Below, in pieces: positions 1 to 44,940 of a stretch of DNA of 44,940 bases. Made by a program: the position numbers and the translations under genes. Source of the stretch: Candidatus Cloacimonadota bacterium (GTDB taxonomy: Bacteria; Cloacimonadota; Cloacimonadia; Cloacimonadales; Cloacimonadaceae). The stretch is taken from contig JAKQWO010000081.1 of assembly GCA_029561955.1 (NCBI GenBank), positions 1 through 44,940 on the forward strand. Reading direction: 5' to 3'. The notes under the pieces were generated by a model. The model had not been told where the DNA came from. It saw only the letters and a list, made by a program, of their open reading frames with translations, and searched no databases. How positions within the stretch are numbered: position 1 is the first letter of the stretch; every line of letters starts with the position of its first letter.

Positions 1-21
1 TCATATTTGAACCTACATACC

Positions 22-41
22 TGCACAATTTGAGCCAATTC
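22..41 (-). promoter_or_regulatory. Upstream motif copy 1, probably for a minus-strand gene just left of the window
   Basis: Read on the minus strand this is GAATTGGCTCAAATTGTGCA. It matches 18 of 20 positions in the block 40 nt ahead of the start codon of the Asp-box protein gene (2994-3013). It lies just past that gene's terminator, so it would serve the next minus-strand gene, whose start should fall a few tens of bases left of position 1. Promoter or operator function is inferred from the match and position only. Confidence 0.4.
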
Positions 42-83
42 TTTATTTATTTTCCCGCCTCAACGAATGGTCTCAGCTTGACA

Positions 84-121
84 TAAGAAAAGACCCTATC
101 TCAGGCATGGGACAGGGTCTT
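84..121 (-). terminator. Rho-independent terminator of the Asp-box protein gene
   Basis: On the minus strand AAGACCCT (121-114) pairs perfectly with AGGGTCTT (97-90) across a 16-nt loop and is followed by a T-rich run (TTTTCTT). It begins 23 nt after the stop codon of the minus-strand gene at 144-2954, the normal place for an intrinsic terminator. Confidence 0.8.
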
Positions 122-143
122 CTTTACTTGTCTTTGAGACTAT

Positions 144-2954
144 TTAGAACACCGTGATTCTCTTGGTGGCGATCACCTTGCCACTTTGTTTGATTCTCAT
201 TAGATAGACTCCAGAGGCCATGCGCTGTTGGTTTGCATCCAGAGCCTGCCAACGACCGTTCAGTTCTGTGCCTGATGCAGGGCTAAAGTCCTTGATCTCG
301 GCCACTTTCTGACCCCTGATATTGAAGACTTCAGCTTTTACCTCACCTGCTGGCAGGTCTTTCAAGGTGATAGAAAAATCTGCCCTCGAGGGGTTGGGAT
401 AGACAGACACGCTGGGCTTTGCCACCGGAACTAAAGGATCATCTGCACTTGAATTGCCAAACAAATCAATCGTGGCATATCTGATGGATGAGTGTTCGTA
501 GATGATATCGGGGTATTCAATGGTCTGCTGAATATTCAGGATAACATCACACTGTTCATCAGTGACATTCTCCAATCTCAATTGATGTTGCTTGGTCAAA
601 TCGCAGGAGTAGTCCCAGGGCAATGTTCCCGATCTATGGAGTGTGTATTCCCCATTTTGCAGGTTGATATTGTATATCTCCAGTGAATTCTCGAATCCGA
701 CACAGGGAACGAGGGGATAAAGTGCAAATCGACCGTAACCGTCTGTAGTAGGCAGGACGTCGCAGAGCAGATCTTGATACTCGGTTTGCTGATTCCAAAA
801 GAGACCTGCAGGCACATCCACCACATCCAGAGTGTATGGGTTGATAATGTGGAGGCTGTATGGTGCAGTATTGGCGGCGTCATACCTGACGATCATAACG
901 CGCTGATCATCAGCCCATTCTATTTGCTTGATGATAGCGGTATCATTTTGGCCAAAGGGATAGATGCTTTCGATGTCTGCACCATTTTCAAAGATCAGCT
1001 TGTTGTTCACGGCATAGAGAGCATTAGAGCCATTGCGGGCGATCAGCTTGGAGCGAATTGCCTGAGGGAATCTGCTGTAATGGAGGACATCGTCGTCTTC
1101 CGTATCGTCGCCGGTAGTGTCTATCTCTTCCAGAACGATGCCAAACTTAAAGTTGTAATCATCGGTAAAAGACCTGTGTATATTACCGTAGTGACTTTTT
1201 TTATAGCCCACACCGCCTCCGGAAGCACCGGGGTAGTTTTGGGTGTTCAACCGTATGCCCAGAACGGGGTCGGTGTGATCTACCGCGTTTGGAGCTGAAG
1301 AGCCCCCGCAGAGGTCGTTTTCAATATCCCAGATTCCGGTGGGATTGGGGTAGTCAGCATCAGAATAGTTCCTGTGGATAAATCCATTAATTCTCTCATT
1401 GATGGAGCCCCAGATCTGCAAAATACCGCGCTGCAAATATGGCATTCTTTCAGGCCAAAGCGGATTATACCAAGGGTAGTCAATCTCGGGAGCAGACTGG
1501 TACCAACTGGTGGGAGTGGCTGGAGGAAATTGTCTGCGGTGTAAATCAATATTGGTATAAAGAACGTTGTTTACTCTCACATCCGGCACCGAAGGGTGTG
1601 GATGCTGGTATTCAAAGGTGAAACGACCCTCATCCTCGTCCAGGGCAGACAGGGAAGCATAGATCATGATGGGCTCTGAATCTGACCTGCACAGATGATA
1701 CCTGAGACCGTCAATAGGGCTGCGATAGCCATATTTGATCTCAATCTTCTTCTCAGAAATGAGGGATACAGAGTCATTTTGGTTTTCATACGGATTCATG
1801 CCAGCAGGGGTCCCAGCCAAGAGGATGTCTCCGATGATCTTGATATCCGATGCACTTGCCCAGGTCTGATGTGTGGCAAAGGTGCCTTTGATCCACAGTT
1901 CATTGTGGGTAAAGATGGTTTGATTGTCAAGGTCGTAGATGTGTTGATATGTCCACAAGGTGTCTCTTATGGTGAAGGTATTGGTGTAAAGAGGCTCACC
2001 CAAATTCTCTGTCGGGTATTCAGAGTATACGGGCAATTGTACCTCTCGAGCATTTGTCTTAACCCCCAAGTATACATCTGCCGTGGTGCCGCTTACATCA
2101 ACGTAGACGATGTATTTCTCGTCATAGTGATTGGGGCCGAGCAATATGCTATTTTCCCTATGGTGACGAGTATTGTCAATCTCAAGACAGGGAGCATTCT
2201 CTATCAAACCTCCCCTGAATATCTGTTCTTCGGGGAAGTACGAACCTCCGCCAGGATATACCTTCACCTGTCCTGCAGTCATGGCCAAACCATGGAATGT
2301 GGGCCACCCACCATTCTCTCCACCATTTGTTTGGCGTATCCATAAATCTCCATTGGTTCTGTAAGCCCCGTAAATTACATCATGGCCATAAAATCGCCAG
2401 GGGAAACCGTGTGGGTCAACCCCGGATTCGACAACTGTGTGGTATGTCTTCAAATTGTCAGAGTCATCGTTGCAGAGAAACTCGTCCTGTATACGCTGCG
2501 GGTAGGGCAACTCCAGAGAGTATTTCCTGAGCTGGTCTCCCGTATTCTCCACGTAAGGACTGCTCTCAAAGCTGGGTCCTAATGACGTGAAATGCCAGTG
2601 GTCACCTTGGTTGGTAGAGATTACCATATAGGTATCCGAACCATTCACATAGGTCACGATAATTTCTTGGTCGTTTACGGAAATTGTAGGTTTGGTGAGC
2701 CCAGTAACGTTTGAGGCAACTGTCCTGCTGTTCCACACCTCGCCATCATCGGAACGATACATCAAGACGATATCACCTGCAGGAACAGCATAAACATGGG
2801 TCTGCGTGTTATAAACGAGGTATACTGTCCCATTGTGGGAGCAGATACCCAACTCGGCATCAAACTGTCCCAAGCCGATTTCAGGCGGGGCCTGTGCCAG
2901 TAAAAAAGTGCTTAGCGCGAGCAGCCAAATTAGGCTGAGTACTTTCGTTTTCAT
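144..2954 (-). CDS. Secreted Asp-box protein with T9SS C-terminal sorting tail
   Basis: A 936-residue exported protein of unknown substrate. The N-terminus is a signal peptide (charged MKTK, a hydrophobic stretch, then LLAQA). Near residues 65-125 there are two Asp-box/BNR-like motifs, RSDDGEVW and STNQGDHW, which mark blades of sialidase-type beta-propellers. No catalytic set of a known hydrolase was recognised in the middle. The last 90 residues form a type A T9SS/FlgD-like tail: VYPNPSRADF, then EVFNIRGQKV and GVYLMRIKQSG. The start is supported by AAAAGGAG seven or so bases ahead of the ATG. It is a single-gene unit with its own terminator. Surface attachment or release through T9SS is inferred from the tail. 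It is not a close paralogue of the four-gene array further right. Confidence 0.8.
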   Translation of the reverse strand: MKTKVLSLIWLLALSTFLLAQAPPEIGLGQFDAELGICSHNGTVYLVYNTQTHVYAVPAGDIVLMYRSDDGEVWNSRTVASNVTGLTKPTISVNDQEIIVTYVNGSDTYMVISTNQGDHWHFTSLGPSFESSPYVENTGDQLRKYSLELPYPQRIQDEFLCNDDSDNLKTYHTVVESGVDPHGFPWRFYGHDVIYGAYRTNGDLWIRQTNGGENGGWPTFHGLAMTAGQVKVYPGGGSYFPEEQIFRGGLIENAPCLEIDNTRHHRENSILLGPNHYDEKYIVYVDVSGTTADVYLGVKTNAREVQLPVYSEYPTENLGEPLYTNTFTIRDTLWTYQHIYDLDNQTIFTHNELWIKGTFATHQTWASASDIKIIGDILLAGTPAGMNPYENQNDSVSLISEKKIEIKYGYRSPIDGLRYHLCRSDSEPIMIYASLSALDEDEGRFTFEYQHPHPSVPDVRVNNVLYTNIDLHRRQFPPATPTSWYQSAPEIDYPWYNPLWPERMPYLQRGILQIWGSINERINGFIHRNYSDADYPNPTGIWDIENDLCGGSSAPNAVDHTDPVLGIRLNTQNYPGASGGGVGYKKSHYGNIHRSFTDDYNFKFGIVLEEIDTTGDDTEDDDVLHYSRFPQAIRSKLIARNGSNALYAVNNKLIFENGADIESIYPFGQNDTAIIKQIEWADDQRVMIVRYDAANTAPYSLHIINPYTLDVVDVPAGLFWNQQTEYQDLLCDVLPTTDGYGRFALYPLVPCVGFENSLEIYNINLQNGEYTLHRSGTLPWDYSCDLTKQHQLRLENVTDEQCDVILNIQQTIEYPDIIYEHSSIRYATIDLFGNSSADDPLVPVAKPSVSVYPNPSRADFSITLKDLPAGEVKAEVFNIRGQKVAEIKDFSPASGTELNGRWQALDANQQRMASGVYLMRIKQSGKVIATKRITVF

Positions 2955-2993
2955 TGTGATTCTCCTTTTCTCATAAATTTGTCTTATTATGGG

Positions 2994-3013
2994 TGCAAAA
3001 TATGAGCCAATTC
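2994..3013 (-). promoter_or_regulatory. Upstream motif copy 2 for the Asp-box protein gene
   Basis: Minus-strand reading GAATTGGCTCATATTTTGCA, differing from the copy at 22-41 at two positions. It ends 40 nt before the start codon. TATTTTG inside it resembles the TAnnTTTG -7 element of Bacteroidota promoters, but with only two copies the active element cannot be told from a regulator site. Confidence 0.4.
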
Positions 3014-3283
3014 AGAATATATTACTCCCCTTCCCCCAAATTGTCCAGAAAAACATGCTATTCAGGAGTTTAACCCAAACAATCCAGTAGCTATAGTGCG
3101 CCTTTGTAGCGGTCTGGTAAACATCAGCATATCTTTCTTGCTTACTACGGATAGCGACTATATCAGGTAGTTGTGAAGCAAGCTCCGTTTGTTAGCGCTG
3201 GTTCGGGATGGGGCCGCTACCTTTTGTGTCGCTTTGGCAAGAGGCTATACTTGGGTGATTCGGGATGAGCTGGTTATCTTTTG

Positions 3284-3329
3284 GGTCGCTTTGGTAAGCG
3301 ACCATACTTGGTCGGTCCGGCGACCGACC
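3284..3329. repeat. Paired hairpin repeat, copy in region A
   Basis: Two adjacent perfect hairpins. At 3284-3303, GGTCGCT and AGCGACC flank TTGGTA. At 3310-3329, GGTCGGTC and GACCGACC flank CGGC. They are joined by ATACTT. The same arrangement, reverse-complemented, occurs at 38167-38209 with different stem sequences that still pair, and related hairpins occur at 20820-20899. Confidence 0.75.
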
Positions 3330-3335
3330 CTACCT

Positions 3336-3426
3336 CTTCCTTGCTTAGCCGTCCGGTGATTACTCGGTGCCTCTCGGGAAAAACCCGAGTATCACCACGG
3401 CATCGCCCTGCGGGTAAGCAAGGAAG
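3336..3426. repeat. 91-bp palindromic intergenic element, copy A
   Basis: Bounded by the 12-bp perfect inverted repeat CTTCCTTGCTTA / TAAGCAAGGAAG. The core has CTCGGG-AAAAA-CCCGAG, and an overlapping alternative helix TACTCGG/CCGAGTA. In this copy GGTGAT and ATCACC extend the pairing further. Two more copies of the same 91-bp length lie at 20723-20813 (inverted) and 37687-37777. Confidence 0.85.
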
Positions 3427-3516
3427 AAGTGGAGGAAGAGGGAAGAAAGCTCAACTTGGGGAAATGGACTGCTGCATTATTGGGGCTTAATTTGCTTTCA
3501 AAAACCAGATGCTTGC

Positions 3517-3770
3517 CTCAAAGGTTGCCTTTTTGAAAAGGTTCACCTGTTCCTGAGCGTCTGCTGTGCCCAAACTCGTAACCTACTGCTATCCTATGCC
3601 ATTCCTGCTCAATGTAGGAGGAGCCGAGCAGGGGCGGGGCAGGGACGCCGCATGAACAGCGGCTTTAAGGGGGGTCTAAAATGGCGTTTTCCTGTTACAA
3701 AATTCCATGCACAGGTCAAATGTTTCATAAAGCCTTACCTTTTCCGGTGCCCGATCTCGGTGAGGAATTC
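3517..3770. repeat. Dispersed repeat of about 250 bp, copy A
   Basis: It aligns in inverted orientation with 37870-38115. Shared landmarks in order are GCCTTTTTGAAAAGGTTCAC, CAAACTCGTAACC, CCATTCCTGCTC, GAGCAGGGGCGGGGCAGGGA, CGCCGCAT.AACAGCGGCTTT and GGTCAAA. No coding capacity or transposase remnant was recognised. It may be a decayed non-autonomous element or a structured intergenic repeat. The ends are approximate. Confidence 0.65.
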
Positions 3771-3847
3771 CTACTAATTTGGTAGGAGATTGGCATTTTT
3801 GGCAGGAGTTTTTACATGAAAACATGGCAGGGATGAAAAAAGGACAC

Positions 3848-3876
3848 TTGACAATTATCCCACTTTTAAGGTGTTG
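3848..3876 (+). promoter_or_regulatory. TTGACA box upstream of lptD
   Basis: TTGACA at 3848-3853 is a perfect -35 consensus 46 nt before the lptD start. The -10 position is unclear: the sequence 17 nt further on is GTGTTG, and TTGTAA lies slightly beyond. It is the only promoter-like signal seen between the repeats and lptD. Confidence 0.4.
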
Positions 3877-3899
3877 TAACTCACAATGAGAAAAATCGC

Positions 3900-6293
3900 A
3901 TGAAAATGACCAAGATACTGCTGCTTTTCATCTTGCTGTTGGCAAGTTTTCAGATGCTGCTTAGGGCGCAGGCGTCTGAGGAGGTCGCTGTGGCTGCAGA
4001 AAAGGTGGCTTTGTCGGACTCTGTAAACGTAGCCATCATGGACAGCCTGATCTATGTGGCGGATAGCTTGGCCTATCATCATGTGGATGAGCGTATCTAT
4101 CTTTGGCACAACAGTGCGGTCTTTTATGAGGATTCACAGATTTCGGCAGACAGCATGTATATAGATCTGAAAAAAGAGCAGGCTTTCACCTATGGGCCTA
4201 CCACGATGAAAGACGGCGAGCAAGTCCTCTTGGGACGTGATGTTGCCTATGATATCAGGAGCCAGACCGGCTTTATGTGGGATGGTCTGAGCCGCATTGA
4301 GAAGTCCTATTACGGCGGTGAGGAAATCCGCAAGGTGGGGGCTAAAGTCTACGATGTAGACAGGGGGCGGTTTACCACTTGTGATCTGGCGGAGCCGGAT
4401 TTTTGGTTCACGGCGGGGAAGCTGAGGATCTATCAGGGTGACAAACTGGTGGGCAAGCCTGTAGTGGCTTGGGTAAACCATTTGCCTGTGTTTTACTTTC
4501 CCTTCTTGGTGGTGCCCATCAAAAGAGGTAGACATCCGGGGTTTTTGATTCCGGAGCCGGGCTATAACAACGTGGATGGCAAGTTCTTGCGAGAGATTGC
4601 CTGGTATTATCCTTACAAGGATTATGCGGATATCATCCTGAGCTTGGATTTGATGGAGAAAACGGGTTGGAAAGCCAAGTTAAATACTACATACATAAAG
4701 CGTTATCTCTACGATGGCTTTTTGAGGCTGGCATATCAGAGGCAGAGAAGGGACTTTATCACAAGTTATGATTGGTCGCTGCGGGCGCGGCATCACCACG
4801 ATCTGGGCGAGCGGGCAGCCTTCGATGCAGACCTCGATTTTATCAGCAACAAACGCATCTGGGAATCCTCCGGCAGTTTGGATGAGAATCTGGCGGAAAG
4901 GCTGAGCTCGTCTATGTCCTATCGTCAGCCGCTCTTGGGTTCCTATCTGAACGTGGGTGCGACCTATACGCAAGACCTTGTTAACGATCAAGTTGCGCTC
5001 TCGCTGCCCAGTGCCAGTTTTTCCATGCCGAGCAGGCCGGTGTATGAGCTGTTTGGCTTTAAAGGACGCAGTCCGGCAGCTTGGTTTGCAAACTTGAGCT
5101 ACAGTTACGGCGTCAGGCTGGATCACACGGGGTCTATTGATGCTGCAGACAAGAGCTGGCGTGATTACTTTTGGAGCAATAGGAGTGATTCCACTCAAGT
5201 TTTGAGTGAACATCATGCGGGAATCAAGCACAACCTGGGTTTGAGCTATAATATCAAGCCGCTCAGTTGGCTGAATACGAGCCAGAGCTTCAGTTATGGC
5301 GAGGCGTGGTTTGATCGGGATAAAGAAGGTAAAAAGTGGGTGAGAGGCAGCGACTATAGTTTCAGCACTGCGGCCAACTTCAATATCTATGGCATTCGGA
5401 ACTTTAGCAAGGGCAAGATCACCTCCATCCGGCATATTGTGACGCCCTCCGCCAGCTTGAGTTATCGGCCGGATTTTGAAGAAAATAAGCGTTTCTATAG
5501 CTTTGGTGGTATTGCAGTTAGCCAAAGCAAAGCGATGCTGCCGCTGAGTTTGGGCATTGAACAAAAGTGGCAGCTCAAGTATAAATCAGGCAGGGAGGAA
5601 AAGCGCATCGCTGAAGCATTTAGCCTCAGTAGCAGAGCCTCGGCAGATTTAAAATCCAAGCAAAAGAAATTCAACCATCTGGCGCATAGTTTGGCTTTCA
5701 AGCCCGGAGATGTGAAGCTGGGTTCCTTCAGGATTCCCGGCACCAAGAGCGTGCTGAGAGACGTGGGGTTTACCTACGATGCGCAAGTCAGTTTTAGCCA
5801 TAATCCTTACGACATCACCTGGCAGAGCTTGGCTTTGAAAAACCAGTATTTCACACACAAGCTCCAAGTCTCTGGTTCTGCGGCCTATAAAACTTGGTTT
5901 ACCAGACCCAAGAATAGGTTGTTCAGCTCGCTGGATGGTAGCCAAGACGATTCTTCCGATGGTAGCCACAGCTCGGGCGAAGGCTGGAAGCTTTCCCTGA
6001 GCCAGGATATTTCCGCTGCCAAAAACCTGTTCAAACCGGAGAATAGCAACCTGCACTTTGATGCCAGCCTGAAGGTGAGCCAAAACTGGCAGATGAGTTA
6101 CTCCAACTATTTTGACCTCAAGAAAAGCAAGCTGTTAGCTCAATCCATCTCACTTTCGAGGGATTTGCACTGCTGGAAATTGGAGCTTAGCTATTCCCGC
6201 CGTAACGAATTGTGGGAATACCGCTTGGCGCTCTTCAATATGGCTCTGCCAGAAGCTTTGAGATTTCAGACACGTGACAGTAAACGCTATTAG
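3900..6293 (+). CDS. lptD: LPS-assembly outer membrane protein LptD
   Basis: The outer membrane translocon that inserts lipopolysaccharide into the outer leaflet with the LptE lipoprotein. It has 797 residues, close to the 784 of the E. coli protein. A signal peptide (residues 1-25, ending LLRAQA) is followed by a spacer, then an OstA-like periplasmic domain at about 60-150 (VFYEDSQISADSMYIDLKKE). The LptD-typical TTCDLAEPDFWF and the PVFYFPFLVVPIKRGR segment come next. The remainder is beta-barrel with alternating aromatic residues, ending near an aromatic strand. The start has no strong ribosome site; ATG at 3906 is an in-frame alternative. The 3' end overlaps the next gene by 20 nt, so the two are translated together. 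The widely spaced cysteine pairs of the E. coli protein are not evident. Confidence 0.88.
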   Translation: MKMTKILLLFILLLASFQMLLRAQASEEVAVAAEKVALSDSVNVAIMDSLIYVADSLAYHHVDERIYLWHNSAVFYEDSQISADSMYIDLKKEQAFTYGPTTMKDGEQVLLGRDVAYDIRSQTGFMWDGLSRIEKSYYGGEEIRKVGAKVYDVDRGRFTTCDLAEPDFWFTAGKLRIYQGDKLVGKPVVAWVNHLPVFYFPFLVVPIKRGRHPGFLIPEPGYNNVDGKFLREIAWYYPYKDYADIILSLDLMEKTGWKAKLNTTYIKRYLYDGFLRLAYQRQRRDFITSYDWSLRARHHHDLGERAAFDADLDFISNKRIWESSGSLDENLAERLSSSMSYRQPLLGSYLNVGATYTQDLVNDQVALSLPSASFSMPSRPVYELFGFKGRSPAAWFANLSYSYGVRLDHTGSIDAADKSWRDYFWSNRSDSTQVLSEHHAGIKHNLGLSYNIKPLSWLNTSQSFSYGEAWFDRDKEGKKWVRGSDYSFSTAANFNIYGIRNFSKGKITSIRHIVTPSASLSYRPDFEENKRFYSFGGIAVSQSKAMLPLSLGIEQKWQLKYKSGREEKRIAEAFSLSSRASADLKSKQKKFNHLAHSLAFKPGDVKLGSFRIPGTKSVLRDVGFTYDAQVSFSHNPYDITWQSLALKNQYFTHKLQVSGSAAYKTWFTRPKNRLFSSLDGSQDDSSDGSHSSGEGWKLSLSQDISAAKNLFKPENSNLHFDASLKVSQNWQMSYSNYFDLKKSKLLAQSISLSRDLHCWKLELSYSRRNELWEYRLALFNMALPEALRFQTRDSKRY

Positions 6294-6864
6294 AAAAGCC
6301 GTCTTTTTGGATCGGGATGGCTGTGTCAGTCCAGATGAATATGGCTACATTTCGGATGCTTCCCAATATAAGCTCTATCCTTATACACCTGAGGCGCTTA
6401 GGCTGCTTAAAAGCTTGGGTTATTTGCTCTTTATCGTTACCAATCAGTCGGGGATTGCCAGGGGCTATTTTGGCTTTGAGGAGCTGAAAGAGGTGCATAA
6501 TCGCTTGGAAGAGCTGCTCAAGGCGGAGCAGGTAGAGCTGGATCAAATCTACTTTGCGCCTTATTATGCAGGTGGAAGTGTGAGTCCTTGGAATGTAGAG
6601 CATCCGGATCGGAAGCCTGGCCCGGGGATGTTTCAAAAAGCGCTTAAAGAGCATCCTTTTCAGCCTTCTGCCTCTTGGATGATTGGTGATAGGTATACGG
6701 ACATCGCCTTCGGTAAAACCAACGGGCTCAGGAGTATACTGCTTTTGAGCGGCAACGGTATGGAAGAGCTGAAAGGGGGCGTAATGAGCTGGGATCACAA
6801 ACCGGATTTTATCTGTGAAGACCTGCTCACCGCTGCCAAGGTGATTCGGTATTTCAGCAAATGA
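6274..6864 (+). CDS. HAD-family phosphatase, GmhB/HisB-N type
   Basis: A 196-residue phosphatase of the D,D-heptose 1,7-bisphosphate phosphatase / histidinol-phosphatase branch. Visible motifs are FLDRDG (nucleophile and acid aspartates, near residue 12), VTNQSGIARGYF (motif II Thr and the loop typical of GmhB), RKPGPGM (motif III Lys) and IGDRYTDI (motif IV). The zinc-binding Cys-His-Cys-Cys loop of classic GmhB is absent: the corresponding stretch FAPYYAGGSVSPWN has no cysteine. The start is the GTG at 6274, inside the lptD end, which keeps the full FLDRDG region. The overlap with lptD suggests a role in LPS core heptose synthesis, but the substrate is not proven by sequence. Confidence 0.78.
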   Translation: MTVNAIRKAVFLDRDGCVSPDEYGYISDASQYKLYPYTPEALRLLKSLGYLLFIVTNQSGIARGYFGFEELKEVHNRLEELLKAEQVELDQIYFAPYYAGGSVSPWNVEHPDRKPGPGMFQKALKEHPFQPSASWMIGDRYTDIAFGKTNGLRSILLLSGNGMEELKGGVMSWDHKPDFICEDLLTAAKVIRYFSK

Positions 6865-6886
6865 GGCTTTCCGATATTGAGCGTTC

Positions 6887-7684
6887 ATGAAAAGCATATT
6901 TAGCTTCCAAGAACAGAAATTTAGGGCTTTAAAGCCGGCAAGGCAGATGCAGCATCTGATCAGCACTATGCAGGAGCTGGAACATAGGGCTGTCAACTCA
7001 CTGGACTATCAGGAGTTGGTGGTTTTGCTGCGTGATATGCAAGGCTGGATGTCTCAAGATTTGAGGCTTCCTTCTTTTGATTTGGAGGTGGATGAACCGA
7101 GAAGAGTGGCTTTGAAGGCGGCGGCTTGGCTGCAAGAACATGCTGAAGCATATAGAGATGCGGATATAGTTGTCCTCAATCAAGACGGTCTGAGAAAGCG
7201 GGATGACAGCCTCTATCAAAATGCGCAGGATATGGTGGTGATCTTGGAGGATTTGCGCTCCAGCTTCAATGTGGGCTCAATCTTCAGGACTTCGGAGTGT
7301 CTGGGTATCAAGGAATTATGGCTGTGTGGTATCACCAGCAAGCCGGGAGATAAATCATTGGCCAAAACAGCGATGGGGACAGAAGGCAGAATGGCTTGGA
7401 AGACCTTCGATTCGGCTGTGGAGGCGGTGAAAGCGGCTAAGAAACAGGGGAGACGTGTCTACGCTTTGGAGACGGTGGAGACAGCGAGGAGTGTGTTTGA
7501 AGCGGAGTATGAGTTTCCCTTGGCTTTGGTGGTGGGCAATGAGGCTTTGGGCATTTCCCAAGATGTGCTTGCGCTCTGTGATGAATGTATCTCTCTCCCG
7601 ATGCAAGGCTGGAAAAACTCGCTTAATGTGGGCGTGGCTTTTGCGGTGGCGGGATTTCACATAGCAAGGAGTGTTGGGCGCTAA
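6887..7684 (+). CDS. SpoU/TrmH-family RNA 2'-O-methyltransferase
   Basis: A 265-residue SPOUT methyltransferase. The N-terminal 110 residues are helical and not typical of a known substrate-binding domain. The C-terminal catalytic domain shows the three SpoU motifs: LRSSFNVGSIFRTSE (motif 1, with the Asn and Arg), LALVVGNEALGIS (motif 2) and LPMQGWKNSLNVGVAFAV (motif 3), which form the trefoil knot that binds S-adenosylmethionine. The target, a tRNA or rRNA ribose, cannot be named. It follows the phosphatase after 22 nt and is probably the last gene of the lptD unit; a weak hairpin AAGGAT/ATCCTT (7717-7735) lies after it. No clear ribosome-binding site precedes the ATG. Confidence 0.85.
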   Translation: MKSIFSFQEQKFRALKPARQMQHLISTMQELEHRAVNSLDYQELVVLLRDMQGWMSQDLRLPSFDLEVDEPRRVALKAAAWLQEHAEAYRDADIVVLNQDGLRKRDDSLYQNAQDMVVILEDLRSSFNVGSIFRTSECLGIKELWLCGITSKPGDKSLAKTAMGTEGRMAWKTFDSAVEAVKAAKKQGRRVYALETVETARSVFEAEYEFPLALVVGNEALGISQDVLALCDECISLPMQGWKNSLNVGVAFAVAGFHIARSVGR

Positions 7685-7781
7685 CATTGCAACTTGGCAG
7701 GTTAGCCACGGGTAAGAAGGATAAACTTGATCCTTGCCTCTCAGTTCGCCGGCTTATTTCACGTTATTTTTAAAGGAATGC

Positions 7782-7810
7782 TTGACAAATAATGGCTATC
7801 CACAAATATG
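7782..7810 (+). promoter_or_regulatory. Sigma-70-like promoter ahead of the twelve-gene run
   Basis: TTGACA (7782-7787), a 17-nt spacer, then AATATG (7805-7810; AAATAT with a 16-nt spacer). It lies in the 156-nt gap before the acylphosphatase gene, the only real gap before a run continuing to 20364. The ATG at 7808 falls inside the -10 element, which argues for the later start at 7841. Confidence 0.5.
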
Positions 7811-7840
7811 ATCCTATCCTCAGAAGAAAGTGAGAGAATG

Positions 7841-8110
7841 ATGGCTACATGGGAAATGATCGTCAGAGGTAGAGTCCAAGGAGTTGGATTTCGCTGGTTT
7901 GTAAAGCGCCTTGCTCTTGAGCTTGGAGTTTGTGGTTACGTCCGCAACTTGCCAGATTCCACTGTCTTCATCATAGCCCAGGCTTCACAGCCAGTTCTGC
8001 TGTCTTTTGTGGATCAGATCAAGCTTGGCAGTCATCGCAGCACGGTGCTGAATGTAGATGTGTCGCCGCTTGAACATGCAAGTGAGTATTATGGTTTTGA
8101 AATCAGATAG
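7841..8110 (+). CDS. acyP: Acylphosphatase
   Basis: A small cytosolic enzyme that hydrolyses acyl phosphates such as acetyl or carbamoyl phosphate. It has 89 residues, the usual family size. The signature GRVQGVGFRWFV holds the phosphate-binding loop and catalytic Arg18; GYVRNLPD holds the catalytic Asn36. I chose the ATG at 7841 because AAGTGAG lies six bases ahead and the longer reading from 7808 starts inside a likely -10 box. ATG at 7838 is equally possible. The C-terminus YYGFEIR is typical. The next gene starts 20 nt before this one ends. The ptb gene four positions downstream makes acyl phosphates, a possible but unproven link. Confidence 0.88.
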   Translation: MATWEMIVRGRVQGVGFRWFVKRLALELGVCGYVRNLPDSTVFIIAQASQPVLLSFVDQIKLGSHRSTVLNVDVSPLEHASEYYGFEIR

Positions 8111-9371
8111 AAATAAAATACAGTTAAGGCAGACGGAGAGAGCCTCTGGAGCTTGCTCTAAGCTTTCGGGGTGGCGCATATTCTTGTTATTTGGCCTGTT
8201 TTTGCTACCCATCTTCCTGTTTGCCGAATACCAATATCACACCGTAAGGAAAGGTGATACGCTTTATGCGTTATCCAAGAGGTATGGTGTGAGCGTAGCT
8301 GATATCCAAAAATTGAACAATATGAGCGGGACGAATCTGAGCATTGGGCAGAAGCTCAAGATCAAAGAAATCCCCAAATCTAAACCCAAACCAAAGCCGC
8401 CTGCTACACCTCCGGTTACCATCACTCCCGATCCGCCTCCAGCACAAAAGCCTACGCCTGTGGAAAAGCCGCCTGCGGTGGTAGCCGATCCAACTGTAAC
8501 CAAGCCTGTAGCGCCAGTTTCTCCGGAGGCTGGTGAGCTCCCCATTGAGTATTATCACATCGTGAAGGCGGGCGAAAACCCCTACCGGATTTCGCAAAAC
8601 TATGGCTTGAGTTCCAAAGATTTCTTTGCCTGGAATGGCAAGAGTGGCTGGGATGAATTTGACATCCATCCCGGCGATAAGATAGTGATCAAAAACCCCA
8701 CCTCATATGTGGCGCCAAGCGTTGCGCAAGAAGAACCACAGCAGAGCACCATAGCTCCAGAGCAAAAAGCTGTAACGGAAGAGCCTGTGGTGGTTTCCAG
8801 CACTTACATGGTGAAGAAAGGAGATACCCTCTTTAGCATCTCCAAAGCACATGGCATCACTGTGGAAGACCTCAAAGCCCGTAATAACCTCACCTCAAAC
8901 AGCATCTTTGTGGGTCAGACTCTGTATATTGTAGGCACACCGGGCAGCACGCCCACGCCTTCCGTAACCCTCTCGGATCTGGAAGGTTCGCAGATGATCC
9001 GAGACGATCTCTTTACCCCTGTACAGGGGAAGGTTACCTCAGAATTTGGGCTGCGTAGAGGCAGACCTCATAAGGGGATAGACATCGCTGCAAAATCTGG
9101 AACACCCATCTATGCGGTATTGGATGGAGTGGTGGTGTTTTCCGGCGTGCAAAGCGGCTATGGCAATGTGATCGTGATCGAGCATCCGGATTTTGTGATG
9201 ACAGTTTATGCTCACAACGAAAGAAACTTGGTGTCTCTTGGTGACGAGGTGAAAAAGGGTCAGCAGATTGCTGAATTGGGAAACACAGGCAAGTCCACCG
9301 GCCCTCATCTCCATTTTGAATACCGCATCAAGGGACAAGCTATCAACCCCCGCAAGGTATTGAATCTTTAG
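8091..9371 (+). CDS. LysM-repeat M23 metallopeptidase (NlpD/EnvC-like)
   Basis: A cell-wall endopeptidase or amidase activator of 426 residues. A basic N-terminus and one hydrophobic segment (WRIFLLFGLFLLPIFLFA) form a long signal sequence or anchor. Three LysM peptidoglycan-binding repeats follow: YHTVRKGDTLYALSKRYGV, YHIVKAGENPYRISQNYGL and YMVKKGDTLFSISKAHGI. The first two are separated by a proline-rich linker. The C-terminal M23 domain (about 310-426) keeps the zinc ligands His327 and Asp331 (HKGID), plus YAH and His406/His408 (HLH), so it should be catalytically active, unlike E. coli NlpD. I chose ATG 8091, preceded by AAGTGAG; ATGs at 8058 and 8076 lie upstream in frame. It overlaps acyP by 20 nt. 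Confidence 0.85.
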   Translation: MVLKSDRNKIQLRQTERASGACSKLSGWRIFLLFGLFLLPIFLFAEYQYHTVRKGDTLYALSKRYGVSVADIQKLNNMSGTNLSIGQKLKIKEIPKSKPKPKPPATPPVTITPDPPPAQKPTPVEKPPAVVADPTVTKPVAPVSPEAGELPIEYYHIVKAGENPYRISQNYGLSSKDFFAWNGKSGWDEFDIHPGDKIVIKNPTSYVAPSVAQEEPQQSTIAPEQKAVTEEPVVVSSTYMVKKGDTLFSISKAHGITVEDLKARNNLTSNSIFVGQTLYIVGTPGSTPTPSVTLSDLEGSQMIRDDLFTPVQGKVTSEFGLRRGRPHKGIDIAAKSGTPIYAVLDGVVVFSGVQSGYGNVIVIEHPDFVMTVYAHNERNLVSLGDEVKKGQQIAELGNTGKSTGPHLHFEYRIKGQAINPRKVLNL

Positions 9372-9376
9372 GATGA

Positions 9377-10273
9377 ATGGGTAGGGGTATGCCAAGACGC
9401 AGACGGGAAAACGTTTTTGCCGACAAGGCGCTGCAAAACTATCTGAAGCAGATTTCGAAATATGAGCCACTCACCAGGGAAGAGGAGCGTGAGCTGGGTA
9501 TCCGTGCCAAAAATGGCGATAATGAAGCGATTGAGCGCCTGATCCAGGCAAATCTGAAGTTTGTGGTCAAGATCGCAGCTCGCTATCAAAACCGCGGGCT
9601 CAGCCTTTCCGAGCTGATCAGTGAAGGCAATATCGGTTTGATCAAAGCTATTGAGCGTTTTGATCCCAACAAAGACATCAAGCTCATTTCCTATGCTATT
9701 TGGTGGATCAAGCAGCGGATTTCTCTGGCGGTGAGCGAAAAGAGCTCTATGATCCGAGTTCCTTTGGGCAGAGCCAGCACCGCTTTTAGGATCAAGGCGG
9801 CCAAGGAAAAGATCTACTCCCAATCTGGCGAAGAGGCTACCAACAAAGAGCTGGGAGAAGCTACCAACCTCTCGGAAAAGGCGGTGGAACAAATCATGGA
9901 GCAGATGCCGGAAACCACCTCCTTTGACGATGTCATCAAAGGAGATAACTTTTCTGATTTTACCACCAAAGACCTCATGGTGGATGATGAACAGATGGAT
10001 CCGCAACAGCTTTACTACCGCGAGCGGATTCACGATAGGCTATATGATGCCATCGACCAGCTTGATAGCCGTGAAGCTGGCATTATCAGAGACTATTTTG
10101 GCTTGAATGAGGAAAACGAAGCCCAAAACTTTGCCCAAATCGCAGAGAGGATTGGCCTTTCCAGAGAAAGAGTGAGGCAGATCCAAAAAGAAGCGCTGCG
10201 CAAGATGACCGAGATACTCAAACCTGAAGAAGACTCCTTTGTGGATGAGTTTTTGGATAGGTATAGCATATAA
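9377..10273 (+). CDS. Sigma-70 factor, primary/group 2 type
   Basis: An RNA polymerase sigma subunit of 298 residues without a long region 1.1, the size seen in Bacteroidota-type housekeeping sigma factors. Region 1.2 (LQNYLKQISKYEPLT), regions 2.1-2.4 (LIQANLKFVVKIAARYQNRG, LSELISEGNIGLIKAIERF, SYAIWWIKQRI), region 3 (SEKAVEQIMEQMPETTSFD) and region 4.2 (FAQIAERIGLSRERVRQIQ) are all present. The -35-reading helix SRERVRQIQKEALRKM matches RpoD/SigA, which agrees with the TTGACA boxes seen in this window. It is probably the main sigma factor, but a second group 2 factor elsewhere cannot be excluded. It starts 5 nt after the M23 gene; ATG 9389 is an alternative start. Confidence 0.87.
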   Translation: MGRGMPRRRRENVFADKALQNYLKQISKYEPLTREEERELGIRAKNGDNEAIERLIQANLKFVVKIAARYQNRGLSLSELISEGNIGLIKAIERFDPNKDIKLISYAIWWIKQRISLAVSEKSSMIRVPLGRASTAFRIKAAKEKIYSQSGEEATNKELGEATNLSEKAVEQIMEQMPETTSFDDVIKGDNFSDFTTKDLMVDDEQMDPQQLYYRERIHDRLYDAIDQLDSREAGIIRDYFGLNEENEAQNFAQIAERIGLSRERVRQIQKEALRKMTEILKPEEDSFVDEFLDRYSI

Positions 10274-10291
10274 TAATAAGGATGATACGAG

Positions 10292-11197
10292 ATGTTTAAG
10301 AATTTTGATGAGATGAAAGACTTTGTGAAAAGTAGACGCAGAGGACGTGCAGTGATTGCCGCAGCACAGACGACCAGCGTGCTGGATGCCGCTATTTTGG
10401 CCTATAGAGAAGAGCTTGCAGATAGCACCCTGGTGGGAGATAAGGCTGCCATTATCGCTCTCTTGGAGGAGTTGGCTCCCGAACTGATCTCCAAATTTGA
10501 GATCATTGATACGGGTGCTGATCCTTTGGCTGCTGTGCATAAATCAATAGATTTGGCACACGAAGGCAAGGCAGACCTAATCCTCAAAGGAAAGACGGAA
10601 AGCGCGACGATCATGAGAGCCGTTTTGGATAAAGACCATGGGCTCAGGCAGAGCGAGGTCGTTTCAGACGTTTTGGCTTACGAGCATCCGGATGGCCTCC
10701 GCTTGATGAGCGATGGAGGCGTCAACCTGTGTCCCAATCTAAAAGAGATGATCGCCATCGTCCAGAATAGTGTGAAAACCGCTCATGGCATGGGATGTGA
10801 GCTGCCCAAGGTTGCTCTTCTTTCCGCTATAGAAGTGGTGAACCCCAAGATGGAATCCACTGTCAATGCCGCTATCATCAGCAAGATGAATCAGCGGGGA
10901 CAGATTCCGGGCTGCATCGTGGAAGGCCCGCTTGCTTTTGATGGTGCGGTAGATATGGAAGCAGCAAAGCTAAAAGGGCTCACCGACAGCGGCGTGGGTG
11001 GCCAGGCAGATATCATCATCGTGCCAAACATCGAAGCTGGCAACCTCTACGGCAAAATAGTCTCCCTCTATTGTGGCTATCGTGTAGCTCACTTTGTGGT
11101 GGGCACCAAGGTACCCATCCTGATCCCTTCCAGAGCGGATGATGGCGAAAACAAGATGCTCTGCATGGCGATGGCGCTTGCCTGCATGGTGCGCTAA
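10292..11197 (+). CDS. ptb: Phosphate butyryltransferase / acetyltransferase family enzyme
   Basis: Exchanges the CoA of an acyl-CoA for phosphate, giving an acyl phosphate from which a kinase makes ATP. It has 301 residues, matching the short Ptb branch of the PTA_PTB fold; the longer Pta types carry extra domains. Recognisable blocks are DLILKGKTESATIMRAVLDK, LMSDGGVNLCPNLKEM, VALLSAIEVVNPKMEST and DIIIVPNIEAGNLYGKI. The chain length preferred (acetyl, propionyl, butyryl, branched) cannot be read from sequence. AAGGA precedes the ATG, and the gene lies 18 nt after the sigma factor. The nearby decarboxylase subunits fit an energy-conserving fermentation of organic or amino acids. A partner acyl kinase gene is not in the window. 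Confidence 0.83.
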   Translation: MFKNFDEMKDFVKSRRRGRAVIAAAQTTSVLDAAILAYREELADSTLVGDKAAIIALLEELAPELISKFEIIDTGADPLAAVHKSIDLAHEGKADLILKGKTESATIMRAVLDKDHGLRQSEVVSDVLAYEHPDGLRLMSDGGVNLCPNLKEMIAIVQNSVKTAHGMGCELPKVALLSAIEVVNPKMESTVNAAIISKMNQRGQIPGCIVEGPLAFDGAVDMEAAKLKGLTDSGVGGQADIIIVPNIEAGNLYGKIVSLYCGYRVAHFVVGTKVPILIPSRADDGENKMLCMAMALACMVR

Positions 11198-11200
11198 ACG

Positions 11201-11665
11201 ATGAATCTGGGGCTGATTCAGTTTGGTAAAACCAAGGATCGCTGGCTGCAAGAAGGCATAGACGAATATCTCAAGCGCTTGGAACCTTGGCACAGGGTTC
11301 AGATCATCCAATTGCCGGATGCATCGATCAAAAACAGCTCTGATACCAATGCTGTGATGCAGAAGGAAGCGGAAGCAGCTCTCAAGGTTATCCAAGCTGA
11401 TGATTATGTGATCGTGTTGGATGAAGCGGGAAAACAGTATAACTCCCTTGATTTTTCCGCATTTCTGACTAACTTATCTGAAAAACGAAGAGTGCTCTTT
11501 GTGATCGGTGGAGTGTTTGGCGTATGCGAGAGCCTGAAAGCACGTGCTGATGAGCTCTTGAGCCTATCGCCTCTCACCTTTACCCATCGCATGGCACGCT
11601 TGATACTGATCGAACAAATCTACCGCGCCTGCATGATTCGCAGCGGTAGGAAATACCACATCTAA
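11201..11665 (+). CDS. rlmH: 23S rRNA (pseudouridine-1915-N3)-methyltransferase
   Basis: RlmH methylates pseudouridine 1915 in helix 69 of 23S rRNA on assembled 70S ribosomes. It has 154 residues, the family norm. The SPOUT signature is complete: VLDEAGKQYNSLDFSAFL, FVIGGVFGV (SAM-binding knot) and SLSPLTFTHRMARLILIEQI, with the C-terminal SGRKYHI close to the usual GxPYHK end that contacts the substrate. It starts 3 nt after the ptb stop without an evident ribosome-binding site, so it is probably translated by coupling. A conserved single-copy housekeeping gene. Confidence 0.93.
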   Translation: MNLGLIQFGKTKDRWLQEGIDEYLKRLEPWHRVQIIQLPDASIKNSSDTNAVMQKEAEAALKVIQADDYVIVLDEAGKQYNSLDFSAFLTNLSEKRRVLFVIGGVFGVCESLKARADELLSLSPLTFTHRMARLILIEQIYRACMIRSGRKYHI

Positions 11666-11677
11666 AGGATATTAACC

Positions 11678-11830
11678 ATGTTTCAACTGGACGCAAACAC
11701 GATGGAAAACTTCCTCTGGGCCTTGTATGTCTTGGTGCAAGGCATGGGAGGGGTGTTCCTGTTTATGGGTGTCTTTTACCTGTTGATCTGGACTTTGGAG
11801 AAAATCTTTAAACAAAAAGCACGACCATGA
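11678..11830 (+). CDS. Very short OadG-like Na+-pump decarboxylase gamma subunit
   Basis: A 50-codon gene with AAAGGA eight bases ahead of the ATG. The product is one transmembrane helix with the OadG motif (QGMGGVFLFMGVFYLLIWTLEKIF) and a short basic tail KQKARP. In the family, the gamma subunit anchors the carboxyltransferase alpha subunit and binds biotin protein and Zn through a longer C-terminal tail. That tail is missing here; usual members are about 80 residues or more. Its stop overlaps the porU start (ATGA). An oadB gene lies 6 kb downstream in the same run, which supports the assignment. No alpha or biotin-carrier gene is in the window. A generic small membrane protein is the alternative. 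Confidence 0.72.
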   Translation: MFQLDANTMENFLWALYVLVQGMGGVFLFMGVFYLLIWTLEKIFKQKARP

Positions 11831-14800
11831 AAAAGCTATATACCTTGATGATCCTCTTGCTGGTTGCCCTTTCGCTGCCGGCTGCCGTAACTGTCCTTTC
11901 CTCTGATGGTTATCAGATTCAGGTGGAGTTTGCCCTGGGTGATTATACCATTAAGGAGATGGATGGCTTTGTCAGATTCAATGCTGATAAGATGATGTAT
12001 CCGCATCTTCCGGGAGCACCGGAGCTGCCTTTTGAAGAGTTTAAGATTGCACTGCCTCCCTCAGGCAATATCGTGTGGAGCTTCACCATCCTCGAAGAGG
12101 AGCGTGTGTCCCTGAACCAGAGAGTGTTGCCCATACCTCATGTTTCAGCGCAAGAAAGCGGTATGAGCCAATACCACTTCTTGGTGGATGAAGACCTCTA
12201 TGCAGGTTCCCGGGGCTCATATATCACGGAGCTGGAGCCGGATATCTTTCGGGGCTACAGCTTTACTTCCTTGAGGGTGAATCCCTTCCAATATGATGGA
12301 CAGCAGAGTGTTAACATCCTCAAACGTGCTGTCATCAGCGTCAAGGTCACCGGTGATGTTTCCTATAAATCTGCAGCGGCACAAGATGACCTGAGTGATC
12401 TCTTTTTGGATGCTGTGATCAACCCCTCGCAAGCCAGATACTGGCAACAGCATTTCAGATCCAGCATCAACTATGCGCCCTTTTCCAAGGCAGATTATTG
12501 GCTGAAGATCGAGGTGGACAAGCATGGTATGCAGCAACTTGGCAGACAAAACCTCAGCTCGCTTCCTCTGGATGATGTTGATCCCCGCACGATCAGGGTC
12601 TTTACCACGGGCGGTGCGATTAACCCATACACCGTGAGGTCTGCCGGGCCAGAGTTTAAAGAAATCCCCATCAAGGTGATGGGTGAAGAAGATGGGCACT
12701 TTGATGCCTCAGACAAGGTTATCTTCTACGGCGAAAACCGAGACGGATTTGATAAAACTGAGAAGTTGAACATCAAAACTGTCCACAATCCTTACAGCGC
12801 AAATGGTGTTTATTGGCTCACTTTTGGTGGTGACTTTTCCACTCCACCTCTGAGGATACAAATGCAGGATTCGCAAAGTGCGTATGACACCTCAATTAGC
12901 ACCCACAAAACCAGCGCTCGCTTTGAGAATGAGACCTATCGCGTCGATCCCTTTAGCTTTGAATGGTACAGTTCCAAGCTCTTCGGCACACAAACAGCAG
13001 ATTACCGCTTCTCTCTTGATCTAAAGGATGTAGATATAGACGGTGCCAACAATCTTACGCTGACCCTGCGCCATGAGTCAGTGGCGAGATATGACACTCT
13101 CAGCCATAAAATAAGGATCTGGGTAAACGATGAAGAAATTCCGCCTCCCAGCGTGGGCTATTTTAGCTGGGCGGGTGCATCATATTATACTCTGACCAAA
13201 AACGGAGTAAACCTGCGCGAGGGTGAAAACCAAGTGCGCATCCGTGTGTTGAGAACAAAGACAGTAAACCTCTTTCTGGACTTCATCCATATCAATTATC
13301 AGCAACAGCTCAAGAAGGGTGCGGGACAGTTCATCATCAACGCACCGGATAGTGTGGCAACCATCAATGTAGCCTATCATATGCAGACAGGTAGCTCAGG
13401 TATAGAGATTTATCGCATCGGCTCCTTTGCTGATGTGCAGCAGGTGCCTTGGCAGAGTGGTGGTGGAGCAAATTGGTTTGTCTCATCCAGCAACCACAAG
13501 ACGAGGTTTGTGCTCACTCAAGCCAGCGAATACCACAGCCCTGCTTCGGTAACCTTAGTTGATACCAAAGACCTCACTTTGGATACTTCTCAAGTAGATC
13601 ATATCATCATCTCTCCGGGAGAGTTTCTGGAGCAAGCCCCCACCTTGGCGTCCATGTATCAGGAGTTTTTCGGGCTCAACGTCAGGATTGTTGATCAGGC
13701 GGATATCTTCAACCAGTTCAACGGAGGACATCCTGATCCCTATGCCATACGTCAATACTTGCGCTATGCTTACAAAAACTTCTCCACACCCAAGCTTCAG
13801 GGTGTGACCCTGTTGGGCATAGGCACCATGGATTGGCGCAACAAATCCCGCATCTCCACTCCCAAAAACAAGATGATGGTCTATCTGGAAGCCCAAACTA
13901 CATCCGATGATTTCTATGTCATGATGGATTCCAGCAGCTATCCCGAATTGATCATCGGCCGCTATCCCGTTCGTACCACAGCAGAGCTCAATACAATGCT
14001 TTCCAATTATCGTGCTTATGTGAGCGAGCCTACACCCGGCTGGTGGCGCAATTCCATGGTCTTCTTGGCAGATGATCTATACAATGGCAGCGCCCCGGGT
14101 GCCGAATCTTATCATACACAGCATATGGAAAGGACTTCCAACAGAATGCACAAGAGCGTTAGAGTAAGGAAGATCTTTGCTTGGGAATATGACTATGATG
14201 AATTTCAAAACAAACCCGCTGCCAGAGACGACATGCTGAGCGCCGTCAATGATGAAGGAGTGCTTGTGTGGTATTATGTAGGTCACGGTAGCTATGATTC
14301 CTTGGGTTCGGAAGACTATTTCAATGGCGCTACAGATATGGGTAGGCTCCGTAATAACGGCAAACTGCCCTTCTTTATCGCTGCTTCCTGCACTGTGTCA
14401 CAATTTGATCACTGGGGCTTTGATAGCTTGGGCGACAAGCTCGTTTTATTTGATAACTACGGCTGCATCGCCACTTACGGTGCCACCCGCAGGAGTGGTG
14501 GCGATGCAAATTCTACCTTGATGGAATTGCTGTTTGCGGAGATGATTGATAAACGCCATCCCTTGGGTAAGAGCATTATGGCGTCCAAGCTCCGTTCTTC
14601 CAGTGATGCCAACGATCACTATTATGTGCTAATGGGAGACCCCACCCTCAGGATCAATACTCCCGTCAGAGATAGCCTGCTGAGCGTGGATGGCAGCACC
14701 ACTTCAGCGGTATTGCGTTCACGTCAACAACCTCAAATTGAAGGCTCCTTTGGAGCTTTTACGGGTAACGGCACAGGCAGTTTACGCCTTTTTGATAGCG

Positions 14801-15669
14801 GTAGAAGCTATTCCTTGGGCAGTGTCTCCGTCAGTCAACCGGGCGGTATGCTCTTCAAGGGTGATGTATCAGTGACTAATGGCAGCTATCAAGGCAGCTT
14901 CATCGTTCCAGATGATATCACCAATGGCAACACTGGTTCCATCATGTGCTATGTCTGGGATGATGCAACAAAGCAGGATTATATAAACTATTTTTATCCC
15001 GTCAATACGAGGGACAGTGCCGTTGCCGTGGATAACGACGGGCCACCCAGGATAGAGCTCTTTTTGGGCACCATGGATTTTAGGGCTGGAGACGAAGTCC
15101 CTACCTCCACCACGCTGATAGCCAAGATTTCAGATGGGAACGGCATCAACATTACCGGCAGCGCAGGGCACCACATTTTCTTAGTGATTGATGATGCTGC
15201 TCAACCTATCACCGTCACGCAGTATTTCGACTACAACAAGGATTCCTGCACAGAAGGCATCCTGCGTTATCCGCTTCCCAAGCTATCTGAAGGGCCCCAT
15301 ACCGTGCAGGTGATCGCTTTTGACAACTTCAACCTGCCCTCGGTCGCCAACACTCACTTTGTCGCCAAACAGAGCTCCGAGCTCTCCATCCAGAGGCTGC
15401 TGCCCTACCCCAATCCCATGCAGGATGAGGGCTATCTTACTTTTGTCCTCAGCGAAGAAGCTTCTTTGGACATCGGCATCTACACCGTCACCGGCAAGCG
15501 AGTCAAACGCATCAAGACCTTGGGAAGAGAGGGCTTTAACCAGATTCCCATTGATGCCAAAGACAACAACGGAAACCGCCTGGCAAACAACACCTACTTC
15601 ATAAAAATCAAAGCTAAAGCCGCAACCAAGAGCACAGAAGCCACCGAGCGGCTGGTAATATACAAATAG
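11827..15669 (+). CDS. porU: PorU-like type IX secretion C25 cysteine peptidase (sortase)
   Basis: A 1280-residue gingipain-family protein. In T9SS the PorU sortase removes the C-terminal tail of exported cargo and links it to lipopolysaccharide at the cell surface. A signal peptide (residues 1-20) is followed by a long N-terminal beta-rich region with SADYWLKI-type sequence (here KADYWLKIEVDKHGM, near 220). The C25 catalytic domain spans about 600-940. The catalytic dyad is His820 in YYVGHGSYD and Cys855 in IAASCTVSQFDHW. ELIIGRYPVRT and YYVLMGDPTLRI are further family marks. The last 90 residues form a FlgD-like tail (YPNPMQDEGYLTF to TERLVIYK), as PorU has. It is coupled to the OadG-like gene by ATGA overlap. 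Confidence 0.88.
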   Translation: MKKLYTLMILLLVALSLPAAVTVLSSDGYQIQVEFALGDYTIKEMDGFVRFNADKMMYPHLPGAPELPFEEFKIALPPSGNIVWSFTILEEERVSLNQRVLPIPHVSAQESGMSQYHFLVDEDLYAGSRGSYITELEPDIFRGYSFTSLRVNPFQYDGQQSVNILKRAVISVKVTGDVSYKSAAAQDDLSDLFLDAVINPSQARYWQQHFRSSINYAPFSKADYWLKIEVDKHGMQQLGRQNLSSLPLDDVDPRTIRVFTTGGAINPYTVRSAGPEFKEIPIKVMGEEDGHFDASDKVIFYGENRDGFDKTEKLNIKTVHNPYSANGVYWLTFGGDFSTPPLRIQMQDSQSAYDTSISTHKTSARFENETYRVDPFSFEWYSSKLFGTQTADYRFSLDLKDVDIDGANNLTLTLRHESVARYDTLSHKIRIWVNDEEIPPPSVGYFSWAGASYYTLTKNGVNLREGENQVRIRVLRTKTVNLFLDFIHINYQQQLKKGAGQFIINAPDSVATINVAYHMQTGSSGIEIYRIGSFADVQQVPWQSGGGANWFVSSSNHKTRFVLTQASEYHSPASVTLVDTKDLTLDTSQVDHIIISPGEFLEQAPTLASMYQEFFGLNVRIVDQADIFNQFNGGHPDPYAIRQYLRYAYKNFSTPKLQGVTLLGIGTMDWRNKSRISTPKNKMMVYLEAQTTSDDFYVMMDSSSYPELIIGRYPVRTTAELNTMLSNYRAYVSEPTPGWWRNSMVFLADDLYNGSAPGAESYHTQHMERTSNRMHKSVRVRKIFAWEYDYDEFQNKPAARDDMLSAVNDEGVLVWYYVGHGSYDSLGSEDYFNGATDMGRLRNNGKLPFFIAASCTVSQFDHWGFDSLGDKLVLFDNYGCIATYGATRRSGGDANSTLMELLFAEMIDKRHPLGKSIMASKLRSSSDANDHYYVLMGDPTLRINTPVRDSLLSVDGSTTSAVLRSRQQPQIEGSFGAFTGNGTGSLRLFDSGRSYSLGSVSVSQPGGMLFKGDVSVTNGSYQGSFIVPDDITNGNTGSIMCYVWDDATKQDYINYFYPVNTRDSAVAVDNDGPPRIELFLGTMDFRAGDEVPTSTTLIAKISDGNGINITGSAGHHIFLVIDDAAQPITVTQYFDYNKDSCTEGILRYPLPKLSEGPHTVQVIAFDNFNLPSVANTHFVAKQSSELSIQRLLPYPNPMQDEGYLTFVLSEEASLDIGIYTVTGKRVKRIKTLGREGFNQIPIDAKDNNGNRLANNTYFIKIKAKAATKSTEATERLVIYK

Positions 15670-15683
15670 GAACTAAATCTCGC

Positions 15684-17066
15684 ATGCTCATTTACAATAC
15701 TGCCACCCACAAAAAAGAGACCTTCGTCCCGATCGAAGCAGGCAAGGTAAAGCTCTACGCTTGCGGCCCCACCGTCTATGACTTTTTCCACATCGGCAAT
15801 GCCCGTGCCTTCCTCTTCTTTGACGTGATGCGAAGGTATTTTGAATACAGAGGTTACGATGTTACCTACGTGCAAAACATCACCGATATTGAAGACAAGA
15901 TCATCGCCCGCTCGATTGAGGAAGGCATCCCCTACGACCAATTCGCCTCTCACTATGCAGATGCTTTCCTGCAGGATTCCAAAGCTTTAGGCATCAAACC
16001 ACCGCATCACCAGCCCCGTGCCACTGAGTTTATGGCAGAAATCATTGCCCTCATTGAAGAGCTGATCAAGCGTGGTTATGCCTACGAAGTGGAGGGAGAC
16101 GTCTATTTTGACACCTCCAAGCTGCCTGAATACGGTTCCTTGAGCGGCAAAAGGATTGAAGACCAAAAGGTCGGTGCCCGCGTAGCGGAAAACCTGCTCA
16201 AGCGCAATCCCACAGACTTCACGCTCTGGAAACGCAGTAAACCCGGCGAGCCCGTATGGCAGAGCCCCTGGGGAGAAGGACGCCCCGGCTGGCACAGCGA
16301 ATGCGTAGTCATGAGTCAACACTATCTGGGAGAAACCTTCGACATCCATGGCGGCGGCGTTGACCTCGTCTTCCCGCATCATGAAAACGAACTTGCCCAA
16401 GCCAGAGCCATCTCCGGCAAGCCTTTGGCAAACTATTGGGTGCACAACGGCTTCCTCAATATCGAAGGCGAGAAGATGAGCAAAAGCTTGGACAACTTCT
16501 TCACCGCACGTGACATCCTCAGGCAACACAGCGCCGAAGCTATCCGCTTCTTCTTCCTCTCCAAACACTACCGCAGCCCCATAGACTTCAACCGCGAGAT
16601 CATTGAGGAATCCGAGCGTGCGGTTGGCAACTTCCGTCAAAGTCTCAAAGAGATAGACTTTCTCTCGCTGGATGAATCCTTCGAACCAAACGACCAGCTC
16701 CAGAAGCTGGAAGCAGAGTTTCAGGCGGGCATGGATGACGACTTCAACAGCGCCAAAGCTATCGCCGTGCTCTTTGAGATCAACAGCCTGATTCGCAACC
16801 GCCAGCTTCCCACCCCAGAGCGGCAAAATGCAGCCAAGATGCTGGTGAAGCTGGGTAGAGTGCTGGGCTTTTTCCAAAACCTGGAAGCAGCGGAGGAATT
16901 GCCAGATCAAAGCAAGCAACTGATCGAACTGATCATCAAATACCGTGCTCAAGCCAGAGCAGACAAAAACTGGGCTCTCTCAGATCTGATCAGAGCCGAT
17001 CTCGCTGCCTTGGGAATCGAGCTCAAAGACACAGCCACCGGCGTCGAGTGGTCTTACAAGGAATAA
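15684..17066 (+). CDS. cysS: Cysteine--tRNA ligase
   Basis: Charges tRNA-Cys with cysteine. It has 460 residues, the normal bacterial length. ACGPTVYDFFHIGNARAF carries the class I HIGH-type motif and the first zinc ligand Cys. GWHSECVVM and FPHHENELAQ carry the other zinc ligands and the HHENE signature. KMSKSLDNF is the KMSKS loop. The C-terminal DALR-type helical region and the short anticodon domain follow. It begins 14 nt after porU and ends 3 nt before the next gene, so an essential translation gene is embedded in the same run as secretion and Na+-pump genes. Confidence 0.96.
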   Translation: MLIYNTATHKKETFVPIEAGKVKLYACGPTVYDFFHIGNARAFLFFDVMRRYFEYRGYDVTYVQNITDIEDKIIARSIEEGIPYDQFASHYADAFLQDSKALGIKPPHHQPRATEFMAEIIALIEELIKRGYAYEVEGDVYFDTSKLPEYGSLSGKRIEDQKVGARVAENLLKRNPTDFTLWKRSKPGEPVWQSPWGEGRPGWHSECVVMSQHYLGETFDIHGGGVDLVFPHHENELAQARAISGKPLANYWVHNGFLNIEGEKMSKSLDNFFTARDILRQHSAEAIRFFFLSKHYRSPIDFNREIIEESERAVGNFRQSLKEIDFLSLDESFEPNDQLQKLEAEFQAGMDDDFNSAKAIAVLFEINSLIRNRQLPTPERQNAAKMLVKLGRVLGFFQNLEAAEELPDQSKQLIELIIKYRAQARADKNWALSDLIRADLAALGIELKDTATGVEWSYKE

Positions 17067-17069
17067 TTC

Positions 17070-17897
17070 ATGAAAAAAGCCTTTAAATCTTACCTAATCA
17101 TCTCCGTTCTCATCCTGATCGGGGTGCTCGTCACCCTCTTCTTCATCTTGAGGGCGCAGCCCAAGCTCAACAGCCCCAAGAGCATCACCTATGATGCCTT
17201 AGGCGAAAGATTCCTCATCTCCAATCTGGGCAATCACACCATCATAGCCATGGACACAGAAGGTAGGCTCAGCAAAGTGATCAAAAAAGGGCTCAACAAC
17301 CCACGTGGCATCACGATGAGAGGTCAGGAGCTATTGGTGGCAGATGACGACAAGCTGCACATCATAGACCCGCAAGCGGGCGTCATTCTGCAGAGCGTAA
17401 CCATCGATGGAGCCAAGCTGCTCAACGATGTGGCAGTAGACGAGCTGGGCGCAATCTATCTCACAGATACTGATTCTGAATGTATCTGGAGGCTGGACAA
17501 GCAGGGCACCAACCCCACCAGGTTTACCAGCAAACTGATGCAGCAACCAAGCGCTCTCTTCTTTGATAAGCCGCGGCGCCAGATGTTTGTGGTGAGCATG
17601 GGGCAGAGGCAGCCCATCATCAATTTCAGCACCAAAAGCCATGAATTTAGCATCTTCAAAGACACCATGTATTCGCAGTTGGATGGGATACAGGCGGATG
17701 ATCTGGGGCGCATCTATTTCAGCTCTCGCCAAGAACAAGCCCTCTTCATGATCCCGCAAGCCCAAAACCGCTATATCCTCCTTGAGAAAAACCTAAAGTC
17801 GCCCGCAGACATTTATTGGCACGAGCCCACCAACGAGCTTTTGCTGCCCCTGATGCAGGAAAATAGAATCTTAAGATTAGTCCTTGAAGATGACTGA
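17070..17897 (+). CDS. Membrane-anchored NHL/SMP-30-like beta-propeller protein
   Basis: A 275-residue protein with an uncleaved-looking N-terminal transmembrane helix (YLIISVLILIGVLVTLFFIL), then a periplasmic six-bladed-type propeller. Repeats of the form 'SPKSITYDALGERFLISNLG', 'NPRGITMRGQELLVADDD', 'NDVAVDELGAIYLTDTDS' and 'DGIQADDLGRIYFSSRQE' match the NHL/SMP-30 pattern (P-x-G-hxh-D-x-x-G-xhhhhD). It could be a lactonase-like enzyme or a scaffold; the function is not known. AAGGA lies seven bases before the ATG, overlapping the cysS stop. It sits directly upstream of oadB. Confidence 0.7.
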   Translation: MKKAFKSYLIISVLILIGVLVTLFFILRAQPKLNSPKSITYDALGERFLISNLGNHTIIAMDTEGRLSKVIKKGLNNPRGITMRGQELLVADDDKLHIIDPQAGVILQSVTIDGAKLLNDVAVDELGAIYLTDTDSECIWRLDKQGTNPTRFTSKLMQQPSALFFDKPRRQMFVVSMGQRQPIINFSTKSHEFSIFKDTMYSQLDGIQADDLGRIYFSSRQEQALFMIPQAQNRYILLEKNLKSPADIYWHEPTNELLLPLMQENRILRLVLEDD

Positions 17898-17924
17898 TTC
17901 TTGGCACCATAAAGGGAGATTCCA

Positions 17925-19025
17925 ATGGAAATAATCACTCGTGGCCTTGCCCTCCTCACTTGGGAACAAGTAGTGATGATGCTGATCGGAGTGGTGTTGA
18001 TCTGGCTGGCAATCGCCAAAAAGTATGAACCCGCTCTTTTGCTGCCCATAGGCTTCGGCACCATTTTGGCCAATATCCCACTTTCTGCTGCCGTAGGCGA
18101 AAGTGGAGCCCTCACCGTGCTCTTCAATGCCGGTATCCGCACTGAGCTCTTCCCACTGCTCATTTTCATCGCCATCGGTGCCATGATCGACTTTTCTCCG
18201 CTCTTACAAAACCCATCCATGCTGCTCTTTGGTGCAGCCGCTCAACTGGGAATCTTTGTCACCATCGCTCTGGCCACCCTCTTTGGCTTTTCCCTGCAGG
18301 AAGCAGGTGCCATCGGTATCATCGGTGCTGCAGATGGCCCCACCTCCATCTATGTGGCCAACCGCTTTGCTCCCTCATTGATGGGACCAATCTCCGTTGC
18401 GGCTTACTCTTACATGGCTTTGGTTCCCATCATCCAGCCTCCCATTATCCGCCTGCTCACCACCAAAGAAGAGCGCAAGATCCGCATGGATTACAGCAGC
18501 AGCGATGTCCCTAAGATCGTGAAGATCATCTTTCCCATCATTATCACCCTCATCGCCGGACTCTTGGTTCCGGACAGCGTGTCCTTGATCGGCTTTCTCA
18601 TGTTTGGCAACCTGATCCGTGAATGCGGTGTGCTGGAAAGCCTCTCCAAGAGTGCCCAAAACGAGCTGGGCAACATCATCACCATCCTGCTCGGCATTAC
18701 CATCGCCTCCACCATGAAAGCGGAAGCCTTCCTCAGAGTGCAGACCCTCTTCATCCTGCTTCTGGGCTTGGTCGCCTTCGTCTTTGACACCGCTGGAGGC
18801 GTGCTCTTTGCCAAGCTGCTCAACTTAGTGCGCAAAAACAAGATCAACCCCATGATCGGCGCCTGCGGAATCTCTGCATTCCCCATGAGTGCCCGCGTGA
18901 TCCACCAGATGGGGCAGAAGGAAGACCCCTTCAACTTTCTGCTCATGCCTGCAGTTAGCGTAAACGTAGGCGGACAGATAGGCTCCGTGATCGCAGGTGG
19001 CCTCGTCTTGGCTCTTTTATCATGA
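17925..19025 (+). CDS. oadB: Na+-translocating decarboxylase beta subunit (OadB/MmdB/GcdB)
   Basis: The integral membrane subunit that decarboxylates carboxybiotin and exports Na+ in oxaloacetate, methylmalonyl-CoA or glutaconyl-CoA decarboxylases. It has 366 residues with about nine to eleven hydrophobic segments. The hallmark GIIGAADGPTSIY holds the Na+-site aspartate of region IIIa. The second conserved region, CGISAFPMSARVIHQMGQ, holds the Ser and Arg of helix VIII, and FVFDTAGGVLFAK and NVGGQIGSVIAGG are also typical. Which substrate is used depends on the alpha subunit, absent here. AAGGGAG precedes the ATG. The stop overlaps the cdd start by 4 nt. Confidence 0.9.
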   Translation: MEIITRGLALLTWEQVVMMLIGVVLIWLAIAKKYEPALLLPIGFGTILANIPLSAAVGESGALTVLFNAGIRTELFPLLIFIAIGAMIDFSPLLQNPSMLLFGAAAQLGIFVTIALATLFGFSLQEAGAIGIIGAADGPTSIYVANRFAPSLMGPISVAAYSYMALVPIIQPPIIRLLTTKEERKIRMDYSSSDVPKIVKIIFPIIITLIAGLLVPDSVSLIGFLMFGNLIRECGVLESLSKSAQNELGNIITILLGITIASTMKAEAFLRVQTLFILLLGLVAFVFDTAGGVLFAKLLNLVRKNKINPMIGACGISAFPMSARVIHQMGQKEDPFNFLLMPAVSVNVGGQIGSVIAGGLVLALLS

Positions 19026-19426
19026 GGCGTTGGATGAATAAAGACTCTCTCTTGGAGCTCTTGGACAAGGCCAAACAAGCTGCCCAAAATGCCTACGCAC
19101 CCTATTCGGGATACAAGGTGGGAGCCGCACTCTTGGATACAAGCGGTAAAATCCATCTCGGCTGCAATGTGGAGAATGCCTCCTATTCCCTCACCAACTG
19201 TGCCGAGCGCACCGCCATCTTCAAAGCAGTCAGCGAAGGCGTGCGGGACTTTCAAGCTTTAGCCGTTTGGGTGGAATCCGATACCATCTTCCCGCCCTGT
19301 GGAGCTTGCAGACAGGTGATCAGCGAGTTTGCACCCCAGATTCCTGTGATCTTTGGCAACTCAGACCGCTATGAGATCACCGATGCAGCCACGCTTTTGC
19401 CCTCTGCCTTCAGCCTGCATAAGTGA
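19022..19426 (+). CDS. cdd: Cytidine deaminase
   Basis: Deaminates cytidine and deoxycytidine to uridine forms in pyrimidine salvage. It has 134 residues, the size of the homotetrameric type. AYAPYSGYKVGAAL is the substrate loop. CNVENASYSLTNCAERTA supplies the zinc Cys and the proton-shuttling Glu; PPCGACRQVISEF supplies the other two Cys ligands. The ATG overlaps the oadB stop (ATGA), and an internal ATG at 19034 is an alternative. The following gene starts at GTGA across this stop. Confidence 0.94.
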   Translation: MRRWMNKDSLLELLDKAKQAAQNAYAPYSGYKVGAALLDTSGKIHLGCNVENASYSLTNCAERTAIFKAVSEGVRDFQALAVWVESDTIFPPCGACRQVISEFAPQIPVIFGNSDRYEITDAATLLPSAFSLHK

Positions 19427-20364
19427 CAGAACTTTTTGACCAAACCCGCTGTATCGTCTGCCCCAGAGAGTGTTTGACAGACCGCACTCAAGCTAAAGGA
19501 GCCTGCGGAGCTGATGCCCACCTCAAGATCAGTCTGGCCACGCTCCACTTTGGCGAAGAGCCCGTCTTGAGCGGTTATGAAGCGCATAGAGCCCGAGTCG
19601 TCACCTCTTCCCAGGGCGAAACTCTCTCCGGCGGGAGCGGCACCATCTTCTTCTCCCATTGCAACCTCCGCTGCATCTACTGCCAAAACTACCAGATCAG
19701 CCACTTGGGTCACGGCCGACAAATCAGCGATGATGAGCTGCTCAACATCATCTTCGGGCTTCAAGATCAAGGTGCCCTCAACATCAACCTGGTTTCGCCC
19801 ACCCAATATACCGCCCAACTTTTTCCCGTCCTCAAGCAGGCCAAGGCTGCCGGTTTGCGCATCCCTATCGTCTGGAACAGTAACGCCTACGAAAAGATCG
19901 AGTGCATCCACGCTTTGGGCGAGCTGATAGACATTTGGCTACCGGATTTCAAGTATGCTGACAAGTATCACGCCCGCAAGTATTCCGGCATCTCAGACTA
20001 TCCCTCCATTGCCATCGAGGCCATCAAGGCGATGTGGGATTACGCCGGCGAGCTGCAAACCGACTTTTGGGGAATTGCCAGCAGGGGAGTGATGATCCGC
20101 CATTTGGTACTTCCCAACCGCCTCTCCAGCTCCAAAGAAGCACTGCGCATGATCTACAACGCCATCGGCAACACGGTGAGCCTCAGCCTGATGGCGCAAT
20201 ACTATCCCACCGCCTCCTGCTCAGGCTACCCGGAACTCTCCCGCAGCATCACCTATGACGAATATCAGGAAGTGCTCGATACCGCAGAAGAACTGGGCTT
20301 TGAAAACATCTTTGCCCAAGAGCTGAGACCCACACCGGATTGGACGCCGGACTTCGACCGCTGA
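19423..20364 (+). CDS. PflX-like radical SAM protein
   Basis: A 313-residue radical SAM enzyme of the group annotated as PflX, a homologue of pyruvate formate-lyase activating enzymes. The N-terminus has a cysteine cluster, CIVCPRECLTDRTQAKGACG. The SAM-cluster motif is CNLRCIYCQNYQ near residue 84. Further marks are SGGSGTIFFS ahead of it, LVSPTQYT, LPDFKYAD and VMIRHLVLPN. The substrate is unknown. The GTG start overlaps the cdd stop, so the two are translationally coupled. It is the last gene of the run; the next 760 nt carry repeats and no gene. Confidence 0.82.
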   Translation: MTELFDQTRCIVCPRECLTDRTQAKGACGADAHLKISLATLHFGEEPVLSGYEAHRARVVTSSQGETLSGGSGTIFFSHCNLRCIYCQNYQISHLGHGRQISDDELLNIIFGLQDQGALNINLVSPTQYTAQLFPVLKQAKAAGLRIPIVWNSNAYEKIECIHALGELIDIWLPDFKYADKYHARKYSGISDYPSIAIEAIKAMWDYAGELQTDFWGIASRGVMIRHLVLPNRLSSSKEALRMIYNAIGNTVSLSLMAQYYPTASCSGYPELSRSITYDEYQEVLDTAEELGFENIFAQELRPTPDWTPDFDR

Positions 20365-20722
20365 GCTCTTGCCATCCATTACATCTCACTCAATCTTCTC
20401 CCCAAAACACCGCTTCCCATCTACATCTTGGCCGCTACTCGCAACTTTTGGCTCCACCTAAGGCACTCGCATCTATGCAAATTCGCCAGCGCTCGCAACT
20501 CACAACTTCCAGCTCGTGTGCCTATCCCTCTATAATATACTCTGACGATGTTGCTCCGGTGACGAAAAAACCGAAAATCCAAGCTCGTAACCGCTTGCTA
20601 ATGCTATGGATATGAAAGCGGTGAAATATTGTCTCTTTCTTTGCCCCAGTCAAGCACCTGAAATCCAGCTATAGAAAAAGGCTTTTCCTCGCACCTCATT
20701 TTTCCCCCCTCCTCACTCGCTT

Positions 20723-20813
20723 CTTCCTTACTTAGCCGCAGGGCGATGCCGTGCAGATACTCGGGTTTTTCCCGAGAGGCACCGAGTAATCACCGGGCGG
20801 CTAAGCAAGGAAG
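20723..20813. repeat. 91-bp palindromic intergenic element, copy B (inverted)
   Basis: The same length and ends as the copies at 3336-3426 and 37687-37777, in opposite orientation. Terminal repeats are CTTCCTTACTTA and TAAGCAAGGAAG. The core hairpin CTCGGG-TTTTT-CCCGAG and the alternative TACTCGG/CCGAGTA pairing are intact. Confidence 0.85.
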
Positions 20814-20819
20814 GAGTAG

Positions 20820-20939
20820 GGTCGCTCGCCGGAGCGACCAAGAAAAATGCAGCCGGCTCATCCCGAACCGCCCCAGTACGGTCGCTCGCCGAAGCGACCA
20901 TCAAAATTGTAGCCGGCTCATCCTGAACCGCCGCTTGCT
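20820..20939. repeat. 60-bp tandem duplicate containing hairpin repeats
   Basis: Two direct units of exactly 60 bp (20820-20879, 20880-20939), each beginning with a hairpin: GGTCGCTCGCCGGAGCGACC (8-bp stem, 4-nt loop) and GGTCGCTCGCCGAAGCGACC (7-bp stem, 6-nt loop). Both share AGCCGGCTCATCC.GAACCGCC. The reverse complement of this block, more degenerate, forms the 3195-3330 stretch of region A. Confidence 0.82.
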
Positions 20940-21042
20940 TCCCAAAAAAGAAACATACTAACCCACATTACCATCACTCGCTTCCCCAAACCCAATCCCC
21001 AAAACCAGTGCAGCAACCAGCCTCCCTTCCAGCCCCAAATCG

Positions 21043-21082
21043 CCACAGCGGCTTCTTAGGATTTCCCAAGAGACCGCTGTGG
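21043..21082. terminator. Strong hairpin after the paralogue array, possible bidirectional terminator
   Basis: CCACAGCGG (21043-21051) pairs perfectly with CCGCTGTGG (21074-21082), with CTTCTT/AAGAGA partly extending the stem. It lies 43 nt past the stop of the last minus-strand paralogue and between convergent genes. There is no good T-run on either side, so intrinsic termination is uncertain. Confidence 0.4.
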
Positions 21083-21125
21083 ATATTTGTTGATGCTTCA
21101 GAGTTCTGAGCATCGGAAGTGTATT

Positions 21126-23945
21126 CTATTGCATGAGAAGCATCTTATGCGTGCTGCTCCTGCCGGCAGAGCTCAAGCGCACAAAAAAGACGCCTGAAGC
21201 CACACCTTTACCCCTGAAATCCTTACCATCCCACACCACCTGATGTTCACCTCTGGCTTTATGTTCCTTCACCAAGGTCTTTACCAGTTGGCCTTTGATG
21301 TTGTAGATATCCAGCTTTGCCATGCCATCGGTAGCGATCTGAAAACTGATCGTGGTGCTGGGGTTGAAAGGATTGGGGTAGTTTCCGATGATCTGAGCTT
21401 GATGGATTGGTGTTTGAAGAGCGTCGTCAGCAGGTGTGCTGCTATGAACAGTCTTTCCCCAAAGCCCGGTAATATTCGCCTTAACCCTTTGATCATACCA
21501 AGTGACGAAGGCAGTATTGGAGTATATAGCGATGCGTGGAAGCGATTGATCATTACGTTCATCGCAAAGCACTACGGGAGCGCCTTCTGTAGGCGTTCCA
21601 TCTGCAACTATACGTCGGTAATAAATGTCAGAACTTTGAGCACCATTGTAAAAGGTGTCAAAAACGCAAATCGTGGAGCCGTCCTCGAAAGCGGCAAGAT
21701 CCACATTATTGGTATAATGGGATGCAGGGATAATGTTTACACCAGCTTCCGGGGTCAGAAAGTTACCCATCGTATCTACACTATGGTAGTTAAAGGCATC
21801 ATTGTTTAGTGCCAAAAACCTCAAACCATCGTGCTTAAAGATGGCATTTGTGATTCTGCCGCTCTCATAAAAGCTTATTCCAGACTCACCCCATAGCCTG
21901 TGACCTTGAGGGCTTATCCTTTGCAGGACTGCATTATCTGGAGATTCTGGAATGTCCGGGCTGAAGACCAGGCAGAGATCATCTCCCATCGCACCAGCTC
22001 CGATAAGCGGATTAAATCCTCTAACAGGCTGGGAACTCAAGAGGATGTAGTTTGAACCTCCACCAAAGTCGACTTGCCCCACACTATCAAACCTCAGGGC
22101 CTTGAGCATGGTAGGGCTGCCCGCTTCGGCCAGAAGTGAGTCACTAAAAATGAGGAATCCATTTTCAAAGCCCTGCAGGGTATACAAATGGTTGGGCACA
22201 TCTGCAAGGAGCAGCTCTCCTGCTTCATTCCACTGAGCTTGGCCGTTGACATATTTCTGACCCATAATCTTGTTTGAGTTTTCGGAGATGCTTTCCGTCC
22301 AAGCGAGGTAGACAACCTGGCCCACTATACCCATAAGCTGATCCTTAAGCGCAAATCCGACACCACCATCAGCAAAACAGAGGTTCCCATCATAGTCTAT
22401 CGCTTGCAGATAGGCTGTGCCTTGAGATTCTGTTTTGTACAAGAGATACAAGCTGTCATCGTTGCCCAACCTGGCTTGGATCAGTTCTGTGTCGACCAAA
22501 GGTTGCAGAGTGCGTCCATTGGGCTCCAAAAGCGGCTGCATGTTTCGATTAAACATTTGATAGTAAACGCCCACATTCTCCCAACCCGCTCGTGTATCGT
22601 GCCAAGTAATAATAAACTTGTCATCCAGTGTAAAGCACTGACTCTCTTTGCCTATTTCAGGAGCTTCATCGCAGGTTCCATTCAGTCTCTCTTCCAAAAT
22701 CAAGCCAGAGGAGCCATGAGCAAGCGTTCCATCAATACCGAGAGCTTGCAACTTGATTCTTTGCTTTGTGTCTTGTCTGATAAACCAAAGGAATATACCC
22801 GTATCATTGGATGGCAAAACAAACAACACATAATTATCATCGTCGGTTATAAGCTTGCTTTCAGGGAAACTTCTGACGCCGGAAGCATCAAAAATCTGAG
22901 CCCTGCGTCCGGAAGTCACCATGACTTTTCCGCCTGAGAGTTCACTTATCTTTGCATGCCCATGTGGCGAGTAATTTCCTCCGGAATTCCAAAGTGGCAC
23001 CAAATCAGGAGAAAGCATATGAAGGAAACGTCCCGAATTGCGGCCATAGTGCGATGTGTAGGCCACTCTGCCATCACTTAAGAGCATAATGTCACCTATC
23101 GGGTGGTTGTAAGTAAGATTCTGATTCAAAGTGGCCTGTCCGTTTGCTCCCACTTTATTGATTTCTGTGTTTTCCCCAATGACTTTATAGACCAAATACT
23201 CACCATTTACAGGGCCAGTAATTTCATAAGTCCAATCGGAGAAAAGATTGGGTGGGACAAAAGACTCATCATCGACAAGCTGACCCGTCTCTGAGAATCG
23301 CATCACAACGTCTCCGCCGCCGCTTAATAAACGGTAGTGCAACAAAAATCCATTCCCTGGATAGGGCAAAAGATCCACATGCAGGACAGGATCATCCATG
23401 CCAGTCAAGGCCAACCCTGCTTCAGCCCACGTTTTGCTGCCATTGGTGTCATAATTTTGTCCATAGATGGGGCCATAACCGCTTTGAAAAGCTATAGTAA
23501 CGCCACCGATACTATTAGCTATCACTCTGTAATCATAATATATCTCACTGGGGAGTGCCACTCCCTCGCTGTTCCATAGGCTTTGGCCATCTGGGCTCAC
23601 TTTTTGCATGTAAAAATGACACTCATCACCTATCTCTACCCAGACAACGACGAAGTTACCATCGCTGGTGGGAACCACATTTAGGAGCCTTTGGTCTTCT
23701 TCTTTGAAGGCCAAGGGTATGGCGTCAGTCGTGAGAGGGACGCCTGTTACACTGATTTTGTGACAATAGATGGTCTCAGATGAGTTGCCGTGAGCACTGA
23801 AGAAAACAAGCCAATTACCTTCTGCAGTTTGAAAGCCATACTTTTCCAAATACAGATAATCGGCTGGACGGATCACAAACTCATCTGCCATCAATAGGGC
23901 TGTTGTCCACAAAAGTAGACACATAATAAGGGATACTTTTCTCAT
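21126..23945 (-). CDS. T9SS-exported propeller-repeat protein, array member 1
   Basis: A 939-residue secreted protein, last in transcription order of four tandem paralogues. The signal peptide is MRKVSLIMCLLLWTTALLMA. About ten repeats of roughly 45 residues follow, each with a hydrophobic strand, a W or Y, then Q-h-x-x-x-G-x-x-h-W-x-x-x-G-h-x-h (for example YMQKVSPDGQSLWNSEGVAL, IYGQNYDTNGSKTW, LQRISPQGHRLWGESGISF). These look like beta-propeller blades. The C-terminus is a type A T9SS tail: GNYPNPFNPSTTISFQI, LDIYNIKGQLVKTL, SGVFFVRL. AGGAG lies six bases before the ATG, and its own TTGACA promoter-like signal lies at 24075-24103. No enzyme motif was recognised; ligand binding or adhesion is a guess. 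Confidence 0.8.
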   Translation of the reverse strand: MRKVSLIMCLLLWTTALLMADEFVIRPADYLYLEKYGFQTAEGNWLVFFSAHGNSSETIYCHKISVTGVPLTTDAIPLAFKEEDQRLLNVVPTSDGNFVVVWVEIGDECHFYMQKVSPDGQSLWNSEGVALPSEIYYDYRVIANSIGGVTIAFQSGYGPIYGQNYDTNGSKTWAEAGLALTGMDDPVLHVDLLPYPGNGFLLHYRLLSGGGDVVMRFSETGQLVDDESFVPPNLFSDWTYEITGPVNGEYLVYKVIGENTEINKVGANGQATLNQNLTYNHPIGDIMLLSDGRVAYTSHYGRNSGRFLHMLSPDLVPLWNSGGNYSPHGHAKISELSGGKVMVTSGRRAQIFDASGVRSFPESKLITDDDNYVLFVLPSNDTGIFLWFIRQDTKQRIKLQALGIDGTLAHGSSGLILEERLNGTCDEAPEIGKESQCFTLDDKFIITWHDTRAGWENVGVYYQMFNRNMQPLLEPNGRTLQPLVDTELIQARLGNDDSLYLLYKTESQGTAYLQAIDYDGNLCFADGGVGFALKDQLMGIVGQVVYLAWTESISENSNKIMGQKYVNGQAQWNEAGELLLADVPNHLYTLQGFENGFLIFSDSLLAEAGSPTMLKALRFDSVGQVDFGGGSNYILLSSQPVRGFNPLIGAGAMGDDLCLVFSPDIPESPDNAVLQRISPQGHRLWGESGISFYESGRITNAIFKHDGLRFLALNNDAFNYHSVDTMGNFLTPEAGVNIIPASHYTNNVDLAAFEDGSTICVFDTFYNGAQSSDIYYRRIVADGTPTEGAPVVLCDERNDQSLPRIAIYSNTAFVTWYDQRVKANITGLWGKTVHSSTPADDALQTPIHQAQIIGNYPNPFNPSTTISFQIATDGMAKLDIYNIKGQLVKTLVKEHKARGEHQVVWDGKDFRGKGVASGVFFVRLSSAGRSSTHKMLLMQ

Positions 23946-24074
23946 GTTACTCTCCTGATTTGATTGAGTCCCTAAATGTTGGTGGAAAATCCAACTTGTT
24001 ATTTTACGGTTAGTTGAGGATGTTTCTAAAATCCTCGCTCTCTACATCTATGCAAGGCCCGAGCGACCGATCAC

Positions 24075-24103
24075 ATTGTTTTTACAACGCTGTTATATGT
24101 CAA
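24075..24103 (-). promoter_or_regulatory. Promoter-like signal for array member 1
   Basis: Minus strand: TTGACA (24103-24098), a 17-nt spacer, AACAAT (24080-24075). It is 130 nt upstream of the start codon. The spacing matches the signal before array member 2 (TTGACA-N17-AAGAAT). Confidence 0.4.
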
Positions 24104-24187
24104 GTCAAATCTTTTTCGCCGCTGCTTGCAAACTGGCTTCTTAGGGTATAGGTGTGGATGACGTCGTAGTGCTTAAGTAAGGACTCC

Positions 24188-27025
24188 TTATTTCATCAAC
24201 AGCATCTTATGCACGCTGCTCTTACCGGCAGAGCTAAGGCGCACAAAAAAGACGCCTGAAGCTACACCTTTACCCCTAAAGTCCTTACCATCCCACACCG
24301 CTTGATGTTCACCCATAACTTTTGGTTCATTTACCAAGGTTTTCACAAACTGCCCCTTGATATTGTAGATGTCCAGCTTTGCCATGCTATCGGTGGCAAT
24401 CTGATAACTGATCGTGGTGGTAGGGTTGAAGGGGTTGGGGTAGTTTCCTACGATCTTAGCTTGCCGGATGGGTGGTGTCCAGGTGTTGCTATGAGCGGCC
24501 TTACCCCAAAGTCCGGTAACTCTACTGCCCGCTCTCTCATCCTTCCAAATAATGAAGGCCGTATTCTCGTATATGGCAATGATGGGGGAATGTTGATAAC
24601 ATCGTGCATCACAGAGCAACACAGGCGAGCTGTCTATCAGCGTTCCATCCGCATTCATACGAAGAGTATAGATATCGCCGGCGTGTCCGAATGCGTAGAT
24701 CGCGGTGCCATCCTCAAAAGCTGCGAAACTAATATCACCGTCACTATATCTCGCAGGAATGATGGATATTCCTCCCTCTGGAGTCAGAAGGTTGCCCATC
24801 GCATCCACGCTATGATATTTGTAGTCATCGTAGTTGTTTTGCGTCAATAAGCCCAGGCAGTCGCCAACTTTAGCTACAGTTATGATACGACCTTCATTAA
24901 AGCGTATTCCTGCCTCGCCCCAGAGTCTGTTGCCTTGAGGATCGATCTTCTGCAGGATATTGCTGTGGTTGAAGTCCGCATAAGATAGGCGAATCACCAG
25001 GTAGAGATCATCGCCCATCACCGCACTGCCACTGATTATAAGGGGATCGTCCTCACAGAAGGTTTCTGAGCTGAGGAGTATGCTGCCATACTCTCCAACG
25101 GTATTGATCAAACCGTCAGAGTCAAATACCGAAGCCCTGAGAAAGGTCAGTCTATCAGAGGTGCTGGAGGTTTCCCATTCCTTGTAGATGAGCAGGCCAT
25201 TTTGAAAGCCCATTAAAGTGAGATAAAAGTTGGGATTGCCAGTCCAAATCAGCTTTCCATTCTCACCCCACTGAGCGATACCGTTTACAAACTTTTGACC
25301 CATAATCATGTTTGGTTGACCATGGCCGGGGGCTTGGACCCAAAATAGATAGATAGTGTCGTCCACACAACCCATCATCTGTTTCCTTTCTACAATCTCA
25401 ATGCCATCATCCCCAAAGCAAAGATCGCCATGATAATCTATTGCCTGCAGATAGGCTTTTCTCAGATTCCCCCATCCATTACTATAGAACAGATACAATT
25501 TGTTGTCATTGCTTACTACCGCTTGCCGCAGATAGCTGTCTCTACTCAGGCGTCGCACGGCGCGTCCATTCGGCTCCAGAAGGGGCTGCATATATTGATT
25601 ATAGATCTGATAGTAAAGACTTCCATTTTGTCTGGCATCTTTCCAGATGCTCACAAACCTGTCGCCAAGAAGCATACAGTGATGATGATTCACTGCAACA
25701 CCTGGAATGCCGCAATCCAGCCTGTCTTCCAAAACTATGCCGGCGGGATCATGGACGAGTGAGCCATCCATATTCATCGCTTGCAATTTTATCCTTTGCT
25801 GCGTACTATCAATGCAACGCCACAGAAAAATAGCCCTGTCACTCGCAGCCAAGGTAAGCATCCGATCAATATCATCATTGGTAATCATCCGGGGTGTATC
25901 AAATTGAGCGACATCTGAAGCGTCATAGAGCTGGGCTTCACGATCCCAGCTTACCATGATTTTCCCATCCGGGTACTCGTATATTTTCCCATAATTAGAG
26001 CTGATTGCAAGCCGCTCTTCAATACTCCAGAGTTGCTCCAGAGTCGGAGATAACATATGAATCTCCATCACTGATGAGCTGATACCGGTGTGCATGTATG
26101 CTACCCTGCCATCACTTAAGAACTTGAGATCCATAAAGTGGAAATCAGAGCTGGGGCAAAGAATGTTTTGATCATACATCAGCTCTCCATTTGCGTCCAG
26201 TTTGTTGATTATCAAGTTGTAACCGCCAGTGACGTAGAGTATATACTCGCCATTCACAGGGCCGATTGCTTTTACTCTCGGTATCCTTCCAAAGAGATCG
26301 GCAAGGGCAGGACAAAAATCCTCAACCAGCACTCCCGCTTCTGTATAGCGCAACATCTTTCTTATATAGTTATAATCTTCGTCCATAATGAGAATATGCA
26401 CCAAAAAACCACCCTCAGGATGAGCCAGCACCCCCTCAAGCCTGAAGGTTCCTTCCAGGTCAAACAAGACCAGCTCCGCCTCACCCCAAAGTTTGTTGCC
26501 GCCTGAATCATAGCTTTGTGCATAGATGGGGCCTCCTCCTCGCTCCGCTTGAGAAAGCACCGTGAGACCACCCGCATCGTTGGCAGTCATACCGTATAAA
26601 GCAGTATCGGGGGAAAAATCATTCAGCTTGATTCCCTCGCTGGCCCAGAGGCTTTGTCCCTCAGGATTCACCTTTTGCACATACATATGGTAGCCATCAT
26701 AGCTGTAGTATTCTTTCCACAAAACAAAGAAATTGCCGTCACTGCTGGGAATCACGTCAAACAGCGACTGGTCCCGATCCTCAAGGTAGGATAGACACAT
26801 GGCTTCAGTAGTAAGAGGCACACCCGTAGAGCTGATTTTATGACAGTAGATACTCTCAGACAACCTGCTGTGATCATTAAAGAAAACCAGCCAATCTCCC
26901 TCTGCTGTTTGAAAGCTAAGATGATTAAAATAGAGGTAATCTGCCTGGCGGATCGCAAATTCCCCCGCCATCAAAAAAGAGGCTGTCCACAAAAGTAGAC
27001 ACACACCAAGGGCTACTCTTCTCAT
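24188..27025 (-). CDS. T9SS-exported propeller-repeat protein, array member 2
   Basis: A 945-residue paralogue. The open frame continues upstream to 27067, but the true start is the ATG at 27025: AAGGAG lies seven bases ahead, and the peptide then begins MRRVALGVCLLLWTASFLMA, a signal peptide matching its siblings. The same blade pattern follows (MYVQKVNPEGQSLWASEGIKL, IYAQSYDSGGNKLWGEAELVL, LQKIDPQGNRLWGEAGIRF). The T9SS tail has GNYPNPFNPTTTISYQI and SGVFFVRL. It is the most diverged member near the tail: the DDALQTP linker found in the other three is replaced, and EPKVMGEHQ replaces EHKARG.HQ. It stands alone between gaps of 242 and 314 nt and has its own promoter-like signal. Confidence 0.8.
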   Translation of the reverse strand: MRRVALGVCLLLWTASFLMAGEFAIRQADYLYFNHLSFQTAEGDWLVFFNDHSRLSESIYCHKISSTGVPLTTEAMCLSYLEDRDQSLFDVIPSSDGNFFVLWKEYYSYDGYHMYVQKVNPEGQSLWASEGIKLNDFSPDTALYGMTANDAGGLTVLSQAERGGGPIYAQSYDSGGNKLWGEAELVLFDLEGTFRLEGVLAHPEGGFLVHILIMDEDYNYIRKMLRYTEAGVLVEDFCPALADLFGRIPRVKAIGPVNGEYILYVTGGYNLIINKLDANGELMYDQNILCPSSDFHFMDLKFLSDGRVAYMHTGISSSVMEIHMLSPTLEQLWSIEERLAISSNYGKIYEYPDGKIMVSWDREAQLYDASDVAQFDTPRMITNDDIDRMLTLAASDRAIFLWRCIDSTQQRIKLQAMNMDGSLVHDPAGIVLEDRLDCGIPGVAVNHHHCMLLGDRFVSIWKDARQNGSLYYQIYNQYMQPLLEPNGRAVRRLSRDSYLRQAVVSNDNKLYLFYSNGWGNLRKAYLQAIDYHGDLCFGDDGIEIVERKQMMGCVDDTIYLFWVQAPGHGQPNMIMGQKFVNGIAQWGENGKLIWTGNPNFYLTLMGFQNGLLIYKEWETSSTSDRLTFLRASVFDSDGLINTVGEYGSILLSSETFCEDDPLIISGSAVMGDDLYLVIRLSYADFNHSNILQKIDPQGNRLWGEAGIRFNEGRIITVAKVGDCLGLLTQNNYDDYKYHSVDAMGNLLTPEGGISIIPARYSDGDISFAAFEDGTAIYAFGHAGDIYTLRMNADGTLIDSSPVLLCDARCYQHSPIIAIYENTAFIIWKDERAGSRVTGLWGKAAHSNTWTPPIRQAKIVGNYPNPFNPTTTISYQIATDSMAKLDIYNIKGQFVKTLVNEPKVMGEHQAVWDGKDFRGKGVASGVFFVRLSSAGKSSVHKMLLMK

Positions 27026-27339
27026 TTTTATCTCCTTGCCCGCTTGAGGCATTGGTGTTGGCAGCAAAAAGCCAACATACAGTTTATGGCTCTGTGAGAA
27101 GTTTTTAGCTTCTCGTTATTTACGTTTACACACAGCTCAGTAGCTTGGGCGCATTCTTGCCAAAATGCTGATAACTGTCAAGTTGTATTTTCACCAAAAC
27201 CCGAAAAATCTCGTAATCTACTGTCGACTGACGACTGACCACTTGGAAAGCGGCGCTTCAGCAACCGCCGTACAGGGTTGCTAAGGGCAATCGACCACAC
27301 AAACCACGTCTCCCCGAAACGGGCGTCAGCAACTAACAA
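27026..27339. other. Intergenic region between array members 3 and 2
   Basis: 314 nt with the ribosome site and promoter-like box of member 2 and a hairpin AGCAACC/GGTTGCT (27260-27282) that resembles the dispersed hairpin repeats (it also contains CCGCCGTAC). That hairpin lies 58 nt past the stop of member 3 and could end its transcript, but no T-run follows. No gene seen. Confidence 0.6.
27153..27181 (-). promoter_or_regulatory. Promoter-like signal for array member 2
   Basis: Minus strand: TTGACA (27181-27176), a 17-nt spacer, AAGAAT (27158-27153), 128 nt ahead of the start codon. Nearly the same box, spacing and distance as before member 1. Confidence 0.4.
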
Positions 27340-30210
27340 CTATTTCATCAACACCATCTTATGCACGCTACTCTTACCGGCAGAGCTAAGACGCACAAAA
27401 AAGACGCCTGAAGCTACACCTTTACCCCTGAAATCCTTACCATCCCACACCGCTTGATGTTTACCTCTGGCTTTATGTTCCTTCACCAAGGTTTTTACCA
27501 ATTGCCCCTTGATGTTGTAAACTTCCAGCTTTGCCATGCCTTCGGTAGCGATGTGATAGCTGATCGTGGTGCTGGGATTGAAGGGGTTGGGATAGTTGCC
27601 GATGATCTGAGCTTGCTGGATAGGTGTTTGCAGGGCGTCGTCAACAGGTGTGCTGCTCTGCACCGTGTTGCCCCAGAGTCCCACAATGTCTCTTGCTGCC
27701 CTTTGATCCATCCAGGTGACAAAGGCCGTATTGGAGTAGGTGGCGATGCGGGGTTGCGTTTGGGCATTACGTGCATCACAAAGCACCACAGGAGCACTAT
27801 CCGTAGGCGTTCCATCTGCTTCCATGCGGCGGTAATAGACGTCAGAATCAAAACCTTTATAAAAGACAAAAGCGCAGATCATGGAGCCATCATCAAAGCT
27901 GGCAAGACTTAGCTGTCGCGGTTCATAGGCTGCAGGGATGATGTTAATTCCACCTTCCGGAGTCTGAAAGTTGCCTTCCATGTCCGCACTGTGGATGTTG
28001 TAGCCAGCACCGCTCTGCGTCAAAAATGTCAAGGCATCGTCCTTGACGAGGATGTTACTGATCTCACTTTCCATCACAAAGCTAATCCCAGACTCGCCCC
28101 AGAGTCTGTTACCCCAAGTGCCTATCTTTTGCATGATGTAATCTCTTGAAGTCTCCGGATTTGCCAAGCGGAAGATAATGCAGAGGTCTTCTCCCATCGT
28201 GCCGGTGCCAACAAGCGTGTTTGTCTGGCTGACGTCTTCCGAGCTCAGGAAAATGCTGTTCTGACCTCCAACCCCAACTATTTGACCATAAGAGTCAAAT
28301 AGCAAGGCCTTGAGGTGGGTGGAGCTTTCTCCCGAATATGGGCTATAGTGATCGCTATATATGAGAAAGCCATTTTCAAAACCCAACAAAGTATATTGAT
28401 GGTTGGGCACACTGGCTAAAAGCAGCTCTCCATGTTGTCCCCACTGAGCCTGACCGTTCAAATACTTCTGACCCATAATCTTGTATGGGTTGCTCACGCT
28501 GGGTTCAGTCCAAAACAGATAGACGACATTGCCTACACAGCCCATCATCAGGTTTTTGTTGACAAACTGCAGTCCGCTATCACCAAAACACAGATTGCCC
28601 TGATAATCAATCGCTTGGAGGATGACGGTGTTCACGCCCAGGTCGTTAAACAGGATATACAGCTTATTATCATCGCTTACCACACATTGTACCATGCTCA
28701 GAGCGTTATCACCCAGGGGTTGGAGAGGGCGGCCATCGGGCTCCAAAAGAGGCTGCATATTCTGATCAAAAAGCTGATAATAGATGCCTGATTTAAGGAA
28801 AGAATACTCATCAATGCTGGATGCTTCAGTGCGTTTTTCCAGCCAGATGCTCAAAAATCTGTTTCCCAAGCTAAAACATTGATGCTTGCCCCTAGAAAGG
28901 CCACCATCACAGACTCCAGCCAACCTGTCTTCCAAAACCATACCAGCGGGAGCATGAGCGAGTGTTCCGTCTGTATGCAAAATCTGCAGCTTGATCATTT
29001 GCAGTCTGTTTCGGATATCACGCCACAGAAAGATGCCCCTGTCGCCAGTAGGCAGGACACGCATAGCCTTTGGATGGAGATACAACTCGTCTGTTACAGC
29101 CCGACTCTGTGCGAAAAGTTTGGCACCCGTAGTATCAAAAAACTGGGCATAAGGCTCCACTGTGAGCAAGATTTTCCCATCCGGACACTCGTTCACCAGC
29201 ATTTTGCCGTCAGAGGGATACTGCTCGGCAGCACTCCAAAGTAGTTCCAAATCAGGAGATACCATATTAAGGGTGTATGTCACAGGGTATCCGTCTGTCA
29301 GCACATAGGCCACTCTGCCATCGCTCAAAAGCCTAATCTCGTTAAAGCTCTTATGCTGAAGAAAACACACCAAATTCTGAGCCAGTACAGCTTCTCCGTT
29401 TGCTCCTGCTTTATTGATTCTGAGAGTATCTACATCTACCGTGTAGAGCAAATACTCGCCATTTACCGGCCCGATGATGTCAGCCAGTCTCCTTTCAAAG
29501 AGGTTGAATGCCGACATAAAGTCATCGTCGACAAGCATACCCGTACCTGAAAATCGCAGCACTTTGTATGACGTCTCCGCTCTGATGTTAATATGCACCA
29601 AAAAGCCTCCACCAGGGTAGGATGATACGTTTTTCATCTCCACCATATCATCCAGGTCTACCAAGGCCAATCCGGCTTCACCCCATGTTTTACTGCCGGA
29701 TGAGTCATAGTTTTGCCCATAGATGGGGTTTGACCAATAATCTTGATAAACCACCGTAATACCACCGATATCGTTGGCAAGCACCCTGCAAGACTTGTCA
29801 GTATAGGTGTTACTCGCGAGTCGAACACCTTCGCTGTCCCAAAGGCATTCACAATCTGGCGTCAATTTTTGCATATAGGTATAGCCAGAAGCGGCAAACT
29901 CCTTCCAGATAACGATGAAATTGCCATCGTTGGTAGGGATCACATCCAGTAGAGTTTGGTCTGTCTCTTTGTATGACAAAAGTATAGCTTCGTTGGTGAG
30001 AAGCTCTCCTGCTGCACTGAGTTTATGGCAATAGATACTCCCAGACAATGTGCTGTGATCGGTAAAGAAAACCAGCCAATCTCCAGCCGCTGTTTGGAAG
30101 CTAAACTCTGTTAAAGTCAGCTCATTTGCCTGACGGATGACAAATTCATCCGCCACTAAAAAGGTGGCTGTGCACAAAATTAGACATAACAGGAGGGCGA
30201 TTCTTCTCAT
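27340..30210 (-). CDS. T9SS-exported propeller-repeat protein, array member 3
   Basis: A 956-residue paralogue, the longest of the four, with a signal peptide MRRIALLLCLILCTATFLVA and AAGGAG ahead of the ATG. Blades follow the family pattern (YMQKLTPDCECLWDSEGVRL, IYGQNYDSSGSKTWGEAGLAL, IMGQKYLNGQAQWGQHGELLL). A short insert after WLEKRTEASSIDEYSF accounts for the extra length. The T9SS tail has GNYPNPFNPSTTISYHI, LEVYNIKGQLVKTL and SGVFFVRL. It begins only 14 nt after member 4, so members 4 and 3 are very probably one transcript. Function unknown. Confidence 0.8.
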   Translation of the reverse strand: MRRIALLLCLILCTATFLVADEFVIRQANELTLTEFSFQTAAGDWLVFFTDHSTLSGSIYCHKLSAAGELLTNEAILLSYKETDQTLLDVIPTNDGNFIVIWKEFAASGYTYMQKLTPDCECLWDSEGVRLASNTYTDKSCRVLANDIGGITVVYQDYWSNPIYGQNYDSSGSKTWGEAGLALVDLDDMVEMKNVSSYPGGGFLVHINIRAETSYKVLRFSGTGMLVDDDFMSAFNLFERRLADIIGPVNGEYLLYTVDVDTLRINKAGANGEAVLAQNLVCFLQHKSFNEIRLLSDGRVAYVLTDGYPVTYTLNMVSPDLELLWSAAEQYPSDGKMLVNECPDGKILLTVEPYAQFFDTTGAKLFAQSRAVTDELYLHPKAMRVLPTGDRGIFLWRDIRNRLQMIKLQILHTDGTLAHAPAGMVLEDRLAGVCDGGLSRGKHQCFSLGNRFLSIWLEKRTEASSIDEYSFLKSGIYYQLFDQNMQPLLEPDGRPLQPLGDNALSMVQCVVSDDNKLYILFNDLGVNTVILQAIDYQGNLCFGDSGLQFVNKNLMMGCVGNVVYLFWTEPSVSNPYKIMGQKYLNGQAQWGQHGELLLASVPNHQYTLLGFENGFLIYSDHYSPYSGESSTHLKALLFDSYGQIVGVGGQNSIFLSSEDVSQTNTLVGTGTMGEDLCIIFRLANPETSRDYIMQKIGTWGNRLWGESGISFVMESEISNILVKDDALTFLTQSGAGYNIHSADMEGNFQTPEGGINIIPAAYEPRQLSLASFDDGSMICAFVFYKGFDSDVYYRRMEADGTPTDSAPVVLCDARNAQTQPRIATYSNTAFVTWMDQRAARDIVGLWGNTVQSSTPVDDALQTPIQQAQIIGNYPNPFNPSTTISYHIATEGMAKLEVYNIKGQLVKTLVKEHKARGKHQAVWDGKDFRGKGVASGVFFVRLSSAGKSSVHKMVLMK

Positions 30211-30224
30211 TTTGCTCTCCTTAT

Positions 30225-33056
30225 CTATTTCTTGAGCAGCATTTTATGCGTGCTGCTCTTACCGGCAGAACTGAGGCGCACAAAAAAGACGCCTGAAGCG
30301 ACACCTTTACCCCTGAAATCCTTTCCATCCCACACCGCTTGATGTTTACCTCTGGCTTTATGTTCCTTCACCAGGGTCTTTACCAACTGTCCCTTGATGT
30401 TGTAAACTTCCAGCTTTGCCATGCCCTCGACAGCGATGTTGTAGCTAATAGTGGTAGAGGGGTTGAAGGGATTGGGATAGTTGCTGATGATCTGAGCTTG
30501 ATGGATAGGTGTTTGCAGGGCGTCGTCAACAGGTGTGCTGCTCTGCACCGTGTTGCCCCAAAGGCCAGTAACTTCTTCACCTGCCCTTTCGTCTATCCAA
30601 GTGATGAGCGCTGTATTGGAATATGTGGCGATGCGGGGCTGAGATTGGGCATTACGTGCATTACAAAGCACCACAGGAGCACTATCCGTAGGCGTTCCAT
30701 CGGCATTCATGCGCCGGTAATAGACGTCAGAATCAATAGCACCATCAGTGAAAGCGCAGATCATGGAGCCGTCGTCGAAGGCGGCAAAATCTACCTCTTT
30801 GGGTGCATAGATTGCTGGGATGATATTGATTCCAGCTTCCGGGGTCTGAAAGTTGCCCAAGGCGTCTACACTATGATAGGAGTATCCATCATCATCTTGT
30901 GCTAAAAAACACAAAGCATCACTCTTGACGACGGTGTTTTTGATGACTTGACCACCTCCAAAGTTTATCCCAGACGCTCCCCAGAGCCAGTGACCTTGAG
31001 GGCTGACCTTCTGCAGGATGTAGCTGGTTGTGGATTCCTGACTGTTCCGGCGGACGATCAGGCAGAGATCATCGCCCATCTTACCCATGCCATAGAGGGA
31101 ATATCCGGGGCTGATTGTTTCGGAGCACAAGATGATGGAATTGTCGCCTCCAACGGAGGTTATCAGCCCATAAACGTCAAACATCAAGGCTTTGAGATGG
31201 GCATTGCCTTCACCCGTAGAGGAGCTGTATTGGTCACTATAAACAAGCAGGCCATTTTCAAAGCCCAACAAGGTGTACTGATGGTTGGTCACACTGCCCA
31301 AAAGTTGCTCTCCATGTTGATTCCACTGGGCTATACCGTTCACATATTTTTGGCCCATAATCCTGCTTGAGCTACCGTCACTGGAGCCCGTCCAAAACAA
31401 GTAGATAACGTGGTCTACAATACCCATAATCTGGTTTCTGAGCCCAAACTCAATTCCGCCTTCACCAAAGCATAGGCTGCCATAATAATCTATCGCTTGC
31501 AGATAATCTCTGCCGTTGGATGCGACTCTGTATAACAGATACAACCTGTTATCGTTGCCCAATATGGCTTGTCTCAGTTCCATAATTCCATCCGCAGAGG
31601 GTCGGAGCGGTCGGCCATTGGGTTCCAAGAGAGGCTGCATATTTTGATCAAGCAGTTGGTAGTAAATCCCTCCCTTGTTCAAACCTGCTCGTGTATCATA
31701 CCAAATGCTCACAAACCTATTGTCCAAGGCAAAGCAACGACTCGCCTTACCTCCACTCTCATTTCCACAGATGCCTACTAACCTTTCCTCCAAGATCAAG
31801 CCTGTGGGAGCATGAGTAAGGCTTCCATCCATGCTCAATGCCTGCAATTTGAGCACTTGCTCTGTATTCTGTTTACAGCTCCACAGGAATATACCACTGT
31901 CTTCGGTAGAAAAAACATGGAAGTCAATCATATTATCTGTAGTTATAGGCTGGCTTTGGGAGAGAAGCTTGGCGCCGGAAGTGTCAAAAAACTGAACGAC
32001 ACTACCGACAGTCACCATGATTGTCCCACCCGAAAATTCGTCTATCTCAGCATAATTGTAGTATCCAAAAATCTCCCCAACATTCCAAAGTGGTTCCAAA
32101 GAAGGAGACAGCATATAAAGACGATCCGACAGAGTTCCAACACCAGCCATTAAGTAGGCTACTCTTCCATTGCTCAAAAGCTTAATGCCCTTTAGGGTGC
32201 CATTGAAAGATATGTTCTGAGCCAATACGGGCTGCCCATCCACTCCTACTTTATTGATCTGTATGTTATTGTCGAAGATTCTGTAGACTAGATACTCGCC
32301 ATTTTCGGGGCCAACTATTGCAGTAAAGTAATTTGCAAATAGGTCTGTGGGTACGATGGACTGGTTGCTGACGAGCATTCCCGCATCGGAAAACCTTAGC
32401 ACCTCATATCTGTTGTTGACCTCCGGGTCTATGTAGAGATGCAACAGAAAGCCACCTCCAGGATAAGCTGCCATGCCTTTGAGCTCTACCAAATCATCCA
32501 TTTCCACCAAGGTTAATCCAGCTTCACCCCAGAGCTTATTGCCTTCATTGTCAAAGTTTTGCCCATAGATGGGATTGTCCCAGCTATCTTGATAAACCAC
32601 CGTTACACCACCGATGGCGTTGGGGAGAACCTTGTGACGCGTAGCATTGCAGAATTGATCAAAGAGAACCACGCCTCCGTCAGCCCAGAGACACTGTCCC
32701 TCCGGTGTAACTTTTTGGATGCAGTAATCGTTATTGTTGCTGCGCTCCAGCCAGATAATGACGAAATTACCATCGCTGGTGGGGATCACGTTTATCAGCG
32801 TTTGGCCTGTATCCTTGTGCGACAAAGGTATAGCTTCCGTAGTGATAAGCACACCGGTAGAGCTGATTCTATAAAAGTAGATGCTCTCGGTTAAAGTGTC
32901 GCAATTACTGAAGAAGACAAGCTGCTCACCACCCGAAGTTTCAAAATCAAACTTTTGCAAAACCAGACGATATGCTGGGCGGATGGCAAACTCATCTGCC
33001 ATCATAGAAGTGACTGTCCACAAAAGTAGACACGCAATAAGGGCAATTCGTCTCAC
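30225..33056 (-). CDS. T9SS-exported propeller-repeat protein, array member 4
   Basis: A 943-residue paralogue and first gene of the array. It starts at GTG 33056, preceded by TGGAG; the peptide MRRIALIACLLLWTVTSMMA matches its siblings, which supports the GTG. Blades include CIQKVTPEGQCLWADGGVVL, IYGQNFDNEGNKLWGEAGLTL and IMGQKYVNGIAQWNQHGEQLL. The T9SS tail has SNYPNPFNPSTTISYNI and LEVYNIKGQLVKTL. The tail and the preceding 'DSAPVVLC.ARNAQ.QPRIATYSNTA' region are almost the same as in member 3, while the middle is much more diverged. A TTGCTG-N17-TTTATA promoter lies upstream. Confidence 0.8.
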   Translation of the reverse strand: MRRIALIACLLLWTVTSMMADEFAIRPAYRLVLQKFDFETSGGEQLVFFSNCDTLTESIYFYRISSTGVLITTEAIPLSHKDTGQTLINVIPTSDGNFVIIWLERSNNNDYCIQKVTPEGQCLWADGGVVLFDQFCNATRHKVLPNAIGGVTVVYQDSWDNPIYGQNFDNEGNKLWGEAGLTLVEMDDLVELKGMAAYPGGGFLLHLYIDPEVNNRYEVLRFSDAGMLVSNQSIVPTDLFANYFTAIVGPENGEYLVYRIFDNNIQINKVGVDGQPVLAQNISFNGTLKGIKLLSNGRVAYLMAGVGTLSDRLYMLSPSLEPLWNVGEIFGYYNYAEIDEFSGGTIMVTVGSVVQFFDTSGAKLLSQSQPITTDNMIDFHVFSTEDSGIFLWSCKQNTEQVLKLQALSMDGSLTHAPTGLILEERLVGICGNESGGKASRCFALDNRFVSIWYDTRAGLNKGGIYYQLLDQNMQPLLEPNGRPLRPSADGIMELRQAILGNDNRLYLLYRVASNGRDYLQAIDYYGSLCFGEGGIEFGLRNQIMGIVDHVIYLFWTGSSDGSSSRIMGQKYVNGIAQWNQHGEQLLGSVTNHQYTLLGFENGLLVYSDQYSSSTGEGNAHLKALMFDVYGLITSVGGDNSIILCSETISPGYSLYGMGKMGDDLCLIVRRNSQESTTSYILQKVSPQGHWLWGASGINFGGGQVIKNTVVKSDALCFLAQDDDGYSYHSVDALGNFQTPEAGINIIPAIYAPKEVDFAAFDDGSMICAFTDGAIDSDVYYRRMNADGTPTDSAPVVLCNARNAQSQPRIATYSNTALITWIDERAGEEVTGLWGNTVQSSTPVDDALQTPIHQAQIISNYPNPFNPSTTISYNIAVEGMAKLEVYNIKGQLVKTLVKEHKARGKHQAVWDGKDFRGKGVASGVFFVRLSSAGKSSTHKMLLKK

Positions 33057-33085
33057 TTGTAATCTCCATACCTATTTGTCTGAAA

Positions 33086-33114
33086 TATAAAGCAATATTC
33101 ATTCCCGTCAGCAA
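33086..33114 (-). promoter_or_regulatory. Promoter-like signal for array members 4 and 3
   Basis: Minus strand: TTGCTG (33114-33109), a 17-nt spacer, TTTATA (33091-33086). It ends 29 nt before the GTG start of member 4, leaving a short leader with the ribosome site. A better -10 match than most in this window. Confidence 0.45.
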
Positions 33115-33183
33115 ACAAAATGTGAGGGATTGCCCCAAAACACCTGTAAATATCAATAAAAAGCTGGAATTTGCTTTTTTAGC

Positions 33184-33212
33184 TTGACATCAAAGCCATT
33201 TCCAGACACATG
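33184..33212 (+). promoter_or_regulatory. TTGACA promoter-like signal for the amidase gene
   Basis: TTGACA (33184-33189), a 17-nt spacer, CACATG (33207-33212). The first in-frame ATG (33210) lies inside the predicted -10, so translation probably begins at ATG 33222 or later, with a very short leader. The -10 match itself is weak. Confidence 0.35.
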
Positions 33213-33221
33213 AGCCTTACT

Positions 33222-34346
33222 ATGAGAAAGTTTAAAATGTTACTGATGATAAGCCTGTTGATAACTCTTGCCCAGGGCATGCTTTGGGCGGATATCAACG
33301 TGAGCTTTAAAAACACCCGTAAGACGGTTTTGCTGCCAGAAACCAAGCTTGATGGTGTGAATTATGTGCGAATTGATCACTTCAATTCCACCTTCAATTC
33401 CATCACCAAGGAAGAGCGTGCAGACCAGCGTTTACACCTCTATATTGAGGGGCGGCAGTTTGTGTTTTTGATTGGCTCTTCTTTCTACACATCCACAGAT
33501 TTTTCCTGGTCTATGCACCATCCTCTGAGGCGCATCAAAGACCAGTTTTACCTACCTGCCGTATTTGTGACGGAGCATCTGCCGCTTCACTTTAAGCAGA
33601 TGGAATTCAAAAACAAGACCCTGTTTTTGCCCACACCCAAAGATAACAGCGTTAAGGTCATAGTGTTAGACCCCGGTCATGGAGGAAAAGACCCCGGCGC
33701 TGTTGGCAAAGGCAGGCTTCAGGAAAAGGTGGTAAACCTCAATGTGTGCCTGCACTTGAAACGAATGCTGGAAGAGGAACTGGGTGTGAGGGTGGTCATG
33801 ACGCGCAGCGATGATCGTTTCGTCGCCTTGAGAGATCGCACCAAGATAGCCAACGAACACAAAGCTGATCTCTTTCTCAGCGTGCATACCAATGCCGCTA
33901 AAGCTCGCTCTGCCGTCGGCATAGAGACCTATTATCTCTCCACCGCTCAGACCTCCGATGCCCGCGCTGTTGAAGCTTTGGAAAACGGTGTGGTGGAAAA
34001 GTATGAGGGTGGCGAGACAGAGATTGCCAAATATGATGCTCTCAATTTTATCCTCAGCGATTTGTGCCAAACCGAGTATCTGGAAAACTCAAACAACATG
34101 GCTTTGCTGATCCAACAAAGTCTGGTCTCCGGTACCGAAGCTTCCGATCGAGGCGTAAAACAGGCCAATTTCTATGTCTTGCGCGGCGCATTCATGCCGG
34201 CGGTGCTCATCGAAGTGGGCTTTATCAGCAATGAAAGGGAAGAGGAGCTTTTGGGCAATGCCGAATACCAAGAACGGCTGGCTCGCACTATCTTTGAAGG
34301 GGTGAAAAGGTTTAAATTCCGCTACGACCGCATCCGCAACATCTAA
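33222..34346 (+). CDS. N-acetylmuramoyl-L-alanine amidase (Amidase_3)
   Basis: A zinc amidase that cuts the bond between muramic acid and the stem peptide, in cell separation. It has 374 residues from ATG 33222; an ATG at 33210 gives four more. A signal peptide (MRKFKMLLMISLLITLAQGMLWA) comes first. The N-terminal 130 residues resemble a copper-amine-oxidase-like/AMIN-type domain (FSWSMHHPLRRIKDQFYLPA). The catalytic domain (about 145-370) shows VIVLDPGHGGKDPGAVG (His ligand), LQEKVVNLNV (Glu ligand), LFLSVHTNA (second His) and VLIEVGFISN (catalytic Glu). The M23 peptidase with LysM repeats at 8 kb is a possible functional partner. The next gene starts 13 nt downstream. Confidence 0.87.
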   Translation: MRKFKMLLMISLLITLAQGMLWADINVSFKNTRKTVLLPETKLDGVNYVRIDHFNSTFNSITKEERADQRLHLYIEGRQFVFLIGSSFYTSTDFSWSMHHPLRRIKDQFYLPAVFVTEHLPLHFKQMEFKNKTLFLPTPKDNSVKVIVLDPGHGGKDPGAVGKGRLQEKVVNLNVCLHLKRMLEEELGVRVVMTRSDDRFVALRDRTKIANEHKADLFLSVHTNAAKARSAVGIETYYLSTAQTSDARAVEALENGVVEKYEGGETEIAKYDALNFILSDLCQTEYLENSNNMALLIQQSLVSGTEASDRGVKQANFYVLRGAFMPAVLIEVGFISNEREEELLGNAEYQERLARTIFEGVKRFKFRYDRIRNI

Positions 34347-34359
34347 AAAGGATACATCT

Positions 34360-35625
34360 TTGGCGCTAAAAGTAAGAAACCTGGATCCGGAGGGGCTGGC
34401 CGCTCGTTATGGCATCACCAGCGGTGACGAGATAATCAAGATCAATGGCTACCAGATCCGCGACAGCTTCGACCTCGCCTATTGCAGCTCCGAATATCAG
34501 CTCAATATTTTGCTCAAAACTAAAGCCGGCACTCAAAAGAGAGTGAAAATCATCCGTGACTCCATGCTCTTTTTGGGCATTGAACCTGAGCCTGAGCCTA
34601 TCCGGCGCTGCAAAAACAAATGTGTCTTTTGCTTTATAGACCAGATGCCCCCAGGTCTGCGCAAAAGCCTCTACATCAAAGATGACGACTACCTGATGTC
34701 CTGGGAGCATGGCAACTATATCTCACTCACCAATCTCAGCGAAGCGGATTTCAAGCGCATTATAGACCAGCACATCAGTCCGCTCTACATCTCGGTGCAC
34801 ACCACAGATAAAGCCTTGCGCCAGAAGATGATGGGCTACCGCAATGACTTTGATGTTCTCAAAACCCTCAAGCGTCTCAGCCGCGCCGGCATCAGCTTTC
34901 ACACCCAGATCGTCTGTGTGCCCGGGATGAACGATCGAATAGAGCTGGAGCACACCATCTTAGACCTCACCCGTACGGAGCTCAACACCCTCTCCATCGG
35001 AGTGGTTCCTGTGGGCTTGACCCATTTTCGCTCTCGTCTCCCCGAGCTCAAACCCTTCGATGCCCATTCTGCCACTTTGCTTTTGAGCCTGATCGATATC
35101 CTCCGGCAAGAGACCCAATCCGACATCATCTACGCAGCAGACGAATTCTTTGTCTTGGCGGATAAAGCCTTGCCCGGTAGAGCTTACTATCAGGATTACC
35201 CTCAGGCAGAAAATGGCATCGGCCTGCTCAGCTTGCTGCGTGCCGGCTTTAGCAGACACAAGAAGGAAGTGATCCAGACTTTAGATAAACAAGGTGCAGA
35301 TTACCTCTTGCTCCATTCTCAAGCTGCCGCCAAAGAGATGCACAAGATAGCAACTCAGATCAGCTCCCAACTCTCAAAATCCACCTTGAGCGCAAAGGCT
35401 GTCAGTAACGACTTCTTTGGCCCACATGTTACCGTGAGCGGACTACTCACTGCCTCAGATATCCTCTGCCAACACGATTCCCAACCACAGCAAATCCTGA
35501 TTTTGCCCAGCAATATGTTCAATGTTGATGGCTACACTTTGGACGGCTTGGACAGGGAGACCTTAGCGCAAAAACTTGGCCGCAAGCTGTTACTATCGCA
35601 TCCTTTCTTTGAGGAGGTAGGTTGA
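34360..35625 (+). CDS. DUF512-family PDZ/radical SAM protein
   Basis: A 421-residue member of the family with an N-terminal PDZ-like domain, a radical SAM-type core and a C-terminal DUF512. PDZ is residues 1-70 (GITSGDEIIKINGYQIRD). The cluster motif is CKNKCVFCFIDQMPPGLRKS, followed by the diagnostic LYIKDDDYLMSWEHGNYISL and YISVHTTD. The DUF512 part includes AADEFFVLADKALPGRAYY and ILILPSNMFN. The biochemical role is not established. The start is TTG 34360, with AAGGA eight bases ahead and the PDZ domain beginning immediately. It lies 13 nt after the amidase. Its separation from phnD by 140 nt with a new promoter-like box suggests it ends its transcript. Confidence 0.85.
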   Translation: MALKVRNLDPEGLAARYGITSGDEIIKINGYQIRDSFDLAYCSSEYQLNILLKTKAGTQKRVKIIRDSMLFLGIEPEPEPIRRCKNKCVFCFIDQMPPGLRKSLYIKDDDYLMSWEHGNYISLTNLSEADFKRIIDQHISPLYISVHTTDKALRQKMMGYRNDFDVLKTLKRLSRAGISFHTQIVCVPGMNDRIELEHTILDLTRTELNTLSIGVVPVGLTHFRSRLPELKPFDAHSATLLLSLIDILRQETQSDIIYAADEFFVLADKALPGRAYYQDYPQAENGIGLLSLLRAGFSRHKKEVIQTLDKQGADYLLLHSQAAAKEMHKIATQISSQLSKSTLSAKAVSNDFFGPHVTVSGLLTASDILCQHDSQPQQILILPSNMFNVDGYTLDGLDRETLAQKLGRKLLLSHPFFEEVG

Positions 35626-35699
35626 TTTTGCCCATTGTTAAGCAAAACTCCGTACGGGCGGTCTCCGAACAGCCGCAGTCCATGTTAAGTAAAATTCAT

Positions 35700-35728
35700 T
35701 TGACCTATTCAATCACTTAGATTCTGAT
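35700..35728 (+). promoter_or_regulatory. Promoter-like signal for phnD
   Basis: TTGACC (35700-35705), a 17-nt spacer, TCTGAT (35723-35728), 37 nt ahead of the phnD start. A fragment with CCGTACGGGCGGTC (35651-35664) just upstream belongs to the dispersed hairpin repeat vocabulary. Confidence 0.4.
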
Positions 35729-35765
35729 GACCCGATAGATAAAGTTTCTTAAGGAGAAGATCAAA

Positions 35766-36695
35766 ATGAGACGTCCCCTGACGATTATCATGATCCTTTT
35801 TATACTGTTTAGCTTAGGCTGCGTCAACGAATCCAGCCGCATCGAAAAAGCCAACAAAGATTTGGGTAGCAAACGCAACCCCATCAAGATGTATTTTGTT
35901 CCCTCTTTGGAAGCCGGCAAGGTGGTAGCCAGCGGTGAAGCCATCGCCCGTGCTTTGGAAAAGGAAACCGGCTACCACTTCAAAGTGGCAGTTCCCACCA
36001 GCTATGCCGCTGTGATCGAAGCCTTAGGGAACTATCAGGCAGACATCGCCTGGTTGCCCACTTTTGCCTATGTGTTGGCCAAAGAAAAGTATGATGCCCA
36101 AGTGAAGTTTATGACTGTGCGCAACGGCCTGAAGATGTATAGAGGCCAGTTCATTGCCCGTGCAAACGACAACATCAAAGGCATTGAAGATATGCAGGGC
36201 AAGGTGATAGCCTACACGGACGCCGCTTCCACCTCCGGATACATCTATCCCTCCGCCATGCTCAAAGCGAAGGGGATCCAGCCTTCCCAGGCACGCTTTA
36301 CCGGCTCTCACAACGCCGCCATCTTGGCCGTCTATAGTGGCACTGCTGACGTAGGCTGCACCTACTGGTCTCCTCCAGATAGCGCAGGAAATCCCGAAGA
36401 TGCACGTGCCAAGCTGGTGGATACGCATCCGGATGTGTTGGAAAAGGTGATCCCCGTCGCTTTCACGGATTGGATTCCCAACGATACCGTCACCTTCCGC
36501 AAAAACCTTCCCAAAGACCTGGAAGCCAAGGTCTTGGACGTGCTTTATGCTTTTTCCAAGAGCGATCACGGCAAAAAGATCATGGACGAACTCTATCAGA
36601 TTGATGGCTTGGAGCCCGCTACGGACAAGGACTACGACATCGTGCGCGAAGCGATCAAGCTGATGGGATTGGACCCCAAGACTCTTTTGAAATAG
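35766..36695 (+). CDS. phnD: PhnD-family phosphate/phosphonate-binding lipoprotein
   Basis: The extracytoplasmic ligand-binding protein of a phosphonate-, phosphite- or phosphate-type ABC importer. It has 309 residues, with a lipoprotein signal peptide ending in the lipobox LFSLGC, so it is membrane-tethered. Family marks are IKMYFVPSLEAGKVVASGEA, VAVPTSYAAVIEALG, QADIAWLPTFAYVLA, YTDAASTSGYIYPSAML and TGSHNAAILAVYSGTADVG, the last two being ligand-loop segments of PhnD. AAGGAG lies nine bases ahead of the ATG. The phnC ATPase gene follows after a repeat tract. The exact ligand is not predictable. Confidence 0.87.
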   Translation: MRRPLTIIMILFILFSLGCVNESSRIEKANKDLGSKRNPIKMYFVPSLEAGKVVASGEAIARALEKETGYHFKVAVPTSYAAVIEALGNYQADIAWLPTFAYVLAKEKYDAQVKFMTVRNGLKMYRGQFIARANDNIKGIEDMQGKVIAYTDAASTSGYIYPSAMLKAKGIQPSQARFTGSHNAAILAVYSGTADVGCTYWSPPDSAGNPEDARAKLVDTHPDVLEKVIPVAFTDWIPNDTVTFRKNLPKDLEAKVLDVLYAFSKSDHGKKIMDELYQIDGLEPATDKDYDIVREAIKLMGLDPKTLLK

Positions 36696-36743
36696 AAGAC
36701 ACTCCACCTTGAATCCGCTAACTGAAAATCCAAAATCTTGTCA

Positions 36744-36827
36744 AGCGACGGTTCAGCGACCGCTTGCTACTTGGGTCGCTTCAGCGAGCGAGCGTACATT
36801 GCGGCGGGTCGGCAACCGCCCGTACAG
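36744..36827. repeat. Degenerate hairpin repeats between phnD and phnC
   Basis: Contains GGTTCAGCGACCGC, GGGTCGCTTCAGCGAGCGAGC and GGCGGGTCGGCAACCGCCCGTAC, all variants of the 'GGTCGCT..AGCGACC' and 'GCGACCGCCCGTAC' vocabulary found in the other repeat stretches. It is open in the phnC frame (from TTG 36738) but the encoded residues are not PhnC-like. It abuts the likely phnC start. Confidence 0.7.
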
Positions 36828-37580
36828 GTGCCAGCCTTGAAGTCTCAGCTTAGAATCCGGAATCTCATCAAGAGCTACGACGGCAAATACAATGCCTTGG
36901 ACGGGGTGAGTCTGGAAGTCTATCAGGGTGACTTTGTCATCCTTTTGGGCCTCTCTGGCAGCGGCAAATCCACTTTGCTCAGATGCATCAACCGCTTGGT
37001 TGAACCCAACAGCGGTGAAATCTCCTTTGAAGACAAGGACATCATTAAACTGAAGGGGACATCGCTGCGCCACTACAGACGCGAGATAGGCATGGTGTTT
37101 CAGCAGTTTAACTTAGTCAAAAACATGAGTGTGATTGGCAATGTGCTCACCGGCCGGTTGGGCTATCGAGGTTTATTGGAAAGATACAGCACCCAAGATT
37201 GGGAAGACGCCAGGCTTAACCTTCAAAAGGTGGGCCTCAGCGGATTTGAACACCGGAAAGTGAAGCAACTATCCGGCGGCCAACAACAAAGGGTGGGTAT
37301 TGCCAGAGCCCTGATGCAAAACCCAAAGCTGATTTTGGCCGATGAACCGGTTGCCAGCCTGGATCCCGCTACCGCAGATTCCGTGATGCAATACTTAGGC
37401 AAAATCAACGCCGAAGGCATCACCGTCATCTGCAGCCTCCACTTCCTCTCTCTGGCAAAACGCTATGGAAACAGAGTCTTTGCCCTCAAAGAAGGAAAAG
37501 TAGCCTTTGAAGGTCACGTCGATGAGATTGACAACCATAAGTTTAAGCAAATCTACGGGGAAGATGCCAAAGAGATCTAG
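36828..37580 (+). CDS. phnC: PhnC-type ABC transporter ATP-binding protein
   Basis: The ATPase of the phosphonate/phosphate-type importer whose binding protein is encoded upstream. It has 250 residues from GTG 36828, or 247 from TTG 36837; both give the usual PhnC beginning (LRIRNLIKSYDGKYNALDGV). The frame is open to TTG 36738, but that stretch is repeat sequence. Motifs are Walker A GLSGSGKST, Q-loop VFQQFNLV, the PhnC-specific NVLTGRLGYRG, signature LSGGQQQRV, Walker B LILADEPVASLDP, and switch His in ICSLHFLSLA. No ribosome-binding site is visible at either start, unlike phnD. No phnE permease gene follows: the next 800 nt are repeats and then minus-strand genes. Confidence 0.87.
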   Translation: MPALKSQLRIRNLIKSYDGKYNALDGVSLEVYQGDFVILLGLSGSGKSTLLRCINRLVEPNSGEISFEDKDIIKLKGTSLRHYRREIGMVFQQFNLVKNMSVIGNVLTGRLGYRGLLERYSTQDWEDARLNLQKVGLSGFEHRKVKQLSGGQQQRVGIARALMQNPKLILADEPVASLDPATADSVMQYLGKINAEGITVICSLHFLSLAKRYGNRVFALKEGKVAFEGHVDEIDNHKFKQIYGEDAKEI

Positions 37581-37686
37581 GCTGTCGCCTCTTTGAAAAT
37601 TCTGTCCGTTTTTCAGACAGCAATTTGAGTAAAACACACCCTTAAACCTCAATAATGCAGTAGCCACAGTGTGATTCTCCCTACCT

Positions 37687-37777
37687 CTTCCTTGTTTAGC
37701 CGCCCGGTGATTACTCGGAGCCACTCGGGAAAAACCCGAATATCTGCACGGCATCACCCTGCGGGTAAGTAAGGGCG
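37687..37777. repeat. 91-bp palindromic intergenic element, copy C
   Basis: The same orientation as copy A. Left end CTTCCTTGTTTA, right end TAAGTAAGGGCG: the right terminal repeat has decayed. The core CTCGGG-AAAAA-CCCGAA has lost one pair. The flanking CCCTACCT upstream is shared with copy A, so the repeated unit is longer than the palindrome. Confidence 0.8.
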
Positions 37778-37869
37778 AAGTGGGTGACGGGGAGAAAAGC
37801 TCAACCTTAGAGAAAGAGCCTTTTGCATTATCTGGGTTAAATTACTGCCAAACTTCCGCTCGAAAGTCT

Positions 37870-38115
37870 GCAACTCCGGAGCCGAAAAAGTAGCCCTTTC
37901 TGAAAATTTTGACCTCAGCATATGGTTTTTGCAAAGGAAACAGCCCTTTTTGACCCTCCTCAAAGCCGCTGTTTATGCGGCGTCCCTGCCCCGCCCCTGC
38001 TCCGCTCTTCCTCCATCGAGCAGGAATGGTATAGGATACCAAGGGGTTACGAGTTTGGGCGGGGAAGGCGCTCAGAAAGGGGTGAACCTTTTCAAAAAGG
38101 CAAATGTTGAATCAA
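37870..38115. repeat. Dispersed repeat of about 250 bp, copy C (inverted)
   Basis: Reverse complement aligns with 3517-3770 through the shared landmarks listed for that copy, with substitutions and small indels throughout, so the two copies are not recent. No transposase remnant was recognised inside. The ends are approximate. Confidence 0.65.
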
Positions 38116-38166
38116 GTATCGGGAACTTGCAAGGAATTTTATGTCTACTAAAAAGGTAAGAGATAT

Positions 38167-38209
38167 GGCCAGCGCTGCTGGCCAAGTATGGTCGCTTGCC
38201 ATAGTGACC
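38167..38209. repeat. Paired hairpin repeat, copy in region C
   Basis: GGCCAGCGCTGCTGGCC (7-bp stem, 3-nt loop) at 38167-38183, then AAGTAT, then GGTCGCTTGCCATAGTGACC (7-bp stem with one G-T pair) at 38190-38209. It lines up with the reverse complement of 3284-3329, where the first stem has a different sequence but also pairs. Confidence 0.75.
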
Positions 38210-38400
38210 CATTTCATGTGGTTCAGCGACCGCCCGTACAAAGGTTGCTTTGGCCAAAGACCAAGCGGTTGTGGATGGCGGAGGAAAAGCTCAATCTTAG
38301 AGAAGGAGCCGATCGCATTATCTGGGGACAAAATGTAAGCAGTCCAAGCCTGAGAAGAGTCTAACCTGCTATGTCTTGTGTAGTTAACTTCCGTCCTCGC

Positions 38401-39537
38401 TCAGATGTGCTGTTGAGCTCCCACAGGCAAAGTGATGGTAAAGGTGCTTCCTTTTCCCAGTTTGGATTCCACTTCTATGTTTCCGCCCAGGTCTTTCAAG
38501 GCTCTTTTCGCCAGAACCAGCCCCATTCCGGAGCCGTTCTCATTGTTGGTGCCGCTGCGGAAGTAGTCGTTTTTCAGGGAAAATAGATTTTGGATTTTCG
38601 AGCTGGGGATCCCCACTCCATCGTCGCTCACGCTAAACTTGAGCTGCTCATCCTTCACCGTAAGATTTATCCTCACCTCCCCGCCGGGATGGGAGTATTT
38701 GATGGCGTTGCTGAGCACTACGCCCACGAGGAGAGATAGTACATCCACATCCGAATGGATCACCGCATCGGGCGGGCAATCCAGTTTAACCGTGAGCTTT
38801 TTGCTCTGCAAAAGTGGTCTGTAATGCTGTCTCAAATCTGAGATCAGGGCGTCTAAACGGATGAGTCCGGTGGTGGGATTGGCCATTTGCCGCTCGAATT
38901 TTGCCCATTTGTAGATTTCTCCCAGCATCAGGTTCATTCTATAGGATGAATTCTTGATTTGGGTGAGATAGTCCACCAACTCTTCTTTGCTGAAGCTGTC
39001 GATGTTTTGAGTCAAAAAGTTGCTCAGCGAGATGAAAGAGAGGACGGGGTCCTGCAGGTCGTGCAGAACAAAGTTGAGGAACCTGTCTTTCATCAGATTG
39101 AGATGTTCCAATTCCTCAATGCTCGCTTCCAGGCGCTTCTCCAGTTTGCGGGCACAGGAGATGTCCATGATCACGCCATGCAAAGAAGTGGTCTTGTCTT
39201 CGGGGTTTGGTATAGCTATGCCTTGTTCCCAGACCCAGCGGATGCTGCCATCCTTGTGCCTAATGCGGTAGGTGATTTGGAAGCCGGTTTGATTCTCTAT
39301 ACTTCGGTTCATGGTCTCTCTCGCCATGGCTCTATCTTCCGGCAGGATAAGCTTTTCATAGCCATCCATATCACCGTCGATAAGCTCCTGAGGCTCATAA
39401 CCGGTCACCTTTTTGCTTCCCTTGGAGACATATAGCAGGGTCAAAACATTGTCGTTGAGGCAATGATAGACCATGCCTGGCAGATTGCCCATCAGGTGGT
39501 CTAACATGTCGGGTTTGAGTCTTCTAAAATCTTCCAT
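38401..39537 (-). CDS. PAS-domain sensor histidine kinase
   Basis: A soluble-looking sensor kinase of 378 residues with no transmembrane segment. A PAS domain (about 15-125: VSKGSKKVTGYEPQELI, TYRIRHKDGSIRWVWEQGIA) is followed by a short coiled linker. The HisKA-like box is NFVLHDLQDPVLSF with phospho-acceptor His159. An HATPase domain comes last: N box VLSNAIKYSHPGG, G1 DDGVGIPSSKI, G2 GSGMGLVLAKRALKDLGG, and GSTFTITLP. I chose ATG 39537; the frame is open to TTG 39552, but GAGG there is only two bases from the TTG. The gene starts 37 nt after the endonuclease stop on the same strand and may share its transcript. No response regulator is in the window. Confidence 0.85.
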   Translation of the reverse strand: MEDFRRLKPDMLDHLMGNLPGMVYHCLNDNVLTLLYVSKGSKKVTGYEPQELIDGDMDGYEKLILPEDRAMARETMNRSIENQTGFQITYRIRHKDGSIRWVWEQGIAIPNPEDKTTSLHGVIMDISCARKLEKRLEASIEELEHLNLMKDRFLNFVLHDLQDPVLSFISLSNFLTQNIDSFSKEELVDYLTQIKNSSYRMNLMLGEIYKWAKFERQMANPTTGLIRLDALISDLRQHYRPLLQSKKLTVKLDCPPDAVIHSDVDVLSLLVGVVLSNAIKYSHPGGEVRINLTVKDEQLKFSVSDDGVGIPSSKIQNLFSLKNDYFRSGTNNENGSGMGLVLAKRALKDLGGNIEVESKLGKGSTFTITLPVGAQQHI

Positions 39538-39574
39538 AATAATACCTGTCAAGTCCTCTTAAATACTTATGTTA

Positions 39575-42500
39575 TCATTCCCTGAAAGCAGCCGCTTTAT
39601 AGAAGCCTCGTATTTGTAGGGGAGCAGTTTGAGCCCAGATTAGCGGATTTCCGGCGTCAAAGCTGCCTGCCTCGGTGCACTCTTCATACTGAGAATAGGG
39701 GTCGGTACTGCTGAAAATCTTGTAGCCAGCGCTGTTGGCGACGGGGCTGAGCTGCAGGCTTATTTGATCTGAACTGATGCTGATGGTAAGTGGGGTTTCC
39801 ACGTAGGCAGTGACTTTGAGCGAGCTGCTGGTAACGCTGGTAGATGCAGAGATTGCGTCTGGCAAAATCTGGATTTGCAGATAGTGGTTGAGATCAAAAT
39901 CGCTACCATCAAAGCTTAGGTAAACCGCTGCTGAGCTGGGGGTTAAGTACTGGATGCCCTGGATGCTCAAGCCAGTGGGCGCACCCAAAAGCGTAAAGTG
40001 TGCCAGATTGAGGTTTGGACTCGTAAAGGTGCATCCCTGCAGGTTGAGGTTGAGCTGCAGCTCATTCAGATTGTATTCATCCAAAGGTGTGTCTGAGTTT
40101 AGGTTTGCTTCCGCTGAGGCTAAAAGCTCCACTCTCATGAAGGGAGAATACATGCTATAACCGCTCTGGAAGTAAGATCTGAGGCGATAGTAGTAGGTAT
40201 TATCATTGGAGAGTCCGCTGAGTAGCAGGGAATTGTTCAGGTAGACGTTGAGGTTGTCGTAGGCGGGTAATACATTGACAAATAGGCTATCTGTGGCCAC
40301 CTGAAGGTGATATCTGCTGGCGCTGATGGGAGTAGTCCATACAGCTCTAAAACCGCTTTGGCTGATGTTTTGAGGGTTTTGGGGTATCGGAGCCCAAATC
40401 TTGACTGCATATTCCGGACGGTCGATGAAGGGATTGCGGTTGCCCTGACGATCGAAGATGCGTTCGTTGCGCTGCATTTCTCTGGCATCGGGCGGGTCTT
40501 GCAAGTGCCAGGCAAGCAGCGTGGAGAGTTTGCCATAGTTTGGCCCGCTGGTGTCGATGTCATCTACCAGTTCCAGGTCAAAACTGGTATCGGTTCCCTC
40601 ATAGCGCACTGCCATATACATCATCATGCGCGCCACGTCTCCCTTGTCCTCATCACGGGGCTCCCAGGTGTTGCTCGGAGAGCTGTAGCAGCCCGTGTCG
40701 CCAGTGTATCCGGATGGGGGAGAGGCGTCAATGTAGAGCGTGCCGCCGTTATCAAAATCACGATTGGATTTGGCGGAGTTTACGGTGGCATCGCAAGGGC
40801 GCATATGATGAAGATCTGTGCCCGCAGGACGAGTCTCGCCAAAGTCGCCATGACTCTTGCTCCAGGTGTGTTCACGGTTCCACTGGGTTACGCCACCGCC
40901 GGCACTGGATTTGGGAACGCTCCAGCCTGTGTAGATCTCGATGATGTTGTTGGGGTTGTTTGGGTCTTCATCCGTATAGGGAAGCTGGGTCCAGAGCGCA
41001 TCGTAGGAGTATTGAGTGGTATGGGTGGTTCTGAGGAGTTGATGCAGAGAGTTTTTCAGAGTCTGTCCATAGCCAGAAACCTCGGCGTAATAACCTGTTT
41101 CCACAATGTGTTCCGTGGTGCTGGTGCCTAAGGGGTTGTTGGTTGCCTCGATGAGCAAAAACTTGGTCTGCGTGCCTTCGCCGTTGTATTCGTAAATTCT
41201 GAACCAGTATTGGGTTTGGGGCTGAAGATTGGTGATGCGGCAGGCGTTTACCGGCACACCTTCAATGATCGGGGTACTCTGATTGTATACGCATTGCTGA
41301 CCGGAAGTGTAAACTAAGTTGGGTGTAGGGTTGTCTCCATCTGCAGGAGGTGTAAAGCTGTTGCTGGTATTGAGATAGATCACGCGCTTGGCACCATCTC
41401 CTGCGCTCCATTCTAAGGTGATTTCATCATGGGAGGGATAGGCGATGAGGTCATGCGCCTGAATCGTGGGAGCTTGCACCTCATAACCGGAGGCGTCACA
41501 ATCATGATAACCCAGATAGCTAACGGTATCACTATCATACAAATCCCACTCGGTGGCCAGGGTCGTAAAGGAGGTACCACTGGGATTGACACTCACACCT
41601 TGGGCTACTGTTGATTTGCGTACCAAGGTTGCGTCTTTGGTGGTGTAGCCTCCATCAGCCGTCCACGCATCGGTGGGCCTGTGACCAATCACGCCAAAGA
41701 TGTCTACAAAGCTTCGGGGATCAATCTTGGCCAGAGCTACAGCGTCATCACCATTGAAATTGCAAAATCCACTATGGGTAGCATCTGCAACAGCTAAGAT
41801 GGTGGCATCAGCACTGGAGTGGGCAACCACAAAGCATTGACCGGGATTTAAGATACCTGTAGGGGTAAAGCTGTTGCTTACCGTGGAGCTACCGTTTGAA
41901 TAAAGCTCCAAGACGTAGCCGGAAAGGTCTATGGGTGAGGCGGTGCCGTTGTAGATCTCAACGGCTTTGTTAAAACTGGAACCTTCTATGTATTCGCTGA
42001 TGAAGAGGTCTTGGGCGTAGCCTCCAGAGCTGCTACAGACTGTACCGCTGACGGGGAGCAACTGGCTGGGTGCGCTATTAGAGCTGTGAGTGATGTTTCC
42101 GGAGAAAGAGCCGACGATTTCACCGCTGAGGCGCACATGGATACAGCCGTTGAAGCTGCTGGGAAGTTGTAATTGGGAGCTAAAGGTAATGTCATCTGTG
42201 GAGAGCTGGAAGCCGCTGGGAGCTTGCACAATGATGTCGGAGGTGAGGTTGGAGCCGTGCAGCAGATAGCTTTGGCTGCTGGAAGGATATTCATGTTGGG
42301 TTTCAAAGGGGGTGAGCTGTCCAGAGAGATGCAAAGCGGGCTCATTTGAAATGTAAATCTCGACCTGCATATCATCAATACCTATCTGTCTCCTATAGCC
42401 CGAAGTTCCCACGGAAGTCGTAAACCAGCTTACAGTAAAAGTATCTGCAACAGCGATGTTGAGGCCGTCCACAATAGCGCTGCGGGGGCTATTTATGCCT

Positions 42501-43723
42501 TCCGCGGTGCTGTATTCCAGCTCGGGGATAACGGCGTTGTTCAATTGAACTATCCATTTGGGTGTGCCGGAATTCTCTAACTTTGCAACCTTGCCCATAT
42601 AGCTGATGGAGAGCGAGTTGATGGGCGATCCGCTGGTGTTTATAAAGCTCAAAGTTGCGGTGAGGCTGTCATTTGGTGCGGAGCCGGTGACTTGCATGCC
42701 TAGGACTCCATTGCCTCTGAGGCCGCCGGTGCCTAAATGATCAAAATCACCGATGTAAGGGATGTCTTCATCCACACACCAGCCGTTGGGCAGGGTGTTC
42801 AAGCTGACAAAATCAGTAAAATCCTGGCTGTAGCTGCCGGTGAAGGGCAAGATGGAAAGTGTGACGTTTCCATTGAGCCCAAGGTAAGCCATGGCTCCAC
42901 CGCCGGAGTGGGTGGCGTTTTCGCTGTAGTTGGAATATGGTAAGCCGGGTCTCAAGCGGACATATATAGTGGTGGGGGAGAGGGTTGCGCTGCTGTAAGG
43001 AATGGAAAGCGTGCTCTGGTAAGAGCTGCCTGTGGTGGAAAATTCATAAGCATCAGAGGCAGAAATATCGATATTGCCGCTTGAGGGGTTCAAGTTTGCT
43101 GCACTGAGTGTGTAGGTCTGAGCGGTGGAGGGGCCATGATTTTGATCATAGGTAAAGCCGCTTAAGATATTGGGTGTCAAAGTAATAGAGGGTGAATTGG
43201 CTACGTAATCCGTGATCAGGATGTCATCGATGTTCATTCGTCTATTGGTGTTGCTGACTTGGCCTGCGGGCAAGATGCGGATTCTGGCATTGCCGGTCAC
43301 ATTTACTTCAGCGCTGAAGGTACTTAGGTCGGCTGTAGGGGAAAAGATTTCTCCTGCTTGCTGCCAGGATGAGCCATTGTTGGTGCTGAATTGTACCATC
43401 CATTCTATCGTAGGTTCAGTGGGTTTGTATCTCTTGTATAAAAAGCTGATGGTTCCTATGCCATCTGATTTGTCTTGTAACATGGTTATCACGCTTGTGC
43501 CATAGCCTCTGAGGCGAGCTGACCTGGCGCCATTGATCCCGTCGTCTGGATCTGTGCCGATCAATGCCTCGGTCATATTCCAGTTTATGCCACTTAGGGT
43601 CACAGTTCCGCTGGCATAGGCGGCCTTCGTTTCGCCCGGGCCTTCAAAGTCAACGCTGTAGTCTGCCCAGGCGATGAGGCATAAGAGACTAAGCGCTATA
43701 GTGATACACACCTTTTTAAACAT
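39575..43723 (-). CDS. Giant secreted endonuclease I with lamin-tail and FN3 domains
   Basis: A 1382-residue exported nuclease. The start is ATG 43723 (AGGAG five bases ahead; signal peptide MFKKVCITIALSLLCLIAWA), not the in-frame codon 24 nt upstream. The order is: two beta-rich modules with 'IDDILITDY' and 'IGDFDHLGTGG' type sequence (20-450), a sandwich module, a lamin-tail domain (about 570-740: LFISEYIEGSSFNKAVEIYN), an FN3-like domain (750-870), the EndA/endonuclease I domain (about 878-1109), a second FN3 (1111-1198) and a C-terminal module. The nuclease core keeps WNREHTWSKSHG near residue 950, DLHHMRPCDATVNSAKSNRDF and ERIFDRQGNRNPFID. It lacks the YPNPFNP tail, so export may stop at the periplasm or use another signal. 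Likely degrades extracellular DNA. Confidence 0.85.
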   Translation of the reverse strand: MFKKVCITIALSLLCLIAWADYSVDFEGPGETKAAYASGTVTLSGINWNMTEALIGTDPDDGINGARSARLRGYGTSVITMLQDKSDGIGTISFLYKRYKPTEPTIEWMVQFSTNNGSSWQQAGEIFSPTADLSTFSAEVNVTGNARIRILPAGQVSNTNRRMNIDDILITDYVANSPSITLTPNILSGFTYDQNHGPSTAQTYTLSAANLNPSSGNIDISASDAYEFSTTGSSYQSTLSIPYSSATLSPTTIYVRLRPGLPYSNYSENATHSGGGAMAYLGLNGNVTLSILPFTGSYSQDFTDFVSLNTLPNGWCVDEDIPYIGDFDHLGTGGLRGNGVLGMQVTGSAPNDSLTATLSFINTSGSPINSLSISYMGKVAKLENSGTPKWIVQLNNAVIPELEYSTAEGINSPRSAIVDGLNIAVADTFTVSWFTTSVGTSGYRRQIGIDDMQVEIYISNEPALHLSGQLTPFETQHEYPSSSQSYLLHGSNLTSDIIVQAPSGFQLSTDDITFSSQLQLPSSFNGCIHVRLSGEIVGSFSGNITHSSNSAPSQLLPVSGTVCSSSGGYAQDLFISEYIEGSSFNKAVEIYNGTASPIDLSGYVLELYSNGSSTVSNSFTPTGILNPGQCFVVAHSSADATILAVADATHSGFCNFNGDDAVALAKIDPRSFVDIFGVIGHRPTDAWTADGGYTTKDATLVRKSTVAQGVSVNPSGTSFTTLATEWDLYDSDTVSYLGYHDCDASGYEVQAPTIQAHDLIAYPSHDEITLEWSAGDGAKRVIYLNTSNSFTPPADGDNPTPNLVYTSGQQCVYNQSTPIIEGVPVNACRITNLQPQTQYWFRIYEYNGEGTQTKFLLIEATNNPLGTSTTEHIVETGYYAEVSGYGQTLKNSLHQLLRTTHTTQYSYDALWTQLPYTDEDPNNPNNIIEIYTGWSVPKSSAGGGVTQWNREHTWSKSHGDFGETRPAGTDLHHMRPCDATVNSAKSNRDFDNGGTLYIDASPPSGYTGDTGCYSSPSNTWEPRDEDKGDVARMMMYMAVRYEGTDTSFDLELVDDIDTSGPNYGKLSTLLAWHLQDPPDAREMQRNERIFDRQGNRNPFIDRPEYAVKIWAPIPQNPQNISQSGFRAVWTTPISASRYHLQVATDSLFVNVLPAYDNLNVYLNNSLLLSGLSNDNTYYYRLRSYFQSGYSMYSPFMRVELLASAEANLNSDTPLDEYNLNELQLNLNLQGCTFTSPNLNLAHFTLLGAPTGLSIQGIQYLTPSSAAVYLSFDGSDFDLNHYLQIQILPDAISASTSVTSSSLKVTAYVETPLTISISSDQISLQLSPVANSAGYKIFSSTDPYSQYEECTEAGSFDAGNPLIWAQTAPLQIRGFYKAAAFRE

Positions 43724-43941
43724 CGGTTCTCCTATATGATCAATCAAAAAAACGATTTAGGACCCCCATCTGATGAAGCTGGGATTTAGTCAAATGATTT
43801 CTTCTTGATGTTCGAGAGAGTGGGGATGAGGGCTTAGGTGCGGGTAGACACGAAGGGTAAGGGGTGTGTGTTATGGAAGATAATTATCTACACTATTGGT
43901 GATGCTTTGTCGGATAGAGTGGGTAAATTTGTAAGTAGTTC

Positions 43942-43970
43942 TTGACAAAAAAGGTGCGATCAGATTTTTG
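43942..43970 (+). promoter_or_regulatory. Distal promoter-like block for tRNA-tuf
   Basis: TTGACA (43942-43947), a 17-nt spacer, TTTTTG. The block TTGACAAAAAAGGTGCGAT closely matches the proximal block TTGACAGAAAAGGGTGCAT, suggesting a duplicated promoter or a shared regulatory site just downstream of the -35. Confidence 0.4.
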
Positions 43971-44033
43971 GTTCAATCACGTCAAGAAATTGGCGTTCAT
44001 AGTGTGTATTTAGTGAAGACTTCAAAATACTTA

Positions 44034-44062
44034 TTGACAGAAAAGGGTGCATTTATTTTGAT
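44034..44062 (+). promoter_or_regulatory. Proximal promoter-like block for tRNA-tuf
   Basis: TTGACA (44034-44039), a 17-nt spacer, TTTGAT (44057-44062), ending 13 nt before the first tRNA. A perfect -35 and correct spacing immediately ahead of a stable-RNA/tuf unit make it the most likely start of that transcript. Confidence 0.5.
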
Positions 44063-44075
44063 GATTAAACGTGAT

Positions 44076-44150
44076 GCCGATGTAGCTCAATGGCAGAGCA
44101 ATTGATTTGTAATCAATAGGTTGGGGGTTCAACTCCCTTCATCGGCTCCA
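44076..44150 (+). tRNA. tRNA-Thr(TGT)
   Basis: A 75-nt cloverleaf: acceptor GCCGATG/CATCGGC, anticodon stem ATTGA/TCAAT with loop TTTGTAA (anticodon TGT at 44108-44110), T arm with GTTCAAC, discriminator T and encoded CCA. First of four tRNA genes before tuf. Confidence 0.96.
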
Positions 44151-44157
44151 TAAATGT

Positions 44158-44243
44158 GGAGAGGTTCCCGAGTGGTCAAAGGGAACAGACTGTAAATCTG
44201 TCGTCAGTCGACTTCGGAGGTTCAAATCCTCCCCTCTCCACCA
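44158..44243 (+). tRNA. tRNA-Tyr(GTA)
   Basis: An 86-nt class II cloverleaf: acceptor GGAGAGG/CCTCTCC, anticodon stem ACAGA/TCTGT with loop CTGTAAA (GTA at 44192-44194), a long variable arm (CGTCAGTCGACTTCGG), discriminator A and encoded CCA. Confidence 0.96.
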
Positions 44244-44272
44244 CTTTTTTAAGTCTTTAAGACGTCTATGAT

Positions 44273-44349
44273 GCGGGAGTAGCTCAGTTGGCTAGAGCAT
44301 CAGCCTTCCAAGCTGAGGGTCGCGGGTTCGAACCCCGTTTCCCGCTCCA
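44273..44349 (+). tRNA. tRNA-Gly(TCC)
   Basis: A 77-nt cloverleaf: acceptor GCGGGAG/TTCCCGC (one G-T pair), anticodon stem TCAGC/GCTGA with loop CTTCCAA (TCC at 44307-44309), T arm GGGTTCGAACCCC, encoded CCA. Confidence 0.96.
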
Positions 44350-44387
44350 TTTTTTGTCAGACCTTTCAGGTGACATGAAGTAAATTG

Positions 44388-44463
44388 GCTCAAGTAGCTC
44401 AGCAGGTAGAGCACATCCTTGGTAAGGATGAGGTCACCGGTTCAAGTCCGGTCTTGAGCTCCA
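44388..44463 (+). tRNA. tRNA-Thr(GGT)
   Basis: A 76-nt cloverleaf: acceptor GCTCAAG/CTTGAGC, anticodon stem CATCC/GGATG with loop TTGGTAA (GGT at 44421-44423), T arm CCGGTTCAAGTCCGG, encoded CCA. It ends 95 nt before tuf. Confidence 0.96.
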
Positions 44464-44558
44464 TTTTCTTTTGATCAATTCCAGAGGACATAGTCCCGAG
44501 GTTTTGTATTTATATAGCGAATAAACAAGGACATGGAATAGTAATTCCAGGAGGAACA

Positions 44559-44940
44559 ATGGCAAAAGAAAAATTCATTCGTACCAAGCCTCACGTTAAC
44601 GTTGGTACGATCGGTCATATTGACCACGGTAAGACGACGCTCACAGCGGCGATTACCCTTTATCTTAGTAAGAAAGGCGGAGCCAAGTTCCGTTCTTTCG
44701 ATAGTATCGACAACGCTCCCGAAGAAAAAGCCCGTGGTATAACCATTGCCACCGCTCACGTTGAGTATGAGACCGAAGCTCGTCACTATGCCCACGTTGA
44801 CTGCCCTGGCCATGCTGACTATATCAAAAACATGATCACCGGTGCTGCCCAGATGGACGGTGCTATTCTTGTGGTTAGCGCTTATGACGGCCCCATGCCT
44901 CAGACTCGTGAACACATCCTGCTTGCCCGTCAGGTGGGTG
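44559..44940 (+). CDS. tuf: Elongation factor Tu (5' part, cut by window end)
   Basis: The GTPase that delivers aminoacyl-tRNA to the ribosome. The first 127 codons are present. Strong CCAGGAGG precedes the ATG. The product begins [21 protein letters not shown]1 is GHIDHGKTT, the switch I region EEKARGITI carries the conserved Thr, G3 is [21 protein letters not shown], and [16 protein letters not shown] follows. Codon choice favours GGT, CGT and ACC, as expected of a highly expressed gene. It lies in the same orientation as the four tRNA genes with no terminator between, so it should be on their transcript. The reading frame continues beyond 44940. Confidence 0.96.

Follow-up and report, generated by a model that had tools for sequence, protein, structure and literature searches.

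Beta-propeller proteins normally bind through their entry face. In PorZ of Porphyromonas gingivalis, one of the closest systems described so far, ligand binding on this face has been proposed and the second propeller has its last blade completed by a strand from the N-terminus, while BT4663 binds disaccharides on its propeller entry surfaces (PMC5121618). A review counts the Cloacimonadota among the phyla possibly having a T9SS (PMC11285876).

We analyzed a 44,940-nt stretch of DNA from a Candidatus Cloacimonadota bacterium (hereafter the window), which belongs to a genome assembly of 2.1 Mb in 81 contigs; the public assemblies closest to this genome are of Cloacimonadota. Four consecutive paralogues lie on the minus strand at 21126-33056 and encode proteins of 939, 945, 956 and 943 residues, in each of which a signal peptide (recognized by eye) precedes ~820 core residues and a tail of 85. 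The sequence-only reading from which we started was correct in coordinates, strand and sizes, but its label "very large" is relative, as other tail-bearing frames of the genome reach 2,385 residues. Paralogue 1 (21126..23945, 939 aa) carries the signal peptide, a 16-blade core and the T9SS tail. Paralogue 2 (24188..27025), the most divergent of the four, has 945 residues when started at the ATG at 27025; a longer reading frame from the TTG at 27067 was judged unnecessary. Paralogue 3 spans 27340..30210 (956 aa), and paralogue 4 spans 30225..33056 (943 aa, GTG start). The 14 nt noted as separating members 4 and 3 were confirmed, and the spacing persists in UBA3900, at 15 nt. Promoter-like boxes of the form TTGACA-17-AA(G/C)AAT, already pointed out for members 2 and 1, are present ~130 nt upstream of these genes on the minus strand as consensus matches only (24075..24103, TTGACA-17-AACAAT, for paralogue 1; 27153..27181, TTGACA-17-AAGAAT, for paralogue 2). 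The paralogues match one another over their full length far beyond chance (E = 0 to 1e-267), with 46-54% identity in the core and 82-94% in the tail.

Comparison with related genomes placed the array in a stretch between a radical-SAM gene and an amidase gene (20365..33209). In eight further genomes of the family these two genes are close together, the space between them empty, and in one congener (G004) the amidase gene adjoins a deaminase gene and the array is likewise absent. The same site holds four copies in the host and two in UBA3900 (L018). A third species (L017) has one or more there; its contig ends at the array site, so that the number is a lower bound. Among 125 Cloacimonadota genomes, in which members of this subfamily score >1000 bits and the next best protein 457, it was found in three, all congeners and all at the same site. 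Paralogue 3 and its UBA3900 counterpart (L018:9941-12814) are clear orthologues (support 100/100), showing that at least some copies predate the species split. Silent sites of the cores are near saturation among the paralogues and yet all four frames are open, indicating that each copy has been maintained. The orthologue and the near-saturated silent sites together rule out a recent tandem duplication. Other 16-blade homologues are paired side by side in two genomes (G001:C177:2738-6622 and G009:C50:16237-21362), showing that tandem duplication recurs in the family.

The 760-bp non-coding stretch 3' of the array contains short hairpin-like repeats at 20720-20960, GGTCGCTCGCCG-GAGCGACC and CAGCCGGCTCATCC..GAACCGCC, each present twice, which are possibly a dispersed repeat. 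Elsewhere in the window, 39575-43747 (minus strand) encodes a 1390-residue protein with lamin-tail, fibronectin-like and Endonuclease I domains, conserved in two congeners, which judging from these domains looks like a large secreted nuclease. A 936-residue T9SS-tailed protein at 144-2954 (minus strand) is unrelated to the array beyond its tail, and its body has no domain match. The UBA3900 homologue of the histidine kinase at 38401-39552 is split into two overlapping frames (L018:1176-2502), probably by a frameshift or an assembly error.

To describe the cores we aligned 28 family members, cut the alignment into repeats and compared the repeat profiles by hhalign. Fifteen full blades of 44-61 residues proved homologous to each other, with blade-versus-blade probabilities mostly of 80-99% (blades 4, 11 and 12 were less consistent), and a partial sixteenth blade resembled blades 8 and 9 (52-77%); the "about ten" repeats counted by eye were thus an undercount. 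AlphaFold2, run on paralogue 4 plus six relatives (seven sequences), gave an all-beta model of the whole protein (pLDDT 72.5, pTM 0.49), with a pTM that does not fix the placement of the propellers relative to each other. The first 412 residues of paralogue 4 alone gave a confident all-beta unit (pLDDT 82.8, pTM 0.81). Such a result would be expected if this half were a single closed propeller of eight blades; eight blades are then left for a second, and the models support two eight-bladed propellers in each array protein rather than a single large one, both of which had been envisaged beforehand. In paralogue 4, the blade repeats together with the half and whole models respectively place the N-terminal strand and propeller 1 (blades 1-8) at 31767..32996 and propeller 2 (blades 9-16) at 30543..31766, both on the minus strand. 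The mature N-terminus opens with an extra strand and blade 16 lacks its fourth strand; from this strand count only, the last blade may be closed from the N-terminus as in PorZ. A two-propeller plan is supported, with 8+8 blades where PorZ has 7+7.

Foldseek comparison of the whole model with the PDB returned two- and three-propeller proteins, PorZ being first (E 1.5e-13) and BT4663, a glycan sensor, third; the N-terminal half also matched propellers, including BT3686 and the ulvan lyase PL25. TM-scores to the solved structures were modest (0.2-0.55), supporting the fold class and no specific structural relative. At the level of models, then, the blades, AlphaFold2 and Foldseek agree on the circular array of four-stranded blades that characterizes beta-propellers, and the predicted fold of the array proteins is the one proposed from the sequence alone. 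In Pfam and NCBIfam searches of the four proteins only the tails matched; the cores matched nothing, WD40, Asp-box, VCBS and other named propeller families included, and Reg_prop repeats were not found. Searched against PDB sequences, the profile built from the seven sequences matched FlgD tails only, and our literature search found no account of this propeller family. Neither outcome that would have spoken against the sequence-only reading occurred: the predicted structure does resemble propellers, and the core is covered by no family of known character. A homologue on contig 22 of the host genome (L016:4759-7821; E 7.8e-39 to the array) belongs to a wider 16-blade family with matches in 58 of 61 related genomes. 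This family is unnamed, and no Pfam or NCBIfam model covers it outside the tail.

All four tails pass the model of the T9SS type A sorting domain (TIGR04183; 30.4-39.9 bits, cutoff 23). In paralogue 4 the sorting domain (FlgD_ig / Por_Secre_tail, from profile matches) lies at 30228..30482 and the signal peptide (residues 1-20, assigned by eye and conserved in all four proteins) at 32997..33056, both on the minus strand. About 90 tail-like matches occur across the host genome, which shows that the T9SS export route is heavily used in this bacterium. The window itself contains the gene of the T9SS sortase PorU at 11827..15669 on the plus strand (NF033707, 591 bits, cutoff 420; Peptidase_C25, 260 bits); a cysteinyl-tRNA synthetase gene comes after it, an order shared with UBA3900 (L018). 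SprA is encoded on contig 51 (475 bits summed, over the cutoff), and contig 39 encodes a member of the PorV family (222 bits, cutoff 90); a search for GldM matched nothing in the genome, but the control search likewise matched nothing. With these machinery genes and the sorting tails in one genome, the T9SS export assumed by the sequence-only reading gained support, and it is credible from the sequences that the array proteins are exported and attached to the cell surface by this route.

Their overall plan, two propellers plus a tail, is that of PorZ (PMC5121618), and porU lies ~5.5 kb from the array, so the proteins might instead be T9SS accessories that help PorU attach or process cargo and are not cargo themselves. 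We consider this highly improbable. The PorZ family model (NF052228) matches the array proteins in the tail only, with 24-31 bits against a cutoff of 260, whereas a better PorZ candidate (87.7 bits, below the cutoff) is found next to sprA on contig 51, which rules out PorZ identity for the array proteins. Absence of the array from nearly all relatives would also be odd for machinery, and since the flanking genes stand in the same order in relatives that lack the array, the nearness of PorU carries little weight and we dropped any functional meaning of it. The candidate gene 3' of sprA (contig 51, L102; 124-6411 and 6311-9019 for the two genes) bears Reg_prop propeller repeats and a T9SS tail, and these neighbours appear to be a T9SS core pair in Cloacimonadota.

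The tails and cores of the array genes have different histories. In the core, paralogue 3 is nearer to its orthologue (66% amino acid identity) than to paralogue 4 (54%). At silent sites of the tail the order is reversed: pS is 0.29 between paralogues 3 and 4, 0.33 between 3 and 2, and 0.67 between paralogue 3 and its orthologue, a reversal backed by 1000 of 1000 bootstrap samples. Protein-level selection is not expected to act in this way on silent sites, and gene conversion between neighbouring genes is the simplest cause of the homogenised tails.

The cores, on the other hand, diverge mainly on one face. Following the description of PorZ (PMC5121618), we classed the loops from the strands of the model as entry loops (b-c and d-a) or exit loops (a-b and c-d). 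Among the four paralogues, the entry loops are 26% identical and the exit loops 63%, with strand and loop classes that depend on the model built from seven sequences; the direction is the same in 15 of 15 blades (blade 13 was omitted, its first strand being unclear in the model), and 5000 label shuffles never produced a difference of this size. Conservation in the array proteins is lowest in the entry loops and in the strands lining the shaft; between orthologues of the array the bias is weaker. The homologue on contig 22, which has 16 blades on the same plan and is a single-copy gene, served as the control. Its entry and exit loops are 58% and 60% identical over six species, 81% and 82% over the same three species as the array, and 59% and 60% when cut by its own blade motif. 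The bias in the array is therefore not general to the fold, and the divergence concentrated on one propeller face supports the earlier idea of diversified surface proteins.

This same pattern must be weighed against two other explanations. The copies might be redundant and their constraint relaxed, the entry face doing nothing specific and the proteins being surface filler or structural. The cores indeed evolve faster than their neighbours (67% identity for the paralogue 3 orthologues and 78-96% for neighbouring genes), and between paralogues 3 and 4 pN equals pS in the entry loops (both 0.49; exit-loop pN is 0.18), as under neutrality. Yet the four frames stayed intact while silent divergence approached saturation, the entry face is still constrained among orthologues (entry-loop dN/dS below 1, about 0.2-0.35), and in the single-copy homologue with this plan the two faces are under equal constraint. 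We thus regard relaxed constraint as unlikely, though it is the most serious rival, ahead of enzymes and PorZ-like machinery. As silent sites are saturated among the paralogues and dN/dS is below 1 in the orthologues, we make no claim of positive selection. Alternatively, the proteins might be secreted polysaccharide-active enzymes, propellers of the glycoside hydrolase or polysaccharide lyase type, whose substrate specificity has diverged; BT3686 and PL25 among the structural matches of the N-terminal half would fit, as would the cross-matches of the distant homologue on contig 22 to GH43 in three short stretches. Catalytic families, GH43 included, match none of the four array proteins in Pfam and NCBIfam, in line with the initial failure to recognise an enzymatic motif, and the usual position of an active site, the entry loops and shaft-lining strands, is where they are least conserved. 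An enzymatic role is accordingly improbable in our estimation.

We favour, as the probable reading, that the array encodes secreted double-propeller surface-binding proteins with diversified entry faces and a shared export tail. This joins what was observed: the blade architecture, the propeller fold at the level of models, the T9SS tail together with the genes of the machinery, a site specific to the lineage, the bias towards the entry face and the silent-site homogenisation of the tails. Each protein, with two eight-bladed propellers and an Ig-like sorting domain, would cross the inner membrane with the help of its signal peptide, and the outer membrane through the T9SS (SprA/PorV), where PorU would recognise the tail and attach the protein to the cell surface, leaving the entry faces as binding surfaces on the cell exterior. 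Duplication may have produced a small repertoire whose members came to differ in their binding faces but retained the fold, the exit face and the export tail, the last partly via gene conversion among neighbours. Beyond secretion and anchoring, we infer binding at the entry face, with a glycan or other extracellular polymer or surface as the ligand. Of the roles suggested earlier, capture of ligands or adhesion would be plausible; nothing specific speaks for "sheath components". We can also imagine, as a speculative and rather unlikely extension, a compact diversity module in which gene conversion keeps the tail for export and anchoring alike among neighbouring genes and diversification falls mainly on the recognition face, yielding a repertoire for recognition of partners, phages or substrates in uncultured Cloacimonadota.

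Cloacimonadota are mostly uncultured and come from anaerobic digesters and anoxic waters, and to our knowledge little is known of what they display on their surface. The locus offers a candidate that can be put to the test: a set of T9SS propeller proteins specific to one lineage, in which one face is predicted to vary and for which the same genome provides a single-copy control of identical plan. It also points to the unnamed 16-blade family as a whole.

Compared with known systems, the array proteins resemble PorZ (PDB 5M11, PMC5121618) in having two propellers in the N-terminal part and a T9SS domain at the C-terminus, but their propellers have eight blades instead of seven, the sequence match is confined to the tail, and PorZ is single-copy machinery whereas the array is a tandem gene set. 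The sensor domain of the hybrid two-component system BT4663 (PDB 4A2M) also has a tandem propeller pair; unlike the array proteins, BT4663 contains Reg_prop repeats, is periplasmic and fused to a histidine kinase, and has a Y_Y_Y domain and no secretion tail. Nearest of all in blade pattern, length and tail is the Cloacimonadota 16-blade T9SS-tailed family represented by the homologue on contig 22. That gene lies apart from the array, is a conserved orthologue in single copy and has both faces equally conserved, whereas the array subfamily is divergent, expanded and, among the genomes searched, limited to one genus.
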